Shown here: positions 1 to 64,000 of the stretch, piece by piece
Position numbering within the stretch: position 1 is the stretch's first letter
How the letters are laid out: each line of letters begins with the position of its first letter
Assembly (NCBI RefSeq): GCF_002210295.1
Contig: NZ_MWQH01000001.1
Location: 558,001 to 622,000 of the forward strand
Origin: Fibrobacter sp. UWB5
Lineage (GTDB): Bacteria; Fibrobacterota; Fibrobacteria; Fibrobacterales; Fibrobacteraceae
Direction: 5' to 3'
Length of the DNA stretch: 64,000 nucleotides
Made by a program: the position numbers and the translations under genes
The notes under the pieces: generated by a model
The model's database searches: none
Told to the model about the DNA's origin: nothing
What the model saw: the letters and a program-made list of their open reading frames with translations, nothing else

Positions 1-556
1 CGATAGCCTGCATGCAAATGAGCACGCTTGACTTACCGGGGATTGTGGGAATGTAGGAATGTCCGGCCACCAGTTCAATGCCCGGTTCGAATTCGGCCGT
101 AATGCCCGTGACCCAGGTGGGCTTTACCAGGCAGTCGGCGTCGGTCAGGCACAGAATTTCGCCTTCGCATGCCTCGATCAGCAGCGAAAGCGCATGCTTT
201 TTCGGGCTGACCCCTTCCGGAATCTCTTTGATCGTCAAAACGTGCAGTCTGGGGTTCTTGGCAGCATATTCGGCCAAAATAGCCGGAGTTTCGTCGTCAC
301 TTCGGTCATCGGCCACCCAGACGTCCCATTCGCCACGGTAGTCCTGGGCCAAAACCGAGTCCAAGGTCTCGCGTATGCCGGCCGCCTCATTGCGCGCGGC
401 AATCAAGATGCTCACCTTGGGGGCGGGCTCCACGTCGGAGTTCCCCACGCGCACCGAACCCAGCGCACGGAAGAACCGCGCCTCCAAGACTATATAGAAT
501 AGTCCGAACACAGCCAAAAGGCCGATGACCAGGTATGTGAGCACCGTAAAAAACAT
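1..556 (-). CDS. Membrane-anchored family 2 glycosyltransferase (3' end cut by window edge)
   Basis: 185 codons are visible; the gene runs off the left edge, so its C-terminus is missing. Residues 3-22 form one hydrophobic segment. A GT-A domain follows: VSILIAARNEA near residue 48, an acidic VADDRSDDE stretch near 81 and LTDADC near 138, which carries the DxD-type metal and nucleotide-sugar site. This layout (one N-terminal membrane segment, then GT2) fits processive or lipid-sugar transferases facing the cytoplasm; the acceptor cannot be told. The start is the ATG at 556. It is divergent from the transporter at 701. Confidence 0.8.
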   Translation of the reverse strand, partial: MFFTVLTYLVIGLLAVFGLFYIVLEARFFRALGSVRVGNSDVEPAPKVSILIAARNEAAGIRETLDSVLAQDYRGEWDVWVADDRSDDETPAILAEYAAKNPRLHVLTIKEIPEGVSPKKHALSLLIEACEGEILCLTDADCLVKPTWVTGITAEFEPGIELVAGHSYIPTIPGKSSVLICMQAI

Positions 557-642
557 TTTCCGCGCAAAATTTAGTTCATCGGGGCGGCTTTGGAAAATGA
601 CGCCCGCCAAAATGGCCTTGTTTTTTTGCGCACCTTTCGTTT

Positions 643-693
643 TTGTTCCAAAAACCGCAAAATTATATTTATATTACACACAGGAAAGTGGAG
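643..693 (+). promoter_or_regulatory. Candidate promoter and ribosome binding site of sstT
   Basis: TTGTTC at 643-648 precedes two overlapping TATATT boxes at 664-669 and 670-675, and a purine-rich AGGAAAGTGGAGG lies just before the ATG at 701. The boxes look like a promoter, but the spacing is ambiguous (15 or 21 bases), so this is a weak call. Confidence 0.3.
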
Positions 694-700
694 GCCTGCC

Positions 701-2002
701 ATGAAATTAAACGCATTGGTCAATAAATATAATAGTGCGAACTTGGTGCTCCGCATCGCAATTTCGATTGTGGTGGGTGCGCTCTTGGGCGTGTTTCTGC
801 CGTCGCAAAAATGGATTTCCGAATTCGGCGTGCTCTTTGTAGGCGCGCTTAAGGCCGTGGCGCCGGTACTGGTGTTCATTTTGATTATCTGTTCCCTTGC
901 CAATGGCAAGTCCCGCTTGGACCGTCGTTTTGTCCGCGTGGTTGCCCTATACCTGGTGGGTACGCTGCTAGCGTCCTTTGTCGCCGTGGGGTCGAGCATC
1001 ATGTTCCCGCAGAATCTAGAGTTGAATGTGTCGGCCGACGTTTCGACCGTGCCGACCGATATTTACGAAATCTTGCATAATTTGTTGGTGAATGCGGTGT
1101 CGAATCCGTTTGCGTCTATTTCCGATGCGAACTATATCGGTATTCTGGTTTGGGCTGCCTTTATGGGTTTTGCTATCAAGAAGATTGCAAGTCCGGTGAC
1201 GTTTACCGTGCTGCAGGATGTGTCGAATGCGGTTTCGATGGTGGTTCGCTGGATTATCAATTTGGCCCCGCTCGGTATCATGGGTATTATGTATACCTCG
1301 GTTTCTACGAACGGAATCGGAATTTTCAAGACTTATGGTTCGCTCATTCTGGTTCTGGTGGGAACCATGCTTTTCGTGATGCTTGTTGTGGTGCCGGCTC
1401 TTGTAGGACTTGTGTTGCGGCATGACCCGTATCCGCTGGTGCTCAAGTGCCTCAAGAGCAGTGCCGTTACGGCCTTCTTTACCCGCAGTTCCGCCGCGAA
1501 CATTCCCGTGAACATGGCGCTTTGTAAAAGGCTCGGGCTCGACCGCGAATTTTATTCTGTGTCTATTCCGCTGGGTGCTACCATCAATATGAGCGGCGCG
1601 GCGATTACCATTACGGTGATGGCGCTTGCTACGGTGCATACCCTCGGAGTGCCGGTCACATTAACCTCGACTTTGATCGTTTGCTTGCTTGCAACCATTG
1701 GCGCCTGCGGTACTAGCGGTGTGGCGGGCGGTTCGCTCCTCTTGATTCCTCTGGCATGCGCTCCCTTCGGCATTTCGACCGACATTGCCATGCAGGTGGT
1801 GGCGATCGGCTTTATCATCGGCGTGATTCAAGACAGTATGGAAACGGCCCTGAACTCAACGACGGATGCCATCTTCACGGCGACAGCCGAATACGCCGCC
1901 TGGCGTAAGCAGGGCAAGCCCTTGCCCAAGGAATTGTTCCACGAGCATAAGGCCGAAGAACATGAATCTGAGGATCACGAAACCGAAGAACATGATGCAT
2001 AA
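701..2002 (+). CDS. sstT: Serine/threonine:Na+ symporter SstT
   Basis: A 433-residue member of the dicarboxylate/amino acid:cation symporter family, very close to E. coli SstT, which imports serine and threonine with sodium. Family blocks are clear: LFVGALKAVAPVLV near residue 45, SNPFASISDANYIGILVWA near 130, FFTRSSAANIPVNMALCKRL near 260 and SIPLGATINMSGAAITITV near 285, the last two forming the re-entrant loop and substrate/Na+ site. The ATG at 701 is preceded by a good Shine-Dalgarno; the frame is open further upstream but without a better start. The C-terminus carries an extra His/Glu-rich tail (about 20 residues) not found in E. coli SstT; a metal-binding role would be a guess. Confidence 0.93.
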   Translation: MKLNALVNKYNSANLVLRIAISIVVGALLGVFLPSQKWISEFGVLFVGALKAVAPVLVFILIICSLANGKSRLDRRFVRVVALYLVGTLLASFVAVGSSIMFPQNLELNVSADVSTVPTDIYEILHNLLVNAVSNPFASISDANYIGILVWAAFMGFAIKKIASPVTFTVLQDVSNAVSMVVRWIINLAPLGIMGIMYTSVSTNGIGIFKTYGSLILVLVGTMLFVMLVVVPALVGLVLRHDPYPLVLKCLKSSAVTAFFTRSSAANIPVNMALCKRLGLDREFYSVSIPLGATINMSGAAITITVMALATVHTLGVPVTLTSTLIVCLLATIGACGTSGVAGGSLLLIPLACAPFGISTDIAMQVVAIGFIIGVIQDSMETALNSTTDAIFTATAEYAAWRKQGKPLPKELFHEHKAEEHESEDHETEEHDA

Positions 2003-2032
2003 AAAATCGCGCCTGTTGGGGCGCGATTCTTG
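2003..2032 (-). terminator. Intrinsic terminator between sstT and yhhQ
   Basis: AATCGCGCC (2005-2013) pairs with GGCGCGATT (2020-2028). Read on the minus strand the stem is followed by TTTTTT, so it ends the queF-yhhQ transcript; the same stem probably also stops sstT transcription. Confidence 0.75.
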
Positions 2033-2059
2033 TATTGAGATTTTCGATATTCTTTATAA

Positions 2060-2770
2060 TTAGTCTTTCAGCAATTCCGGGTGCTTTTCGGAAATGCGGC
2101 GTGCGAGGTACACGAACGGGGTGTCCATCAGCGATGTCACGATAAAGATTCCGTAACCGAAGACCAGGATTTCGCCAATCGTATTCCACGGGAACACGCC
2201 GGCGAAGGCCAACAGGTTGAACACGACTACGTTGATCAGCTGGCTAATGAGCGTCGAGCCGTTGTTACGCAGCCACAAGAAGCTCTTCTTTTCGCCGAAC
2301 TTGTTTTCGGTCCATTTCCACCAGGCATGGTAGGCCCACACGTCGAACATTTCGCAAATGGCGTAGGCGAACAGGCTGGCTAGCATCACGCGGGGGGTGT
2401 TGGCGAACACGGTGCGGATCGGTTCTGCCATGGTGTCGCCGGCAGCCGGAATGTACAGGAACCAGCTCTGCGAAATCAGAATGAAGGTCACGTTGGCGAG
2501 AATGCCGATTTTAACGCAGCGGCTTGCTTCTTTCTTGCCGTAAATTTCACTCATGATATCGGTGGCGAGGAATGTCGAGGCGAAAATCACGTTGCCGAGC
2601 GTGGTGTCGAGCCCGAAGGCGTGCACCAGAATCAGGACTTCGATGTTGGCGGCAATGGTGCAAATCACCGTCCAGGCGAAAATGCCCTGCTTGCCGAAGA
2701 AGCGGAAAAAGGCGACGAGGCCGCCGAAGAATACAAAGATAGAGGCGATAAGGATGATTTCGTTCTGCAT
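2060..2770 (-). CDS. yhhQ: Queuosine precursor transporter (YhhQ/VUT family)
   Basis: A 236-residue polytopic membrane protein of the DUF165/VUT family, whose E. coli member YhhQ imports the queuosine precursors preQ0/preQ1. Signature stretches: STFLATDIMSEIYGKKEA near residue 85, the FAYAICEMFDVWAYHAWW segment near 135 and the conserved LRNNGSTLISQLINVVVF block near 167. About six hydrophobic segments are visible. The ATG is preceded by GGGGGAAA. It lies 15 bases downstream of queF in the same direction, so salvage and synthesis of the same precursor are linked. Confidence 0.9.
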   Translation of the reverse strand: MQNEIILIASIFVFFGGLVAFFRFFGKQGIFAWTVICTIAANIEVLILVHAFGLDTTLGNVIFASTFLATDIMSEIYGKKEASRCVKIGILANVTFILISQSWFLYIPAAGDTMAEPIRTVFANTPRVMLASLFAYAICEMFDVWAYHAWWKWTENKFGEKKSFLWLRNNGSTLISQLINVVVFNLLAFAGVFPWNTIGEILVFGYGIFIVTSLMDTPFVYLARRISEKHPELLKD

Positions 2771-2785
2771 GATTTCCCCCAGGGT

Positions 2786-3262
2786 TTAGTGTCTTCTGTC
2801 GATTGCGGTGAACAGGCGGCTCTTGGCGAGCGCTTCGAATTCGGTACCCGGTTTGCCGTAGTTGGCAAACGGGTAAAGCGAAATACCGCCGCGGGGCATA
2901 AAGATGCCTTCGACTTCGATGTACTTGGGGTCAAGCAGCTTGACCAAGTCCTTCATGATGATGTTCACGCAGTCTTCGTGAAAGTCTCCGTGATTGCGGA
3001 ACGAGAACATGTAAAGCTTTAAGGACTTGGATTCTACCAGATACTGGTCCGGAATGTAGTTGATCTTGATTTCGGCAAAGTCCGGCTGGCCGGTTTTCGG
3101 GCAAAGGCTCGTAAATTCCGGGCAGTTGAAGGTGACCATGTAGTCGTTACCCGGATGCTTGTTCGGGAACTTTTCAAGGACTTCGGGACTGTAGGTGGTC
3201 TTGTATTGCGTCTTGTTGTTGCCGAGCAACGTGACGCCTTCGAGTTCAGATTCTGAACGCAT
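2786..3262 (-). CDS. queF: NADPH-dependent 7-cyano-7-deazaguanine (preQ0) reductase QueF
   Basis: 158 residues, the usual size of the short (unimodular) QueF class. The enzyme reduces the nitrile of preQ0 to the amine preQ1 in queuosine biosynthesis. Key elements are visible: the catalytic Cys in [14 protein letters not shown] (near residue 54), the QueF signature [20 protein letters not shown] (near 77-96), which binds substrate and NADPH, and the downstream [11 protein letters not shown]. The start ATG at 3262 has AGGAG seven bases upstream. First gene of a two-gene unit with yhhQ. Confidence 0.95.
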
Positions 3263-3283
3263 AAAGTCTCCTAGTTTTGTTTA

Positions 3284-3316
3284 AAGTCAGGATGGGTTTC
3301 GAACTGACCGACCCAA
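3284..3316 (-). promoter_or_regulatory. Possible H-type pseudoknot in the queF leader (preQ1 riboswitch candidate)
   Basis: On the minus strand, TGGGT (3315-3311) can pair with ACCCA (3297-3293), and GGTCAG (3309-3304) with CTGACT (3290-3285). The order of the half-stems is that of an H-type pseudoknot. It is followed by an A-rich stretch, then CTAGGAG containing the ribosome binding site (AGGAG, 3272-3268). PreQ1-I riboswitches have the same topology and an A-rich tail and often sit before queuosine genes. The primary sequence is not a clear match to the consensus, so the call is tentative. Confidence 0.3.
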
Positions 3317-3426
3317 AGATAGAAAATTATCCAATATTCCAAAGGGTTGTTGGGTTGAGCGTAAGTTGTTGAGACTCCGTGAGTTAACAATTTCGCTACA
3401 ATAAACTTACAGAGAATGGGGCTGTT

Positions 3427-3456
3427 TTGACACTCAGCTGTCATCGGAATTATCTA
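3427..3456 (+). promoter_or_regulatory. Candidate sigma-70-like promoter of tex
   Basis: A perfect TTGACA at 3427-3432 is followed after 18 bases by TATCTA at 3451-3456. The resulting leader would be about 100 bases. Supported by motif only. Confidence 0.35.
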
Positions 3457-3565
3457 TATTCCCCTTACCTTTGGAAAATTCCCGGGGTACCTCGCACTGC
3501 GGTGCTGGGTTGAACTTAGGGCTTTAAGACCCTCAAACCGAAATATATAACGGAAACTACATATT

Positions 3566-5965
3566 ATGGATTTTTCTGCAATTATTGCCGAAGAGCTTAA
3601 CCTTGAAGTATGGCGCGTCGCCAAGGCGCTCGAACTGATGGACCAGGGTGGTACCATCCCCTTTATCGCCCGTTACCGTAAAGACCAGACGGGTACACTG
3701 AACGAAATTGAACTGCGCGACATCAGCCACCGTCGCGACTACCTGCAAGAACTGGTAGACCGTAAAGAAACGATTCTCAAGAGCATCGAAGAACAGGGCA
3801 AGCTCACGCCCGAACTCAAGGCACAGATCGAAGCCTGTAAAGATAAGACTCTCCTCGAAGATATTTACGCCCCTTACAAGCCCAAGAAGCGCACCCGCGC
3901 CACGGCCGCCAAGGAACTGGGCCTCGAACCTTTGGCCCGCCTGATGTGGGCACAGGAAGAAACCGGCAACACCGCAGAACAGATTGCCCTGATTTACCTG
4001 TCCGAAGAAAAGGGCCTTGCCGACCCGAAGGCTGCCCTCAAGGGTGCCGCCGACATTTTGGCCGAAGAAGTGGCCGACAACACCGAATTCCGTCAGTACC
4101 TGCGTAACAAGATGGAAAAGACCGGTGTCATGATTTCCAAGGTCAAGAAGGACTTCGAAGGCCAGGAAACCAAGTTCAAGGATTACTACGACTACAGCGA
4201 ACAGGTGTCCAAGATCCCGAGCCACCGTATGCTGGCTCTCCGCCGCGGCGAAAAGGAAAAGGTGCTCCGCCTTTCTATCGAAGTGCCGAACGAAGAAATG
4301 ATCGGCTACCTCAAGCAGCAGATTATCAAGGGCAACACCACTTGGACTCCGTATCTGGAAGCCATGTGCCAGGATGCCTGGGAACGCCTGCTCCAGCCGA
4401 GTATGGAAAGCGAAGTGCGCCTGATGCTCAAGGACGCCGCCGAAGAAGAAGCTTTCAAGGTGTTCAGCAAGAACCTGCAGGACGTTTTGCTCGCCGCTCC
4501 GGCCGGCCACAAGGCTGTGCTCGCTCTCGACCCGGGTTTCCGTACGGGTTGCAAGGTGGCTGTGCTCGACGAAAACGGCAAGTTCATGGATCACGGCATT
4601 ATCAAGCCCCATGAACCGTGGAACGACAAGGCCGGTGCCGCCGTGTACCTGATGGGCCTTATCGACAAGTACAAGATTGACTTGATTGCAATCGGTAACG
4701 GTACCGCTAGCCGCGAAACGGATGCCTTCTGCGCCGAAATGTCCGCCAAGTTCAAGGGCAAGGTTCCGCCGCGCGTGATCGTTTCTGAAGCAGGTGCATC
4801 TGTGTACAGCGCAAGCATGATTGCTATCCAGGAATTCCCGAAGGAAGATGTGACGACTCGTGGCGCCATTTCGATTGGCCGCCGCTTGCAGGACCCGCTT
4901 GCCGAACTTGTAAAGGTGGACCCGCAGTCTATTGGCGTTGGCCAGTACCAGCACGACGTGAACCAGCGCGAACTCAAGAAGCGCCTGGACGAAGTGGTGG
5001 AAAGCTGCGTGAACATGGTCGGCGTCGACGTGAACAGCGCTTCTGCTCCGCTGCTTTCTCATGTGGCAGGCCTCAGCAATACTTTGTCCGAAGCCATCGT
5101 GAAGTACCGCGAAGAAAACGGTGCTTACGCTAGCCGCGAAGCTTTGAAGAATGTGAAGGGCTTCGGTCCGAAGGCCTTTGAACAGGCCGCAGGCTTTATG
5201 CGCATTCCGGGTGCCGAAAACCCGCTGGATGATTCTGCCGTTCACCCCGAAAACTACGCCCTTGTAGAAAAGATGGCCGAAAAGGCCGGCGTTTCTGTGA
5301 AGGACATGGTGGGTAACGCCGAAGCCGTGAAGGCGATCAACCTCGAAGAATTCCTCTCTGACGAAGTGGGTAAGGCTACTTTGGACGACATCATGAAGGA
5401 ACTCCAGAAGCCGAGCCGTGACCCGCGTAAGGAATTCCGCTATGCCAAATTCGACGACAAGATCCGCACCATTCAGGACCTGATTACGGGTAGCTGGATG
5501 GAAGGTGTCGTGACCAACGTGGCAAACTTTGGTGCCTTCGTGGACATTGGCGTTCACCAGGACGGCCTCGTGCATGTTTCTGAAATCAGCGACAAGTTCG
5601 TAGAAGACGCCAAGACGGTTTTGACCGTGGGCGATATCGTGAAGGTGCGCGTGGTCGCAGTCGATGTGGGTCAGAAGCGCATTAGCCTTTCGATGAAGCA
5701 GGAATCTACCGACGGCGTTGCCGGTGCCGGCGCTAATGGCCCGCGTGGCCAGCGCGCAGGCGGTAACCGCGGCGGATTCGGTGGCCACGGCCGCGATGGT
5801 CGCGGCAATGCCCGCCCGCAGGGCGGCATCCAGGGCCATGCAACGCTTGCGGACCTCAAGGCAAAAATCGCCGGCAAGGACCGCCCGGGTGCAGCTCCGA
5901 AGAAGACGAACGCCATGCCCGGCAAGATGAGCGCCCTTCTGAAGAACTTTAAAAAAGGCATGTAG
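3566..5965 (+). CDS. tex: Tex family RNA-binding transcription accessory protein
   Basis: 799 residues, the normal Tex/YhgF length. Tex proteins bind nucleic acid and are linked to transcription and ribosome function. Domains in order: helical N-terminal region (1-300), YqgF/RNase H-like fold starting at AVLALDPGFRTGCKVA (about 315), helix-hairpin-helix repeats around GLSNTLSEAIVKYREENG and NVKGFGPKAFEQAAGF (about 500-550), and a C-terminal S1 RNA-binding domain (about 641-711: MEGVVTNVANFGAFVDIGV). After S1 comes a Gly/Arg-rich tail (about 720-765), probably a further RNA contact. It is a single-gene unit with its own promoter candidate and terminator; codon use is strongly biased, as in highly expressed genes. 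Confidence 0.95.
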   Translation: MDFSAIIAEELNLEVWRVAKALELMDQGGTIPFIARYRKDQTGTLNEIELRDISHRRDYLQELVDRKETILKSIEEQGKLTPELKAQIEACKDKTLLEDIYAPYKPKKRTRATAAKELGLEPLARLMWAQEETGNTAEQIALIYLSEEKGLADPKAALKGAADILAEEVADNTEFRQYLRNKMEKTGVMISKVKKDFEGQETKFKDYYDYSEQVSKIPSHRMLALRRGEKEKVLRLSIEVPNEEMIGYLKQQIIKGNTTWTPYLEAMCQDAWERLLQPSMESEVRLMLKDAAEEEAFKVFSKNLQDVLLAAPAGHKAVLALDPGFRTGCKVAVLDENGKFMDHGIIKPHEPWNDKAGAAVYLMGLIDKYKIDLIAIGNGTASRETDAFCAEMSAKFKGKVPPRVIVSEAGASVYSASMIAIQEFPKEDVTTRGAISIGRRLQDPLAELVKVDPQSIGVGQYQHDVNQRELKKRLDEVVESCVNMVGVDVNSASAPLLSHVAGLSNTLSEAIVKYREENGAYASREALKNVKGFGPKAFEQAAGFMRIPGAENPLDDSAVHPENYALVEKMAEKAGVSVKDMVGNAEAVKAINLEEFLSDEVGKATLDDIMKELQKPSRDPRKEFRYAKFDDKIRTIQDLITGSWMEGVVTNVANFGAFVDIGVHQDGLVHVSEISDKFVEDAKTVLTVGDIVKVRVVAVDVGQKRISLSMKQESTDGVAGAGANGPRGQRAGGNRGGFGGHGRDGRGNARPQGGIQGHATLADLKAKIAGKDRPGAAPKKTNAMPGKMSALLKNFKKGM

Positions 5966-5977
5966 TTCCTAATTGTC

Positions 5978-6005
5978 ATGGCGGCCTCCGAGCCGCCATC
6001 TCCTT
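5978..6005 (+). terminator. Intrinsic terminator after tex
   Basis: ATGGCGGC (5978-5985) pairs with GCCGCCAT (5992-5999), followed by CTCCTTTT. The hairpin begins 12 bases after the tex stop codon. It also carries the 3' tail of the dispersed repeat noted elsewhere. Confidence 0.65.
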
Positions 6006-6017
6006 TTACGGCTTTCC
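6000..6017 (+). repeat. 18-base repeat copy 1 (paired with 8652-8669)
   Basis: CTCCTTTTACGGCTTTCC occurs identically here and at 8652-8669. In both places it follows a palindromic region just after a gene, so it appears to be the right-hand tail of a dispersed intergenic element. Confidence 0.6.
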
Positions 6018-6052
6018 AAAACGCTTGCATTTCTCATTGCAAGCGTTTCTTA
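6018..6052 (+). terminator. Second strong hairpin downstream of tex
   Basis: AAACGCTTGCA (6019-6029) pairs perfectly with TGCAAGCGTTT (6038-6048), an 11-base-pair stem with an eight-base loop followed by CTTAT. It could be a backup terminator for tex. Confidence 0.5.
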
Positions 6053-6302
6053 TATGGGGGGCGTTACGGGGGGGTGTCCCCCGTTAGAGAGGGTAACGAT
6101 AGACACGGCGAAAGCCTGGCTAGAGTTAGGGGGAGGCTTTCCCCTTTTGACATGTGTAAACTTTTCTTATGATTTCCTTTGCGGCACGATTCGTCTCGGT
6201 TGTGTGACGAACATCAAAATATGCCCCTTAAGAGTCGTTGAGGGCGTGTAAAAATTTTCTCGGGCTATTGCCTGGTGTGTAAAAATTATTTATTTTAGGG
6301 TT

Positions 6303-7145
6303 ATGTGTATTGCGCTAGAACATCTGTTTGATTACGACGACTTCCGCAAGTTCCTGCAAGACTACTTTGAGGAACAGAAAAAAATGCGGGCCGTCTTTTC
6401 GCACCGATTCTTCGCGGCGAAGGCGGGTTTCAGCAGTTCGTCTTACTGCCTGAACGTCATCCGCGGGCGCTTTAACCTCACGCCAAAGTCTATCGAAAAA
6501 ATCGCGAAGGCGATGGATTTCGAACCGTTGCAGAAGGCGTATTTCGAGGCCCTGGTGCAGTACAACCAGGCCCAGCAGGTTAACGAGCGCGAAAACGCCT
6601 GGGAACAGATTGTCCAGATCCGCAAACAAATCGAATTTACACACGTGACTACTCGTGAACAGGCCTACTTTAGCAAGTGGTACTATCCGGTGGTCCGCGA
6701 AATGGCGGTGAACGCCGACTGGCACGACGACTACATGGTGCTGGCCCGCATGCTCACTCCGCAGATCACGACCGAAGAGGCCCGCGACGCTGTCAAGAAA
6801 CTTCTGGAATGGAATTTGATCAAGAAGGTGGGCGACCATTACGAAGAGACTTCGCAAATGCTCGATGCCGCCGAGATTCCGCCGATTTCTTTGCGCCAGA
6901 TCCGCCGCGAATATATTCAGCACGCCATCGGTGCCGTGGAATCCATGCCCAAGAACGAACGTTTTGCCGCGTTCACCACCTTGGCCATGAGCGAAAGTTC
7001 TTATAATTACGCTGTTGAAGTTCTTGAAGACGCCCGCAAGAAGATTATTGCGAAGGCGGCGAACGATCCCAATGTGGAGCGAGTTTACGAGATGATGCTT
7101 GTGGCGTTCCCGATGAGTAAGAAGATTGAAAAGGAGGCAAAATAA
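6303..7145 (+). CDS. TIGR02147 family protein (DUF4423), Fibrobacter-type regulator
   Basis: 280 residues, the usual size of TIGR02147, a paralogous family first defined in Fibrobacter succinogenes. The N-terminus begins with LFDYDDFRKFLQDYFEEQKK and SHRFFAAKAGFSSSSYCLNVIRGRFNLT (about 8-60), which resembles a helix-turn-helix: resistance to repression and DNA contacts are inferred, not shown. The rest is the helical DUF4423 region with KLLEWNLIKKVGDHYE near 168, a winged-helix-like stretch. The family is thought to be regulatory but its target is unknown. Its stop codon overlaps the start of the lipoprotein gene (TAATG), so the two are translated together. Start chosen: ATG 6303 with AGGG before it. 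Confidence 0.8.
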   Translation: MCIALEHLFDYDDFRKFLQDYFEEQKKMRAVFSHRFFAAKAGFSSSSYCLNVIRGRFNLTPKSIEKIAKAMDFEPLQKAYFEALVQYNQAQQVNERENAWEQIVQIRKQIEFTHVTTREQAYFSKWYYPVVREMAVNADWHDDYMVLARMLTPQITTEEARDAVKKLLEWNLIKKVGDHYEETSQMLDAAEIPPISLRQIRREYIQHAIGAVESMPKNERFAAFTTLAMSESSYNYAVEVLEDARKKIIAKAANDPNVERVYEMMLVAFPMSKKIEKEAK

Positions 7146-8566
7146 TGGATACTTTGTTCAAATATGCCTCTGGTGTGGCTTTAGCCATTTTTGCTATTGG
7201 TCTGAGTTCCTGCTCCAAGACAGAGAATGTTGCCGGTGGCGTGACTGATATTGGTAACTCCGTTGCGCAGGGCATTGTGGTGACCGAGGCGAACCAGCCT
7301 GTGGCCCGCGCCCGCGTGGTGGCTTATTACGACAACTGGGATAAGACCTCCATCGAAGATTCCGTGGTGGTGGAAGCCGACAACAACGGCATTTTCAGCT
7401 TGAAGTTTGACAGCACGCGCTCTGTGGTGATTTATGCCGAAAACGGTTCTGAATCCGGCCTTTCCCGCATTCAGAAAGGTGGCGATGCCCTTGTGATGGT
7501 GGGTCACCCGCGCAGACTTGAAAGTCGCGTCGCCAAGGCCAAGTCCGGCTACATGCGCATTGTGGGCCGTAGCGATGTCGCGGCCGTCAAGTCCGATGGT
7601 TCGTTTGCATTCGACGCGATGCCCGTGGGCGAAATCTCGCTGGTGTATGTGGAAAGCGATCAGTCGCAGGCCCGTTTAAACTTCATGACGGCTGTCGCGG
7701 GCGACACGCTCAAGATTCCGTCTCTCGAAAACAAGAACGAGGGCTGGCTCACGATTTCGGATTACCACTACTATAGTGGCGCCGCTTACGGTGGCATTAT
7801 GGTGAATGTGCCCGATGGTATTTCTGTTCCGCAGGATACCGCTACGCCGGAACCGGTGGTGCCTGACACCACTGCAAAAGATACTACCGCTGTCGATACC
7901 ACGGAAGAACTTGCGATATCCTTGAACCTCCACATGGATGGCTCCGATAGCGTAGCTAAGGTCTATAACAATGACGGCTCGGTCGCCGATTCCGTGAACT
8001 ACGTGGAAGGTGTGTCGGGCAAGGGCATTCTGCTCAAGGTCGGTCAGTTCGTCGAAGTGGGTGATATTGACCCCTGTGCAGGTGACTTTACCATGAGCGC
8101 ATGGACCAAGTGGAGCGGTTACCGTGGCGATGGCATTTACCAGCTCCTCTTTGCAGAACGTGAAGACTGGATGACCGGATTGTCCAGGTTCCAGCTGCAG
8201 TATGAATTTATGACGAGTTCCTTTGTTGCCGTGGGCGATGGCATGGACTTGTCGGGCTATGGCTATGCATGGCTTGCCAAGGGCAATGTCGAACGTGGTG
8301 GCACGCTGCCTATGAATGAATGGTCGCTGCTGGTGCTCGTTAACGAAGGTGGCAAACTGTACTTCTACATTAACGGCGAACTCGTGAGCAACAAGGCCGG
8401 TGTCCCGTTTACGCCCAAGGAAGTTGCAGCCCCGCTGCCGTTCCGTATTGGTGGTTCCGAAGTGCCGAACGACACTTGGAATGGCGCCATCGACGAAGTC
8501 AAGATTGAATCGGTCGCCCGCTCCGCTGAATGGGTCAAAGCCGAATACGAAAAATACGCAAAATAG
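7145..8566 (+). CDS. Lipoprotein with LamG/concanavalin-A-like domain
   Basis: 473 residues. A lipoprotein signal is visible: hydrophobic segment then LSSC with Cys near residue 23, so it is probably lipid-anchored. Next comes a carboxypeptidase-regulatory-like beta region (about 35-110: VTEANQPVARARVVAYYDN, then NNGIFSLKF), a second small beta region, a Thr/Pro/Asp-rich linker (about 235-257, repeated DTT), and a C-terminal LamG-like lectin fold (about 258-470: FTMSAWTKWSG, LYFYINGELV, WNGAIDEVKI). Similar architectures decorate Fibrobacter surface proteins; sugar binding is likely but the ligand is unknown. Translationally coupled to the TIGR02147 gene, with AAGGAGG before the start. Confidence 0.8.
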   Translation: MDTLFKYASGVALAIFAIGLSSCSKTENVAGGVTDIGNSVAQGIVVTEANQPVARARVVAYYDNWDKTSIEDSVVVEADNNGIFSLKFDSTRSVVIYAENGSESGLSRIQKGGDALVMVGHPRRLESRVAKAKSGYMRIVGRSDVAAVKSDGSFAFDAMPVGEISLVYVESDQSQARLNFMTAVAGDTLKIPSLENKNEGWLTISDYHYYSGAAYGGIMVNVPDGISVPQDTATPEPVVPDTTAKDTTAVDTTEELAISLNLHMDGSDSVAKVYNNDGSVADSVNYVEGVSGKGILLKVGQFVEVGDIDPCAGDFTMSAWTKWSGYRGDGIYQLLFAEREDWMTGLSRFQLQYEFMTSSFVAVGDGMDLSGYGYAWLAKGNVERGGTLPMNEWSLLVLVNEGGKLYFYINGELVSNKAGVPFTPKEVAAPLPFRIGGSEVPNDTWNGAIDEVKIESVARSAEWVKAEYEKYAK

Positions 8567-8597
8567 CCCGAATGTCTTCCCGGCCTTAGACCGGTTA

Positions 8598-8631
8598 GTG
8601 GGCACTTGCAATTTATTGCTTATGTGCCCAC
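8598..8631 (+). terminator. Hairpin downstream of the lipoprotein gene
   Basis: GTGGGCAC (8598-8605) pairs with GTGCCCAC (8624-8631) around an AT-rich 18-base loop. It lies 30 bases after the stop. There is no T-tract, so it may be an RNA-stability hairpin rather than a terminator. Confidence 0.35.
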
Positions 8632-8651
8632 AATCCTCGGAACGGGGAGAC

Positions 8652-8669
8652 CTCCTTTTACGGCTTTCC
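8652..8669 (+). repeat. 18-base repeat copy 2 (paired with 6000-6017)
   Basis: Identical to the segment after tex: CTCCTTTTACGGCTTTCC. It also follows a hairpin downstream of a gene, supporting a dispersed intergenic element. Confidence 0.6.
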
Positions 8670-8680
8670 TAGAAATAAAA

Positions 8681-8716
8681 AAAGGCCTTGTCCGAAGACA
8701 AGGCTTTAAAAGTTTT
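8681..8716. terminator. Bidirectional terminator between lipoprotein and ferredoxin genes
   Basis: GCCTTGTC (8685-8692), tetraloop CGAA, GACAAGGC (8697-8704), flanked by A-rich sequence on the left and TTTAAAAGTTTTT on the right. It sits between convergent genes and can serve both. Confidence 0.75.
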
Positions 8717-8772
8717 TAAGTAACTTAGGCGATACTCACCTCGGCACTACGGACGCCTAGCGCCCCTAATGA

Positions 8773-8970
8773 TTACTCGTACTTAATCACGCCGGCCGGG
8801 CAGCTGTCAGCAGCGTCCTTGATTTCGCTTTCGTAAGCGGAATAGTCAACGCCTTCCTTGACCTTCATCTTTTCAGGAACTTCGAACACTGCGTCGCAAG
8901 TAGCTTCGCAAGCGCCGCAGGAGACGCATTCGTCACTGGATTCGTCCAGCCAAACTTTCGTGATTGCCAT
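8773..8970 (-). CDS. Small [4Fe-4S] ferredoxin
   Basis: 65 residues. Four Cys ligands for a single 4Fe-4S cluster are present: C15, C18 and C21 in ECVSCGACEATC and C57 in SCPAGVI, the spacing of Thermotoga-type ferredoxins. C25 corresponds to one half of the disulphide in that family, but its partner Cys is absent. The protein is acidic. It is an electron carrier of the cytoplasm; the partner enzyme cannot be told from the context, since the gene stands alone. Confidence 0.9.
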   Translation of the reverse strand: MAITKVWLDESSDECVSCGACEATCDAVFEVPEKMKVKEGVDYSAYESEIKDAADSCPAGVIKYE

Positions 8971-9245
8971 AATATACCTCTTTGTGTCTTAGGTTTGAAT
9001 TATGATTTAAATATATAAAATTTTCGCAAGTTTATTTTTAAAAGCCACACGGATTTGATATACGAAACTTAAAAAACTTGTTTTTTTTAGTTGAGTTAAG
9101 TCCTTTGGACTAAAATCTAACGATTTTTCTATAGGATTTTGCGTTAGCAAAATCGAATTCGTGTGATCCCTATATTTTTTCTTTTCTACATTTGGGGTCG
9201 TATTTTTAACGTCTATCAAAATTCACGAGAGGAATTCACCGAAAG
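8971..9245. other. AT-rich intergenic region between ferredoxin and argB
   Basis: Divergent promoter region. One clean hairpin is visible: GATTTTGC (9135-9142), loop GTTA, GCAAAATC (9147-9154), in the argB leader; it has no T-tract directly after it. No ARG-box-like operator was recognised. A 70-codon open frame on the minus strand was judged non-coding. Confidence 0.4.
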
Positions 9246-10037
9246 ATGAAAAAAGTGGTTGTAAAAATTGGTGGCAGCCTGGCAATCGACGAAGCCAAGC
9301 TCGCTGATTTTGTGTCGGCAGTCTCTACCCTCCCCGGTAATGGCTGTCAGGTGGCCGTGGTTCACGGCGGTGGCAAGGACATCAACGAAAACATTGCCTT
9401 GCTCAAGGAACAACCGACATTCATCGACGGCCTCCGAGTCACGACCCCCGGCATCATGAAGATGGTCGAGATGACCCTCTCCGGTCACGTGAACAAGAAG
9501 CTCGTGCGCATGCTCCTGAACAACGGTTGCGGTGCAGTCGGTATTTCGGGCGTAGACGCGAATCTGTTCCAGGTCGAAAAGAAACAGGGCAAGGTGGACC
9601 TTGGCCTGGTGGGCGAAATCAAGAAGGTGAACCCGGGCATTGTGACCGCGCTCTGGGGTGCGGGGTTTGTTCCCGTGGTGAGCCCGATTTCTATTGGTCC
9701 TGACGCTAACGGTAACGGCGTGAGCTGGAACGTGAATGCCGACACGGCTGCAAGCGAACTGGCTGTGGCGCTCGAGGCCGACCAGTTCGTGCTGGTGAGC
9801 GACGTGCCGGGCGTGATGGACGAAAACAAGAATGTAATTCCCGAACTGAGCGAAGCGGACGCCGAAAAGCTGATTGAAGCTGGCGTCATCTCCGGCGGTA
9901 TGATTCCCAAAGTCCGCGAGAGTTTCAAGTCTATCCGACGAGGACTCAAGAGCATCCACATCGTGGGTTGGAAGGACGCGGAACACTTTGGCAAACAAAT
10001 TAATGGAGATTTAAACTATGGCACAATCTTGCGCTAA
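9246..10037 (+). CDS. argB: Acetylglutamate kinase ArgB
   Basis: 263 residues, amino acid kinase fold. It phosphorylates N-acetylglutamate, the second step of arginine synthesis. Visible motifs: N-terminal VVKIGGSL (phosphate loop, residues 4-11), VVHGGGKDIN (35-44), the substrate Arg in GLRVTT (62-67), NVNADTAASELAVALEAD (about 164-181) and the C-terminal GGMIPKV (about 218-224). It lacks the long N-terminal helix of arginine-inhibited hexameric forms, so feedback inhibition by arginine is less likely. It overlaps argD by 20 bases. Confidence 0.95.
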   Translation: MKKVVVKIGGSLAIDEAKLADFVSAVSTLPGNGCQVAVVHGGGKDINENIALLKEQPTFIDGLRVTTPGIMKMVEMTLSGHVNKKLVRMLLNNGCGAVGISGVDANLFQVEKKQGKVDLGLVGEIKKVNPGIVTALWGAGFVPVVSPISIGPDANGNGVSWNVNADTAASELAVALEADQFVLVSDVPGVMDENKNVIPELSEADAEKLIEAGVISGGMIPKVRESFKSIRRGLKSIHIVGWKDAEHFGKQINGDLNYGTILR

Positions 10038-11226
10038 CCTGCTCGAACAGGACAAACAAATTATCGCGCCGCTCTACGGCAAGGCAGACATCAACTTTGT
10101 GAAGGGCGAAGGCTCTTACCTCTACGACGACCAGGGCAACAAGTACCTGGACTTTGTGGCAGGCATCGCCGTGAACGCGCTCGGTCACCAGAACCAGGCA
10201 ATTAAGGATGCGGTGGTGGAACAGATGAACCACTTCAACCACATCAGCAACCTTTACCCGAACTACCCGCAGATCGAACTCGGCAAGGCACTCCTTGAAA
10301 TCACCAAGTTCGACAAGGCCTTTTTCTGCAACTCCGGTACCGAAGCCAACGAAGGCGCTATCAAGTTCGCGCGTAAGTACTTCGACCGGAAGGGCGAAAA
10401 GAACAGGCAGAAGATTATCACCTTCGTGAACAGCTTCCACGGAAGGACGTATGCCGCGCTTTCTGCAACGGGTCAGCCGGCTATCCGCGAAGGCTTCGGC
10501 TCTATGCCGGGTGACTTCGTGCATGTGACATGGAACGACTGCGAAGCCCTCAAGGCTGAAGTCAACAAGGACACTTGCGCGATTATGCTCGAAAGTCTCG
10601 CGGCCGAAGGCGGCGTGATGACGCTCTCTGCCGAAATGGTGGCGACCATCAACAGCTTGCAGAAGGAATACGGCTGCCTTGTGATCGTTGATGAAGTGCA
10701 GGCAGGCGTAGGCAGGCTTGGAACCTTCTGCGGTTTCGAAAAGTATGGCCTGAATCCGGACCTCGTAACGCTCGCGAAGGGCATCGGTGGCGGTCTCCCG
10801 CTCGGTGCGGTGCTCCTGCGCCAGAAGATTGCCGACCAGCTTAAGGCCGGCGACCACGGCACGACTTTCGGCGGCAACCCGATTGCCTGCGCCGCAGGTC
10901 TCGCTGTCGTGAAGCAGATTCCGGGCCTCCTCAAGAATGTCGCTGAACGTTCCGCCCAGATTAAGGCGGGTTTGGCTGCCCTCGTGGAGAAGTACAGCTT
11001 TGCCAAGGAAATCCGCGGTGAAGGTTTGATTCTCGGTGTGGCCCTCGATGAATCCATGCCGGTGGGCAACATCATCGCTGCCGCCCGCGCCGAAAAGCTC
11101 ATGGTGCTGAGCGCCAAGGGTAACGTGCTGCGTATGCTCCCGCCGCTGAACGTGAGCGCCGCCGAAGTGGACGAAGCCCTCGAAAAATTGGGCAAGGCAT
11201 TCGCCGCTGTATATTTTTCACGATAA
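10018..11226 (+). CDS. argD: Acetylornithine aminotransferase ArgD
   Basis: 402 residues, class III PLP aminotransferase. It converts N-acetylglutamate semialdehyde and glutamate to N-acetylornithine. Key parts: NSGTEANEGAIKFARKY (near 104), HGRTYAALSATG, the Asp in VIVDEVQAGVGRLG (near 223) that holds the PLP nitrogen, the PLP lysine in TLAKGIGGGLPLGA (near 250) and HGTTFGGNPIACA (near 280). Start overlaps the end of argB; no other arg genes are in the window, so the pathway is dispersed. Confidence 0.95.
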   Translation: MAQSCANLLEQDKQIIAPLYGKADINFVKGEGSYLYDDQGNKYLDFVAGIAVNALGHQNQAIKDAVVEQMNHFNHISNLYPNYPQIELGKALLEITKFDKAFFCNSGTEANEGAIKFARKYFDRKGEKNRQKIITFVNSFHGRTYAALSATGQPAIREGFGSMPGDFVHVTWNDCEALKAEVNKDTCAIMLESLAAEGGVMTLSAEMVATINSLQKEYGCLVIVDEVQAGVGRLGTFCGFEKYGLNPDLVTLAKGIGGGLPLGAVLLRQKIADQLKAGDHGTTFGGNPIACAAGLAVVKQIPGLLKNVAERSAQIKAGLAALVEKYSFAKEIRGEGLILGVALDESMPVGNIIAAARAEKLMVLSAKGNVLRMLPPLNVSAAEVDEALEKLGKAFAAVYFSR

Positions 11227-11470
11227 GCGTCGCATAGCTTCGTGTTGCGGCTACTGAGGCTCTGCGCTTTAGCGCAGGAGGTTGGCTAGTCCAACCAATC
11301 GCCGAAGGATGTCGTTACCATGTTTTGTCAGAAACTAGTTTCTGATACAAAACATAGGTAAGGACCTCGCTCTGCTCGCTTCTCCTAAAAATTGGTTTGC
11401 TAAAAAAAGATTGAATAAATGAAAAGCCGCAGTGATGAACTGCGGCTTTCTTAATTGTTAGCTGAATCGC
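11227..11470. other. Hairpin-rich intergenic region after argD
   Basis: Between convergent genes. It contains GCGC-TTTA-GCGC near 11268, GGTTGG-CTAGT-CCAACC (about 11280-11296), a long imperfect hairpin (about 11317-11361: ATGTTTTGT, CAGAAAC, TA, GTTTCTG, TACAAAACAT), then the terminator. The succession of hairpins is more than a terminator needs and may be an RNA or a palindromic element. Confidence 0.45.
11423..11455. terminator. Bidirectional terminator after argD and the radical SAM gene
   Basis: AAAGCCGCAG (11423-11432) pairs with CTGCGGCTTT (11440-11449). T-rich sequence follows on both strands, suiting the convergent genes. Confidence 0.8.
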
Positions 11471-12976
11471 TTATTCTTTCACCGTCGGGGCTTGGCGGGC
11501 GACGGGGGCGAGCTGTCCGTGCTTGCGGAAGAGGTGCTTCACGAGGGTGCCGAATCCACGCATCACGCGGTAGCGTTCGCGCGGGTTCTTGATCGCCATG
11601 ATGCCCTGACGCAGAATATAGCTCGGACGCAGGTAGAATTCACGGCGGGCCTTGTCGCAGAAGTCGACCAAAGCCTGGCTGGTGAGTTCGCCGCGCTGGA
11701 TGGTGGTGCGGTGGAAACCGTCCTTGTCCAGCCACTGGTTGTAATCCTTTGTCTGCAATGCGCCGCTAGCGAGAGCTTCCTTGTAGGCCTCGGTGCCGGG
11801 GTATGCCATAATGGGGTAGAACTGAGCCGTATTCGGGTTCAACTTCTTGGCGTAGTCAAGCGTCATGCGGAGCGTTTCCGGCGTGTCGCCCGGGTTACCG
11901 ACCATAAAGCAGCCGTGCACCAGCAGGCCTGCCTTGCGGGCGTTCTTGGTGAATTCGATTGCCTTGTCGGTGTTCTTGACACCCTTGTGGATGTTTTCGA
12001 GAACCACAGGCGAAGCGCTTTCGAAGCCCACGCACATTTCGCGGCCGCCGGCCTTTTTCATGAGCTTGAGCAAGTCGAGCGGCACATCGGCGCGGGCGTT
12101 GCAGCTCCAAGTAATCTTGAGGCCGCGTTCCAGAATCAAGTTGCAAATTTCGCGCACGTGTTCGTGGCTTGCGGTAAACGTGTCGTCTTCAAAGAACACT
12201 TCGCCGAGGTCGTCAAAGTTTTCCTTGATATACTGCAGTTCGTCCACCACATCTTTCGGAGAGCGGCGACGGAACTTGTGGCCGTTCAGCGTCTGCGGAA
12301 TCACGCAGTAGCTGCAGCGGTTTGGACAACCGCGTCCCGAGAGAATCACGATCAGCGGGTTCAGGTTCGCACCGTAGAAATACTTCTTGTAGCAACTGTA
12401 CAGGTACTTGCGGTAAACTTTGGACACCCAGGGGATTTCGTCGAGGTTTTCAATCTTCGGACCTTCGGGCTGAAAATCTACCGTGCCGTCGGCCTTGCGG
12501 AAGGCGAGGCCAGCGATGCTAGAAATATCCTTGATGTCGCCGCGCAGGTAGCGGGCGAGATTCCTGGCGGTGTAGTCCGCCTCGCCGATAATCACGAAGT
12601 CGAGGCTCGGTTCCATTTCCATAGATTCGAGCGGCTCGGCGGTAGCGTGCGTACCCATGATTGCGATCTTCGTTTTCGGAAGCGCTTCTTTAATGGCGTG
12701 CACCACCTTCAGGTCGTTCAGAATACTCGGAGTGCTCGTGCTGCAAACCACGAGCTCGGGGTCAAACTTCTTGATACCATCCAGAGTCTGCGCGAGGTCG
12801 AGTTCCATGGCCGGGCTATCGATGAGCTGAATCTCATTACCGTCGGCTTCGACTGTGCCGGCGGCGTAGCTCAAAAACATGGGCCAGTAAAGGGTAGAGG
12901 ACTTGGTCACGCACGGACTGCGCGACTCGCGACTGAACATCGGATGAAACGGGGGATTTAAAAAAGTAATGCGCAT
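11471..12976 (-). CDS. B12-binding-domain radical SAM protein
   Basis: 501 residues. N-terminal cobalamin-binding-type domain (1-140: FLNPPFHP, STSTPSILNDL, IMGTHATAEP), then a radical SAM domain with the cluster motif CPNRCSYC (about 214-221) and FFEDDTFTASHEHV (about 260). This architecture (BchE/HpnJ/P-methylase-like class) performs methyl transfer or ring chemistry on lipids, hopanoids or antibiotics. No neighbour points to a substrate. I prefer the ATG at 12976 to an upstream TTG because homologous proteins start with a short MRI-F-NPP. C-terminal 60 residues are basic. Confidence 0.85.
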   Translation of the reverse strand: MRITFLNPPFHPMFSRESRSPCVTKSSTLYWPMFLSYAAGTVEADGNEIQLIDSPAMELDLAQTLDGIKKFDPELVVCSTSTPSILNDLKVVHAIKEALPKTKIAIMGTHATAEPLESMEMEPSLDFVIIGEADYTARNLARYLRGDIKDISSIAGLAFRKADGTVDFQPEGPKIENLDEIPWVSKVYRKYLYSCYKKYFYGANLNPLIVILSGRGCPNRCSYCVIPQTLNGHKFRRRSPKDVVDELQYIKENFDDLGEVFFEDDTFTASHEHVREICNLILERGLKITWSCNARADVPLDLLKLMKKAGGREMCVGFESASPVVLENIHKGVKNTDKAIEFTKNARKAGLLVHGCFMVGNPGDTPETLRMTLDYAKKLNPNTAQFYPIMAYPGTEAYKEALASGALQTKDYNQWLDKDGFHRTTIQRGELTSQALVDFCDKARREFYLRPSYILRQGIMAIKNPRERYRVMRGFGTLVKHLFRKHGQLAPVARQAPTVKE

Positions 12977-13027
12977 AAGCAATGGCAAAATACATAATTA
13001 TCGGAGATAAAGCTACATTTGGTTTCG

Positions 13028-13636
13028 ATGAAAGCGTTGATTTCGTTGTGTATTTCTCTATGTGGGCTTTGCTCGATTGCGCTGGCGCAAAATTCGCCGG
13101 CGGTGGCGCTTGATACGATAAAAGAATTTTACGCCGAAGGTACGCTTTCACGCCTTTACGCGGTCCAAAAAGGGACTTCCATTCGTGAAGGTATAGCCTA
13201 CAGTTATCACCCGAACGGTAAGGTCGCTATCGAGGCTCCGTACAAAAACGGCAAGCTCGACGGGGTGTTCAGGAGTTATTTCGAAAACGGCAAGGTGTGG
13301 CAGACTATCGGCTACAAGGCCGGTATCGAAGAGGGAATCTCGACGACGTACTTTGAAAACGGGAAAAAGAAAAGCAAGGAAGTTTACCGTGACGGGCTGC
13401 TCGACGGAATGACCGAAGAGTGGGACGACAAGGGGCGCCTGCGCCGCAAGCTGCCGTACATGCGCGGGCAGTTGCACGGGGTCGCAAAAATTTTCGATGA
13501 TCTGGGCGGCCTCAAAGAAGAGATGACTTTGGAGCATGGCCTAAGGCACGGATCGTACCGCCGCTACAACAAGGGCGTTAAAGTACTTGAAGCGGAATTT
13601 GTTCAAAACCGCTGCGTCAAGAATTGTGATTTCTAG
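13028..13636 (+). CDS. Secreted MORN-variant repeat protein
   Basis: 202 residues. A signal peptide is visible (ALISLCISLCGLCSIALAQ). The rest is a series of toxin/antitoxin-type MORN_2 repeats of about 23 residues: YSYHPNGKVAIEAPYKNGKLDG, SYFENGKVWQTIGYKAG, TYFENGKKKSKEVYRDG and so on. Such repeats fold as beta-hairpin stacks; their role in periplasmic proteins is not known. Start is uncertain: GGAG at 13003-13006 better suits a TTG at 13019, but the ATG at 13028 gives a proper signal peptide. Divergent from the radical SAM gene; its last bases overlap the convergent phosphatase gene. Confidence 0.75.
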   Translation: MKALISLCISLCGLCSIALAQNSPAVALDTIKEFYAEGTLSRLYAVQKGTSIREGIAYSYHPNGKVAIEAPYKNGKLDGVFRSYFENGKVWQTIGYKAGIEEGISTTYFENGKKKSKEVYRDGLLDGMTEEWDDKGRLRRKLPYMRGQLHGVAKIFDDLGGLKEEMTLEHGLRHGSYRRYNKGVKVLEAEFVQNRCVKNCDF

Positions 13637-14460
13637 TATCCGGCCCACTCGGCGGCAACGCTGGGCGAGGCTTTGCGGATTTCTTTAGCGTGTTCGCTGT
13701 CGTCGGCGAGAGCGATGCCGCCGCTTGCAATTTTCGCCTTAATATCTTCGAATGACTTGGGCTGTTTGGCTTCGGGCAAGTGGTCGCCTGGTACAATGCA
13801 AGGGGCATCGATGGCGGTTTTCGCCTTGTCTTTGACCGGCGAATATTCGCGGGCGGCGGGCACTTCGTAGAATTTGTCTTCTTCGGGGCACCAGGCCATC
13901 AGCTTTTTGCCGTAAACGCAACCCGCGTCAAGCCCAATGAATCCGGGGCGGTTCACGAATCCCATCTTGGCCCAGTGTCCGAATACCACCGTCTTGTTCC
14001 AGTTAATTTGTTCAAACCACGGACGGTTGTTCCAGTATCTTACGGACAAAATAACTTCCCGGTCCATGTCCTCTAGTCTGACCTTGCCGGGCTCCAATCC
14101 GGCGTGAACCAGCAGCGCGTGTGGGGTGTCGCGCCATAGGGGCCAGGTGCTTACCTCGGCGGCAATGGCGTGCCAGGTTTCCATCGGGAGCTTGGCGAAG
14201 CGGGCGCGTTGCTTTTCGGTCCAGCCGCTTTCGGGCAGTTCCAATGCGCGAATCAAATGCTCTTCGTGGTTGCCGCGCACCGTGAGGATTCCGTTGTCCT
14301 TCACGAACTGCAGTGCGCGCAACATGTCGGGACCCTTGTTGATGATATCGCCCGTCTGGTATAGTGTGTCTTTACCGCGTACAAAACCGAATGCGTCTAC
14401 AATGCGCTCGAGTTCATCCGCGCAACCATGAACATCGCCGATGTAAAGAGTCCTTGACAT
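13633..14460 (-). CDS. ApaH-like calcineurin-type metallophosphoesterase
   Basis: 275 residues. The metal-binding motifs of the PPP/ApaH superfamily are in order: GDVHG (8-12), GDIINKG (37-43), GNHEEH (63-68), VHAGLEPG (about 118) and FGHWAKMGF (about 160). It could be a symmetrical diadenosine-tetraphosphate hydrolase or a protein phosphatase; ApaH proper is of similar length, but the C-terminal 60 residues here are variable and charged. Convergent with the MORN gene, overlapping by four bases. Confidence 0.8.
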   Translation of the reverse strand: MSRTLYIGDVHGCADELERIVDAFGFVRGKDTLYQTGDIINKGPDMLRALQFVKDNGILTVRGNHEEHLIRALELPESGWTEKQRARFAKLPMETWHAIAAEVSTWPLWRDTPHALLVHAGLEPGKVRLEDMDREVILSVRYWNNRPWFEQINWNKTVVFGHWAKMGFVNRPGFIGLDAGCVYGKKLMAWCPEEDKFYEVPAAREYSPVKDKAKTAIDAPCIVPGDHLPEAKQPKSFEDIKAKIASGGIALADDSEHAKEIRKASPSVAAEWAGY

Positions 14461-14483
14461 AAGAGTTATTCGTTACTGGTTAA

Positions 14484-14570
14484 TAAATGAGTGATGTGAA
14501 ATGTGTAATGTGAGATTAGATATGATCTATTTTTCATTTCACATTCCTCATCACGCATCTCACATTATTT
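14484..14570. repeat. Short TGTGAAATG/TGTGAGAT repeats between two genes
   Basis: ATGTGAAATGTGTAATGTGAGAT on this strand is partly mirrored by TTTCATTTCACATTCC...CATCTCACATT downstream, giving an imperfect inverted repeat around 14530. It may act as a terminator-like hairpin for the pseudouridine synthase gene or be a low-complexity repeat. Confidence 0.35.
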
Positions 14571-15287
14571 TACGTGAACCGCTTGTCTCAGCTTGTTCAT
14601 TTCGTCGGCGGTGAGTTCGCGGAATTCGCCGGCGGGCAAGTCGCCCAAGGTCAGCTTGCAGTAACTTACGCGCTTGAGGTCGCGAATCTCGTAGCCCACG
14701 GCGCGCATCATGCGGCGGATTTCGCGGTTCTTGCCTTCAATCAGCACGAGTTCGGCAAAGCCTTTCTCTAAATAAATGTCGGTGGCGAATGCGATTTCTT
14801 CTTGTTCGGCGCCTTCTTCGCGAATGTCAACGCCGTCTACCAGCTTCTGCGCGGCGTGCTCGCTCAGCGGGCGGTCTGTCCACACGTAGTAGCTGCGCGG
14901 GATTTCGTAACTCGGGTGCGTGAGGCGGTGCAAGAGTTCGCCGTCGTCGGTGAACAGCAACAGCCCGCGGCTCTGCAAGTCCAGGCGGCCCACATACTTA
15001 AGGCTCTGGTAGGCGGGCGGCAAGTAGTCGTACACCGTGCGGCGACCTTGCGGGTCGGTCTTGGTGCAAACGCAGCCGGCCGGCTTGTGGAACATGATGG
15101 TCGTCGTCTTGCGCGGGAGACGGGCGGGCTTGCCGTCGACAACAACGTTGTCCGCGTTCTCGTCGACCTGGTGCCCCAAGTCCTTAATCACGTCGCCGTT
15201 CACTTGCACGCGGCCTTCTTCAATCAAGGCGTCGGCCGCGCGACGGCTCGCAATTCCACAGAGAGAGATGAATTTATTGATACGCAT
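14565..15287 (-). CDS. RsuA/RluB-family pseudouridine synthase
   Basis: 240 residues. S4 RNA-binding domain (1-60: MRINKFISLCGIASRRAAD), then the pseudouridine synthase domain with the catalytic Asp in GRLDLQSRGLLLFTDDG (about 101-117) and the family end motif NREIRRMMRAVGYEIRDLKR. It isomerises one uridine in 16S or 23S rRNA; the exact site cannot be told. The ATG at 15287 has AGGAAG upstream. It lies 22 bases after the Ppx/GppA gene in the same direction. Confidence 0.9.
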   Translation of the reverse strand: MRINKFISLCGIASRRAADALIEEGRVQVNGDVIKDLGHQVDENADNVVVDGKPARLPRKTTTIMFHKPAGCVCTKTDPQGRRTVYDYLPPAYQSLKYVGRLDLQSRGLLLFTDDGELLHRLTHPSYEIPRSYYVWTDRPLSEHAAQKLVDGVDIREEGAEQEEIAFATDIYLEKGFAELVLIEGKNREIRRMMRAVGYEIRDLKRVSYCKLTLGDLPAGEFRELTADEMNKLRQAVHVK

Positions 15288-15308
15288 TTTGCTTCCTAGT
15301 CTCTCGAT

Positions 15309-15384
15309 GTCATGCCGGGCTAGACCCGGCATCTCCGTTTACTTTCTGACTACAAGAGGAGATCCCGGCCTTCGCCGGGAAGAC
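15309..15384. repeat. Palindromic dispersed repeat pair forming the end of the Ppx gene
   Basis: ATGCCGGG-CTAGA-CCCGGCAT (15310-15330) and CCCGGC-CTTC-GCCGGG (15364-15379). Both belong to the GTCAT-palindrome-ATCTCC family seen also at 16302-16357, 17299-17326 and 47119-47158. They encode roughly the last 25 residues of the phosphatase on the other strand. Confidence 0.65.
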
Positions 15385-16257
15385 AGTAGGCGTTTCATAC
15401 AGCAGTCCGAACCTAAGACCGGCTGTACTAATCTTAAATGTTTCGACGCGGAGTTTTTCCAATAGCGACTTCAGCCAGAACAGCCCGCAAATAATGACTT
15501 CGTGGCGGCCGTTTTCCAAACCGGGGAGCATGGCGCGGAGTTCCTTGGACAAGTTGGAGATGCGCGTGGTGACGGCATCCAGGTCGCTGATCGAAAGTTC
15601 CAAACCTTCAATGGCCTTGTAATCGAACTGTTGCTTGTTCAGGTAGACCATGGCCAGCGCCGTGCCCGTACCGCCAATCAAGTACACCGGCTTCTTGGTC
15701 ATGCCCTTGAAGCTGACTTCTTTGAAGGTTTCCTTCACGAACTTCTTGTATTCCGGGCCAGGAATCGGGCCCATGGCCTTGAACATCTTGAGGGCGCCCA
15801 CCGGAATCGAGAACGTGTTGTCGCCGTTGCTGAGTTCCGTGGAACCGCCTCCGATGTCGATCGTCACGATACCTTCGCCGTGCCATTCCTTGACCGAGCG
15901 GTAGGTGAGCTTGCCTTCTTCTTCACCGCTGATGATTCTGGGTTTGACCCAGAGGGCTTTCTCTACAGCGGCAATCACTTCGTCCGGGTTTTCGGCATTG
16001 CGCATGGCTTCCGTCATCACCGCGGCCTTGAGGTTTGCGCCCAGCGCGTGCAAGTCCATGCGGAACTTCGTCATAATCGCTTCGAGTTCCTGGATGCGCT
16101 TTTCGGTAATGGCGCCGTGTTCGTAAATGTCTTCGCCCAGTCGGCAGACTTCCACCTTCTGGAGCTTGGGTACCAGCACCCCCTCCTCAAACGCCGCAAT
16201 CAACAGAATGCAGCTGTGGCTCCCGATATCAACCGTCGCAATCAGCTTGTTATCCAT
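15310..16257 (-). CDS. Ppx/GppA family exopolyphosphatase
   Basis: 315 residues. Actin-like ATPase fold: phosphate-1 motif VDIGSHSCILLIA (about 8-20), TEAMRNAENPDEVI (about 82), EEGKLTYRS, phosphate-2 IDIGGGSTEL (about 133-142) and GGTGTALAM (about 189). The family cleaves polyphosphate or pppGpp. It is the short form without an HD domain. The C-terminal ~25 residues (FPAKAGISS... GDAGSSPA) are made from inserted palindromic repeats, so the original end of the gene was probably replaced. The start at 16257 overlaps the upstream gene's stop by eight bases. Confidence 0.88.
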   Translation of the reverse strand: MDNKLIATVDIGSHSCILLIAAFEEGVLVPKLQKVEVCRLGEDIYEHGAITEKRIQELEAIMTKFRMDLHALGANLKAAVMTEAMRNAENPDEVIAAVEKALWVKPRIISGEEEGKLTYRSVKEWHGEGIVTIDIGGGSTELSNGDNTFSIPVGALKMFKAMGPIPGPEYKKFVKETFKEVSFKGMTKKPVYLIGGTGTALAMVYLNKQQFDYKAIEGLELSISDLDAVTTRISNLSKELRAMLPGLENGRHEVIICGLFWLKSLLEKLRVETFKISTAGLRFGLLYETPTVFPAKAGISSCSQKVNGDAGSSPA

Positions 16258-16672
16258 TCTGCGCCTCGTCGCCTGCGTTCGCCGCGGCATCACCGCCCTC
16301 TGTCTTCCCGGCCTCCGGGCCTTCTGTCATCCCGGGCTCGACCCGGGATCTCCTCTCGTTGTCCGAGGAGAGAACGCCGGACTTAATCTTCTCGGCGAGT
16401 TTTGCCGGGTTCATCAAGAATTCCTTGGCAAACGCAATGGCTTCTTCCACGACGGAATCCGGATGCTTTCCGCTCCAGCTGGCAACCAAGTCGCCCGATT
16501 CAGATCCAAGTTCCTTGCCTTCGCGAATCTCTTGCCCCATCTTCAAGGCGAGCAAAAGCCCGAGTTCAAAGGCGCGGGGCTCGCTTTTGCCTTCTAAAAG
16601 TTTTTCAACGCGCTCGATGCGCTGTTCGTAGGGGATATTTTCGAGTTCGGCGAGGTCTTTTTCAGAAATCAT
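16250..16672 (-). CDS. Hypothetical protein upstream of ppx
   Basis: 140 residues; family not recognised. The first 100 residues look like a compact helical domain: ISEKDLAELENIPYEQRIER, KLLEGKSEPRAFELGLLLAL and VVEEAIAFAKEFLMNP. Residues 105-123 (RRSRVEPGMTEGPEAG) come from the inserted palindromic repeat at 16302-16357, and the tail is Ala/Gly/Asp-rich. Coupled to the Ppx/GppA gene by an eight-base overlap, so a shared role is possible. Confidence 0.6.
   Translation of the reverse strand: MISEKDLAELENIPYEQRIERVEKLLEGKSEPRAFELGLLLALKMGQEIREGKELGSESGDLVASWSGKHPDSVVEEAIAFAKEFLMNPAKLAEKIKSGVLSSDNERRSRVEPGMTEGPEAGKTEGGDAAANAGDEAQNG
16302..16357. repeat. Palindromic dispersed repeat inside a coding region
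   Basis: GTCTTCCCGGCC-TCC-GGGCCTT followed by GTCATCCCGGG-CTCGA-CCCGGGATCTCC. The second part is a perfect CCCGGG palindrome with the same flanks as the other copies. It is in frame with the minus-strand gene ending at 16250. Confidence 0.7.
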
Positions 16673-16690
16673 AGCCCAAAAATAGAAAAC

Positions 16691-16714
16691 GAGCCTCGGA
16701 GTAAACCGAGGCTC
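16691..16714 (-). terminator. Intrinsic terminator of the histone H1-like gene
   Basis: GAGCCTCGG (16691-16699) and CCGAGGCTC (16706-16714); on the minus strand the stem is followed by GTTTTCTATTTTT. Confidence 0.8.
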
Positions 16715-16738
16715 GCCAACAAAGGAGAATTTTGTTGA

Positions 16739-17053
16739 TTACTTCTTGGCAGCCTTCTTAGCAGCGGGCTTCTTAGCAGCGGGCTTCTTAGCGGCCGGCT
16801 TCTTAGCGGCCGGCTTCTTTGCAGCAGCGGGCTTCTTAGCAACCGGCTTCTTGGCGGCGGGCTTCTTAGCAGCCGGCTTCTTTGCAGCAGCAGGCTTCTT
16901 AGCAGCGGCCGGCTTCTTGGCGGCGGGCTTCTTAGCAGCCGGCTTCTTTGCAGCAGCGGGCTTCTTAACAGCGGCCGGCTTCTTAGCGGCAGCGGGTTTC
17001 TTAGCAGCGGGCTTCTTAGCAGCCGGCTTCTTTGCAGTCTTTGTAGTAGCCAT
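16739..17053 (-). CDS. Histone H1-like Lys/Ala/Pro repeat protein
   Basis: 104 residues, almost entirely AAKKP or AAAKKP repeats after MATTKTAKK. This is like the C-terminal tail of histone H1 and bacterial HctB-type proteins, which bind and condense DNA without a folded domain. The start at 17053 is chosen because AGGAAG stands before it and the repeats begin there; the frame stays open upstream but encodes unrelated residues. The reading frame is kept despite a nearly repetitive DNA sequence, which suggests selection. Repeat number may vary between strains. Confidence 0.8.
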   Translation of the reverse strand: MATTKTAKKPAAKKPAAKKPAAAKKPAAVKKPAAAKKPAAKKPAAKKPAAAKKPAAAKKPAAKKPAAKKPVAKKPAAAKKPAAKKPAAKKPAAKKPAAKKAAKK

Positions 17054-17361
17054 TTTTTTCTTCCTTATGGTTATGTTGTGAATTAGCTGTGTATAAAATA
17101 ACTTATTTTCACAAATAATCAACACCTTTTTCAAAAAAAATTAAAAAAAAGTTGTTTTTTTACAAAAAAAAGATTATGAAGTGATACCCTTCACTTTCGA
17201 AAAATTGAATTTTTAATTTGTATGTAATTTGGAAATGCTTGTTACTCAACGCGTTAGGTTTCTTTCGCGCGAATTTTTCTTGCTGACGAGAAAAAAAGAA
17301 ATCCCGGAGCTTCGCCCGGGATGACATGGTCAACGTTACAAAGACGACGCCGACGTTACAA
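17054..17361. other. Intergenic region between panB and the histone H1-like gene
   Basis: Very A/T-rich upstream sequence for the histone-like gene (runs of A and T at 17130-17175), then one copy of the palindromic repeat at 17299-17326, then ACGTTACAA twice (17333-17341 and 17353-17361, 20-base period) just after panB. No gene seen. Confidence 0.45.
17299..17326. repeat. Palindromic dispersed repeat, intergenic copy
   Basis: AAATCCCGG-AGCTTCG-CCCGGGATGACA; the reverse complement matches the TGTCATCCCGGG...ATCTCC form seen at 16325-16353. Located just after panB, where it may also act as a terminator. Confidence 0.6.
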
Positions 17362-18105
17362 TTAGAGTGAGTTCACGCTCTCGATGTACTTCTTGAAGCC
17401 TTCGACACCTAGGCTGTACATGTCGACGAACTTCGTTGCGAATGGTGGCAGCTTGCGCGGGTGCATACCCAGGGCGTCGTGCATCACGAGCACTTGCCCG
17501 TCTGTAAACTTTCCGCCGCCAATACCGATCGTCACCGCGTTCACCATGCCGGTAATTTTGGTGCCGAGCTCTTCGGGAATGTGCTCCAGCACTATCTCGA
17601 AGCAACCCGCGCTGTCTACGTACTTGGCCGCCTCGATGATTGCAGCCGCTTCTTCTTCGGTGCGGCCCTTCTGCTTGAAGTTTTCGGCCGTCTGCGGCAA
17701 AAGTCCGAGGTGCGCGCAAATAGGAATGTCGTGGTTCAGCAAGTATTCATGCACGCCAGCGGGGGTACCCTCGATTTTGACGCAAGAAGCACCCACGTCC
17801 ATAAAGCGGCGCGCGTTATCGTATGCTGTCTGCGGATCCTTGTCGCTCAAGTAGGGCATGTCGGCCACCACGTGGGTATTGGGGGCGCCGCGGCAAACCG
17901 CAGCCACAAAAATCAGCATCTCGTTCATGCCGATTTCGCGGGTACTCTTGTAGCCGAGCATGGTGTTAGCAAGACTGTCGCCTACCAGAATCTGGTCTAC
18001 GCCTGCCGCCTCTGCCATCTGGGCAAATGCGTAGTCGTAGGCAGTAATCATCGAAACTTTTTCGCCTTTAGCTTTCTTGTTCTTTATGTCGATGGGGCTG
18101 AGCAT
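17362..18105 (-). CDS. panB: 3-methyl-2-oxobutanoate hydroxymethyltransferase PanB
   Basis: 247 residues. First enzyme of the pantothenate branch: adds a hydroxymethyl group from methylenetetrahydrofolate to ketoisovalerate. Motifs: KVSMITAYDYAFAQMAEAAGVD (16-37), the metal-site region LVGDSLANTMLGY (41-53), VVADMPYLSD (79-88), VKIEG (109-113), HLGLLPQ (about 132), and the catalytic Glu in EIVLEHIP (about 170). Starts inside recO (22-base overlap), the last gene of hit-recO-panB. It is slightly shorter than E. coli PanB, but all core blocks are present. Confidence 0.95.
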   Translation of the reverse strand: MLSPIDIKNKKAKGEKVSMITAYDYAFAQMAEAAGVDQILVGDSLANTMLGYKSTREIGMNEMLIFVAAVCRGAPNTHVVADMPYLSDKDPQTAYDNARRFMDVGASCVKIEGTPAGVHEYLLNHDIPICAHLGLLPQTAENFKQKGRTEEEAAAIIEAAKYVDSAGCFEIVLEHIPEELGTKITGMVNAVTIGIGGGKFTDGQVLVMHDALGMHPRKLPPFATKFVDMYSLGVEGFKKYIESVNSL

Positions 18106-18887
18106 AACTTACGAACCTCCTGTAGCCATGAAAGGGAATGGATTTCTTTCAGGAATCCGATGTGATTGCGCAGATAAGATAGCAAAGCGTTCTCCACAAA
18201 AACGCGACCCGTGAGCTTTTGTGGAGCCTGCTCGGGGTTGTTTTGCGCTAAATTCAGTTCCCAGAGCCCCTGCAACGTCTCTGCGCGGGCACGAGCGCTC
18301 TGTACACCCTGGCAATGCTTGCAAATGAGCGCGCCCGATTCCGGGAAAAAGTCCGCCGCGGGTTCCGTGAGCACCTTTTCGCAGCGGCTGCACACGCCAA
18401 GTTCCAGGTGGTAGCCCCACAAGTCGCAAATGTTCAACAACCAGCGGCTGAATACCGAGTCGGCACTCGTGTTGGCCGGCGTAACAGCAGAGTCGCTCGT
18501 GGTGCCTGTGGGGGAGTCGAACTCCGCAAGCGCCTGCTTTAGCAAGGCGAATTCTTCGGGAATCGGGGTGGCCGGCGGCGCATACCGCAACACGATCTCT
18601 GCCATCACCTGTGCAACCGCCAGGTTCAACAGGGAATTCCGCAACTCACTGTGCCAGTCGATAATCGACGCCTCTTTAATAAACTGCAACTCGGCATTCG
18701 GGTTCTGCCGGAATACCACCTCGGAGAGCGCCAAAGGGTCGAGCGCCCCCTTGAAGGGCGACTCCTTGCGCTTTGCCCCCTTGATAATAAAACTCACCAC
18801 GCCGCACTCTTCCGTGAGCGCTTTCACGATAAAGCTCGAGTCGCTGTACGCGAACCGGTGCAGGACAATGGCGCGGGTTTTGATCAT
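18084..18887 (-). CDS. recO: DNA repair protein RecO
   Basis: 267 residues. N-terminal OB fold (1-80: TRAIVLHRFAYSDSSFIVKALTEE, GAKRKESPFKGALDPL) and a helical C-terminal domain with a zinc site CSRCEK...CKHC (about 155-185). RecO helps load RecA onto SSB-coated DNA with RecR. It starts immediately after the HIT gene's stop codon and overlaps panB. Confidence 0.92.
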   Translation of the reverse strand: MIKTRAIVLHRFAYSDSSFIVKALTEECGVVSFIIKGAKRKESPFKGALDPLALSEVVFRQNPNAELQFIKEASIIDWHSELRNSLLNLAVAQVMAEIVLRYAPPATPIPEEFALLKQALAEFDSPTGTTSDSAVTPANTSADSVFSRWLLNICDLWGYHLELGVCSRCEKVLTEPAADFFPESGALICKHCQGVQSARARAETLQGLWELNLAQNNPEQAPQKLTGRVFVENALLSYLRNHIGFLKEIHSLSWLQEVRKLCSAPST

Positions 18888-19244
18888 TTAGTCTTTCGGG
18901 AACGGGGGCCAGCCCATGACCTGGCCGCCAAGCACGTGCAGGTGAATGTGGAACACCGTCTGGCCCGCGTCGGCCTTGCAGTTGAACACAAAGCGTGCGC
19001 CCGATTCCTCGATACCGAGTTCCTTGGCAATGAGTTGTGCGCGGTAAAGCATTTTGCCCACCAGTTCGCAGTCGGTCGGCTGCATGTCCATGATGGTCGA
19101 AATGTGGCGCTTGGGCACTACCAGAAAGTGCACTGGGGCCTGCGGGGCAATGTCGTAGAAGGCGAACACGTCGTCGTCTTCGTAGATTTTCTTGGAAGGG
19201 ATTTCACCCTTGATGATTTTGCAGAAAAGACAGTTTTCACTCAT
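18888..19244 (-). CDS. HIT family purine nucleoside phosphoramidase (HinT-like)
   Basis: 118 residues. The histidine-triad motif HIHLHVLGG (about 98-106) carries the nucleophilic His; the N-terminal CLFCKIIKGEIPSKKIYEDDDVFAF is typical of HinT. These enzymes hydrolyse AMP-linked amines and other nucleotide conjugates. First gene of hit-recO-panB; directly abuts recO. Confidence 0.93.
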   Translation of the reverse strand: MSENCLFCKIIKGEIPSKKIYEDDDVFAFYDIAPQAPVHFLVVPKRHISTIMDMQPTDCELVGKMLYRAQLIAKELGIEESGARFVFNCKADAGQTVFHIHLHVLGGQVMGWPPFPKD

Positions 19245-19261
19245 AGTGACTATAAAGTAGT

Positions 19262-19298
19262 AAAAAGAAAGGCCGCCCGTTTTTTAATTCGGGCGGCC
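19262..19298 (-). terminator. Intrinsic terminator of the pilin-like gene
   Basis: GGCCGCCCG (19271-19279) with CGGGCGGCC (19290-19298); on the minus strand followed by TTTCTTTTTACTAC. Confidence 0.8.
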
Positions 19299-19325
19299 AG
19301 CGGAGGGTAGAAGGGTTAGGCTGGG

Positions 19326-20171
19326 CTATCTACTGGCTCTTGATTCCCTACAGCCGGCAGGTCCCATTGTTGAAAAACATATTCCTTGACGACTAAGCAA
19401 TGCTTTTCGGTATGTGTCGTGTTGTCCTCCCAAAAAGACCTCTAGAGAATGACTGTTGGAGTCTAGGTTAGTCCAGATCATTTTCATGGCAATTCGAGTG
19501 TTGTCTTTACCTGTTGCGGCTTTATCGACTGTCATGAAGCGACTTCTGAATATAGGTGTGTTGGGATATGTTCGATAATATGTATGTTCCGTGTCTGCCG
19601 TGTTTTTGACGGCGGTATATGTAGTTGGTTTGTAATTTGCGTAATTTTTATGTGCGTCTCTATCTGCAACGATATCTGCAACCGCTCCAAAACCGCCCTC
19701 TTTTAAGGCTGTACTCCAAAAACCAGCAGAATACATCAAACCACACATATTGTGATTGCTCATAGTACTATGAGTTCCTTGGTAGCTCATGGGCATGGAT
19801 TCGTTTAGTTCCATGATAAAATAGGTGACGCCCTTTTGATCCGTTAGCCATTTGTTTAAATCGCTATTGCTAATTGCAGGGCAATCCTGTCCTTGCTTTC
19901 CTTCTTTCATATTATGGACATCGTCTTCATACAAAGCGCGGTTTACGGCGTCACGGAGATAATAGAGGTGCAGTAAATCTATTTTTTGTTTTGTTCTTTC
20001 GATATAGTCAGTGAGCTTTGGTACCGCGACTCCCGAAAGCAGGTTCACGATAATAATAACGACCATCAATTCAATAAGCGTAAAACCGCCTTTCCATTTG
20101 TTCTGGGAGGCCCCCTGCGGCACCTTGAGCGAGCAGAACTCGCGAATATTGTTTAGAATCTTCGTCAGCAT
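19326..20171 (-). CDS. Type IV pilin-like protein with long C-terminal domain
   Basis: 281 residues. After a 28-residue leader, the prepilin peptidase site is KGG/FTLIELMVVIIIVNLLSGVAVPKL: Gly before the cut, Phe as the first mature residue and Glu at +5. The mature protein is much longer than a main pilin and has a polar C-terminal domain with six or so Cys (for example DCPAISN, HNMCGLMYS, QGICFSTMGPAGC). That fits a pseudopilin or minor pilin of a type II secretion or pilus system. It stands alone, away from pil genes. Leader of this length is unusual but acceptable. Confidence 0.75.
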   Translation of the reverse strand: MLTKILNNIREFCSLKVPQGASQNKWKGGFTLIELMVVIIIVNLLSGVAVPKLTDYIERTKQKIDLLHLYYLRDAVNRALYEDDVHNMKEGKQGQDCPAISNSDLNKWLTDQKGVTYFIMELNESMPMSYQGTHSTMSNHNMCGLMYSAGFWSTALKEGGFGAVADIVADRDAHKNYANYKPTTYTAVKNTADTEHTYYRTYPNTPIFRSRFMTVDKAATGKDNTRIAMKMIWTNLDSNSHSLEVFLGGQHDTYRKALLSRQGICFSTMGPAGCRESRASR

Positions 20172-20397
20172 AAGATTACCCCTTCTTGAGGTCCAACCCT
20201 GTAAATATAAAACAAAAATTTACACGTGGCTGTGATCTGTAACAAAAATATGATTTTTTTCTTATTCCAAATTGGAGTAAAAAGCTTAAACACCCTGGCC
20301 CAGAAAGAAAGGATTAGTCCATACCATCCTTGATGCAGAAGCATTTCATCTTCTTCAGTAAGAGCGGCTTTAGCAAGAAATTCATCCAAGCCGCATC

Positions 20398-20473
20398 GGA
20401 AAAAATCAACCTGCGGAAGGTTACGGCAATCGCGCTAATTTTAGTGGGCGTTGTCGTGTTCTTTTGGGAGTGA
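20398..20473 (+). pseudogene. 3' fragment of a small DMT/SMR transporter gene
   Basis: These 76 bases align without gaps to 21862-21937, the end of the second small transporter gene: the same GGAAAAAATCAACCTGCG start and the same TTGTCGTGTTCTTTTGGGAGTGA end, with several substitutions between. It encodes the last 24 residues (KINLRKV...VVFFWE) without any upstream gene, so it is a diverged remnant of a second copy. Confidence 0.8.
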
Positions 20474-20816
20474 TTCCTAAAACGTCCATAATCTACAGTT
20501 CGTTCAATTTAATTAATTTCATAAAAATTGTCTAGTAGTAGTAAACAATTTCGAAAAAATTGATAAATTGTCCAGTAAAAAGTGTGCTGGCTCTGCTAGG
20601 CCAATCCGTACGCCCGACCCCGGCTAGCAAACTTTCCTTATTTCGTAAGCCCCTTCCAGGCTGTTTATTCACTGCGTAACCGTAGTTTTTAGGCTATTTC
20701 GGCAGGTTCCGACTTCGCAGTGTTTCCGTAGCCGTACAGAATGACTGGACAGAGCCATATAAATTTTCAGGGGTTCGCCGTCAACGTGCCAAGAATGCGC
20801 CATGGCTTCCATGAGG

Positions 20817-20847
20817 AGTGGTTGTTTCCATTTTGGAAACAACCACT
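20817..20847. repeat. Perfect 14-base-pair inverted repeat
   Basis: AGTGGTTGTTTCCA, loop TTT, TGGAAACAACCACT. No T-tract. It could be an old terminator or the end of a lost mobile element. Confidence 0.6.
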
Positions 20848-20849
20848 TT

Positions 20850-21010
20850 AGAGGAACATCGCAAAGTATATCGGCAAATACAAGACCGCACCTTTTTGCA
20901 CCACATTAGGGCTATTGGACACCCCGGTAAGGATGCCGACGTCATTGAGATACAATTTTAGGAGATTCTTGGTTGAAGACTCAATCAAAGGGAACTTGAC
21001 ATCTGTTATT
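20850..21010 (-). pseudogene. Remnant of a DUF4143-type AAA ATPase (tentative)
   Basis: Read on the minus strand, about 50 codons give KFPLIESSTKNLLKLYLNDVG, then ILTGVSNSP and VQKGAVLYLPIYFAMFL followed by a stop. The KLYLNDVGILT and QKGA blocks resemble the C-terminal domain of archaeal/bacterial AAA ATPases with DUF4143. The upstream part shifts frame and is full of stops, so only a fragment remains, with an internal deletion. Assignment is from motif memory only. Confidence 0.35.
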
Positions 21011-21266
21011 GCAGAAACTTTTGTTTTCCATCATCGATGGAATCACGTCGCCTTTGAATCTTCCGGTATAGCATTTTTCAATCACTTTTTGCTATAAAAA
21101 CATACACTTTTCAAACGTTTCAGGCAATCACTTTCTACACTTTTCAATAAAATTACTGATTTTCTGCTCATTTGAGCACTGAAAATATAAATTCGCCAGA
21201 ACTATTTGTCAATACCTAAAATGAGAAAGATTCTACTTCCATTAACAATTCTATATTCCCCATCGG

Positions 21267-21602
21267 ATGCTCACCGTCCTTAAATACATCGCCCTGGTCG
21301 GCACGTTCTTCATTTACACCACGTCGGGGGTGTTCTCGAAGCTTGCGTCGCAGCGGGAGTTCCTCTCGCCGGGGTACATCGCGTTCCTTGCATGCACGGT
21401 GGGCGTGTTGGGGATTTACGCTGTGCTGTGGCAGCAGATTATCAAGCGGATGGACGTGAGCCTGGCCTACATGTTCAAGGGCACGGGCGTGGTGTTCGGG
21501 CTAATGCTTGCGCACTATGTGTTTGGCGAGGCAATCACCACGACGAACATGGTCGGGGCGGCAATCATCATCTGCGGCATCACGCTGTATGCGAGGCCAT
21601 GA
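21267..21602 (+). CDS. Small four-helix DMT-superfamily transporter subunit 1
   Basis: 111 residues with four hydrophobic segments (about 3-20, 38-54, 64-84 and 91-109), the size of EmrE/ArnE-type proteins. Sequence features: ASQREFLSPGYIAFLA and RMDVSLAYMFKGTGVVF. Two adjacent small subunits, as here, resemble ArnE/ArnF, which flip undecaprenyl-phosphate sugars. A neighbouring GtrB/ArnC-like glycosyltransferase supports this role over drug efflux. Its stop overlaps the next start (ATGATG). Confidence 0.7.
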   Translation: MLTVLKYIALVGTFFIYTTSGVFSKLASQREFLSPGYIAFLACTVGVLGIYAVLWQQIIKRMDVSLAYMFKGTGVVFGLMLAHYVFGEAITTTNMVGAAIIICGITLYARP

Positions 21603-21937
21603 TGTTCTACGCTCTGGCACTATTCAACGTCTTTGTCGCGGCGGTGGCCCAGATGCTCCTGAAGAAGGCCGCTATCACACCGCACAAGTCATTTGTCAAG
21701 GAGTACCTGAACCCGTGGGTTATTGGCGGATACTCGCTGATGGTATTCTCGCTGGTATCGAACGTGTATGTGCTGAGCCAGGGCGTGCTGCTCAAGGAAC
21801 TCGGCACCATCGAGGCGGCCAGTTACCTGTTCGTGCCGGCACTCGCCTTTGTCTGCTTCAAGGAAAAAATCAACCTGCGAAAAGTCGCGGCAATCGCGCT
21901 TATCTTAGCGGGCGTTGTCGTGTTCTTTTGGGAGTGA
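21599..21937 (+). CDS. Small four-helix DMT-superfamily transporter subunit 2
   Basis: 112 residues with four hydrophobic segments. YALALFNVFVAAVAQMLLKKAA at the start and SYLFVPALAFVCFKEKINLRK near 80-100 are typical of SMR-like/EamA half-proteins. Coupled to the preceding gene by a four-base overlap (the next in-frame ATG at 21602 is also possible). Its end overlaps the convergent glycosyltransferase gene by 33 bases. A diverged copy of its 3' end lies at 20398-20473. Confidence 0.7.
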   Translation: MMFYALALFNVFVAAVAQMLLKKAAITPHKSFVKEYLNPWVIGGYSLMVFSLVSNVYVLSQGVLLKELGTIEAASYLFVPALAFVCFKEKINLRKVAAIALILAGVVVFFWE

Positions 21938-22861
21938 ACCCTTAATTTCCTTAATCACATATTGCGGGGAATCATTGATGCATATATAGATGCGGCCGAT
22001 GTATTCGCCGATAAGGCCGAGCATCATCAGGATAAGTCCGCCAATAATCAGAATCAGCGCGATGATGGTACTCCAGCCGTCTACCGTTGTGAGGCCGAGT
22101 AGCCTGCGAACAACCACAAGTATTGTAAAAGCAAAGCCCAGGAATGCAAAGAAAAATCCAAGGAACGTACTCAAGCGCAAAGGTTTCACCGAAAACGCCG
22201 TGAAGCCGTTCAGCCAGAGCCCAAGCAGACGTACAAACGAATAGCCCGATGTTCCTTGCAGGCGCGAGCGATGATTCGTTTCGACCCAGGCGATTTTGCG
22301 AGTGGTGCGTAGCACAAGGCCCAGCAGATACGGGAAGGCGTTCTTGTAATTGCACATTTCGCGAATCACGAACCCGCGTGCCACATAAAAACTGCTGCCC
22401 TTCATATCCTTAGGCGGATCCAGCATGAACTTGCCCATGAGCCCAGCCATCCACGAACCAAAACGGCGGAACAGGTTCTGCTTGATTTCGTGGTAGTAGG
22501 CATACACCACGTCGTAGCCTTCTTCAAGCTTTGCAATCAAATCGTTCAGCGAATCCAGCGGGGCCTGGCCATCGTCATCCAGCGAAACCACATATTCACC
22601 GGAACACTTGCCGTAACCCGCCAACAAAGCAGAATGCTGTCCGAAATTTTTAGCGAGGTTGATACCGATAACGTTGTTTTCCACTTCGGCAAGTTTCTCA
22701 ATAACATTCCACACGCCATCTGGACTGCAGTCATTCACCAGTACAATCTCGTAACTGTCACCCGGACGCTTGGCGGCCATTTCACTCTTGATTTCATCCA
22801 CCACCGTGATGATGGTATTTTCGGAGCGGTAACACGGAATCACAAATGAAAACTTAGGCAT
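21905..22861 (-). CDS. GtrB/ArnC-like polyprenyl-phosphate glycosyltransferase
   Basis: 318 residues. GT2 domain: FSFVIPCYRSENTI (4-17), VLVNDCSPDGVW (about 45-56), NFGQHSALLAGY (about 79-90), SLDDDGQAPLD (about 99-109) with the catalytic metal Asp residues, then two C-terminal membrane helices (about 232-255 and 268-292). This is the layout of enzymes that put a sugar on undecaprenyl phosphate at the inner face of the membrane (GtrB, ArnC, DPM synthase). The start ATG at 22861 has GGAGG upstream. Works most likely with the facing transporter pair and with the GT-C proteins at 35-40 kb. Confidence 0.88.
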   Translation of the reverse strand: MPKFSFVIPCYRSENTIITVVDEIKSEMAAKRPGDSYEIVLVNDCSPDGVWNVIEKLAEVENNVIGINLAKNFGQHSALLAGYGKCSGEYVVSLDDDGQAPLDSLNDLIAKLEEGYDVVYAYYHEIKQNLFRRFGSWMAGLMGKFMLDPPKDMKGSSFYVARGFVIREMCNYKNAFPYLLGLVLRTTRKIAWVETNHRSRLQGTSGYSFVRLLGLWLNGFTAFSVKPLRLSTFLGFFFAFLGFAFTILVVVRRLLGLTTVDGWSTIIALILIIGGLILMMLGLIGEYIGRIYICINDSPQYVIKEIKGSLPKEHDNAR

Positions 22862-23061
22862 AATATCCTCCAAGGGTAAATATACATTACATCCATGACG
22901 AATCCATCAAAAAATCAAACAGACCTATGGTCAAGGCGATGTAGAACTTTCGTGTAGAATGGACGCCTTTTGTTTGAAATATTAAACGCAGTCCTCATTC
23001 GGTGGTCAATTCGCCATTCTTAACCGATTAACGGGTCTACACCTAATCCACAACACAAATG

Positions 23062-24171
23062 TCATACTTTCCTGACATCATACTGCTTGTTCGTGCACTG
23101 GATTCCCCCGACCTTGTTGATAATTCCCACAACCTTGCCCTGCAACTTGTGGAACCCGATTCGCTTCTTGACGAATTCAATGCAGACAGACAGCAGTAAG
23201 GAGGTTGCGAACAACGCCAAAAAAATCAGTATCGGGTACTTGAACCCGTAAATAAAGTTGTGAAAAAAATACCCGTAGATAAAGGTGTGGGTGAGGTACA
23301 TGTTCATGGAATGCTTACCCACGTATTGCATGGCCACAAACCGCCGCCCCGTTACACGGCAAAGGCTCACTACGGCAAGCGCAACAAACACCGTGGCGAA
23401 GGGCTCGACGGCAAAGCCTGTAAATCCTGACAAAACGGGGAACCCGCGTAAGAAAAGCAAAACAGTGGCAGCGACAAGCGAAACACAGAGAACGATATAA
23501 GGGTGAACTATATTTAGAATCCTGTTGATCCGCGCTATATGCAAGGCGATAAAAATTCCGAGGGTGAATGGAAAGATGTAGGTGGATAGGCCAGGTGCTA
23601 TGTAATTCAATAGAAGCAATATATCGTTGGGGTTTGCGAACAAGAATACCAGCATGCAAATGCAGACAACCCTTCTTTTCATGGTCTGGTATAGAAATGG
23701 GAAAAGTAGCCAGAGTCCGAGTATTACCGCGTTGAACCACCATGTTATGTTGTACGAACAGAAACTTTGTTGCCCTAGCATGTCGCTCATGAATGACTTT
23801 ACTATATTGGAATTTTCGCCATAGGCGACTTCCAGTGAACGTCCGAAACAAAAAACACCCACAGAAACTGCGATAAAGAAGATGAACCAATAGTTCAGGA
23901 AGAACTTGGTGTATCGCTTGCACAAGATAAAAATGTGCGTTTTTGCGATATTTTGCTGAACTTTAGGGAATGATGCTGTCATGCCGTAACCAGAAAGGAA
24001 TACGAACAGCGTAACGCAAATCTTTCCAATCATCCCTATGTTAACCATAATCGCCCCAAAACTTGGCTGGTCGAAAAATAGGTGGTGAACAAGCATCGCC
24101 ATAATAGCAATGGCCTTGATTATCCACGTTTCATCGAGTGTAATGCGATAATCTGTTTTAGAGGTGTGCAT
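23062..24171 (-). CDS. Acyltransferase family 3 membrane protein (OafA-like)
   Basis: 369 residues, about ten membrane helices. The family's catalytic region is near the N-terminus: WIIKAIAIMAMLVHHLFFD with the His pair, then FVFLSGYGMTAS. These enzymes add acetyl or other acyl groups to surface sugars at the membrane. The start is uncertain: ATG at 24171 or a GTG at 24201; neither has a good ribosome site. Near the end, IGKHSMNMYLTHTFIYGYF is the usual conserved block. It follows the LuxE-LuxC gene on the same strand with a 167-base gap. Confidence 0.8.
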   Translation of the reverse strand: MHTSKTDYRITLDETWIIKAIAIMAMLVHHLFFDQPSFGAIMVNIGMIGKICVTLFVFLSGYGMTASFPKVQQNIAKTHIFILCKRYTKFFLNYWFIFFIAVSVGVFCFGRSLEVAYGENSNIVKSFMSDMLGQQSFCSYNITWWFNAVILGLWLLFPFLYQTMKRRVVCICMLVFLFANPNDILLLLNYIAPGLSTYIFPFTLGIFIALHIARINRILNIVHPYIVLCVSLVAATVLLFLRGFPVLSGFTGFAVEPFATVFVALAVVSLCRVTGRRFVAMQYVGKHSMNMYLTHTFIYGYFFHNFIYGFKYPILIFLALFATSLLLSVCIEFVKKRIGFHKLQGKVVGIINKVGGIQCTNKQYDVRKV

Positions 24172-24201
24172 AAAGAAGAGAAAGGATTTATCAAATGGCA
24201 C

Positions 24202-24345
24202 TTATTCACAATTTAATATATATCCAACATTCCGACCGCCTGGAGCACCTGAGAAATCTACGACGGAACCGTTCGTGCGGACCCGCAGGTATTCGGCGTT
24301 CACGTAGAGCACGGAGTACCGACCCAGAGACAAGTCCATTAACAA
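24202..24345 (-). pseudogene. Out-of-context coding remnant between LuxE-LuxC and acyltransferase genes
   Basis: An open frame ending at 24202 encodes LGRYSVLYVNAEYLRVRTNG and VVDFSGAPGGRNVGYILNCE before a stop. Codons are GC-richer than the AT-rich genes on both sides, and it has no start of its own apart from ones inside the LuxE-LuxC gene. It reads like the tail of a lost gene. I do not recognise the family. Confidence 0.3.
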
Positions 24346-26813
24346 AGCGGTCCGAATAATGTATTCCACCGAACAAGCCGATCTATTAAGAATATTCCGT
24401 CCCAAGGCATTTCGAAGTTAAGCATCCGACCAATCAATGGGCAACGTGCCACACCCTTTTGTGTAGCTTTATTCGCAAAATCTATCGCTTTTTCTTTGGG
24501 AGCAGCAATACCTATCGTCTGCACATAACTCTCTATGCAATCTAAGGCCTGATTGATATGTTCAACTTGATGCACCATCAGTGTTCTCGAGTATACAGGC
24601 TTGCATAGCAACGATTCAGCCGCATCATCCAAAAGGACACTCCAACTCATCGTGGCGCTACCCCAAACTTTCCCTTTAAAATCATATACACCACGAATTG
24701 AATGAATCGCAGCAATCTGTTCTGGAGATACGGTCGGTTTCGGAATTTGCACTTCCGTTTTTGGGAAAACGTCCGCAAGAATTTCACAGAATCTTTCAGG
24801 TGAGATGACTCCGCCTTTTTCGATATATAGATTATGCGGAGACGCACAACCCGCCTGATCAAAAACAGACACGTCTACTGTTACTCGCCGCGCAAGTTTC
24901 TTGGCTTCTTGTTCTGACGACAATTCTTCTTTTGCAATAACTGCATAAGACAACTTCGGACCAAAAACAACCGTTTCACAATCAATGGATGCAGGATACG
25001 CGGCAACAGTTTCTACTGCATCTTTTCCACCCCACGCAATGCGGACTTTGGCTTCCCTAGACATCATCTCGCCCAACTTCGTTGCATTACGGGAAAAATA
25101 AACTACACCTATAGTTTTCAACAAGTCGTCACCCTTGATACAAAAACCTTCTTTGGTTGTATATTCGAGGTTTTCAAAAGCCTTCATCAAGTTTGCAAAA
25201 ACGCCCGCATCTTTTGCCGCTACTTTTATCAAATTAGTGTTCTTTGTCAAAATGCTTTGGACCAAAGCAAACATTCCCAAAATTTGAACATTTCCCGCCA
25301 TCCAGTGACATACTAGACCACGAGCATTGGCTCTCATCAAATGCTTTTCACTATCAGCAAACGGTAAAAATTCATCCGCGTATCTGATATTGCCACGAAG
25401 TCCATCTTTAGCAATCTGCCGCAAATGCCGATCATCACACCATTGCGAAAGGAAAAGCAAGCCCTTATCTTTTAAAAAAATGTATTTGGGATCAGAAAGC
25501 CATCTTTTAGAAACTTCGCCAATTATTCCAATTAAAGCATCAATAGGCTGATTTCGAAGCCATTCATTCTGTTCATTAAGCCGTTCAATAATAGAAGCCA
25601 ATTGCTTCTCAGAATCGGTCTCATCCACAGGGACTTTAAAATATTGAACATCGAGCGTATTATCGTCTAATAATTTTTCCTTCTCTTTCGCATTAAATGT
25701 CAACTTAGCAGAAAGAATATCCCCACAACCACGTACTTCGGCTTTTTTTAATCGACCGTTCACCTTAAATCGAATCCCTGGACGACCATAGGGACAAGGT
25801 TCATCATAAACAACTCCCAAATCATCCGTCAAAACAGCGTTGCCCGGGTAACTATGGGGAATCGGAGTTATAAACTCCAACAAGCCTTCTTTGCCAGCAG
25901 GCAGAACATCTCTACTTACAATATCTCGTACAAGTACTTTAACATATGATGACGCGTGCTTACAACCGCATTTGCAATCAGGGTAATTCAGCCCCATTTG
26001 TTCAGTAAATCCGTAAATATCAATAACATCCGTAGATTCTATTCCGAAAGCATCTGCTATTTGCCGATTGAATTCTGGCTTTTCAACCTTCTCACTTTCT
26101 AATTTCTTCCACCCACCAATATGGATTACTTTAGACCCCTTGGGCAATACAATCTGCCCACAAGATGCCAGAATTGCTTTTAATACTTGGCTATATAGTA
26201 TATACGTAAACCCAAATACAACAACAGGCTTCTCAGACGGCAACTCCGCCAAGAAACTATTCATCGCATCGATATCAAAATACGATATGCCATCTTTCGC
26301 CTTTAAAAAAAATCCCGACTTGGACGCAAAATTTAAATATCCCGCTATAGCAGCAAAACGAGCCCCCAACAACGAGCGGAATTCCGATTTTGGATCAATA
26401 TCCATTACGAGAAACGGTTTACGGTCTTTGCCAATAAACTCCTGTACGACTTTAACCATGGCCTTTGCTTGGCGCCGGCTAGTAGTTTTATCCACAGCAA
26501 TTGTGCTTGGCGTCCCAGAAGTCGCAGAAGACTGAAGCCTTAGTTTTATCTCTTCTTTTGAAACAGAAGATAAATTGGTCCCCAATTCCTTAAATACACT
26601 AACGGAAACTGGGGGGATACATTCGACACCCGTCAGTTCTTCGTAAGGATTAAACTGCTTACGTTCACAAAACTGACGGTACATTGGATTATTTTCATAA
26701 TGAAAAATCAGTTCATCTTGCAAAGAACGAATAAATAGCGATTGCGCCACTTGCGAATCGTCGTAAACAGGTAAGTCAAAAAGTTGTTCTATATTTTTTT
26801 CTGAATTTTCCAT
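24339..26813 (-). CDS. LuxE-LuxC fusion: acyl-protein synthetase plus acyl-CoA/ACP reductase
   Basis: 824 residues, twice the size of either family. Residues 1-380 match the LuxE acyl-protein synthetase family: SSATSGTPSTIAVD near 91-104 and IDIYGFTEQMGLNYPDCKCGC near 265, the adenylate-forming core. Residues 400-824 match LuxC acyl reductase: ANARGLVCHWMAGNV (about 497), WGGKDAVETVA (about 595) and the catalytic Cys near 655 in FDQAGCASPHNLYIE. In luminous bacteria the two are separate subunits that turn an acyl group into an aldehyde. No luciferase genes are near, so light is not the product; the likely substrate is the acyl-ACP made by the neighbours. It starts four bases after the ligase gene stops. 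AT-rich. Confidence 0.85.
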   Translation of the reverse strand: MENSEKNIEQLFDLPVYDDSQVAQSLFIRSLQDELIFHYENNPMYRQFCERKQFNPYEELTGVECIPPVSVSVFKELGTNLSSVSKEEIKLRLQSSATSGTPSTIAVDKTTSRRQAKAMVKVVQEFIGKDRKPFLVMDIDPKSEFRSLLGARFAAIAGYLNFASKSGFFLKAKDGISYFDIDAMNSFLAELPSEKPVVVFGFTYILYSQVLKAILASCGQIVLPKGSKVIHIGGWKKLESEKVEKPEFNRQIADAFGIESTDVIDIYGFTEQMGLNYPDCKCGCKHASSYVKVLVRDIVSRDVLPAGKEGLLEFITPIPHSYPGNAVLTDDLGVVYDEPCPYGRPGIRFKVNGRLKKAEVRGCGDILSAKLTFNAKEKEKLLDDNTLDVQYFKVPVDETDSEKQLASIIERLNEQNEWLRNQPIDALIGIIGEVSKRWLSDPKYIFLKDKGLLFLSQWCDDRHLRQIAKDGLRGNIRYADEFLPFADSEKHLMRANARGLVCHWMAGNVQILGMFALVQSILTKNTNLIKVAAKDAGVFANLMKAFENLEYTTKEGFCIKGDDLLKTIGVVYFSRNATKLGEMMSREAKVRIAWGGKDAVETVAAYPASIDCETVVFGPKLSYAVIAKEELSSEQEAKKLARRVTVDVSVFDQAGCASPHNLYIEKGGVISPERFCEILADVFPKTEVQIPKPTVSPEQIAAIHSIRGVYDFKGKVWGSATMSWSVLLDDAAESLLCKPVYSRTLMVHQVEHINQALDCIESYVQTIGIAAPKEKAIDFANKATQKGVARCPLIGRMLNFEMPWDGIFLIDRLVRWNTLFGPLC

Positions 26814-26817
26814 TATT

Positions 26818-28269
26818 TTACGATTGTTTTAGTTTTATTCTTTGAATTTTTCCATTCAGCGTTCTCGGAATCTCTTTAATTCGTTCTATTTTCTCAGGCA
26901 TCTTGTAAGTTTCAAGTTTCGTTCTCAACGATTCTAGTATAAATTCGTCCGTTACGTTCTCATCCGCCACAACAAAAGCCTTAACAACCTCTCCCAAAAT
27001 TCCATTTTCATCAGGAATACCAACGCAAGCGCACTCTTTAACCCCAGGAATTGCGTTTATCATTTCCTCCACTTCCATGGGGCTCACTTTTTTCCCACCT
27101 ACGTTAATCATTTCCTTTATTCGGCTTTTTAAATAAATATACCCATTTTCATCCATCACCGCACAATCTCCCGTGCGAAAGTAATCTCCATAGAAATCCT
27201 TTTTAAATTCGTCGAGAGAAACATTCCAATAACCAGAGCAAACATGCTCACCTTTTACACAAATCTCTCCTTCTTCGCCCAAAGCAACTTTTTGACCACT
27301 TGTATTAAATAAGACTATATCAACCCCAGGAGAAGGCTTACCAATCGTACCTAAATTGTCCTTCTCCTGATGGAATTCCATAAAAGCACTTCTTGACGCT
27401 TCGGTAAGCCCATAATGCATATTCAATCGAGTATTAGGAAGCAGTTCCATTAAAAGTCGTTTTTCTTCTTGCTGCATAAAGGAACTACCAATTTCAATGT
27501 ACTTCAGTTGGTTTGCAAAATTGACAATATACTTGCCGCTAAATTTTTTCATATAAGCCCAACTTGCCGGGACCATACCGAAACCGGTAACATAATGTTC
27601 TTTTATTTCCTTAAAAAAACGTTTAATATTAGCAAAGGAACCTAGAACAACCAATGTTCCGCCAATAGACAAAACACAACGAATGCGTCCTAAGCCAAAG
27701 GAATGACTAACAGGAAGAGCCAACAACTCAACATCATCTTCAGTGTTGCCGATGAATGTATTGATTTGTGCTGCAGCCGCCGCCAGATTCTTATACGACA
27801 GCGTCACTCCCTTTGGATTTCCTGTCGTGCCCGTCGTAAAAAGAATGTCGGCAATATCATCTTGACTCGGCTCTAGATAGTCAAAAAAAGAATTGTCGTT
27901 TTCGGCAAATTTATCAAATGAAATTCCGCTTACACCAGCCTTATGAAGGCAACCTATTACACATTTAGGAGATGTCGTTTCTTTTATGTATTCGTAGCGA
28001 GTAAAATTCGTGTCAGGATCAATCGGGACAGCAATGCCACCAGCAATGTGCACACCGAAATATGCGTAGATAAATTCTACGTTCCCTGAAGCAGACAAAA
28101 TCACGCGGTCACCCTTACGAACTCCATATTCATTTCGCAAGCTATCCGCCGCGCAAAGAATACTCGACCAAAGTTGAGCGAAAGTCACCTCATGGTCATT
28201 TGCGATTAAGGCCGTTTTTTTAGGAGTACGGATTGTATGATTTCTTATCTGTTCTTCAATAGATTTCAT
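26818..28269 (-). CDS. AMP-dependent acyl/aryl ligase
   Basis: 483 residues, ANL superfamily. Motifs in order: A3 P-loop LFTTGTTGNPKG (about 143-154), LPVSHSFGLGR (about 184), MHYGLTEASRSAF (about 286-298), the YFRTGD motif (about 376) and the C-terminal lysine in RTLNGKIQRIKL (about 476). It activates a carboxylic acid as an AMP ester for transfer to CoA or, in view of the ACP gene whose stop overlaps its start (ATGA), to the carrier protein. The acid is unknown. Small-chain and aryl acid ligases of this length have a similar shape. Confidence 0.85.
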   Translation of the reverse strand: MKSIEEQIRNHTIRTPKKTALIANDHEVTFAQLWSSILCAADSLRNEYGVRKGDRVILSASGNVEFIYAYFGVHIAGGIAVPIDPDTNFTRYEYIKETTSPKCVIGCLHKAGVSGISFDKFAENDNSFFDYLEPSQDDIADILFTTGTTGNPKGVTLSYKNLAAAAAQINTFIGNTEDDVELLALPVSHSFGLGRIRCVLSIGGTLVVLGSFANIKRFFKEIKEHYVTGFGMVPASWAYMKKFSGKYIVNFANQLKYIEIGSSFMQQEEKRLLMELLPNTRLNMHYGLTEASRSAFMEFHQEKDNLGTIGKPSPGVDIVLFNTSGQKVALGEEGEICVKGEHVCSGYWNVSLDEFKKDFYGDYFRTGDCAVMDENGYIYLKSRIKEMINVGGKKVSPMEVEEMINAIPGVKECACVGIPDENGILGEVVKAFVVADENVTDEFILESLRTKLETYKMPEKIERIKEIPRTLNGKIQRIKLKQS

Positions 28270-28502
28270 CCCTGCAGTTTGCCTTCCGTAACCTTGATGA
28301 TGTCTCCAACATCTTCCATTTCCATCAACTCCTCTGGTTCAAAACTGACATTTAATTCACTTTCTATCTCTTGAAGAATGCGCAATTGAGCCATTGAGTC
28401 CCAACTCGGAAAGTCACCAACCGTTGATTGCTCCGAAATCTTTTCGATTTCTATCTCACAAACAGAAGCAATTATTTTTAGAACACTTTCTTTAACATTC
28501 AT
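28266..28502 (-). CDS. Acyl carrier protein 1 of the acyl cassette
   Basis: 78 residues, acidic, four-helix ACP pattern. The phosphopantetheine serine is in FPSWDSMAQLRIL (Ser near residue 34). The start at 28502 is the in-frame ATG that gives a normal ACP length; the ribosome site is weak (AAGGG). It overlaps the ligase start by four bases and follows the SDR gene by 16 bases. It presumably carries the acid activated by the neighbouring ligase. Confidence 0.88.
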   Translation of the reverse strand: MNVKESVLKIIASVCEIEIEKISEQSTVGDFPSWDSMAQLRILQEIESELNVSFEPEELMEMEDVGDIIKVTEGKLQG

Positions 28503-28518
28503 GATTGACCCTTTTGTT

Positions 28519-29265
28519 TTATTTAATTCCACCATCCACACGAATTATTTGACCATTCACAAAGGAACTTGAGGATGACGCTAAATAAATATAAGTATTT
28601 GCAATTTCTTCGGAATTGGCAAGGCGTCCCATCAAGGACTGTTGCTCCATTGATAATTTCGCCTTATCCCCCATTATATCAGCAAACTTGGTATCAGTAA
28701 GCCCTGGTGCAACTGCATTCACACGAATTTTTGAGGTCGCTAATTCTTTTGACAACACCTTTGTAAAAAGAATCATAGACGCTTTTGTAGCGCCATAAAC
28801 ACTATTGCCCATTTCTCCATCAATTCCCGCAATGGAGGCTGTATTAATAATAGAACTTTCACCATCTCTCGAAATAATTCCCAAAAGGCCCTGAGTAATT
28901 TGCAAATGCGCAAAATAATTCACCTGGAACACCTTTGAAACATCAGCCATTTTTGTAAAAGGCAAAATAGCGAGGTGAGGGATTCCAGCATTATTTATCA
29001 AAACATTTATTTTAACCTTCAATGACTTAATTTCGGTGATTCCATTTTTTATAGACTCACTATCAGACATGTCAAAATATATCGGGAAAACATTCACATC
29101 ATATTTTCGTTTTAAATCAGAGAAAAAAATCGCAGATTCGTCTTTGGGCGATCGACAACAAACAATTAGATTCGCGCCCTCGACAGCAAACTTTCGTGAA
29201 ATCGCTTTACCTATTCCACCATCAGCTCCAGTAATACAAACAACCTTATTTTCAAATTTCTTCAT
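28519..29265 (-). CDS. Short-chain dehydrogenase/reductase 1 (FabG-like)
   Basis: 248 residues. Classical SDR: nucleotide-binding TGADGGIGKA (12-21), NNAG (about 90), Ser in IINTASIAG (about 141), catalytic YGATK (about 155-159) and a glycine-rich end VNGQIIRVDGG. In this context the likely reaction is NADPH-dependent reduction of a 3-oxoacyl-ACP to the 3-hydroxyacyl form. The ATG at 29265 is one base after the stop of the KAS III gene. Confidence 0.88.
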   Translation of the reverse strand: MKKFENKVVCITGADGGIGKAISRKFAVEGANLIVCCRSPKDESAIFFSDLKRKYDVNVFPIYFDMSDSESIKNGITEIKSLKVKINVLINNAGIPHLAILPFTKMADVSKVFQVNYFAHLQITQGLLGIISRDGESSIINTASIAGIDGEMGNSVYGATKASMILFTKVLSKELATSKIRVNAVAPGLTDTKFADIMGDKAKLSMEQQSLMGRLANSEEIANTYIYLASSSSSFVNGQIIRVDGGIK

Positions 29266-29266
29266 A

Positions 29267-30331
29267 CTAATCAACCTCAATTAAAGGTAAAACATTCAAA
29301 TTTTCTGTTTCAATATATGCAGACGCCCATGACAATCCCGCTCCAAAACCGCATAAAATCATACGATTCGTTCCACACATGAGTTTTTCGCGAATTTGCG
29401 TTACCATTGTCATTGGAATCGTCGCACTACTGGTGTTACCAAATAATTCCAAACAAAAAGGCACTTTTTCTTTTTCCAACTTTAATTTCTGTCTAATTTT
29501 ATCATCAATAAATTTATTTGCCTGGTGAATTAACAGATAATCCATTTCATTATGTAAATCAATCCCGAAATTTTCACACAAATCTTCAATACACTTGGGA
29601 ATTTGAGATATTGTAAAAGAAAAAACCGTCATGCCGTCCATACGAACATGCGTTCGGTTCAAAATGATTCCATTCTTGACTTTCTTCATTTCCAAGGACG
29701 ATTCCGTCACTGGTTCTCGCACCCCAGATGCAGGAGCAATAATTGCGTCATACTGAGTTCCATCACTCATCAAATTGAACTTCATAGGCGTTGCATTTGG
29801 ATCATATTCCAACGCAGTAGCACTACCGGCATCTCCATGAATACTCCACATGGTTTTATCTAATGGAGAAAGAATCTTCGAGGGAGTATCACCAACAAGA
29901 AGTAGGGCTCTTTTCATACAGCCTAAAGAAAGCAATGAAGAAACTACAGACAATCCATAACAATATCCCGAACAAGCCATAGGAACATCAATCGTATAGC
30001 ATGTTTTAGGAAGTCCCATCTTTCCTTGAATTACAGTCGCCGTATTTGGTTCAATATAATCCCGAGAAACAGACACATAAATTAAACAATCAATACTCTC
30101 TTTCTTCCAGCCAATACATTCCATCAATCGTTCTGCAGCATTCATACAATAATCAGAACAGACTTTTGTAGCAGAAGCCATTCTACATTCCTTAACCCCT
30201 GTCAAAGCAATAGTCTTTTCCGCTTCAGACACTGATTCAAAACAGTCTAATGTTTTGATATCTTTTATCTGTTTAGGAACAGCACACGATAAGCCAACAA
30301 CACGAACGTTTGGAATTGTTAAGAACGCCAT
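29267..30331 (-). CDS. 3-oxoacyl-ACP synthase III-like protein 1
   Basis: 354 residues, thiolase fold. The Cys-His-Asn triad is present: VPMACSGYCYGL (Cys near 118), LLIHQANKFIDDKI (His near 270) and LFGNTSSATIP (Asn near 300). KAS III enzymes join an acyl-CoA starter to malonyl-ACP without a partner. It is related to the second KAS III in the cassette (both start MAF and share DGMTVFSF/DGASVFSF and the HQANKF block), so the two are old duplicates. Between the two SDR genes; 1-3 base spacings. Confidence 0.88.
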   Translation of the reverse strand: MAFLTIPNVRVVGLSCAVPKQIKDIKTLDCFESVSEAEKTIALTGVKECRMASATKVCSDYCMNAAERLMECIGWKKESIDCLIYVSVSRDYIEPNTATVIQGKMGLPKTCYTIDVPMACSGYCYGLSVVSSLLSLGCMKRALLLVGDTPSKILSPLDKTMWSIHGDAGSATALEYDPNATPMKFNLMSDGTQYDAIIAPASGVREPVTESSLEMKKVKNGIILNRTHVRMDGMTVFSFTISQIPKCIEDLCENFGIDLHNEMDYLLIHQANKFIDDKIRQKLKLEKEKVPFCLELFGNTSSATIPMTMVTQIREKLMCGTNRMILCGFGAGLSWASAYIETENLNVLPLIEVD

Positions 30332-30334
30332 AAA

Positions 30335-31078
30335 TCAAACCAAGTGAACACCACCGTCTATAATAATTTGCGTACCCGTAACCCACTTTGTCGCATCAGA
30401 AAGAAGGTATATAATAGCCCACGCGATTTCTTCAGGATTACCATATCGCTTAATCGGATAATGATTTTTATCTGCTTCCAATTCCTCTGAAGAGAACGAC
30501 AAATTCCGAGTCATTTCTGTATTAACCATTCCAGGCAAAACGCTATTAACTCTTATTCCTTTACAAGCAGTTTCTACCGCACAATACTCAGCAAAAGTTT
30601 TTATAGCAGACTTTGAAATTCCATACACAGAATTACCAGGAGCAAATGTTATTGCAGCAAGAGATGAAACCATAACTATAGAAGATTGATTTGACATCAG
30701 TTTCTTTTTTAAAATACTCTTGGTTAACATAATCGGGGCGAAAGTATTTATTTCTAAGACTTTTTCCACATCTTCTTTTTTCACAAACGGAATTGGTTTC
30801 GACATAACAATTCCAGCATCATTTACTAAGCCATCTAACTTTGGAAGCGAGTTCACCAAGCATTCAAGATCCGCAGGAAGAGTCAAATCAGCAACGATCA
30901 TTTTGTGCCCAACCCCTTCAAGCGAGTCTAAAGTGGACTTCAAACGTTCCTCATTGCGAGCAGTAAGAATCAAATTAGCACCAAGTTTAGAACACTCAAT
31001 AGCAGTTGCTCGTCCAATGCCCGAAGACGCGCCAGTTATCAAGATCGTTTTTCCATCCAAACTATACGGATTATACAT
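30335..31078 (-). CDS. Short-chain dehydrogenase/reductase 2 (FabG-like)
   Basis: 247 residues. TGASSGIGRATA (about 15-26), NDAG (about 92), SIVMVSSLA (Ser), YGISKSA (catalytic Tyr/Lys near 153) and TGTQIIIDGG. The start at 31078 is chosen because its ATG overlaps the stop of the KAS III gene (TAATG). NADPH-binding oxidoreductase; probably reduces the product of its KAS III neighbour. Classical SDRs can act on many substrates, so the assignment is from context. Confidence 0.87.
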   Translation of the reverse strand: MYNPYSLDGKTILITGASSGIGRATAIECSKLGANLILTARNEERLKSTLDSLEGVGHKMIVADLTLPADLECLVNSLPKLDGLVNDAGIVMSKPIPFVKKEDVEKVLEINTFAPIMLTKSILKKKLMSNQSSIVMVSSLAAITFAPGNSVYGISKSAIKTFAEYCAVETACKGIRVNSVLPGMVNTEMTRNLSFSSEELEADKNHYPIKRYGNPEEIAWAIIYLLSDATKWVTGTQIIIDGGVHLV

Positions 31079-32139
31079 TAGAAAACTACCACCTTTGGAC
31101 AAACTATTTTATCCGTAACAAAATGGAACGTACCCCAAGAAAGTCCTGTGCCAAAGCCACAACCAATTGTGTTCATAGACTTTGACGCATAATCATCACC
31201 ACATTCAGAAACAATTGTTAATGGAATAGACGCACTGGTTGTATTTCCATAATTTTTTAGACTAGAAGGAACTTGTTCCTTACTAGCCCCGATTTTCTTT
31301 GCAATTTTATCAAGCATAAATTTATTCGCCTGATGCAACAAAACTTTGTCAACAGAACTCATATCTATATTGAAGTGTCGGCAAAAATCTTTTATATTTT
31401 TGGGGACCGTAGATATTCCAAAAGAAAAAACACTCGCGCCATCCATACCCCCATTATCATTGTTGACCGGAACACTTCCTGACAACATTTCCAGTTCTCT
31501 TTTAAATGTTTCTTCTGTATAAGGAGTTCTACTTCGACCATATTTGCGTAACAAGGCGCTACCCTCCTTGCTAAGTGTTCCGACTTGAAATTCCATCGGA
31601 TTGACATTAGCATCGTATTCCAAAGCGGTGCATGTCCCACAATCCCCCAAAAGAGGTCTCGTTTCTCTATTCAACTTATAATTTATGGCAGAACAATTAT
31701 CCCCATCAAAAAAGACAGCCCTTTTTATACACCCTACACTAATCATTGATGCTATTGTAGATAATCCAACAACCCAGCCGGGGCAGCCATGGTTTATATC
31801 TAAGGCAAAACAATTCTCCGGTAGATTGAGTCTGTTGTGGATGACAAAAACATTGGGAGGCATTATATAATCCTCTGTCTGAGTTGCATAAAAAACAGCA
31901 TCAATCGAATCTAATTCCCAGCTGAGTTTTTCGTTCAAAGCATAAAAAGCCTTTTCACACAAATCTAGATTTGTAATACCGGGCTCAACGATATGTTTTC
32001 GTTCAATCCCTGTACGCTTTATGACCTGTTCGGCTTCTTCAGGCGAATAAAAGGGGATATCCCTATTTTCTTCGACCTTCGGAGGAACACAAGCGGAAAT
32101 GCCCCGAATGGCAACATTATTGACAGAAAAGAAAGCCAT
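31078..32139 (-). CDS. 3-oxoacyl-ACP synthase III-like protein 2
   Basis: 353 residues. Catalytic triad: DINHGCPGWVVGL (Cys near 117), KVLLHQANKFMLDK (His near 267), NYGNTTSASIP (Asn near 298). Resembles FabH/PqsD-type enzymes that take a CoA starter. Overlaps ACP 2 (TAATG) and SDR 2, implying that carrier, condensing enzyme and reductase are made in matched amounts. Confidence 0.88.
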   Translation of the reverse strand: MAFFSVNNVAIRGISACVPPKVEENRDIPFYSPEEAEQVIKRTGIERKHIVEPGITNLDLCEKAFYALNEKLSWELDSIDAVFYATQTEDYIMPPNVFVIHNRLNLPENCFALDINHGCPGWVVGLSTIASMISVGCIKRAVFFDGDNCSAINYKLNRETRPLLGDCGTCTALEYDANVNPMEFQVGTLSKEGSALLRKYGRSRTPYTEETFKRELEMLSGSVPVNNDNGGMDGASVFSFGISTVPKNIKDFCRHFNIDMSSVDKVLLHQANKFMLDKIAKKIGASKEQVPSSLKNYGNTTSASIPLTIVSECGDDYASKSMNTIGCGFGTGLSWGTFHFVTDKIVCPKVVVF

Positions 32140-32378
32140 TATCCTTTTTTACTTTTTACAATGTTAAATAAATCTTCTATAGTAATCGCAGAACGAAGGT
32201 CATTCCCTTTTATGGTCACATCATATTCTTCGTCAACCATAGCAATGAGAGACAAAGCAATCAAAGACGAATACTCGTCTAGTTCTTGGAATTTAGTAGA
32301 AGCAACAATCTGAGAAGCATCCGTTTCTTCAAACTGATCCACAACATGGGCAATAAATTCATTCAGGTCCATTTTCAT
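32139..32378 (-). CDS. Acyl carrier protein 2, variant DSL site
   Basis: 79 residues, acidic. It resembles an ACP type found in glycan clusters: FQELDEYSSLIALSLIAMVDEEYDV, where the usual Asp-Ser-Leu is replaced by Ser-Ser-Leu (modified Ser near 35). The start ATG overlaps the GNAT stop codon (ATGA). It probably serves the adjacent KAS III 2, while ACP 1 serves the ligase. Confidence 0.8.
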   Translation of the reverse strand: MKMDLNEFIAHVVDQFEETDASQIVASTKFQELDEYSSLIALSLIAMVDEEYDVTIKGNDLRSAITIEDLFNIVKSKKG

Positions 32379-32938
32379 CCTTTTGTTAACGTTAATTTTT
32401 TCTTGTACAATCTTTCTAACATTTGTCGAATCTTTCTTGATGAAGAGCTTTCCTCATTCAAATCATCTTCGAAGTAAAGAGCATTATGTCCACTCCGAAC
32501 TACTTTTTTTACAAATGTTGATTTTTTCTTAACATCGCTCAAGTGATGCACATTATTTTCATAAACAACAGAACAAATCCGGTTCAATTTAAGAACATCG
32601 CGGCAAAAATCAGCGACAAGCAAACTAACTTCCATGATTTCCGTGGGTTCGCCAACATTCACTTCACGACCAAGTTCAGCCATTCCATCGCGAATGTTAT
32701 AGGCCCCATACAAACCAATCCTTTCACCCTTTTTATTCAACACTACAAAATAGTAGTCGTTCGGTTCCTGCATCTGCCAGCGGATAAAATCCTTCTGGGC
32801 TTCGAGAGACTGAGCCAGTTGCCCTACGGTGTCGCGGTTCCGCTTGTCGGCACGGATATTATACGAAAACTCAGCATCATCAAGCGTGATGCTTCGTAAA
32901 TCGACAAACATTCCGTGTATCACTTCAGGGTAAACCAT
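32375..32938 (-). CDS. GNAT-family N-acyltransferase
   Basis: 187 residues, RimJ/RimL-like GNAT fold: VDLRSITLDDAEF near the start, YYFVVLNKKGERIGLYGAYNI (about 62-82), MEVSLLVADFCRDVLKLNRICSVVYENN (acyl-CoA region, about 102-130). First gene of the acyl cassette and 59 bases after the aminotransferase gene, so its acceptor is most likely the amino sugar made there, and its donor an acyl-CoA or the acyl-ACP from the cassette. In E. coli a GNAT (WecD) acetylates the same type of sugar. Confidence 0.75.
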   Translation of the reverse strand: MVYPEVIHGMFVDLRSITLDDAEFSYNIRADKRNRDTVGQLAQSLEAQKDFIRWQMQEPNDYYFVVLNKKGERIGLYGAYNIRDGMAELGREVNVGEPTEIMEVSLLVADFCRDVLKLNRICSVVYENNVHHLSDVKKKSTFVKKVVRSGHNALYFEDDLNEESSSSRKIRQMLERLYKKKLTLTKG

Positions 32939-32997
32939 AAAACGCCTACTATTTTGTAATATAAGTTATTTTAGAGACGCAAGGAGCATTTTGACCT

Positions 32998-34134
32998 TTA
33001 CACTCCAAAGAATTCAAACACCTTCCCGCAGATATACTCGATTTCTTCCGATTTCAACCCGTAGAACATGGGCAAACGAAGCAGACGGTTACTTTCGTTG
33101 GTGGTATACTTGTCATCTCCGTGGAATCTGCCGAATCGCATACCTGCGGGCGACGAATGCAGAGGCACATAGTGGAACACCGCGAGAATGCCGTTATACA
33201 CCAAATGCTTCAAGAGCGCCGTTCGCGTCGCAAGATCTTCCACCTTCAGGTAAAACATGTGTGCGTTGTGTTTGCAATGTTCCGGAATGTACGGCAACTC
33301 GACCAGGCCCTTTTCGGCAAGGGTCGCAAGCCTTTCACGATAGGCGTTCCAGCTCGCCATACGTGCATCATTGATGATGTCGGCACATTCCAGTTCAGCG
33401 TAAAGATAAGCCGCGTTCAGCTCGCTCGGCAAATAGCTAGAACCGAGTTCCACCCAAGTGTATTTATCGACTTCGCCACGGTGGAACTGACAGCGGTTCG
33501 TGCCTTTCTCGCGGATAATCTCTGCACGATCGTTGTACTTGGGGTCATTGATGAGCAACGCGCCACCTTCGCCCATGCTGTAGTTCTTGGTCTCATGATA
33601 GCTGTAACAACCAAAGTCACCAAGCGTTCCGAGTGCACGGCCCTTGTAGGTCGCCATCATGCCCTGTGCGGCATCTTCGACCACAAACAAATTATGGCGT
33701 TTCGCGATTTCGTTTATCTTGTCCATCTCGCAGGCGACCCCCGCATAGTGGACCGGCACAATCGCCTTCGTCTTTTTGGTAATGGCGTCTTCGATAAGCT
33801 TTTCGTCCAGATTCATCGTGTCGGGGCGAATGTCCACGAACACGCATTTAGCCCCCTGCGAAACAAACGCATCGGCCGTGCTCACGAAAGTAAACGAGGG
33901 CATAATCACCTCGTCGCCGGGAGCGACATTACAGAGACGGGCAGACATTTCGAGAGCGTGGGTGCAGCTAGTGGTCAGGAGCGCCTTCGCGGCCCCCGTA
34001 TGCTTTTCGAGCCATTCATGACAACGCAGGTTGAACGTTCCGTCACCACAAATACGACCGCTCTCCACGGCCTGCTTCACATAATCAAATTCCATCCCCA
34101 CAAAGGGAGGCTTGTTGAAAGGAATTTTGTTCAT
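32998..34134 (-). CDS. wecE: dTDP-4-amino-4,6-dideoxygalactose transaminase WecE
   Basis: 378 residues, DegT/DnrJ/EryC1 family and close to E. coli WecE (RffA) along its whole length: IPFNKPPFVGMEFDYV, SGRICGDGTFNLRCHEWLE, DEVIMPSFTFVSTADAFV, the PLP lysine in SYHETKNYSMGEGGAL (near 182), EKGTNRCQFHRGEVDKYTW and FHYVPLHSSPAG. It makes dTDP-Fuc4N from the 4-keto-6-deoxy sugar using glutamate. The gene is less AT-rich than the acyl cassette next to it. No rmlA/rmlB is in the window; these must be elsewhere. Confidence 0.93.
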   Translation of the reverse strand: MNKIPFNKPPFVGMEFDYVKQAVESGRICGDGTFNLRCHEWLEKHTGAAKALLTTSCTHALEMSARLCNVAPGDEVIMPSFTFVSTADAFVSQGAKCVFVDIRPDTMNLDEKLIEDAITKKTKAIVPVHYAGVACEMDKINEIAKRHNLFVVEDAAQGMMATYKGRALGTLGDFGCYSYHETKNYSMGEGGALLINDPKYNDRAEIIREKGTNRCQFHRGEVDKYTWVELGSSYLPSELNAAYLYAELECADIINDARMASWNAYRERLATLAEKGLVELPYIPEHCKHNAHMFYLKVEDLATRTALLKHLVYNGILAVFHYVPLHSSPAGMRFGRFHGDDKYTTNESNRLLRLPMFYGLKSEEIEYICGKVFEFFGV

Positions 34135-34195
34135 GTCCGAAATATAAACTTTATTTTACTAAACGGAGCGATTTCTTTCAAAAAAGTTGCAAAAA

Positions 34196-35374
34196 TCAGT
34201 TCAGTACCATATACGGCACCCAACGGCGATAAAATTTCGCCTGAAATTCAAGCGGCGAAAGAATTGGTTCGTGATCCCCCTGCACAATAAAGCGCACATC
34301 AGGGTGTTTTCTTGCTAAATCAGCAATAATCCGCAATGTTCCGAACAGGCGCTCATAATAGAGTTTTTCAGTTTTAATAGGATCATCGCTAATGGGGAAA
34401 CGGGTATCGCGGGTTGTCCAGGCGATAAAACGCTTTTGCGTAGTATCGGCAAGCAGGCTATCCATTTTTGCGACCATCATACTATCAGGCGAATCTTTAG
34501 ATGTAAACAAAGCTTCGGCAAATCCGATTTTGTGAACGTACTTATTACGGCGCTGAATCAGAGAATCGCCTCCGAATAAGAACGTATTCTTAAAGCCTAT
34601 TTTGGCTAAACGATTGGGTATAAACAAGGAATCTATTCTTTCCGTCGAATCTTTCCAAACCGAATCCAACAAGTCTTCACACTCTGCCGTACGTGTCCGT
34701 GAATACCTACGGAAATGAGCTCCGTAATTTGTAAGATTCTTGCTGAATATAGTCAACTCGCTATTAAGCCTATTTGTATCCATGGGGATTCCCCACGACT
34801 CCACAAGAACTACCACATTGCTGCGGGCGGTATCTATGTATTGGCGCGTAATCTTGACGGAATCAGTAACATTGTAGCGATCTTTAAAATTGCTTGGCAG
34901 TTGGTTGCGTGGCGGGGTATAGGGAGTAAGCCGAGATAACGTCCGCAACATAGGGAATTCAAACAAAGGCTGAGAAGGAACAATATTCAGGAAAAGAATG
35001 TGCACGGACAAACAAGAAAATAAAACTAGATTTATTGCCGACACATCTATTTTCTTAACAGGACGAGTAACAAGAAGGGCTATGGGTACAGTCACAAAAG
35101 GAAGAAAAAAATACCAAACAAAAGTCTCTTTTCGCACGTAAAGAAAATTAGACATATCAACAAAAGAACTCAGTAGAAGAGCAGCAACAATAATAAAGCG
35201 CCAAAGGATCGCTCGTCGATTCCTTACATACACATAAAGCAAAAGCAAGGCCAAGGCAAAAAAACTGAATATTCCATGGGGAATATAATAATACTCTTTC
35301 TCAAATGTCGCTAAATATGGTATAACGCTCACAAACGCAGATGCCGCAAAAATATAAAGCAAGCTTTTTATCAT
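34196..35374 (-). CDS. Membrane-anchored alkaline-phosphatase-superfamily protein B
   Basis: 392 residues. Five or so membrane helices (to about 140), then a periplasmic domain. Metal-site-like motifs: NVVVLVESWGIPMD (about 196), SRTRTAECEDLLDSVW (possible Thr nucleophile, about 235) and FIVQGDHEPILSP (about 370). This is the layout of LtaS/EptA-like phosphoglycerol or phosphoethanolamine transferases, but the motifs are divergent. Paralogue of the 37076 gene. It overlaps the GT-C-like gene before it by four bases, suggesting they act as a pair on lipid-linked or surface glycans. Confidence 0.7.
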   Translation of the reverse strand: MIKSLLYIFAASAFVSVIPYLATFEKEYYYIPHGIFSFFALALLLLYVYVRNRRAILWRFIIVAALLLSSFVDMSNFLYVRKETFVWYFFLPFVTVPIALLVTRPVKKIDVSAINLVLFSCLSVHILFLNIVPSQPLFEFPMLRTLSRLTPYTPPRNQLPSNFKDRYNVTDSVKITRQYIDTARSNVVVLVESWGIPMDTNRLNSELTIFSKNLTNYGAHFRRYSRTRTAECEDLLDSVWKDSTERIDSLFIPNRLAKIGFKNTFLFGGDSLIQRRNKYVHKIGFAEALFTSKDSPDSMMVAKMDSLLADTTQKRFIAWTTRDTRFPISDDPIKTEKLYYERLFGTLRIIADLARKHPDVRFIVQGDHEPILSPLEFQAKFYRRWVPYMVLN

Positions 35375-37059
35375 AGCGAATCCTTTACCAAAGAATACTT
35401 GTAAACACCAATACCATTAAAATCACGAACAATATCAACAATCACTGAATCATAGTAGTGATTCGTCAAAAAATTTGACAGTTCAGATTCTCCGACAACC
35501 AAGACATTATCATTGATTACATCCCTCAAAGGGTTTTCCATTCCCCGTTTACGGAATTCTCTTTCCATACTCGGAAAATACATAGTCCATCCCCCCTCCG
35601 GAACAAACCTATTTTGGCTACCAAACATTTCTGATAAATAAGGTGGAGTTTTATTAATTGACAAGCGCATACCTATGTCTGGAGAAACCATAAGTAGTGT
35701 TGAATCCGGTAAAGAATCAACGTACTTAAAGAATCCTGCATAATCCATTTTAGTTATTCTTTTTGAATAATAAAAAGCATGTACAGATTCTCTATCTGTA
35801 GCATAAATAAAAACATTCAAAATAGCCACCAAAGCAATAACAGCACTCGAAATGGTTCTAGAAAAATACAAATTAAATTTTTTATTTATATCTTCCACTG
35901 AAGGGAAACACGGAATTAGAGCTACAATTGCATAAAGCCACAAACCAGATTCAACGCGATAAATAAGTCGCGCAATGCTCAAGAAATACCCTATATAGCA
36001 AAGAATCAGAGCCAGTAAGCACCATACCACATATGATTTTTTGTTATTGGTAAGAATTAACAAAAAAGAAATCAACATCCAAAACCACACGATAGGTTCC
36101 TTTGCGCATCGAGGTAAAATATTTATCGTCGAATAAAAAAGTTCAACAGGGTCTTTTTTAACAATATGTGTTTTAAGGACACTATCGAAAACACTCAAAT
36201 TTCTCATGGAAAACACTTCATTATCATAAAACTTCCAATTTCGAATCATTTTAAAATCATCGCCCCAATTTCCCAATTCCTCTAAATCCTCATAAATTTT
36301 TTCGTCATCAGTCGCATGAAAATCATTTAAACGTACTCTCGCCTTTTGAAAATCAATATATGCCTGATATTCTGGAGAACCATACGCTAGCTGGTCTATT
36401 TTTTTTAGGCCAAATGTACAAGTAACAAGTAAAGACAAGAATACAATAAATATTTTTTTTCTGCACATGAATTTACAATTCACAGCCAAAAGTACTGCCA
36501 AAAAAGGCATGCCCATCAAAAAAGCATCATAACGCATTACAGAACCCCAAAGCATAAGAAACAAAGATAAAATAAGTACAATTATTCCATTCCGTCTTTC
36601 ATCCGGACCTACTGGCAACATTTCAAAAGCAAACAGAATTATTCCCGCTGCAGTCAGTGCCGATGCACATTGCGTAAATTGCAAAGCCAGATAAAAATCC
36701 GGAGCAAAAAAAGTTAAGAAAAGCATTGCCAAAATTAAGCCCAATCTTACACCTAGCAAACGAATAATAACGTAAGATATTGTGGTAAAAGACGCAAAAA
36801 CAGCAAAAGTTTCTCCTATATAATACCAGCCTATCTTTGGAAATAAGTAATATAAAGGAAGTAATACATAACCATACACAACATTAATAAATGTCATGTG
36901 AACATTATAATCATCTCCATAAACACCTTCAAGAATCCGAGACATGGCGTAATCATCTGAAATGCCAAACATAATCACGCCAAAGAAATGCGTAATAAAA
37001 ATGAAGAATACATTAATAATTACAGCAAGGAATAATGAATGTTTGCTAAATAAATACAT
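35371..37059 (-). CDS. Polytopic GT-C-like membrane protein B
   Basis: 562 residues with about ten membrane helices and a C-terminal soluble domain of about 130 residues. Near the N-terminus GISDDYAMSRILEG (about 32-45) places two Asp in the first outer loop, as in GT-C glycosyltransferases that use lipid-phosphate sugars. FINVVYGYVLLPLYYLFPK is shared with the 38315 protein. The exact family is not recognised. AT-rich, overlaps the phosphatase-superfamily gene (ATGA). Confidence 0.65.
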   Translation of the reverse strand: MYLFSKHSLFLAVIINVFFIFITHFFGVIMFGISDDYAMSRILEGVYGDDYNVHMTFINVVYGYVLLPLYYLFPKIGWYYIGETFAVFASFTTISYVIIRLLGVRLGLILAMLFLTFFAPDFYLALQFTQCASALTAAGIILFAFEMLPVGPDERRNGIIVLILSLFLMLWGSVMRYDAFLMGMPFLAVLLAVNCKFMCRKKIFIVFLSLLVTCTFGLKKIDQLAYGSPEYQAYIDFQKARVRLNDFHATDDEKIYEDLEELGNWGDDFKMIRNWKFYDNEVFSMRNLSVFDSVLKTHIVKKDPVELFYSTINILPRCAKEPIVWFWMLISFLLILTNNKKSYVVWCLLALILCYIGYFLSIARLIYRVESGLWLYAIVALIPCFPSVEDINKKFNLYFSRTISSAVIALVAILNVFIYATDRESVHAFYYSKRITKMDYAGFFKYVDSLPDSTLLMVSPDIGMRLSINKTPPYLSEMFGSQNRFVPEGGWTMYFPSMEREFRKRGMENPLRDVINDNVLVVGESELSNFLTNHYYDSVIVDIVRDFNGIGVYKYSLVKDSL

Positions 37060-37075
37060 ATTTCAACCCTCTATA

Positions 37076-38281
37076 TCAATTCAGCACTACATACGGCACC
37101 CAATGGCGGTAAAATTTCCGCTGAAACTCCATTGGCGCCAATATCGGCTCGTGGTCACCCTGCACCACAAAGCGCACCTCGGGGTGTTTTTTCGCCAAAT
37201 CAGCCACTGCCTGCAGGGTCCCGAACAATCGTTCAAAATACAACCGCTCCGTCTCAGCAGCATCTTCGCTAATGGGGAATCGCGTATCACGCGTGGTCCA
37301 AGCAATAAAATGCTTTGCGGTATCCTGCAGACTCAACAAGGAATCAATCATCCCCGCCATCACATTATCCGTCGTCGCCGAGTCCGTCCAAAACGCTTCC
37401 TGGAAACCAATGTTACGGATGTACTTATAGCGCCATTGGACCGTAGAATCCCCACCAAAGAAGAATGACGTCAAATAACCGAGTTGTGCAAAACGGCTTG
37501 GCATAAATAGGGTATCCCTTTGCCCGGTAGAATCCCTCCACGTGGTATCCATCAGGTCTTCTCGTTCCGCCATATAAGTACGACTAAACTTCCTGGCATG
37601 CACGCCCCGCTTTTGGAGCACACTCCCAAACACGGTCATTTCCCTTGCAAACATTGCTGAATCCATGGGAATCCCCCAGGATTCCACAAGCACAACGACA
37701 TTGCTACGAGTTGTATCTACATAATCCTTAGTGACCGATACAGAATGCGTGACGTCATACGCTGATTTTATTGATTCCGGAATATGCATCCTATCTACGC
37801 TTTGCTGGCTCTGCGCCATATACAGCGGGACTGAGAACTGCATCAGCGGCTGATCGGGATAAATCCGCATTGCCCCGAAATGGGCAAAGAAAGAAACAAA
37901 TAGCACTAGATTCACATTTCGTACGGATATTCCCTTGACATCTTTCAAAAGAGCGAGAGCGACAAGGCAACTCACAAACGGAATCAGGCCATAATAGCCA
38001 ACACCGCTCTTTTTCGCCGTCAATATGGTCAGCAGATCCACCCAAGAGAGCGCAACCAGCAGCACATAAAACAATGCAACAAACCACTTCTTCTCGCCAA
38101 AGGTCCTTTTAAGGCAGACGTAGAACAGCAGCACTGCAAAAACGCCATACTCGAACAGGCCGCGGGTAATCCCCTGCCCCTTTTCAAAGGTCAGCAGGTA
38201 AGGGGCTATTGTCACAAGCGCCGTCGACATGCCCACAAGCGAAACTGTCTTTACGTTCTTTTTTATGCTATTTTTCACCAT
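37076..38281 (-). CDS. Membrane-anchored alkaline-phosphatase-superfamily protein A
   Basis: 401 residues; same architecture as the 34196 protein, with shared blocks NVVVLVESWGIPMD, AEREDLMDTTWRDST, HFIAWTTRDTRFPIS, FVVQGDHEPILAPMEF and the end FYRHWVPYVVLN. It is less AT-rich than its copy, so the pair has diverged in composition as well. Predicted to modify periplasmic glycan or lipid by phosphotransfer or hydrolysis; substrate unknown. Start ATG at 38281, 33 bases after the GT-C gene. Confidence 0.7.
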   Translation of the reverse strand: MVKNSIKKNVKTVSLVGMSTALVTIAPYLLTFEKGQGITRGLFEYGVFAVLLFYVCLKRTFGEKKWFVALFYVLLVALSWVDLLTILTAKKSGVGYYGLIPFVSCLVALALLKDVKGISVRNVNLVLFVSFFAHFGAMRIYPDQPLMQFSVPLYMAQSQQSVDRMHIPESIKSAYDVTHSVSVTKDYVDTTRSNVVVLVESWGIPMDSAMFAREMTVFGSVLQKRGVHARKFSRTYMAEREDLMDTTWRDSTGQRDTLFMPSRFAQLGYLTSFFFGGDSTVQWRYKYIRNIGFQEAFWTDSATTDNVMAGMIDSLLSLQDTAKHFIAWTTRDTRFPISEDAAETERLYFERLFGTLQAVADLAKKHPEVRFVVQGDHEPILAPMEFQRKFYRHWVPYVVLN

Positions 38282-38314
38282 TCAACACCATCGCCGGCAC
38301 ATCATACGGTTTAT

Positions 38315-39994
38315 TTATTCAAAATACTTAAAAAACTTAACGGTGCCCATTTCGCGAAGCGTATCTACCTTTACGTTTTCATAATAATGCCTATGCAAAT
38401 AATCTAATAAAAATTCGTCATTCGCAATGACAACAACATTTTCTTTCACAACATCTCGCATAGGATTTTCAACCCCATACTGTTTTAAGGCGTTTTCAAC
38501 ATCCGGGAAATAGGGAGTCCAAAAGCCAAAAGACACCATCCTTTTCCAACTGCCAATCGGGGAAGATAAATAAAGTGGTTGTATACAACGGGAAAAAATA
38601 TGATATGTATCCATCGGCATCAAAAAAACAGTATTTTCCGGTAAAGAATCCATATACCTAAAGACGGTCTGGTAATCACTCTTCAGTGATTCCTGCCGCG
38701 ACACATTCAAAAAATGGCCATTCGCATTAGAATGTATAAAAGAATGAGTATAAAAGAAATTGACCGTATACACGACAAAACACATTCCCATCACGGCCAA
38801 CAAAAGACGGCGAGAGATAGGCCTAAAGCCTTTTAACAAAGGAATCGCCAAGACTGAAGCGTAAAGCCACAAACCTGTTTCCACTCGATACACCAACCGC
38901 ATCATATAAAGAAGGTAAGACATTTCTGCCAACACAATAAAAAAAGCGCCCCACATATATAACGAGCGACGCCCATTGAGACACAAAAGTAAGAGACCAA
39001 CGAAGCAAAATGCCCAGCAACACGGATAAGATAAGGACAAATCGAATCTATAAAGAACCTTTAACGGGTTTTCAGACCATTTTAGAGGATATGTATATTT
39101 CGCTATTTTATCCGTAAATCTTTTTAGGGAATCTGGAGCAAAATTTTCTTTGTCATAGAAGATCCAATTCTGTAAAAGCGAATAATCTTCGCCATACATT
39201 CCACTTTCTTCTAATTCTTCATAGACAGCATCTTTATCATAATTTGTTTTATCGCCCAACATTACACGAGTTGGCTGAAAATTTAAATATGTTTGATACT
39301 CCGGCGCAGAATAATGAATTTCATTGAAATATTTTGCGCCACACAATCCCAACAACACAACAGTAATGCACAGTAAGAATCGATATCTATATGTATAGAG
39401 TTTCTTTATATAAAAAAGCATAATAAAAGCTAAGAACGGCAACCCCATTAAAAAGGCGTCATTACGCATGCAATATCCCCATAGTATAAGGATGAATGCC
39501 AACGCAAGAATTTTCTTTTGCGAAAATCCTCCATCTATACCATATACAAAAAGAAGCATTCCCGCTGCACCAAGAGCAGCAGCACATTGGGTAAATTGAA
39601 GCGTCAGGTAGAAGTCTCTCGCAAAGCAAGCTACAATCAAAAACGAAATGATTGTTCCCCATTGCGGTCCTACTTTTTTGATAATTACATATGATATAAC
39701 CGTAAAAGAAATAAATACGCCAATGACTTCGCCGATGTAATACCAACTAATTTTTGGAAACAAATAATATAAAGGCAATAAAGCGTATCCATATAAAACA
39801 TTGACAAATGTCATTCGGACATTATACGAATCGCCGTAAGCACCTTCTAAAATTCGTGCCATAAACACATCATCGCACAGACCCACAAAAAAATTCTCCC
39901 CTAGTCCAAAACAAACTAGGAGAAAAAACAGATTGAGTGCTAGTGCAATTTTTACGGCGTAATTCCTTTCACCACACATATAAAAACATTTCAT
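38315..39994 (-). CDS. Polytopic GT-C-like membrane protein A
   Basis: 559 residues, about ten membrane helices and a C-terminal soluble part; paralogue of the 35371 protein. The N-terminal GLCDDVFMARILEGAYGDS aligns with GISDDYAMSRILEGVYGDD, and the ends share NPLRDVI/NPMRDVV. Possible lipid-sugar-dependent glycosyltransferase; the conserved Asp-Asp is the main support. First gene of the minus-strand unit that runs down to the LuxE-LuxC gene. An alternative ATG is at 39979. Confidence 0.65.
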   Translation of the reverse strand: MKCFYMCGERNYAVKIALALNLFFLLVCFGLGENFFVGLCDDVFMARILEGAYGDSYNVRMTFVNVLYGYALLPLYYLFPKISWYYIGEVIGVFISFTVISYVIIKKVGPQWGTIISFLIVACFARDFYLTLQFTQCAAALGAAGMLLFVYGIDGGFSQKKILALAFILILWGYCMRNDAFLMGLPFLAFIMLFYIKKLYTYRYRFLLCITVVLLGLCGAKYFNEIHYSAPEYQTYLNFQPTRVMLGDKTNYDKDAVYEELEESGMYGEDYSLLQNWIFYDKENFAPDSLKRFTDKIAKYTYPLKWSENPLKVLYRFDLSLSYPCCWAFCFVGLLLLCLNGRRSLYMWGAFFIVLAEMSYLLYMMRLVYRVETGLWLYASVLAIPLLKGFRPISRRLLLAVMGMCFVVYTVNFFYTHSFIHSNANGHFLNVSRQESLKSDYQTVFRYMDSLPENTVFLMPMDTYHIFSRCIQPLYLSSPIGSWKRMVSFGFWTPYFPDVENALKQYGVENPMRDVVKENVVVIANDEFLLDYLHRHYYENVKVDTLREMGTVKFFKYFE

Positions 39995-40100
39995 TTGGTT
40001 ATTGATTGAAAACGTATATAGGCAAGGAAAACGCGCTAAAGGAAAAAAACGGAAAAGAACGCATGGAAATAAGGACTATCAAAGAAACGGCAAACAAAAA

Positions 40101-40135
40101 AAAGGAGACCCCTGAAAGAGAGTCTCCTTTTTTAT
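40101..40135. terminator. Bidirectional terminator downstream of pilA-like gene
   Basis: AAAGGAGAC (40101-40109) pairs with GTCTCCTTT (40122-40130), followed by T runs on both strands. It ends the pilin transcript (minus) before the first surface-glycan unit. Confidence 0.8.
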
Positions 40136-40147
40136 TATACAATGTTA

Positions 40148-40642
40148 TTAGTTGCCAATTGCAGTGCAGGTACCCGATCCACCGATATTGCAGAAGTTCG
40201 GGGTAAGCGGCTGCTGACAATTGGCCAGGCTGCTAACCTTCGGCTCATAGGAAACAGCACCACCAGACGACGAGTTTGCGGAAATGTCAAGACGCCAAAC
40301 ACCATTCACGCAGTCGTTCAGAGTTGCACCCGCAGTAGCCGTCCACGCAGACGCCTTACCGGAGGTGATTGCCACATCATTACCCGTTTTGAAACCATCG
40401 TAGGTGAAGACCGTGGACGTCGGAACGGAATAGCCGATAGCCTGCATAGAACCGACAACCGTCCCCTTTTCTGCCACGTATGCGTCCTGCAACTTCACGT
40501 AGGTACCGGCGGCGGGGCCTACTTCGGAAGCCTTGGACTTAGCGATCATGCCGAACAGTTTCGGTACTGCGACGGCGGCCAAGATGCCCATGATCACGAT
40601 CACGACCATCAATTCGATAAGGGTAAAACCTTGCTTTTTCAT
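40148..40642 (-). CDS. Type IV pilin (PilA-like)
   Basis: 164 residues. MKKQG/FTLIELMVVIVIMGILAAVAVPKL is a classical short prepilin leader with Phe +1 and Glu +5. The C-terminal half has three Cys (NDCVNG, ANCQQP, NFCNIGGSGTC), enough for the D-loop disulphide of major pilins. RBS AAGGAG before the start. A free-standing gene with a long AT-rich leader, consistent with high and regulated expression. Related in its N-terminus to the longer pseudopilin at 19326. Confidence 0.9.
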   Translation of the reverse strand: MKKQGFTLIELMVVIVIMGILAAVAVPKLFGMIAKSKASEVGPAAGTYVKLQDAYVAEKGTVVGSMQAIGYSVPTSTVFTYDGFKTGNDVAITSGKASAWTATAGATLNDCVNGVWRLDISANSSSGGAVSYEPKVSSLANCQQPLTPNFCNIGGSGTCTAIGN

Positions 40643-41015
40643 AGTGTACTCCTTGTTGATTTGTTACACACTTGTTTGGTTTCCGGCCCGTTAGTGGGCG
40701 TTCAACCGGTTTATGTCTGTAATATAAACAATTTTTTTCAGAAAAGCAATAGTTTTGCAAAATTTTTTGTATTTTTGTGTAAAAATTGTCAGACTTTTGT
40801 CACGAATTTTTACTTTGTCTGCAAAATTCTATCGTTTTTACATCAAAATCGCCATATTCCAGTCAGAACTTTGATGATGTATATATACAAATTTTTTTGA
40901 AAAAAAACATTTTTTTAAGAAAAAAACTGAATTTTTTTTTATTCCAACATGGATTAAAAAACAGAAAAACCCGGCAAAAGCCGGGTTTCAAAGACATTTT
41001 TCACGAGTTTGTCTG
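40643..41015. other. Intergenic region upstream of the pilin gene
   Basis: AT-rich; on the minus strand it holds a TTATATTA box near 40720 and an imperfect hairpin (CCGGTTGAAC..GCCCACTAACGGGC..CCGGAAACC) in the pilin leader near 40680-40710, then the terminator of the nuclease gene at 40967-40988. No gene seen. Confidence 0.4.
40961..40988 (-). terminator. Intrinsic terminator of the first Rpn-type gene
   Basis: AAACCCGGC (40967-40975), loop AAAA, GCCGGGTTT (40980-40988); on the minus strand followed by TTTCTGTTTTTT. Confidence 0.85.
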
Positions 41016-41990
41016 CTACTTCAGGGCGAAGCCTTCTGCGATAATCGCCTCGGAAACACCTTTAGAACGGAAAAACTCCGCTCGTTTGGTGTCGCGAGCA
41101 GCATTGTCCGCATCATTCTTTTCGCGCTCCTGCTGGGCACCTTTTTCCATACCCTTTTCCATGCCCCTCGCTTGGCCCTTGAGGTAGGCTTCGGCTTCGA
41201 GAGCTTCGTATTCATGACGGTCGAACATGTTTGCCTCCAGTGCTTTCAAAAGTTCAGGATTCATGCGGCTTACGCGCAGACGGTCTAATGCATTCGCAAA
41301 GATCGGATCTTCTGTTTCGGGCACCTGCAGCGGGCCTCTTGAAATGAGCCGGAGCCAGAAATCTTCGCGAGTTTTCACGCCTTTGCGCAACTGCAAAAAA
41401 TTAGGCAGGTCTACTACAATATACCTATTTTTCCGCGAAATGGGAAGAGCGTTCCCCGACTTGACTTCGTATTCGCTATAGGTGGTCCACACATCCTTGT
41501 AGATTTCCTTCGACCTGAGTACCGGATTGTTGCAGAGCCAAATGGATACTGTTTCCGGGAGCTCATAGTAGCGGTACTTGCGTTCCTCTTCCGGCAGGCC
41601 CATAAAATAGTCAGAACGATTAAACTCGTACTTGCCGCGCAGCGTGAGGTACGAATTGTAGAGCTGCAAGCGGTCAAAAAAGAAGGCATGAACCTTGTTC
41701 TGCATCTCGATATTCTTGTAGCGGTTGTCCCGGGTGTGTACCCAGACGTCGAGGCGCGCGGGGTCGTTTTCGGGCATAAAGATGTCGATGGGCTTCTCGA
41801 ATTCATATTCGAGGTCGACAATTTCATGGTCGCGGTCCAGCTGGAGCAGGCTGTTGAGTACGTCGCGGATTGTGTCCTTGTCGTCCATCAGGATGCGGAA
41901 TGTCGCCGCGTATTTGGGCAGCAGGAATTCTTCGCCCTGTTCGTTCGTGACGATGTAGTTTTTTGTAGAATGATTGGTATTGTCAGACAT
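41016..41990 (-). CDS. Rpn family PD-(D/E)XK nuclease 1
   Basis: 324 residues. The nuclease core is visible as ARLDVWVHTRDNRYKNIEMQNK (about 79-100), the Asp and Glu-x-Gln of PD-(D/E)XK. The family is often called recombination-promoting nuclease or transposase_31. It works in DNA cleavage without a standard insertion sequence; no terminal repeats were found here. The C-terminus is a coiled, charged region (GMEKGMEKGAQQERE). One of three paralogues within 4.5 kb. Confidence 0.82.
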   Translation of the reverse strand: MSDNTNHSTKNYIVTNEQGEEFLLPKYAATFRILMDDKDTIRDVLNSLLQLDRDHEIVDLEYEFEKPIDIFMPENDPARLDVWVHTRDNRYKNIEMQNKVHAFFFDRLQLYNSYLTLRGKYEFNRSDYFMGLPEEERKYRYYELPETVSIWLCNNPVLRSKEIYKDVWTTYSEYEVKSGNALPISRKNRYIVVDLPNFLQLRKGVKTREDFWLRLISRGPLQVPETEDPIFANALDRLRVSRMNPELLKALEANMFDRHEYEALEAEAYLKGQARGMEKGMEKGAQQEREKNDADNAARDTKRAEFFRSKGVSEAIIAEGFALK

Positions 41991-42143
41991 GTGTTTCCTT
42001 TCGTGTTAAGTTGAGGCACACTCCCTCTTTACTAACACGCCATTTTGGAGCATTTGAATACCATTTTTCCGTAAAAGCTTTGTAAAAAAAACTGGCGCGG
42101 GCTTCTTTTTACTACCTTTCGGGGCAGGAACATGGAGGACCCG

Positions 42144-42989
42144 ATGAAAAGAGTTTTGTTTTGCCTGCTGGCGTTGGCGGCTTTTGCCGCGGCGAACACT
42201 TGCACGAAGGCGTGGTACGAAATCCATGCGTTCAATTTCTTGTCGATAAAAGACGCTCCGCACCTGGATTCCGTTTACTACAGGGAGCAGCCCACCCCCG
42301 AAGAGGTCCACGAGTGGTACCAGAAGTATTACTATAAAGATGGTCTGATCCACCATTCGGTGTTCAAGTTCAGGGACAACGACCCGGTCGACAACCGGAT
42401 TTATCTCTCGGCCGACGAGGCTACGCTTACCCGGAGCGGGCGCGAGCTGTTGCTGTCAGATTCTGTCGCGGGCGACACGGTCTACTTTTTCCAGAAGATG
42501 TACAATAGCGGCGAGTTGGTTCAGACGGTCGTACACAAGTTGACGGACCTCTACGCGTCGGAACAGGACTACGACCCCGCCAGCGGCAGGCGAACCTTCG
42601 CCGAATATTTTTTCCGCAACGACACGCTGGTGTCAAGAACCGTTTACGATTACGGATCCGGAATGCGAGATTCGGCGTATTACTATTACGTGGGCGTACC
42701 CGGCGACGAGTACAAGTGCGCGGAGTATCGCGGCGACTCGCTTACGAACAACCTAACCTACAAGAAACTGGCCACGGGATTCTCCGTCGCGATCTTTAAC
42801 GACACGTTCCTGCGCGAATTTGTTATGGAAGTCCCGGAGGTGCATACCACCGCAGTCCAGAGACGGGATGATGCCCAGAAATCGCGCGAACAATCCGCCG
42901 CGCAAAGCAAGCGCCGCCCCGCAAAGATCTCGCCGCGCGCCCGCTACTTCGACCTGCTCGGCCGCTACAAACGCGCGAAGATAAGGTAG
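42144..42989 (+). CDS. Secreted hypothetical protein
   Basis: 281 residues; family not recognised. Signal peptide MKRVLFCLLALAAFAAANTC at the start; the ATG at 42144 is preceded by GGAGG. The body is rich in Tyr and Asp with beta-like stretches (VYYREQPTPEEVHEWYQKYY, TVYDYGSG, RDSAYYYYVG). The last residues, YFDLLGRYKRAKIR, resemble the DLLGR block near the end of C-terminal sorting or anchoring tails in the FCB group, though here the tail is short and basic. Confidence 0.6.
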   Translation: MKRVLFCLLALAAFAAANTCTKAWYEIHAFNFLSIKDAPHLDSVYYREQPTPEEVHEWYQKYYYKDGLIHHSVFKFRDNDPVDNRIYLSADEATLTRSGRELLLSDSVAGDTVYFFQKMYNSGELVQTVVHKLTDLYASEQDYDPASGRRTFAEYFFRNDTLVSRTVYDYGSGMRDSAYYYYVGVPGDEYKCAEYRGDSLTNNLTYKKLATGFSVAIFNDTFLREFVMEVPEVHTTAVQRRDDAQKSREQSAAQSKRRPAKISPRARYFDLLGRYKRAKIR

Positions 42990-43033
42990 GGTTCGGTCGT
43001 TGCCGCTTTGGTCAGGACTTAAGTTGAATTATT

Positions 43034-44059
43034 TTACTTCGTCATTTTGGACTGGAGTTGCCGAATGTGATCTTCGGACAACTTGGTCTCTTTGGCGATG
43101 GTAGCTACAGGGGTTCCCTTGGAAAGCAGGTCCAACGCGGTCAGCGTAGAGTCCAAGCCCTGCTGAATCCCTTGCTGAATCCCTTGCTGAATCCCTTGCT
43201 GAATACCCTGCTGAATACCCTGCTGTCTACCTGTAACCACTCCGTCGGCAATGCGCGCGTCTATTTCGTCTTGTGTAACCATTGAGTCTACCTGACTAGA
43301 AAGAAGTTCATCGCTGGCGGAACCAATCTCGATTCTTTCCAGGGCCTTTTGCAGAATAGGGTCTGCAAAGTCCATCGAAGCGTTGGCCTTGCCCGCATGG
43401 GTCAGCAGGTACAGCCATTTCTCTTCGCGGCTTTCGGCCTTGGCGTGAATTCTGGAGAATTCCCCCAAGTCTATCAAAATATAACTCATTTTGTCGAAAA
43501 CGGGTGCGGGGTTTCCCTGCTTTACGGCGTTGTCGCTGTACAGGTGCCAGGTGTCGCGGAAATTTTTTGGTTCAAGCCTAAGGGGAAAATTGCACAGCCA
43601 GATAGACACGATTTCGGGCAACTGGTAGCGCCTGCGCTTTCTCTCGTTCTCCTCCAGGGCCTTGAACTCCGGGGACTTGTCCATCTTGATTTTGCCGTCT
43701 ATGGTAAGGTATGCGCCGTAAAGCAACACCCGGTCGGTAAAGAAGGGGTGCGACGCCCTCTGGATTTCGATATCCATGCAGCGGTTGTCCTCTGTCCATG
43801 CGTGAATGTCGAACTTGATTTCTTTGGCCTCGGGCGCGCGCAAGATGAGCGGCTGGTTAAAGGTGTATTTCATGGACTTTATCTTGCGACCGTCTTCCAG
43901 GTGCAGCAGGCTGTTGATAAAGTCCGCCAGAGCCTCCTCGTCGTCGAGCAGGGCGTAGAATGCTGGGTCGTAGGTTGGGTCCAGGTACCGCTTGCCCCGC
44001 AAAATTTCGGGGATTTCCTTGCGGGTGGTAGGGTTGTTTGCATTTTGGTTTGGCGTCAT
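43034..44059 (-). CDS. Rpn family PD-(D/E)XK nuclease 2 with QQGI repeats
   Basis: 341 residues. Core motif IKFDIHAWTEDNRCMDIEIQRA (about 80-102). The ATG at 44059 is chosen because AAGGAG precedes it. Near the C-terminus the four-residue unit QQGI is repeated five times (12-base repeats at 43160-43224), followed by STLTALDLLSKGTPVATIAKETKLSEDHIRQL, a helix-turn-helix-like end. Repeat number in such genes may vary between strains. A putative DNase involved in genome rearrangement. Confidence 0.82.
   Translation of the reverse strand: MTPNQNANNPTTRKEIPEILRGKRYLDPTYDPAFYALLDDEEALADFINSLLHLEDGRKIKSMKYTFNQPLILRAPEAKEIKFDIHAWTEDNRCMDIEIQRASHPFFTDRVLLYGAYLTIDGKIKMDKSPEFKALEENERKRRRYQLPEIVSIWLCNFPLRLEPKNFRDTWHLYSDNAVKQGNPAPVFDKMSYILIDLGEFSRIHAKAESREEKWLYLLTHAGKANASMDFADPILQKALERIEIGSASDELLSSQVDSMVTQDEIDARIADGVVTGRQQGIQQGIQQGIQQGIQQGIQQGLDSTLTALDLLSKGTPVATIAKETKLSEDHIRQLQSKMTK
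43160..43224. repeat. 12-base tandem repeat in the nuclease 2 gene
   Basis: About five copies of CTTGCTGAATCC or the variant CCTGCTGAATAC. The 12-base period keeps the frame and encodes QQGI units. Not a CRISPR: there are no spacers. Confidence 0.85.
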
Positions 44060-44265
44060 GGTATAGTACTCCTTAGATGAAAAAAACACTTGATTGTTCA
44101 AGTGCTTGGAGCCTATTCGGTGACGCTCAGGCAGATAATAGAAAAGGTGTAGAAATTGTAAAGGGCTTTTTTGTAAAAGATGTGTAAAACCATCATCCAG
44201 ACTATAAGGGATTGCTTTAAATAGTCTTTAGTAGTTGCAAGATAATGTTTAAGACGAAATAAGAT

Positions 44266-44451
44266 TTAGAATCCATATCTTTTTCTGAGAAGAGAAAGTT
44301 TCTTTAGTCCAGCAGCTCCGCTTAGAACTTCTGCCTTGACGCGACTCCTTGATGCAGGATTCTTTAATGAACGTTCAACAGCGCTAACGAAGGACTTTAC
44401 TTGCTTGGTCCCTGCTATTGTGAAACTGTTTTTGATACTTGAAGTCGCCAT
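44266..44451 (-). CDS. Small basic hypothetical protein
   Basis: 61 residues; not assigned to a family. Starts with MATSSIKNSFTIAGTKQVKSF, then VSAVERSLKNP and a basic end KKLSLLRKRYGF. Start has AGAAGG eight bases upstream, a genuine ribosome site. It has the size and charge of an antitoxin or regulator, but there is no toxin partner beside it. Next to an Rpn gene. Confidence 0.5.
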   Translation of the reverse strand: MATSSIKNSFTIAGTKQVKSFVSAVERSLKNPASRSRVKAEVLSGAAGLKKLSLLRKRYGF

Positions 44452-44710
44452 ATTTGAAACCTTCTTTTTAAATATACATTAATACAATCGATATTCAAGT
44501 CTTTACTTGATTTAGTTAGGCTAAATCCATTCACAAGTTCTGCACGTCTCTTCCCCCAAAAAAATTTGGGGCCGGGTGGTCGGGGAGTGGTGGCCGGGGG
44601 AGATTCTCGTTTTTACAAAAGTTTTACGAAAAATTGGTATTCAAACGGACGAAACTGGCGTGTTAATAAAGAGGGGGTGGACCACAATTTAACCCGAAAG
44701 GAAAATACAA

Positions 44711-45505
44711 ATGAAAATCAAGTCTTTTGACGACCTAGACATTACCGACCCGATTATGTTCGGACTCGTATTCAGCAACAAGCACATCGCGCAACCATTC
44801 ATCGAGCATTTGTTAGGCATAAAAATCGACCATCTGGAAACTCCAGTTCCTGAGGCGGTTTTGAGCTTCGATGCGGAGCACAAGGGCGTGCGCTATGATG
44901 TTTTTGCTCGCGAAACAAATGAAAACGGCGAAATGATTCGTTCTTTTGATTTGGAAATGCAAATGGTCGATACCAAGGAACTTCCGCAGCGTGCCAGATA
45001 TTATCAGAGTGTGGGTGATGGTGTTGCTCTTTCAAAGGGAGGTTATTACACTAGCCTCAAGGAGCAGTACATCATTTTTCTTTGCCCTATGGATATTTTT
45101 GGGCGAGGTTTCCCCGCTTATCATTTTGAAAATAGGGCGCGTGAGGATTCTAGCGTTATATTGGATGACCGCACTTTCAAAAATTTTTATATCTTTAAGA
45201 AGTACGAGGATTTTACGGATCCGGTCGTCAAGGCTTACATGAAGTATTTTGCGACCAGAAATGTGGACTCCCGTGAAACTAGAACCATCAACGATCAAGT
45301 GTCTTATTACAAAGCCGACACTCTCATAAGGAGCAAGTACATGACTTTCGAATATGACCTTCATGAAAGCAAGGAAGAAGGCAAAGCTGAAGCCAAACTC
45401 GAAATGATTGACGCCATGATTGCAAACGATATTCCTGTTGAGAAAATCGCTGTTATTTCGGGTGTTCCTCTGGATGAGATTCAAAAACGTCGCTCTCAGC
45501 GATAA
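44711..45505 (+). CDS. Rpn family PD-(D/E)XK nuclease 3
   Basis: 264 residues. Core motif RYDVFARETNENGEMIRSF, then DLEMQMVD (about 60-90), matches the PD-(D/E)XK transposase family, with the YYTSLKEQYIIFLCPMD block (about 117). The N-terminal ITDPIMFGLVFSNKHIAQPFIEHLLG is typical. Less AT-poor than the other two and more distant from them. Ribosome site GAAAGG; no inverted repeats seen around it. Confidence 0.82.
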   Translation: MKIKSFDDLDITDPIMFGLVFSNKHIAQPFIEHLLGIKIDHLETPVPEAVLSFDAEHKGVRYDVFARETNENGEMIRSFDLEMQMVDTKELPQRARYYQSVGDGVALSKGGYYTSLKEQYIIFLCPMDIFGRGFPAYHFENRAREDSSVILDDRTFKNFYIFKKYEDFTDPVVKAYMKYFATRNVDSRETRTINDQVSYYKADTLIRSKYMTFEYDLHESKEEGKAEAKLEMIDAMIANDIPVEKIAVISGVPLDEIQKRRSQR

Positions 45506-45532
45506 AACATTCCCCCTTCCCCGAAAAAGTTC

Positions 45533-45566
45533 ATGCCCGGATCTGCTGGATTCGGGTGCTTTTTTA
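45533..45566 (+). terminator. Intrinsic terminator after nuclease 3
   Basis: GCCCGGATC, loop TGCT, GGATTCGGGTGC followed by TTTTTTA; the stem has one or two mismatches. Confidence 0.65.
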
Positions 45567-45578
45567 TTTGCGGTAGGT

Positions 45579-46691
45579 CTAGTTCCTCATCAAGGATTCC
45601 GGTAAGAATCCCTGTTGATTAAGTGCACGGATAAGGCTCACCATCAACGGGCCGCCTGCGAATTTCAGGTAATACTTCCTGGCGCCTTCGGATATGGGGG
45701 CGATAAAACCTGCATTCAGCATACTACGAATATATCTGGACCTGGTGTAGGCATTGGGCCAGATGTCGGCTATGTCGGAGGCTTGAAATACGGGCTTTTC
45801 TAACGACACTTGCAAAGCAGAGTAGATGTCCTTCCCGATTACGCCTGTGTGTAGGGAATCTTGCAATGCGGGTTTCAGAATGTACTTTCTGACATAATTG
45901 ATATCTGTCAATTTTTCGGTCTTTTGCAGTTCGTCCAAAAGCCCCTGAAGCACAAACGCGCACCACTGAACCATTGCCTCGTTGTTCTTGGAGTCTGCAA
46001 CCTTCAGCATTTCGTAGTATTTGTTGCGATCGGAGCAGAATACCGCCGTAGGATTAAACAGCCTGGACTGCCGAGCATCAAAAAGGCGTACGATCATGGC
46101 GTAAGTCAATAGCCTTGCGGTTCTGCCGTTTCCGTTGCGGAAGGGGTGTATCCATACGAACTGGTGGTGCGCTACAGAGACCTTCAGAAGGTCGAATTGT
46201 TGGTCATACGGTTTATTGATGAACTTTACAAGTTCACGCATCAATGCGGGAACATCGTCCGCGGCGGGGGGCTCATGGTTAGAGCCCGCGATGGTAATAG
46301 GCGTGTCGCGATAGCGACCTGCATTGGGGGCGACGGCCATTTTCTGTAATTCGCAAATAAATTGCTCGTCTATGGGCGCACTGCTTACTTCAATGAACTG
46401 TAGAGCCTGTTCCAGATTGCCGATTTCTACGAACCCTTCCCTTTCTCTGATTGCGGGCGGCAGATTTTCTTTCGAAACATAGTCCAAGACGGTGGTGTTG
46501 TTCCCTTCTATCCTTGAAGAACCGATTGCTTCCAGCAATTGGAAACTGCGCTGCAGCTGGAAAAACCATACCCTTGGAGTGGAACCAGACAGTGCGATAC
46601 CCCGGAGATGCTCCAGTTTGAAAAGTAGTGTCGTTACCGGAGAGCCGAAACTCACCACAGGCATCATCAATTCTTCTACAATATCTTCCAT
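45579..46691 (-). CDS. Class II Fic family AMPylase-like protein
   Basis: 370 residues. The Fic active-site motif is HPFRNGNGRTAR (about 178-189), which matches HxFxxGNGRxxR. The autoinhibitory helix motif SSRIEGN (about 58) lies N-terminal to it, with the Glu that blocks ATP: this defines class II. A winged-helix-like C-terminal part follows (about 290-360). Such proteins transfer AMP to a target protein or may be toxins; no antitoxin gene is needed because the inhibitory helix is internal. Target unknown. Confidence 0.9.
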   Translation of the reverse strand: MEDIVEELMMPVVSFGSPVTTLLFKLEHLRGIALSGSTPRVWFFQLQRSFQLLEAIGSSRIEGNNTTVLDYVSKENLPPAIREREGFVEIGNLEQALQFIEVSSAPIDEQFICELQKMAVAPNAGRYRDTPITIAGSNHEPPAADDVPALMRELVKFINKPYDQQFDLLKVSVAHHQFVWIHPFRNGNGRTARLLTYAMIVRLFDARQSRLFNPTAVFCSDRNKYYEMLKVADSKNNEAMVQWCAFVLQGLLDELQKTEKLTDINYVRKYILKPALQDSLHTGVIGKDIYSALQVSLEKPVFQASDIADIWPNAYTRSRYIRSMLNAGFIAPISEGARKYYLKFAGGPLMVSLIRALNQQGFLPESLMRN

Positions 46692-46996
46692 GACATTTGC
46701 TCCATTTCGATAGGAAAATTAGCAAACAATTGCGCTGAGATAATGCGTACAATAGTCAAATTATTGAAAATTTATAAAAATTCCATATTTTTTGTAGATG
46801 AAAAGTATAGAAATTTTATAGAAACAATTGACTTTTAATAAAAAGAACAATTGACTTTTGGTGGAGCAATAAAGGATTCTAGTAAGATTTCTGTGATAAA
46901 TTTGGCTTGAATTGCCCGAAGTTACGTAACAATTACCTATATTTGCCGAGAATTTGTTCAACATAGGTTTTCAAACCATAACCCGAGGTTTGCGGC
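46692..46996. other. Promoter region of the second polysaccharide locus
   Basis: About 300 AT-rich bases with three signals. The 13-base ACAATTGACTTTT is repeated directly at 46824-46836 and 46847-46859. A perfect 10-base palindrome GTTACGTAAC lies at 46921-46930. A FCB-type box TATATTTG is at 46938-46945, about 50 bases before the first start codon. Together these suggest a regulated promoter for the gene run that follows. Confidence 0.45.
46938..46945 (+). promoter_or_regulatory. FCB-type TAnnTTTG promoter box before the polysaccharide locus
   Basis: TATATTTG at 46938-46945 matches the -7 box known from Bacteroidetes. The palindrome GTTACGTAAC just upstream may be an operator. Confidence 0.4.
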
Positions 46997-47527
46997 GTGG
47001 CGCAGAACAAGAACCTCCTTATTCTAGGTGCTGGCCAGTATGGCGTCATGGCGAAGGAAATCGCCGAGGCCATGGGCGTTTTCGAGCGTATCGCTTTCCT
47101 CGACGACTCTTTCTTGGCTTGTCATCCTGAGCAAGCTACGCGCGTCGAAGGATCTATGGCAGACCTCCCGAAATTCGCCGTCGATTACCGCTACGGGTTC
47201 GTGGCTATCGGTAATCCGGAACTCCGCCGCAAGCTTACCGAACAGCTTTTACAAAACAACATGACCCCGGCAACACTCGTGCACCCCACGGCATACGTGA
47301 GCCCGAGTGCTAAGCTCGAACAGGGCTGCTGCATCGAGCCGAATGCCACCGTGCAAACCGGGGCGACTCTCGGAACGGCAACCTTCGTGGCGAGCGGAGC
47401 CGTTGTCCGCCATAACGCAACCGTTGGCGACTTCAGCCATATAGACTGCAACGCCGTTGTCCAAACGGGCGCTGTTGTCCCTGCGGCGACAAAGGTCGCC
47501 TGTAATTCTGTTTTTAACAAGGTCTAA
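46997..47527 (+). CDS. PglD/NeuD-family sugar O- or N-acetyltransferase
   Basis: 176 residues. N-terminal Rossmann-like part (LLILGAGQYGVMAKEIAEAMG, FLDDSF) and a C-terminal left-handed beta-helix made of hexapeptide repeats (TLVHPTAYVSPSAKLEQGCC, ATVQTGATLGTATFVASGAV). Such enzymes acetylate an amino sugar nucleotide. The start is a GTG at 46997 with GAGG upstream. Residues 41-54, LACHPEQATRVEGS, come from an in-frame palindromic element (47119-47158) and are foreign to the fold's usual sequence at this loop. First gene of the locus. Confidence 0.8.
   Translation: MAQNKNLLILGAGQYGVMAKEIAEAMGVFERIAFLDDSFLACHPEQATRVEGSMADLPKFAVDYRYGFVAIGNPELRRKLTEQLLQNNMTPATLVHPTAYVSPSAKLEQGCCIEPNATVQTGATLGTATFVASGAVVRHNATVGDFSHIDCNAVVQTGAVVPAATKVACNSVFNKV
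47119..47158 (+). repeat. In-frame dispersed repeat inside the PglD-like gene
   Basis: TTGTCATCCTGAGCAAGC... GCGTCGAAGGATC, of the GTCATCC-palindrome-GGATC type. It lies within the first, Rossmann-like half of the gene and does not break the frame. Confidence 0.6.
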
Positions 47528-48147
47528 TGATGTATAAGCATTTCTTTAAACGCCTTATCGATATCGTTCTTTCTGGATTCGGCATTGTGGTGCTCGCGCT
47601 CCCGATGCTTGCCATAGCAATCGCCATCAAGCTGGATAGCAAGGGCCCGGTGTTCTTCAAGCAGAAACGCGTGGGCCTGCATAAGACACATTTTTACATC
47701 TACAAGTTTCGCACCATGCGTACCGACACCCCGAAGGATGCTCCGACCCATGAACTGAGCGACCCCAAGAAGTGGATTACGCGAGTGGGCGGGTTCCTGC
47801 GCAAAACCAGCCTGGATGAACTCCCGCAGATGTTCAACATTTTCGGCGGCACCATGAGCATTATCGGCCCGCGCCCGGCTCTGTGGAACCAGTACGACCT
47901 GATTGCTGAACGCGACAAGTATGGTGCCAACGACGTGCCCGTAGGCCTTACCGGCTGGGCCCAGATTAACGGCCGCGACGAACTGGAAATCCCTGTGAAG
48001 GCAGCCCTTGACGGAGAATACGTAAAGCGCCAGAGCTTTGCCTTTGACTGCAAGTGCTTCTTTGGTACGTTTATTAGCGTGCTCAAGAGCGATGGCGTGG
48101 TCGAAGGCGGTACCGGCGAACTCCACAAGCAGGAGGCTGCACGATGA
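47527..48147 (+). CDS. PglC/WcaJ-type initiating sugar-phosphate transferase
   Basis: 206 residues, monotopic phosphoglycosyl transferase. One N-terminal membrane hairpin (about 9-32), then KFRTMRTD (about 58), RKTSLDELPQMFNIF (catalytic Asp-Glu, about 95-109) and SIIGPRPAL (about 114). It transfers a sugar phosphate from a UDP-sugar to undecaprenyl phosphate, the first membrane step of the chain. It starts just before the stop of the previous gene. Short form without the N-terminal domain of WbaP. Confidence 0.92.
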   Translation: MMYKHFFKRLIDIVLSGFGIVVLALPMLAIAIAIKLDSKGPVFFKQKRVGLHKTHFYIYKFRTMRTDTPKDAPTHELSDPKKWITRVGGFLRKTSLDELPQMFNIFGGTMSIIGPRPALWNQYDLIAERDKYGANDVPVGLTGWAQINGRDELEIPVKAALDGEYVKRQSFAFDCKCFFGTFISVLKSDGVVEGGTGELHKQEAAR

Positions 48148-49022
48148 AACGCATCCTGATTACCGGAGCCAACAGCTACATTGGCACAAACTTTGCTACC
48201 TACCTGGCACAGCCTGAATTTGCGGGCAAATACCAGGTAGATACCCTCGACATGGTGGGTGTTGCTTGGAAGTCCTTTGACTTTTCGCCTTACGATGCCG
48301 TTTACCACGTGGCAGGTATTGCCCATAGCGACAATGGCAAGATTAGCGACGAACGCGCCAAGATTTATTACGCTGTGAATACAGACCTTACTATAGTATG
48401 CGCCCAGAGGGCGAAGGATGCTGGCGTAAAGCAGTTTGTGTTCATGAGCAGTGCCATTGTGTATGGCGATAGTGCCCCTATTGGTAAGTCCAAGATTATT
48501 ACCCGCGACACTCCCGTGAACCCGGCCAACTGCTACGGCGACAGCAAGGTGCAGGCTGAAAATGGCCTGCGTCAGCTAGATTGCGATACCTTCAAGGTTG
48601 TGATTTTGCGCCCGCCCATGATTTTTGGCAAGTACAGTAAGGGCAATTATCCGTTACTCAGTAAACTTGCTCGGAAACTCCCGGTGTTCCCGAAGGTGGA
48701 TAATTGCCGCAGCATGCTCTACATTGGCAACTTGGTGGAATTTGTTCGCCTGATGATCGAAAACGAAGAGCAGGGAACCTTCTGGCCGCAGAACCCGCAG
48801 TATAGCAACACTAGCGAAGTGATTGCACAAATCGCGAAGGCTCACGGCAAGCGCTGCGTGCTTATTCCCGGATTCGGCTGGGCTCTCAAGATTCTTTCAC
48901 ATGCCACTGGTTTGGTGAATAAGGCCTTTGGCAACCTTGCTTACGACCAGAGCCTGAGCGTGTACAAGGAACCCTACCAGAAGTATAGCCTGCAAGAAGC
49001 TATCGAAAGGACGGAAAAGTAG
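48144..49022 (+). CDS. NAD-dependent sugar epimerase/dehydratase
   Basis: 292 residues, extended SDR. Nucleotide-binding TGANSYIGTN (7-16), HVAGIAHSD (about 56), Ser/Tyr/Lys site with SSAIVYGD and CYGDSK (about 131-135), then PPMIFGKYSKGNYPLLSKL (about 154-172) as in UDP-GlcNAc/GalNAc 4-epimerase-like proteins. Coupled to the PglC-like gene by a four-base overlap. A keto-sugar 4-reductase or epimerase is likely; exact substrate unclear. Confidence 0.8.
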   Translation: MKRILITGANSYIGTNFATYLAQPEFAGKYQVDTLDMVGVAWKSFDFSPYDAVYHVAGIAHSDNGKISDERAKIYYAVNTDLTIVCAQRAKDAGVKQFVFMSSAIVYGDSAPIGKSKIITRDTPVNPANCYGDSKVQAENGLRQLDCDTFKVVILRPPMIFGKYSKGNYPLLSKLARKLPVFPKVDNCRSMLYIGNLVEFVRLMIENEEQGTFWPQNPQYSNTSEVIAQIAKAHGKRCVLIPGFGWALKILSHATGLVNKAFGNLAYDQSLSVYKEPYQKYSLQEAIERTEK

Positions 49023-49024
49023 AA

Positions 49025-49855
49025 ATGGCTCAACCGTATAGTGTTTTGATGGCTGTGTACAAGAAAGATGATCCGTCTTTCTTGTCAACTGCTGTAGAAA
49101 GCATGCTTAAGCAGACTATTCTTTGTGAACAGTTTATTATTGTTGAAGATGGCCCTTTGCCGGAGAGCCTTCAAGTAATTATTGATAAGTACGAAAAGAA
49201 TTCCCCAGAGTTGTTCACTGTTGTAAGGTTAAGTGAAAATAAGGGTCTCGCGAATGCATTGAATAATGGAATTGCGGTTTCTCGAAATGAACTTATTGCG
49301 AGAATGGATAGTGATGATATATCGTTTCCGAAAAGGTGCGAAAAACAACTGTTAATGTTTCAGCAGGATTCTGATTTAGCTCTTGTTGGAACAGCTACGC
49401 TTGACTTTTTTGATTCGCCAGAGAATGCTAAGCCTAGTGTTCGCCCGACTCCCGCAAAAGCAGAAGAAATAAAGAGAATCTTAAAACGAAATGATCCTTT
49501 TGCGCATCCCACTGTTATGTATAAAAAATCTGTAATACAAGCGTGTGGCGGCTATGATGCGTCTCTGCGTCGTGTGGAAGATTATGAATTGTTTTCACAT
49601 TTGGTTGCCTTAGGCTATAAAGCGACGAATATAGAAGAACCGCTGCTCTATTATAGGGCGAATAAAATGATGCTTTTACGCAATAGAAGTAAAATTAACA
49701 GGAATACTCGTATTCTTGTCCAGAAAAAGATATATCGCCGCGGTGAATGTTCGTTTCTTGACTATTTGTATGTTTTCTTTGCCATGAAAGTTGCTGGATT
49801 GATACCATCGTTTATTTATGAAAAAGCTTATAATTTGGTCAAGAAAAAATCATGA
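49025..49855 (+). CDS. Family 2 glycosyltransferase
   Basis: 276 residues. SVLMAVYKKDDPSFL (6-20), IIVEDGPLPE, NKGLANALNNGI (about 74), ARMDSDDISFP (about 92-102), then a C-terminal DASLRRVEDYELFSHL (about 180) as in rhamnosyl/galactosyl GT2. From here on base composition turns AT-rich, in contrast to the three genes before it. Two bases after the epimerase; overlaps the next gene by four bases. Confidence 0.88.
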   Translation: MAQPYSVLMAVYKKDDPSFLSTAVESMLKQTILCEQFIIVEDGPLPESLQVIIDKYEKNSPELFTVVRLSENKGLANALNNGIAVSRNELIARMDSDDISFPKRCEKQLLMFQQDSDLALVGTATLDFFDSPENAKPSVRPTPAKAEEIKRILKRNDPFAHPTVMYKKSVIQACGGYDASLRRVEDYELFSHLVALGYKATNIEEPLLYYRANKMMLLRNRSKINRNTRILVQKKIYRRGECSFLDYLYVFFAMKVAGLIPSFIYEKAYNLVKKKS

Positions 49856-50943
49856 AACGAGTTTTGTTTATTTTACCAACTCTTACTAATGGAGGCGCTG
49901 AAAAAGTTGCCTCAATTATCGCCAATGCCTTATGTACGAAATTTGCTGTTGATTTCCTGCTTTTAGAAAATGATAATAAAGAATGCTACTTTTTGAATGA
50001 AAACATCGCCATAAAGAATTTAGGCGTGCGAATATCTCATCGAGGAAACAAATTTTTAACGGTATGTGCGTTCTTTAGGAGCTTTCTCAAACAATATATA
50101 GGTGTTAAATCAGCTTTGAAAATATTAAAACCAGATGTGGTTGTGTCATTTTTGCCTAAAGCTGATTTGTTTGCGTATTTATTCAAAAATAAAATTGGTT
50201 ACAAATGGATTTCTTCGGAAAGAAACGATCCTACTGTGAGAAATGCCGTTGAAAGAAATGTTCTTGAAATAATATATAGGCGATGTGATACTTTTGTATG
50301 CCAAAGTTCAGTTGTTGCTAGGTATTATGAAAAAAGGCGTGTTAAAAATTGTATTGTAATTCCGAATCCTATTTGTAATTTGGAAGAAAATAAGATTGAG
50401 AATGTTCCTTATGATGACTATATGGTTGCTGTTGGTCGATTTAATGAACAAAAAAATTATTCGTTGTTAGTAAATGCTTATTCTGATGCTTTAAAAGAGA
50501 TGTCTTTTAAAACTAAGCTTGTTATTGTTGGTGATGGCCCGCTTTGGGATAATATTAAAGCCCTTATAACAGAAAAAAATCTTTTGGAAAAAGTAATACT
50601 TTTAGGTAGAAAAAATAATGTTAACGACTATTTGAAGAAAGCCAAATTTTTTGTATTGACATCTAATTATGAGGGTATGCCTAATGTGTTGATCGAGGCT
50701 ATGTCTGCGGGCTTGCCAGTTGTGTCAACCGATTTTTTTACTGGTGTTGCTCGCGAATTAATTTCCGACGAAAATGGTGTTGTTGTGCCTGTGGGCGACC
50801 GACTTGAATTAAAGAAAGCGCTTTTGAAAATGGTGGGGAAAAAAGAAGAGGAATTGAAGATGATGGGGACTTTGGGAAGAAAACATCTTAAGCATATGGA
50901 TAAAGAGTCTGTATGTGGTTTATGGGAAAAGATTTTTGCATAG
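49852..50943 (+). CDS. Family 4 glycosyltransferase 1
   Basis: 363 residues, GT-B fold. N-terminal TLTNGGAEKVASIIA (10-24) and C-terminal YMVAVGRFNEQKNY (about 186), FVLTSNYEGMPNVLIEAMSAGLP (about 270-290), the E(x7)E-type donor site. Retaining enzyme adding a sugar in the cytoplasm. AT-rich; overlaps its neighbour. Confidence 0.88.
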   Translation: MKRVLFILPTLTNGGAEKVASIIANALCTKFAVDFLLLENDNKECYFLNENIAIKNLGVRISHRGNKFLTVCAFFRSFLKQYIGVKSALKILKPDVVVSFLPKADLFAYLFKNKIGYKWISSERNDPTVRNAVERNVLEIIYRRCDTFVCQSSVVARYYEKRRVKNCIVIPNPICNLEENKIENVPYDDYMVAVGRFNEQKNYSLLVNAYSDALKEMSFKTKLVIVGDGPLWDNIKALITEKNLLEKVILLGRKNNVNDYLKKAKFFVLTSNYEGMPNVLIEAMSAGLPVVSTDFFTGVARELISDENGVVVPVGDRLELKKALLKMVGKKEEELKMMGTLGRKHLKHMDKESVCGLWEKIFA

Positions 50944-50952
50944 AAGGCTTTT

Positions 50953-52119
50953 ATGGAAATTTTATATTCTTTAAACGCGTTGTTTCCTTATGGAACTCCT
51001 ATTGCTTCAAGAACGCTCAACATTTGTCGAATATTACACTCTATGGGACATAGAGTCCATCTCTTTTGTGATTACTTGAGCGAACCTTCTATTTGTGATG
51101 AATCTAAAGATTTTGCAGTGCTTGAAGGAATAAACATTCACTTCTCTTTTGTGCAACGGAATTTTAAATCTCAGTTGTTTAAATCTTTGCATGCGTCAAG
51201 AAAAATTGAGAATTTCTTGAAAAAGAATCATGTCGATTTGATAATTGCAACGACAAATGCCGAACGATTCTTGATGACTTCAAAAATCGCCGCAAGGTAT
51301 AACATTCCGTTGTTGTTAGAAATTTGTGAAAAATACCATTATTCAAATTGGTCTTTTGGCCGCTTTAATCCGAGATATTATACATTTCTTAGATGTTGGA
51401 AAAAGGAATATATGAAAGCGGATGGCGTTATTGCTATCAGCAGATTTCTTGAAAAACATTTTACTGAATATGGGAAAAAAACTATTAGGATGCCTTCTGT
51501 CTTGGACGTTTCTAAAATTCCATGCAGACTAACGAGTACTTCAGATAATTGTGTTAGATTTGTTTTTTCTGGAGGATTGGGAAATGGCAAAGATTCCTTG
51601 GCTGAATTTATGATTGCTTTGAATAATGTCAAGGGAAAACTTTCTCGAAAAATAGAGCTGAATATTTATGGCCCAACAAAAACTGCTGTACTGAATCAGC
51701 TTGGAAAAAAAGCGTATGTTGCTCACGAATTGGATGATATAGTGTGCTATCATGGTCGAATTCCTCAAAATGAAATTCCTCTGCGTTTACTTGAAAACGA
51801 TTTTGGGATTATATTACGTCCTCAAAGAGAATCTTCTAATGCCGGTTTTCCAACTAAATTGGCGGAATATATGTCCGCAGGGCTTCCTGTTCTGGCAAAT
51901 GATACAGGTGACATTGGTTTGTATCTTAATTCAACCAATGGCTGTTTGTTGGAAAACAAAAGTGTAAAAAAAATTGAACAAGCTGTTCTTGCAATAGACT
52001 CGATGTCTAAAGAAAAATTGTCTGATATGCGAAAAGCAGCTCGTAAAACTGCGGAGGAAAATTTTGATTACCATATTTATGCTCCGCTTTTGAGAGACTT
52101 TTTACAGAACATTCGATAA
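50953..52119 (+). CDS. Family 4 glycosyltransferase 2
   Basis: 388 residues, GT-B fold. SLNALFPYGTPIASRTLNIC near the start, VRFVFSGGLGNGKDSL (about 197), and NAGFPTKLAEYMSAGLPVLA (about 296-315), the donor site. Follows GT4 1 by nine bases. Confidence 0.85.
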   Translation: MEILYSLNALFPYGTPIASRTLNICRILHSMGHRVHLFCDYLSEPSICDESKDFAVLEGINIHFSFVQRNFKSQLFKSLHASRKIENFLKKNHVDLIIATTNAERFLMTSKIAARYNIPLLLEICEKYHYSNWSFGRFNPRYYTFLRCWKKEYMKADGVIAISRFLEKHFTEYGKKTIRMPSVLDVSKIPCRLTSTSDNCVRFVFSGGLGNGKDSLAEFMIALNNVKGKLSRKIELNIYGPTKTAVLNQLGKKAYVAHELDDIVCYHGRIPQNEIPLRLLENDFGIILRPQRESSNAGFPTKLAEYMSAGLPVLANDTGDIGLYLNSTNGCLLENKSVKKIEQAVLAIDSMSKEKLSDMRKAARKTAEENFDYHIYAPLLRDFLQNIR

Positions 52120-52120
52120 G

Positions 52121-53531
52121 ATGCTTTTTACTGATTTCAAATTCTTTTTCGTGATGCCTATAATATTTACTATTTATTGGCTTATTCCGCTGCGTCTAAA
52201 TTGGATCAGGAAAGTATTTTTGCTTATTGTTAGTTATTTGCTGTACATGAATTTTAACCCCTCGTATGCACTGCTTTTGTTGGTGATATCCTTGATTACA
52301 TTTTACGGTGCTAAGATGCTGGAAAATGGCTCAATATTTGCAAGGGGGGGGTAAAATTGTTGCAATTCTTGTTTTAATTCCATTGGTTGCCTTCAAATAT
52401 TACAACTTTATCAATGACTCAATGTTTGATTTTTTATCTATAATCCATCTGCGTTTTCGCCTGCCTGGTTTGAATTGGGCGATTCCTGTAGGAATCAGCT
52501 TTTTTACATTTCAAGCTTTAGGCTATTTTTTGGATGTATATCATAAGAGAATTTCTGCAGAGAAAAACCTGATGGATTATCTACTTTTTGTCTCTTTTTT
52601 TCCTCAGGTTGCATCAGGACCGATTAGTAAGGCCTCCGAGCTTTTGCCTCAAATAAAAAAAATAAAGGTTTTTTCTTATGATAAGGCTGTAAACGGATGT
52701 CGGTATTTTTTATGGGGCTTATTCTTGAAAATTGCATTGGCAGATAGAGCCGATGTATATGTTGCAAAAGTATTAGGCAATTATGAAAATTTCTCTGGTT
52801 TAAATTGTCTTTTGGCGTCTTTTATGTACAGCATTCAGATATATGCTGATTTTGCTGGTTATTCCTTTATGGCTATAGGAGTGGGAAAACTATTAGGTTT
52901 TGATCTCATAAACAATTTTAACCATCCGTATTTTTCGATGAGTGTTACTGATTTTTGGAGACGCTGGCATATTTCGCTATCCCGTTGGCTTAAGGATTAT
53001 GTCTATATTCCTCTTGGTGGAAGTCGCTGCTCTAGACTTAGAAATTACGTTAACATCTTAATTACGTTTCTTGTTAGTGGGCTATGGCATGGTGCCAATT
53101 GGACTTTTATTATCTGGGGCGTTTTTCATGGTGTATGTCAAGTGATAGAAAAAATGTCTGGGTTGCCAAAAATAGAGTCGAAAGGTTTTTTCCGTGCAAC
53201 TAGAATTCTTGTAACTTTCACTATTGTTAGCTTTGCTTGGATTATCTTCCGCAGCTCTTCTATTGGCAATGCATATAATATTGTTTATTCCATTCTGACA
53301 TTGTATAAAAACCTAACAGTCTCTATGGCTGGATCAGATGTTTTGGCATATTTCTTTGTTGCATTTGTGCCTTTTATTGCGTTTGAAGTGTTGCATGAGT
53401 TTTATTCGGATTTATATAAAAAATTGAAGAAAGTTTTTCTTATTCGTTGGACTGCTTATATTGTGATAATGTCTTTAATTTTATTGATAGGTGTTTTTGA
53501 TGGAAGTCAGTTCATTTATGCAAATTTCTAA
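52121..53531 (+). pseudogene. MBOAT O-acyltransferase, split by an 8-G run (probably phase-variable, OFF)
   Basis: Reading from the ATG at 52121 gives LFTDFKFFFVMPIIFTIYW..., the usual MBOAT beginning, but after 77 codons the run of eight G at 52344-52351 leads to a stop. The rest of the enzyme lies one base out of frame (up to 53531): VGISFFTFQALGYFLDVYH, FPQVASGPI, MSVTDFWRRWHISLSRWLKDY and the active-site His in LVSGLWHGANWTF. Seven or ten G would restore one 469- or 470-residue reading frame, the normal size. Everything else is intact, so this is a switch or a sequencing error rather than decay. It would acylate the polysaccharide, with the SGNH protein that follows. Confidence 0.85.
52344..52351 (+). 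repeat. Poly-G run (8 G) in the MBOAT gene
   Basis: Eight consecutive G at the only point where the MBOAT frame breaks. Runs of this length slip during replication. Confidence 0.9.
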
Positions 53532-54444
53532 TATGCAAAGATTTGTTGTGAAAATGGTTGCGTTTGTTTTGTGCATGCTTGTTGTTGATGCGTTCTGTGG
53601 TATTGCATTCTCTTTTTTTAGAAACCATGCAAAAGGAGGCTCTACACAAGAAGCAAACTATATTGCGGAACAATGTAACGCTGATATACTCATTCTGGGA
53701 TCGTCCCGAGCAAATCATCACTACAATCCTGTTATATTAGATTCTATCGGTGGATTTGCTTATAATGGTGGAATTGATGGCCAAGGTATTGTATTAGGTC
53801 TAGGGAGATATCTAATGTGTGCTGAGAATCATGTTCCGAAGATTGTAATTTACGAGATTACACCTGAATTTGATTACTTGGCGTACGGGCAAAATTCAAA
53901 ATACTTCGGTTTTTTACGTCCCTATTATGAAAAAGCTGGGGTTGAATCGATTTTTGAAAAAATTGAAACCCCTTTTAATCGTTTAAAATTGCATTCGCAA
54001 ATGTATCGGAATAATTCAAAATTGTTGTCTAATGTACGTGATTTATTTGTAAAAGGTCAAAATACACGTGGCTATTATCCGCAACACGGAACGTTGAATA
54101 AGAATTTAAAAGAAAATGAGGGAGAAAGGTCTATTGTGATAGATTCTGTCAAATTGTCTATGATGGAGTCCTTGATTAATGAAACCGCAAAAAGGGGTAC
54201 AAAACTCTATTTTGCGATCAGTCCAAGATTCCTCACCGTTAATGATAATAAAGTTTTGTTGATGTATCAGCCAGGTATTGAATTGGCGCAAAAATATAAT
54301 GTGCCTGTTTTAAATTATATCTTTACAACGGGTTTGTCCGATAATTCTGAAATGTTTGTAGATTATGTTCATATGAATGACATTGGCTCCGCTATTTATT
54401 CGCGTATGATTGTGTCTAAAATATCTAATTTGAATGGTGATTAA
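53518..54444 (+). CDS. SGNH hydrolase-like partner of the MBOAT protein
   Basis: 308 residues. One N-terminal membrane segment (FVVKMVAFVLCMLVVDAFCG), then a periplasmic domain with block I LILGSSRANHHYNP (nucleophile Ser near 65) and the Asp-His block DYVHMNDIGSAIYS near 285. AlgJ/AlgX or DltD-like proteins with this shape transfer the acyl group handed over by MBOAT. Two start codons fit (53518 and 53533); the gene overlaps the MBOAT gene's end. Confidence 0.72.
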   Translation: MQISNMQRFVVKMVAFVLCMLVVDAFCGIAFSFFRNHAKGGSTQEANYIAEQCNADILILGSSRANHHYNPVILDSIGGFAYNGGIDGQGIVLGLGRYLMCAENHVPKIVIYEITPEFDYLAYGQNSKYFGFLRPYYEKAGVESIFEKIETPFNRLKLHSQMYRNNSKLLSNVRDLFVKGQNTRGYYPQHGTLNKNLKENEGERSIVIDSVKLSMMESLINETAKRGTKLYFAISPRFLTVNDNKVLLMYQPGIELAQKYNVPVLNYIFTTGLSDNSEMFVDYVHMNDIGSAIYSRMIVSKISNLNGD

Positions 54445-54465
54445 TAGAAAGATGGTTTATTATAA

Positions 54466-55560
54466 ATGCTCGTACTTGTAGTTGCTAGTATAATTGCTTT
54501 AATTGTAACCTTTTATGCCTCAAGGGATGAAATTCCTTTTGGGTTGGAATTTGCGTTTTTGCTCATTACTTTTGTCGCTGCAATCCATTATAATTACGGA
54601 AATGATTATCAATCATATGCCACCATATTTGATGTTGTCACAAGGCACGATTTTTCCTATGAAGGTCTGATAAAGCATACGTTTTATAAAGAGTCTGGAT
54701 GGGCTTTGTTGTGCTTTATATTTAAACCAGTCGGTTTTTTATGGATGGTCGTTTTTTTAAGTATTGTTCAAAATCTTATTTATTACAGTTTCGTTCGCTT
54801 TTATGTTCCTAAGGAATGGTGGCTGTTGGGGGTATTTATTTATTTAACAAGTAAGTCGCTTTATATTTTGAACATGTCTATGATGCGGCAGGGACTTGCG
54901 ATTGCACTATTTCTGCTTGCTTGGCCTTTTATTCAAAAAAAGAAACCTCTTGGAATTGCGGTTGCGACACTTATTATTTTTGTTGCGACAACAATTCATT
55001 CTTCGGCGTTAATCCTATATCCATTTGTTTTTTGGGGGTATATACCAATGAAAAATGGACGAATAAATGGGATTATTTTATTAATCCTTTTTGTAATACT
55101 TTTTTCTTCCGTTGATTTTCTTAATTCGATATTAATTCAATTTGCAGAGATTGAAGATCTGCAAGAATACTTCAAAATGTTCGAGAATCGAGCGACTTCT
55201 AAATTTGGTCTTGGCTTTATTCTTCTGACGATACCTTTTGTAATTTCGGTAGTCTTTTTGATATTTAACAAAAATGCAACGACAGAAGAAAAGCAGTTTG
55301 TGACGATAGCTTCTTTGGGATCTTTGATAATTCCATTTGTTCAAATAATTTCAATGCTTGCTCGCGTTGGGTATTATTTTGCTCCATTTACAATTGTTTC
55401 TGTTCCGATTACATATAGGTGGCTTCCTAATCCTTTGAAAAAGATATTTGTATCATTGTTTGTTTTTATTATGATTTTTGATTATTGGAACTTCTTCCAT
55501 TCTGATATTTTTACTGCTGCGTATCTAACATTTCACTCGGTCTTTGAGGTCATTTTTTAG
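54466..55560 (+). CDS. EpsG-family polysaccharide polymerase (Wzy-like)
   Basis: 364 residues, about ten to eleven membrane helices. NYGNDYQSYATIF (about 43) and SMMRQGLAIALFLLAW (about 138-153) are the EpsG family blocks. It most likely joins repeat units on the periplasmic face after flipping by the Wzx protein at 56819. It follows the SGNH gene by 21 bases. AT-rich. Confidence 0.85.
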   Translation: MLVLVVASIIALIVTFYASRDEIPFGLEFAFLLITFVAAIHYNYGNDYQSYATIFDVVTRHDFSYEGLIKHTFYKESGWALLCFIFKPVGFLWMVVFLSIVQNLIYYSFVRFYVPKEWWLLGVFIYLTSKSLYILNMSMMRQGLAIALFLLAWPFIQKKKPLGIAVATLIIFVATTIHSSALILYPFVFWGYIPMKNGRINGIILLILFVILFSSVDFLNSILIQFAEIEDLQEYFKMFENRATSKFGLGFILLTIPFVISVVFLIFNKNATTEEKQFVTIASLGSLIIPFVQIISMLARVGYYFAPFTIVSVPITYRWLPNPLKKIFVSLFVFIMIFDYWNFFHSDIFTAAYLTFHSVFEVIF

Positions 55561-56778
55561 ATGAATGTATTTGAAATAAATTCATGGGATGTTGGAAGTA
55601 CGGGCAAAATTATGCTCCAAATTTCGGCAAGGGGCTTTGAAAAAGGAGTGCCTGTTCAAACGGTGTCTTCAAAATGGAATGGACGTAAACAATTTAAATC
55701 TCAGAATAACAATCCAAGACATTATTATTTAGGTTCATTTTTGTCTTCGGCTGTACACTATATTTTGGGAAGTAAATTAGGCCTGCTAGGTTTTTTTTCA
55801 TTATTGAATACAGTAAAATTGTGCTGCTTGATGAAGAAAAAAAGAGTTGAATTAATTCATCTTCACAATTTGCATGGGTTTTACATAAATTTGCCCATTC
55901 TTTTTCGTTTCATTAAGAAGTACAATATTCCAGTGATTTGGACGTTGCATGATTGTTGGAGCTTTACTGGACGTTGTCCTTATTTTGATCTGACAAATTG
56001 CGATATGTGGAAGACTGGGTGTCATGACTGCCCATACCCGAAAAAAAACTATCCACCATCGTATATTGATACTTCAAGAATAATGTGGAAATGCAAACGT
56101 AAGTGGTTCTCTGGTGTTAGAAATATGACTGTTGTGACTCCTTCACAATGGCTCGGGAATTTAGTAAAACAGTCTTTTTTGAGGGATTATCCGGTTAAGG
56201 TAATTAACAACGGCATTGATTTGACTGTGTTTAAACCAACTGAAAATGATTTTCGTGATCGTTTCGGTCTTGTTGGCAAGAAACTTGTACTCGGAGTGGC
56301 TTTCGGCTGGGGCAAACGCAAAGGGATAGATGTGTTCGTTGAACTTTCGAAGCGATTGCCTAGCAACTATCAAATTGTGCTTGTTGGTACGGACGAAAAT
56401 GTGGAAAAAATTTTGCCTGCTAATATCATCTCTATTCGTCGTACACAGAACCAAAAAGAACTTGCTGAAATCTACACTGCCGCCGATGTGTTTGCGAATC
56501 CCACTAGGGAAGAAAATTATCCAACTGTTAATATGGAAAGCCTCGCTTGTGGAACGCCTGTTGTCACATTTAAAACAGGTGGAAGTCCTGAAATGTTAGA
56601 CGAAACTTGTGGAACAGTCGTCCCCTACGATGATGTTGAGGCTATGGAAATAGAAATTCGCAGAGTTTGTGAAGAAAATCCGTTTTCGAAGGAAGCCTGT
56701 ATTGCTCATTCAAAAAAATTTGATATGAATGCAAGATTTCAAGAATATGTAGATTTGTATAGAACATTCGCTTTATGA
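55561..56778 (+). CDS. Family 4 glycosyltransferase 3 (WcaC-like)
   Basis: 405 residues, GT-B fold. NSWDVGSTGKIMLQIS at the start and TLHDCWSFTGRCPYFDLTNCDMW (split: HDCWSFTGRCPYF about 131) are hallmarks of the WcaC-like group; donor site PTREENYPTVNMESLACGTPV (about 312-332). Begins right after the polymerase stop. Confidence 0.88.
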   Translation: MNVFEINSWDVGSTGKIMLQISARGFEKGVPVQTVSSKWNGRKQFKSQNNNPRHYYLGSFLSSAVHYILGSKLGLLGFFSLLNTVKLCCLMKKKRVELIHLHNLHGFYINLPILFRFIKKYNIPVIWTLHDCWSFTGRCPYFDLTNCDMWKTGCHDCPYPKKNYPPSYIDTSRIMWKCKRKWFSGVRNMTVVTPSQWLGNLVKQSFLRDYPVKVINNGIDLTVFKPTENDFRDRFGLVGKKLVLGVAFGWGKRKGIDVFVELSKRLPSNYQIVLVGTDENVEKILPANIISIRRTQNQKELAEIYTAADVFANPTREENYPTVNMESLACGTPVVTFKTGGSPEMLDETCGTVVPYDDVEAMEIEIRRVCEENPFSKEACIAHSKKFDMNARFQEYVDLYRTFAL

Positions 56779-56818
56779 ATGTGGTAAAAAAGGTATTTGA
56801 ACAAATAGATAAATTTTT

Positions 56819-58345
56819 ATGTCTGGGAAACGACAAATTGCGAAGAATATGATATTTAATACCATTTCTTTTGGTATTAATTTCATCATTTCTTTTTTCT
56901 TTACCCCGTATCTTATTAGAACTGTGGGTAAAGAGGCATATAGTTTTTTTCCTTTAGTGAACAACATCATTGGTTATTCAAGCATTCTTACTGCGGCTGT
57001 GGGCTCAATGGGTGGGCGATTTATAACCATGAGTTTTTATCAAAATGACAGGGAAAGCGCAAATCAATATTTTAATTCCATTTGGGTGGCCAATATCTTT
57101 CTGTCAATTTTGTTTACTTTGGTGTCAATTGTTGTAATTGTATTTATATCAGATATTCTCACTGTACCTGAATATCTTAAAACGGATGTTCAATGGCTGT
57201 TTGCATTTGGTGTAATATCGATGATTTTGGGACTTCTTACGGGGCTGTTTGGCATAGGTACGTATGTTAAGAATCGACTTGATTTGCTGGCTTCACGTAA
57301 TGTTTTGATAAACGTAATTCGGGTGCTATGCATACTTTTGCTGTTTTATATTTTTAAGCCTACAATTGTTTTTATGAGCTTGTCGGCTTTTGTTGCCGCT
57401 ATAGTTGGACTTTGTTTTAATATATCGTTTAAGAAAAAACTTCTTCCTGAACTAACTGTAAACCCCCAAAAATATTTTTCATGGAATAAGATAAAAGAGA
57501 CCACTTTTTCTGGTATGTGGAATTCCCTAAACCAATTAAGTTCGGTTCTTCTTAATCAAGTCGATTTGTTGATAACCAACGTCTTTATCGGGGCTGCTGC
57601 TACTGGGGATTATTCTATTGCAAAGACTGCTCCAATATTGGTATTGAATCTTTTAAGCATACTTTCTGGTACATTCATGCCTCATTTTAACATTTTGTAT
57701 GCTAAGAACCAAACGACAGAATTGATTAAAGACGTATCTCGTTCTATAGAGTTGGTTTCTTTACTTATCGGTATTCCGATGGGTTTCTTACTTGTTTTTA
57801 GTGGGGAATTCTTTGAATTATGGGTGCCAGGTCAAGATTCTGAGATGCTTTATTGGTTAAGCTTTTTAACTGTAGCGCCTTTGATTGTCGGCGCGACGAT
57901 TAACCCTGTTTATGGTTTGTTTGGGGTTGTCAACAAGTTGAAGGTCCCGTCAATAGCAGTTCTCATTGGCAGTTCTATGCAGACCATAGTGATATTGATT
58001 CTCATAAACACAACAGAATTGGGAATATGGTCTATTCCTATTGTGTCTGGTATACAAGCTGTTTTGCGAAACGTCATTTTCACAACAGTATATGGTGGCC
58101 TTTGTCTGGGACGGAAATGGAATACTTTTTTCCCTGCGCTTATAAAGGGAATTCTGGCTATGCTTGTTGTTGTTGGCGTTTGTCTTGCTTTAAAACCGTT
58201 TGTGAAAATAGATAATTTTTTAATTTTGCTTGCAGTATTTGCTCTTGCGGGAATTATCTCGATAGCTATTAATATCAATATTATATTTGATAGGCATGAA
58301 CGTGTCATTGTATTTAACATGATAAAAAATAAAATAAAGCGATGA
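56819..58345 (+). CDS. Wzx-type O-unit flippase
   Basis: 508 residues, about 14 membrane helices, polysaccharide-exporter branch of the MOP superfamily. NMIFNTISFGINFIISFFF at the start, GSMGGRFITMSF (about 62) and GMWNSLNQLSSVLLNQVD (about 225-242) are family-like. It moves the lipid-linked repeat unit to the periplasm. ATG at 56819. Confidence 0.9.
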   Translation: MSGKRQIAKNMIFNTISFGINFIISFFFTPYLIRTVGKEAYSFFPLVNNIIGYSSILTAAVGSMGGRFITMSFYQNDRESANQYFNSIWVANIFLSILFTLVSIVVIVFISDILTVPEYLKTDVQWLFAFGVISMILGLLTGLFGIGTYVKNRLDLLASRNVLINVIRVLCILLLFYIFKPTIVFMSLSAFVAAIVGLCFNISFKKKLLPELTVNPQKYFSWNKIKETTFSGMWNSLNQLSSVLLNQVDLLITNVFIGAAATGDYSIAKTAPILVLNLLSILSGTFMPHFNILYAKNQTTELIKDVSRSIELVSLLIGIPMGFLLVFSGEFFELWVPGQDSEMLYWLSFLTVAPLIVGATINPVYGLFGVVNKLKVPSIAVLIGSSMQTIVILILINTTELGIWSIPIVSGIQAVLRNVIFTTVYGGLCLGRKWNTFFPALIKGILAMLVVVGVCLALKPFVKIDNFLILLAVFALAGIISIAININIIFDRHERVIVFNMIKNKIKR

Positions 58346-59604
58346 GTCAGATGAAAAATGTTACGTTAAAAAGCATTAATATTTCTGGGAACAGATGTGA
58401 ATACGTCTTTGAATATCCTGATGAAATGTCTCGCTATATTGCAGATGGCTCTCAAACGTTGTTTGTAGAGTTGCCTGCCCAATATAATTTAAAAGACGTT
58501 CCAGAAGCGCTTCTTGCAGTTCCTTTTGTAGGAGGTATGATGTGTGTAACCATGTTGTTGGGGTACGGAATAAAAGTTCCTGAGTTAGATAAAACATTTT
58601 TTGAAAGTGTTCCTCACATAAAGAACGCTTTTCATAAAATGTTCCCCTATGCGAAATTCTGTTTTGATGTTGATGTTGAGAAAATAGTGGATTGTTGTTA
58701 CGAAACTCAGAATGTGCCTTCTGTTTTCTTTTCGGGAGGATTGGATGCGACAAGCGCCCTGATTGAGCATATAGAAGAGAATCCTCTAATGATCAATATT
58801 TATGGGGGTGATTTATTGCTAACTGATACTGATTCGCATGTTGCTTTGGATCAATACTTCAGAAGATTAACTGGTCAAATAGGCAATGAATATGCATTTG
58901 TGAAGTCGAATTGTCGAAGATTTTTTAATGAAAGAAAAATTGAAATAGATTATTTGGATAATATTTTAAAGCCCGAGGAAAACCATGGATGGTGGGCGAG
59001 TATTGCGCACATATTATCCATGTCCTCTGTTATAGCACCAATAGAATACTTAACGAAGACTGCAATCAATTATATAGGTTCTGGTTATTCTTCAAAATCA
59101 AAAGGTTTTGACGCGAATAATATTAATATGGTTAATGCGATTAAGTTTGCTTCTTGCAGATTCTCATTGGTGGATGATTCTCTAGAGAGAGATGACAAGG
59201 TTACAAAAGTTATAAAATATTGTACTGCAAATAAGTTGAATGTTGAAATTAAGGTATGCTGGTTTGCAAAAGCTTCTGAAAATTGTTCGCATTGTGAAAA
59301 ATGCTACCGGACCATATTGGAAATACTAAGTAATCATGCCAATCCTAATGATTATGGCTTTAGGATGGATGCTCAAGGCTATAAGGAAATGCATAAATTT
59401 GCCAAATATAATATGGTAAATACAGCATTTTGGGGCGCTTCGCAAAAGGCTTTTTTGGCAGATAAAGATTATTGGGCGAAGAAAAAAGAGATTTCATGGA
59501 TATTAGATTTTGACTTCAATAATCCACGAAGGCTTGCATTATATGGCTTATATCGAAAAGTTCGTGGCTTTGCGGGTAGGGTGAAAAGGAAAATTATAGG
59601 ATGA
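58342..59604 (+). CDS. PP-loop ATPase of unknown role
   Basis: 420 residues. PP-loop motif FFSGGLDATSALIEH (about 131-145): SGGxDxxS, which binds ATP and adenylates a substrate. Near residue 315, SENCSHCEKCYRTIL has a C-x2-C-x2-C cluster as in QueC, suggesting a metal or sulphur site. ATP pyrophosphatases of this type make amides, nitriles or thio groups. In a glycan locus this could amidate or thiolate a sugar, but no family known to me fits. Overlaps the flippase gene and the next gene by four bases each, so it is an integral part. Confidence 0.65.
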   Translation: MSQMKNVTLKSINISGNRCEYVFEYPDEMSRYIADGSQTLFVELPAQYNLKDVPEALLAVPFVGGMMCVTMLLGYGIKVPELDKTFFESVPHIKNAFHKMFPYAKFCFDVDVEKIVDCCYETQNVPSVFFSGGLDATSALIEHIEENPLMINIYGGDLLLTDTDSHVALDQYFRRLTGQIGNEYAFVKSNCRRFFNERKIEIDYLDNILKPEENHGWWASIAHILSMSSVIAPIEYLTKTAINYIGSGYSSKSKGFDANNINMVNAIKFASCRFSLVDDSLERDDKVTKVIKYCTANKLNVEIKVCWFAKASENCSHCEKCYRTILEILSNHANPNDYGFRMDAQGYKEMHKFAKYNMVNTAFWGASQKAFLADKDYWAKKKEISWILDFDFNNPRRLALYGLYRKVRGFAGRVKRKIIG

Positions 59605-60641
59605 AGAAAAATATTATGTCGGTTGTAAGAAAAATCATGTACCACGCAGTGCATCCATTAGCAGCACTGCAAAAAATTAGATATCTTGGCAAAAACCATT
59701 TGGAAGTGACTGCCATCAAGACGATGAAGTATGACTTGGCTCGATATGTCAAATATGCAGGCGTATTTCATCCGGATACGAAAGAGAATCTTGAGGCAAG
59801 GATTATTCATACTTATCATGGGTTGGAGAAGGGGTTGACGATGCCAAACCGAAAATTTAACTTCGGCCATGATGCGGTTTCAAGCCTTGTTGAACTAATA
59901 AAATTGTATACGACTAAATTTGGGAAACTAGAAGGTCAGGTAGAGCATGCTGTTGGTATTCTTAAAGCGTATCTTGATATGCATAAGGAATATGACGGAA
60001 AAGATTCTACGGGTTTCTGGAGTGCAATTCATAAAGTGACTGATGATTATCCGTTGATTCAGCCCGCAATTCAGCCTCACGTATCTTCTGCAGATTTTTA
60101 CAAATATGTTACTTCTGATTTTGCAAAATTTGCAAAATCGAGGCACACCTTGCGTCATTATACAGGCCATGTCAGCGAAGAGGAAATACAAAAAGCAGTA
60201 GAACTTGCTATGACAGCTCCTTCAGCTTGTAATAGGCAACCTGTAAGAGTTCATTGCGTTTGCGAAAAAGAAATGGTTGATGAAGTTTTGATGCTGCAAA
60301 GTGGAAATAGAGGCTTTGGTAAAGATGCCGATAAAGTTTTGATAATTTCGGGCGATTTGGCCGATGTTTGTTGGGTTGATGAACGGTATGACACCTACAC
60401 GAATTGCGGCATATTTATAATGAATCTTTGTTATTCGTTGTTTTATTATAAAATAGCTCATTGCGTTTTGAATTGGTCTATCTGTGTAGATCCTATAAAA
60501 GATCGACGACTCCATGAACTTGCGGGAATTCCTGATAGTGAGGTTGTTGCGGCCATGATTACATGTGGAAAAACTCCCGATGTAGTAGATGTGGCGGAAT
60601 CTCCAAGAAAAGATGTTTCTGAAATATTAAGGTTTCACTAA
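59601..60641 (+). CDS. Nitroreductase-like protein with N-terminal extension
   Basis: 346 residues. Residues 170-346 match nitroreductase: RHTLRHYTGHVSEEEIQKAVELA (split as RHTLRHYTGHVS, EEEIQKAVELA) and APSACNRQPVRVHCV (FMN binding, about 213), GNRGFGKDADKVLIIS. The first 165 residues are a separate helical domain (YHGLEKGLTMPNRKFNFGHD). FMN oxidoreductases like this occur in polysaccharide loci with PP-loop and pyruvyl transferase genes; substrate unknown. Coupled to the PP-loop gene. Confidence 0.75.
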   Translation: MKKNIMSVVRKIMYHAVHPLAALQKIRYLGKNHLEVTAIKTMKYDLARYVKYAGVFHPDTKENLEARIIHTYHGLEKGLTMPNRKFNFGHDAVSSLVELIKLYTTKFGKLEGQVEHAVGILKAYLDMHKEYDGKDSTGFWSAIHKVTDDYPLIQPAIQPHVSSADFYKYVTSDFAKFAKSRHTLRHYTGHVSEEEIQKAVELAMTAPSACNRQPVRVHCVCEKEMVDEVLMLQSGNRGFGKDADKVLIISGDLADVCWVDERYDTYTNCGIFIMNLCYSLFYYKIAHCVLNWSICVDPIKDRRLHELAGIPDSEVVAAMITCGKTPDVVDVAESPRKDVSEILRFH

Positions 60642-60658
60642 TAGCAACGAGATGATGC

Positions 60659-61846
60659 GTGAAAGTTGGTATACTTACATATCATTCTGAAATGAATTAT
60701 GGATGCACTTTGCAGGCTTTTGCAATGCAAGAGGCGTACAAGGAATTGGGCCAAGATCCGATCATTATTGATAGATTCATTACGCCTAGCAATTCGCTTT
60801 TATTGGGACCACTGTCTAGAAAAGGTTTTAAAGGATTCATCAAGAATGTTGTTTTTTGCATTTTTGGCTGCGGCACTTTCTCTATGATCGTAAGAGTTTT
60901 GAAAACTCTACGATTTCATAAGAAATATATGTATAAGACCCCTTATTCATTTTACGATTGGAATGATGCGCCCAAGAGCTTGGGTGTTGATATGATTTCT
61001 GTTGGTAGCGACCAAATATGGAATGCGAATCTCTATTCTCCGGTGCCGTATTTATTAAAGGGTATACCAAATACAATTCCAGGCATTTCTTATGCGGCAA
61101 GTATTGGAATGCCTGAATTATCTCCACAATATTTACAAGAGTTCAAAGATGGTTTTGCTAAGTTTAAGGCTATTAGCGTTCGAGAAAAACAAGGCGTAAA
61201 ACTAGTCAACGGCCTAGGTTTTTCGGCTACACAAGTTGTTGACCCTACCTTATTAGTTAATCCTGCATTATGGAAAAAATTCAAAAGCAATAAGATCTAT
61301 AAGAAAAAACGTCTTCTATGTTATACCTTGGCAGAAGAGTTGTTGGAACTTTTACCGAAACTTGAAAAATTCTCGAAAGATAACGATTGCGACGTTGTGG
61401 TTTTTCCTGATAGATTCGAAAAATGGTATGGTTTTAAGCCGCTAAACGTTCTCAAAACTCAGAAACTAAGACTTCGTCTACTAAAGTCTCCTGTTAAGGT
61501 TTTTATATCTGCGGCAATAGAAGATTTTATGAGGGAAATATCTGCTGCAACTTGGATTGTTACAAATTCATATCATGCAATGATGTTTTCTGTGATATAC
61601 AGACGGAATATTCGAATAATTGTTCCATCTGATAAGGTCCGTCAAGGAATGCATGCGAGAATGCAGGAATTTGAGGGAACTATTGTTGAAGGTCCATTAA
61701 TGCAAGCAAGTACGGCAGATGCGTTGAAGTCTTTTGAAAAAGGTGAAATTGTGTCAGTTAACGAAATTGAATTGAGCAATCGAATAAAAAAATCAAAAGA
61801 ATGGTTGAAGTCACAATTAATAACAATAAAAAATGAAGTCAATTAG
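60659..61846 (+). CDS. Polysaccharide pyruvyl transferase family protein
   Basis: 395 residues, GTG start at 60659. GILTYHSEMNYGCTLQAFAMQ near the start, the family blocks VGSDQIWN (about 117), ISYAASIGMPELS (about 140), SVREKQGVKL (about 175) and TNSYHAMMFSVIY (about 302). It adds a pyruvate ketal from phosphoenolpyruvate to a sugar, giving the polymer negative charge. Its end overlaps the acyltransferase gene by 14 bases. Confidence 0.85.
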   Translation: MKVGILTYHSEMNYGCTLQAFAMQEAYKELGQDPIIIDRFITPSNSLLLGPLSRKGFKGFIKNVVFCIFGCGTFSMIVRVLKTLRFHKKYMYKTPYSFYDWNDAPKSLGVDMISVGSDQIWNANLYSPVPYLLKGIPNTIPGISYAASIGMPELSPQYLQEFKDGFAKFKAISVREKQGVKLVNGLGFSATQVVDPTLLVNPALWKKFKSNKIYKKKRLLCYTLAEELLELLPKLEKFSKDNDCDVVVFPDRFEKWYGFKPLNVLKTQKLRLRLLKSPVKVFISAAIEDFMREISAATWIVTNSYHAMMFSVIYRRNIRIIVPSDKVRQGMHARMQEFEGTIVEGPLMQASTADALKSFEKGEIVSVNEIELSNRIKKSKEWLKSQLITIKNEVN

Positions 61847-62819
61847 CCCTGAATTAAGTTCTCGTATTTCGTCTTTGAGCTTTGTATGCGCCTGCATGGT
61901 TGTGCTCATTCATGTGCCGGTGCCCTCGACAACCGGCTCTTGGGGGTGGTATTTAAGCAGCATTTTCTCTTATGGAGTGTGCTTGATTTCAGTTCCGTTC
62001 TTTTTTATTATAAGTGGATTTTTTCTTGGAAGGCACTTGGATGAAGATGGGTGGTATAAGAAGGCTCTGAAGAAACGAGTGAGAAGTTTACTAATACCTT
62101 ATATTGTGTTCAATGCGCTCTATTGGGGATTGACTCATGTGGATTTTGAGTTGTGGAACATGAAAAATATTGTAGTTGGCATTGTTGGATATCCTTTTGG
62201 ATATCCGTCATTAGGCCCGACTTGGTATATAAGATCTCTTTTGATATTTGTAGCATTAAGTCCGTTATTGTCTCATAGATTGTTATTAACGGGGGGGGGG
62301 ACGTTTATTGTGGCTATATTCTTTTTGATTTTGTCAGATTATAATCCGGACTTGAAAATCATAAAACTATTGAAGTATACATTTTCTATACAAAATTTAT
62401 TTTATTTTGTGACCGGATTGATATTATCAAAACGAAATTTGCTGGTAAGTCAGTCTTTAGCAAAGTTTGCTGCAGCATCGGCTTTTGTGATACTTATTTT
62501 CAAGGTTTATTTTGAATCACGGGGTTTTGCCATTCCCACTATATGGAGATTGCTGTTTTGTCCGCTAACATTAATTGCTTTTTGGAAACTATTTCCAAAA
62601 GTGAATATGAGTGAAAATATAACCGCCTTGGCATTCCCGATATTTTTATTACATTATTTTTCTTTAATAGTTTTAACAAAAATGAACTTAGATTACAATA
62701 GTGCCTTCGGGTTTATTGGAGGTTACGCCTTTATGCTGATTAGTTCACTTTGCGTTTCTTTTTTGATTAGAAGAATCCTCCCTGATAAGATTATCTCATT
62801 TATGTTTGGTGGAAGATAG
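61833..62819 (+). CDS. Acyltransferase family 3 protein with an in-frame 10-G run (ON)
   Basis: 328 residues, about ten membrane helices, OafA-like. MVVLIHVPVP with the conserved His near residue 27, and FFFIISGFFLGRHLD (about 56). The codons for Thr153-Gly154-Gly155-Gly156 are made of a run of ten G (62291-62300); one G more or less would stop translation early. The frame is open here, so the gene is ON. It probably acylates the polysaccharide made by this locus. Confidence 0.85.
   Translation: MKSISPELSSRISSLSFVCACMVVLIHVPVPSTTGSWGWYLSSIFSYGVCLISVPFFFIISGFFLGRHLDEDGWYKKALKKRVRSLLIPYIVFNALYWGLTHVDFELWNMKNIVVGIVGYPFGYPSLGPTWYIRSLLIFVALSPLLSHRLLLTGGGTFIVAIFFLILSDYNPDLKIIKLLKYTFSIQNLFYFVTGLILSKRNLLVSQSLAKFAAASAFVILIFKVYFESRGFAIPTIWRLLFCPLTLIAFWKLFPKVNMSENITALAFPIFLLHYFSLIVLTKMNLDYNSAFGFIGGYAFMLISSLCVSFLIRRILPDKIISFMFGGR
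62291..62300 (+). repeat. Poly-G run (10 G) in the acyltransferase gene
   Basis: Ten consecutive G in frame (ACG GGG GGG GGG ACG). It is the longest homopolymer in this AT-rich gene and typical of slippage-prone contingency loci. Confidence 0.9.
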
Positions 62820-62823
62820 AGTA

Positions 62824-64000
62824 ATGATTAAAGTATCAATCGCTATCCCCGTTTATAATGTATCAAAATATGTGGAAAAGTCATTACGTTCTGCATTAGA
62901 TCAAGACTTTCAAGAGAAATATGAAATCATTCTTGTTGATGATTGTGGAACGGATGATAGCATGATGGTCGTTGACCGCGTTATTGCTAGTCATGCTAGA
63001 GGAAATATTGTCCGAATTATTCGGCATGAAAAAAATATGGGATTAGGTCCAGCAAGAAATACCGCAATCAACAACGCAAATGGGCTATACATATTCTTTC
63101 TTGACTCAGATGATTGGATTTCGCAGGATTGTCTTTCTGTTCTTTATAAAAAAGCTGTTGAGACAAAAGCTGATGCTGTTGTAGGTTCTGTTGAACGGGT
63201 TGAAGATGAAACATTGCGTCAGCTCGGGCAAAATCAATATCCTGATACTGTTGTTTGTCATAATGGCGCTGGCGTATGGATGGTGAATCACAAACCGGAT
63301 ATGCACATTGAAGTATGGAATAAACTTTTTCGGACAGAATTCCTTCGAAAAAACAGGATTTGTTTTGTACATAGAATATTTGAAGATTACTATTTCGATT
63401 TTCGTTTTCGTGCGTCTGCTCAAACAATCGCCTTCTGCTCTGAAAAAACTTTGTTTTATAATATTCGCCAAAATTCCATTTTGACAACACTCAAGGCGAC
63501 AAAGGGTTCTGATGAATCCGTTAAAACTTTTTGTGAAATCTTGCGCTATCTCCAGGAAATGCTGGTAAATGAATACTCCTCTATAATGGATGTATATGAC
63601 TTGTATTTCCAAAGGGTTATTTGGGTATTTGAAAATTTCGCTAGGTACCAATATTCAGAAGACCAATGGAAATACATAAAAGAGCATGTTAAAGGTTTTT
63701 GTTCTGTTATTCCAAATATTTCAGCCTTGCACAGCTCTCGGAATAAATTCATCTATAAAAGAATTGCCCAAAATGAGAGTCTGGATTTGTTTTACAAAGT
63801 CAATAGACAGTATTTTAAGTTAGATAAGTGGAAAAAAAGAATCGGTATGCTTAGACAAGTGGAACCGATGTACGTTTTAGGAAGAGTAAAAAATAAAATA
63901 GAATGGCTCCTTTTGGGAGGAAAGAAAAAAGCTGAACAATTTGCTTATCAGAGGGGCTTGAATCAGCAGCATTGTTATGATTTCCCTGCAGAATCTAACG
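62824..64000 (+). CDS. Family 2 glycosyltransferase (3' end cut by window edge)
   Basis: 392 codons visible. VSIAIPVYNVSKYVEKSLRS (4-23), ILVDDCGTDDSMMV (about 38), NMGLGPARNTAIN (about 67), FFLDSDDWISQ (about 91-101), then NKLFRTEFLRKN (about 164). Longer than simple GT2 proteins, with a C-terminal extension as in capsule synthases. The gene and presumably the locus continue to the right. Confidence 0.85.
   Translation, partial: MIKVSIAIPVYNVSKYVEKSLRSALDQDFQEKYEIILVDDCGTDDSMMVVDRVIASHARGNIVRIIRHEKNMGLGPARNTAINNANGLYIFFLDSDDWISQDCLSVLYKKAVETKADAVVGSVERVEDETLRQLGQNQYPDTVVCHNGAGVWMVNHKPDMHIEVWNKLFRTEFLRKNRICFVHRIFEDYYFDFRFRASAQTIAFCSEKTLFYNIRQNSILTTLKATKGSDESVKTFCEILRYLQEMLVNEYSSIMDVYDLYFQRVIWVFENFARYQYSEDQWKYIKEHVKGFCSVIPNISALHSSRNKFIYKRIAQNESLDLFYKVNRQYFKLDKWKKRIGMLRQVEPMYVLGRVKNKIEWLLLGGKKKAEQFAYQRGLNQQHCYDFPAESN

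Follow-up and report, generated by a model that had tools for sequence, protein, structure and literature searches.

Most likely, a nine-gene cassette carried by a Fibrobacter-group gut bacterium makes a hydroxylated acyl group of an unusual kind, which is attached to a surface amino sugar. The genes are tightly packed on the minus strand at 24339-32938 of the window (the whole stretch of 64,000 nucleotides that was analysed), in the order GNAT-ACP1-KAS III-SDR-KAS III-SDR-ACP2-AMP ligase-LuxE-LuxC fusion, and a WecE aminotransferase gene stands upstream. It is probable that a hydroxyacyl group made by the cassette N-acylates the sugar produced by WecE. A fuller reading, less likely than not, is that the LuxE-LuxC fusion supplies a starter acid with a terminal hydroxyl, which KAS III extends to an undescribed polyhydroxylated N-acyl group, and that whole acyl sets are exchanged at one slot via recombination within the GNAT gene, the donor half of the transferase thereby being renewed together with its carrier.

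Gene content and order

The cassette and its neighbouring aminotransferase comprise the following features, with the evidence for each.

32998..34134, minus: WecE-type dTDP-4-keto-6-deoxyhexose aminotransferase (dTDP-Fuc4N); NF008687 and TIGR02379 above cut-off
32375..32938, minus: GNAT acyltransferase; PF13302
32139..32378, minus: ACP1, YSSL motif; NCBIfam ACP models
31078..32139, minus: KASIIIa; Pfam/NCBIfam, triad residues
30335..31102, minus: SDRa, FabG-like; Pfam/NCBIfam
29267..30331, minus: KASIIIb; Pfam/NCBIfam, triad residues
28519..29280, minus: SDRb, FabG-like; Pfam/NCBIfam, YGATK
28266..28541, minus: ACP2, WDSM motif, likely start an internal ATG; PF00550, translation
26818..28269, minus: AMP-dependent acyl ligase; PF00501 and PF13193, ligase motifs present
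24339..26813, minus: LuxE-LuxC fusion, 824 aa (acid-activating acyl-protein synthetase and acyl-thioester reductase); PF04443 and PF05893

Junctions among the nine genes range from a 25 nt overlap to a 4 nt gap, and 59 nt separate WecE from GNAT. A sequence-only reading had described nine closely spaced frames of these families, ending in a fusion; open reading frame coordinates and Pfam/NCBIfam searches place all of them as claimed, on the minus strand. Pfam assigns LuxE with LuxC, AMP-binding, PP-binding (ACP2), two SDR, two ACP_syn_III and Acetyltransf_3 domains to the nine frames. The families are intact and their catalytic residues and gene linkage are borne out by computation, and the proposal of a self-contained acyl-building cassette that serves a sugar is well supported. 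That reading had made co-occurrence of the genes in other genomes its check, and the full order is found again in Parabacteroides MAG L049; because the order recurs in other loci, a chance grouping is ruled out. Counts from a promoter and terminator scan were not above those in shuffled sequence.

The LuxE-LuxC fusion, ligase and ACP2

Both domains of the fusion exceed the Pfam cut-off within a single frame (LuxE, E 4e-106; LuxC, E 4e-75); the protein aligns with the LuxC-LuxE complex 7xc6 over both of its chains and keeps the acyl-Cys of each (LuxE C363, LuxC C656), which places it among LuxE/LuxC acid reductases. The Lux fatty acid reductase differs in consisting of separate proteins that take a long-chain substrate and work with LuxD, and identity with the Photorhabdus-type LuxC-LuxE pair is low, at about 24-25%. 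Bioluminescence is ruled out, since the cassette has neither luciferase nor LuxD and the fusion misses the NCBIfam cut-offs for the bioluminescence LuxC and LuxE equivalogs (98 of 750 and 86 of 550 bits).

LuxE and LuxC are fused in 28 relatives, and the fused loci are of three types, having Fe-ADH, transketolase with SDR, or SDR only; transketolase-LuxEC sets occur in varied loci. The ligase gene directly follows 38 of the 50 WDS-type ACPs in related loci. The adjacent ACP, acyl ligase and LuxE-LuxC protein are those of the tetronate (RfbKLMN-type) sets, whose product is a 3-deoxy-tetronyl amide, although the Fe-ADH that lies between ligase and LuxEC in these is absent from the window by Pfam. 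SDRb is present instead, occurring where this Fe-ADH, a gene of other fused-LuxEC loci, is lacking; it may reduce either the aldehyde from LuxEC or a 3-oxo group. On the tree the change from Fe-ADH to SDRb seems to have happened once, and it is therefore weak evidence for function.

The substrate of LuxEC could be a different one, or its step could come at the end of the pathway. Were it to act last, the 3-hydroxyacyl chain made by KAS and SDR would be freed, and its reduction would give an aldehyde or alcohol used as such, in an ether, an N-alkyl group or a lipid, and GNAT would move only a simpler acyl group. In bioluminescence LuxE and LuxC do reduce finished fatty acids, and here LuxEC is the final gene of the cassette, followed in several Bacteroidales by a gene of the metallo-beta-lactamase fold. 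We nonetheless regard this order as unlikely: the cassette is without a LuxD-type thioesterase, in Vibrio, Lachnospiraceae and others the ACP-ligase-LuxEC core is found with no KAS III at all, and such a set in V. cholerae O1 yields a short N-acyl group, tetronate.

The KAS III, SDR and ACP1 genes

Cys-His-Asn is retained in both KAS III proteins and YxxxK in both SDRs; sequence cannot separate the roles within either pair. KASIIIb is 66-71% identical in L049, L052, L056 and L065, and SDRa has 58% identity with an SDR from a Parabacteroides distasonis capsule cluster. ACP1 is weak in Pfam (E 0.003), matches the ACP models of NCBIfam and shares 55% identity with a phosphopantetheine protein from P. 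distasonis; its YSSL motif replaces the usual DSL, lacking the Asp before Ser, which counts against the proposed pathway. An acyltransferase of GNAT or PglD type directly precedes ACP1 in six of ten ACP1-like matches, and an acyltransferase gene adjoins ACP1 in most related loci.

In the window, an ACP, two KAS, a reductase and an acyltransferase beside an amino-sugar aminotransferase make up a KAS/SDR N-acyl set of the wfp type. LuxEC might be a passenger and the acyl group a KAS/SDR product started from acetyl-CoA, such as the 3,5-dihydroxyhexanoyl of Flavobacterium psychrophilum, given that the content of wfpC-G is matched and that in sister strain G025 the set runs GNAT-ACP1-KAS-SDRa-KAS and lacks both ligase and LuxEC. 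Ligase and LuxEC are, however, intact, and nearly all related loci keep the two together, which argues for their use and makes a passenger role improbable.

The sugar and its transfer

WecE exceeds the curated NCBIfam cut-offs for dTDP-4-amino-4,6-dideoxygalactose transaminase (628.7 over 375 and 623.5 over 434.9 bits), in agreement with its earlier identification; it is 78-97% identical in many genus members, and the genome encodes a dTDP-glucose dehydratase. The GNAT was modelled with AF2 (pLDDT 76). Its best PDB match is FdhC (Z 17.6, rmsd 4.5 over 177 residues), an enzyme that transfers 3-hydroxybutanoyl to a dTDP-amino sugar, and PseH also matches (Z 14.4), so that by fold the protein belongs with the nucleotide-sugar GNATs (FdhC/PseH/WecD). 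The matched FdhC structure holds bound 3-hydroxybutanoylamino-3,6-dideoxygalactose; the likeness is at fold level, with 16% identity, and FdhC acts on a 3-amino sugar and was solved with CoA, not ACP. This fold match, and the fact that two of three other strains keep GNAT next to WecE though the acyl genes change, favour the earlier proposal that GNAT is an acyltransferase to a dTDP-amino sugar, predicted to be dTDP-Fuc4N.

The flanking genes are as follows.

34196..39994, minus: two tandem pairs of polytopic membrane protein and sulfatase-like protein, upstream in the same direction; motif reading only
23062..24201, minus: membrane O-acyltransferase (Acyl_transf_3), inside the exchanged segment; family match
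21905..22861, minus: ArnC-like GT2, start corrected to ATG 22861; PDB matches, start from conserved boundary
21599..21937 (ORF 21392-21937), plus: second small half-transporter of EamA type, start approximate; weak PF00892 match (E 0.004), below cut-off
21267..21602, plus: small EamA-type half-transporter, putatively ArnE/ArnF-like; PF00892 above cut-off

The ArnC-like transferase and the two half-transporters lie at the far end of the set. The best PDB matches of the transferase are ArnC structures (E 1e-41); it misses the curated ArnC equivalog cut-off (NF007986; 166.9 of 529 bits) and is ArnC-like only, and would load undecaprenyl phosphate with a 4-(N-acyl)amino sugar. Pfam, NCBIfam and PDB searches with the upstream pairs gave no match, and the AF2 model of the membrane protein at 35371-37059 was unusable (pLDDT 42); a sugar transfer step is possible for these pairs. 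They, and the varied loci of the transketolase-LuxEC sets, would fit an acyl group destined for a lipid, secondary metabolite or protein rather than the WecE sugar, a destination that we think very doubtful given that WecE, GNAT and the ArnC-like gene also flank different acyl genes in other strains and that GNAT matches a nucleotide-sugar acyltransferase fold.

An exchange slot and the origin of the cassette

Three Fibrobacter strains match in the flanks and differ in the acyl genes between them, with breakpoints within the GNAT gene and at the start codon of the ArnC-like gene.

22862..32690, no strand: segment exchangeable at the Fibrobacter slot, its left edge falling inside GNAT at about 32520-32740; drops in nucleotide identity

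Nucleotide identity with strains G025 and G018 falls at these two places, and GNAT is a strain mosaic in which residues 1-82 are conserved and 83-187 variable. The slot is a place where Fibrobacter strains exchange acyl-making genes. A Bacteroidales source for the C-terminal half of GNAT was tested and not seen, the halves being 35% and 25% identical to L047/L049.

The cassette was acquired from gut Bacteroidales. Its gene order recurs there with fusions up to 72% identical to that of the window, which nests among Bacteroidales in the tree (support 100/97); among 168 genomes of the phylum only this one has the fusion, and GC is about 39% in the cassette region and about 53% further away. A metallo-beta-lactamase-fold gene follows LuxEC in several of the Bacteroidales loci. 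Searches elsewhere found the fusion in 4 of 228 Vibrio genomes, including V. fortis and Vibrio sp. 99-8-1, no match in E. coli genomes, and one weak LuxE-like match in phages.

Proposed pathway

We infer the chemical steps, their order, the acyl structure and the final acceptor as follows. A hydroxylated short acyl chain would be made on the cassette's own carrier proteins and passed by GNAT to the 4-amino group of dTDP-Fuc4N from WecE. LuxE-LuxC would first activate a carboxyl group and reduce it to an aldehyde, which an SDR (SDRb, in place of the Fe-ADH of the tetronate genes) would convert to an alcohol; in this form the step has a little short of an even chance. The AMP ligase would then charge ACP2 with the resulting acid, KAS III and SDRa would lengthen it on ACP1 by one or two C2 units, reducing the 3-keto group, and GNAT would transfer the chain from ACP1 to dTDP-Fuc4N. 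Finally, the ArnC-like enzyme would load the N-acyl sugar on undecaprenyl phosphate, the EamA pair would flip it and a periplasmic enzyme would add it to a surface glycan or protein.

Comparison with known systems

Parallels are known (PMC3441752, PMC9201469, PMC6519341, PMC7874193). The V. cholerae O1 tetronate genes (VC0248-VC0252) include RfbL, an Fe-ADH, an acetyltransferase and RfbN, one protein with the annotation acyl protein synthase/acyl-CoA reductase. Like the window they combine an acyl ligase, a single LuxE/LuxC-type protein (RfbN being likened by annotation) and an acyltransferase, giving an N-acyl substituent for a sugar of the 4-amino-4,6-dideoxy type, and relatives of the window's fusion resemble them in showing the order ACP-ligase-Fe-ADH-LuxEC; the window lacks the Fe-ADH and has, in addition, two KAS III, two SDRs and a further ACP. 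In F. psychrophilum, wfpC-wfpG, which put 3,5-dihydroxyhexanoyl on Qui2NAc4N, likewise encode an ACP, two 3-ketoacyl synthases, a reductase and an acyltransferase in an O-polysaccharide cluster, but no AMP ligase, second ACP or LuxEC is reported, the acyltransferase is PglD-type and the sugar is of UDP-bacillosamine type. Flagellin glycosylation islands of Aeromonas group II and Enterobacteriaceae/Dickeya hold ACP, SDR, AMP ligase, LuxE and LuxC together, although luxE and luxC are separate and no KAS III is reported. P. distasonis capsule clusters L012/L013 share an acetyltransferase, two ACPs, SDR(s), ligase and KAS III and lack LuxEC.

The claim that no such system had been described thus holds for the joined cassette and not for its modules, both already known separately from V. 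cholerae O1, flagellin islands and F. psychrophilum. Also new are fused LuxEC loci with an SDR (or transketolase) in the place of Fe-ADH, and the exchange slot in Fibrobacter, which illustrates how a gut bacterium may swap the acyl groups on its surface. One modular scheme may link the tetronate genes of V. cholerae O1, lux-like genes of flagellin islands and two-KAS acyl sets, with ACP2-ligase-LuxEC plus Fe-ADH, SDR or transketolase as starter module and ACP1-KAS-SDR-acyltransferase as extension module. The scheme yields testable predictions elsewhere, for example for the Aeromonas piscicola AH-3 flagellin, which carries an unknown 102 Da moiety and whose island has ACP-SDR-ligase-LuxE-LuxC (PMC7874193); the residue mass of dihydroxybutyryl, 102.03, is that of this moiety.

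Gene content of the acyl cassette

All nine cassette genes were recovered as open reading frames on the minus strand at the positions proposed by a sequence-only reading, as a check of ORF coordinates confirmed, and they are closely packed: neighbours overlap by as much as 25 nt or are separated by no more than 4 nt. The cassette and the genes that flank it are as follows:

21267-21602, plus strand: EamA-type half-transporter
21599-21937, plus strand: EamA-type half-transporter
21905-22861: ArnC-like GT2 glycosyltransferase
24339-32938, minus strand: GNAT, ACP1, KASIIIa, SDRa, KASIIIb, SDRb, ACP2, AMP ligase and a LuxE-LuxC fusion (LuxEC)
32998-34134: WecE-type aminotransferase, beside the GNAT gene

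Pfam and NCBIfam place every cassette gene in the family that had been named for it. The residues expected of each family are also present: Cys-His-Asn in both KAS III proteins, YxxxK in both SDRs and a complete set of AMP ligase motifs, while C363 of the LuxE part and C656 of the LuxC part of the fusion align with the LuxC-LuxE complex 7xc6. The carrier motif is WDSM in ACP2 and YSSL in ACP1, the latter a feature that a Parabacteroides homologue (EEYSSI) has in common with it.

Related loci and horizontal origin

One genome scan supplied 80 related loci (numbered with an L prefix), and a search for the same nine-gene order, as had been proposed, found it complete in a Parabacteroides MAG (L049), where a DegT aminotransferase leads GNAT, ACP1, KAS, SDRa, KAS, SDRb, ACP2, ligase and LuxEC. 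LuxE and LuxC share a single frame in 28 of the 80 loci. These fused loci are distributed across Bacteroidota, Bacillota, Pseudomonadota, Nitrospirota and Verrucomicrobiota and are of three types.

Types of locus with a fused LuxEC
Type 1: ligase-[Fe-ADH]-LuxEC, with examples in Vibrio fortis (L066), Lachnospiraceae and Cerasicoccus
Type 2: SDRb-transketolase halves-ACP2-ligase-LuxEC
Type 3: KASb-SDRb-ACP2-ligase-LuxEC, without Fe-ADH or transketolase; includes the window, L049, L052, L056 and L065

The switch from Fe-ADH to SDRb was probably a single event on the tree. Searches of plasmids also returned versions with unfused LuxE and LuxC in polysaccharide clusters, for example in Deinococcus sp. 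NW-56, and a related set without LuxEC in Parabacteroides distasonis. Split transketolase genes lie between SDRb and ACP2, or directly before SDRb, in five LuxEC sets (L046, L047, L050, L057 and L064) and have likewise been reported in Dickeya, suggesting that in such sets a C2 unit is added to the aldehyde.

Acquisition of the cassette by horizontal transfer from Bacteroidales is well supported. The window's genome is the sole carrier of the fusion among 168 genomes of its phylum, a search of which otherwise returned a distant, separate LuxE in one relative. In a maximum likelihood tree of 29 rows the fusion clusters (support 100/97) with sequences from Bacteroides luti and from MAGs of gut Bacteroidales, at identities of up to 72%, and the GC content of the cassette is about 37-44%, against about 50-57% across much of the first 18 kb of the window. 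TIGR02147, a family that takes its name from Fibrobacter succinogenes, is present 24 times in the same genome, and on this basis we take the host to be a Fibrobacter.

An exchange slot in Fibrobacter

Two other Fibrobacter strains, G025 and G018, share with the window the order WecE, GNAT and ArnC-like GT2, with identities to the window of 92-96% for WecE and 85-91% for GT2, and the acyl genes from GNAT to GT2 differ among all three. In a fourth strain, G002, which is represented by a short contig, a different gene occupies the place expected of WecE.

Acyl genes of the slot in other strains
G025: ACP1-KAS-SDRa-KAS
G018: ACP1-KAS-SDRa-ligase-ACP-KAS and two other genes
G002: GNAT-ACP1-SDRa-ACP-KAS-ligase, the small ACP being assigned by position and size

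Nucleotide identity between the strains drops at two places, one inside the coding sequence of GNAT and the other at the start codon of GT2. GNAT is a mosaic, with residues 1-82 being 95-96% identical between strains and residues 83-187 only 47-54%; in an AF2 model (pLDDT 76) the fourth strand and third helix fall in the variable half, and this region of the GNAT fold is the acyl donor site. We infer that the donor half has been swapped together with its carrier. A GNAT of the slot type occurs in 4 of 80 members of the genus.

Predicted product and comparison with known acyl sets

Among solved structures the GNAT model best matches one of FdhC (Z 17.6), in which a 3-hydroxybutanoylamino dideoxy sugar is bound. 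WecE scores above curated cut-offs, and a dTDP-glucose dehydratase is present in the genome. GT2 has ArnC as its nearest solved structures, and convergent with it are the two small EamA-type half-transporters, which resemble ArnE and ArnF. From these genes and the GNAT model together, the product is best read as an N-acyl Fuc4N on undecaprenyl phosphate.

Upstream, at 34196-39994, are two tandem pairs, each of a polytopic membrane protein of 559-562 aa and a protein of 392-401 aa with sulfatase-like motifs (NVVVLVESWG, FGGDS and GDHEP). Searches of Pfam, NCBIfam and the PDB with these pairs matched nothing, and the membrane protein was found in the same genus only, in 27 of 81 genomes searched. 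The pairs may take part in a later transfer step.

In V. cholerae O1, the tetronate genes encode a ligase, an Fe-ADH, an acetyltransferase and RfbN, which by its annotation is a LuxE/LuxC-type enzyme in one protein; the product of the set acylates perosamine (PMC3441752, PMC9201469). The window has an SDR where that set has Fe-ADH. ACP, SDR, ligase, LuxE and LuxC occur in flagellin islands of Aeromonas group II, Enterobacteriaceae and Dickeya, and the 3,5-dihydroxyhexanoyl group of F. psychrophilum is made by two ketoacyl synthases, an ACP, a reductase and an acyltransferase. Judged by gene content, the cassette is the sum of the lux-type sets of the tetronate and flagellin-island kind and the F. 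psychrophilum kind, with SDR replacing Fe-ADH; by sequence, the two SDRs are not separable in role, nor are the two KAS III proteins. The A. piscicola AH-3 island has the order ACP-SDR-ligase-LuxE-LuxC, and its flagellin glycan includes a 102 Da moiety that was left without assignment (PMC7874193). Dihydroxybutyryl, with a computed residue mass of 102.03, is our suggestion for this moiety, other formulas fitting the same mass.

Other features in and near the window

Just beyond the window, two more KAS III-like genes stand in tandem (G000:C1:544161-546139). A PD-(D/E)XK nuclease-family transposase (41016-41990) is close to the operon, and a second, AT-rich surface polysaccharide cluster (47527-58345) comprises a sugar transferase, an epimerase, glycosyltransferases, an MBOAT protein, EpsG and a flippase.
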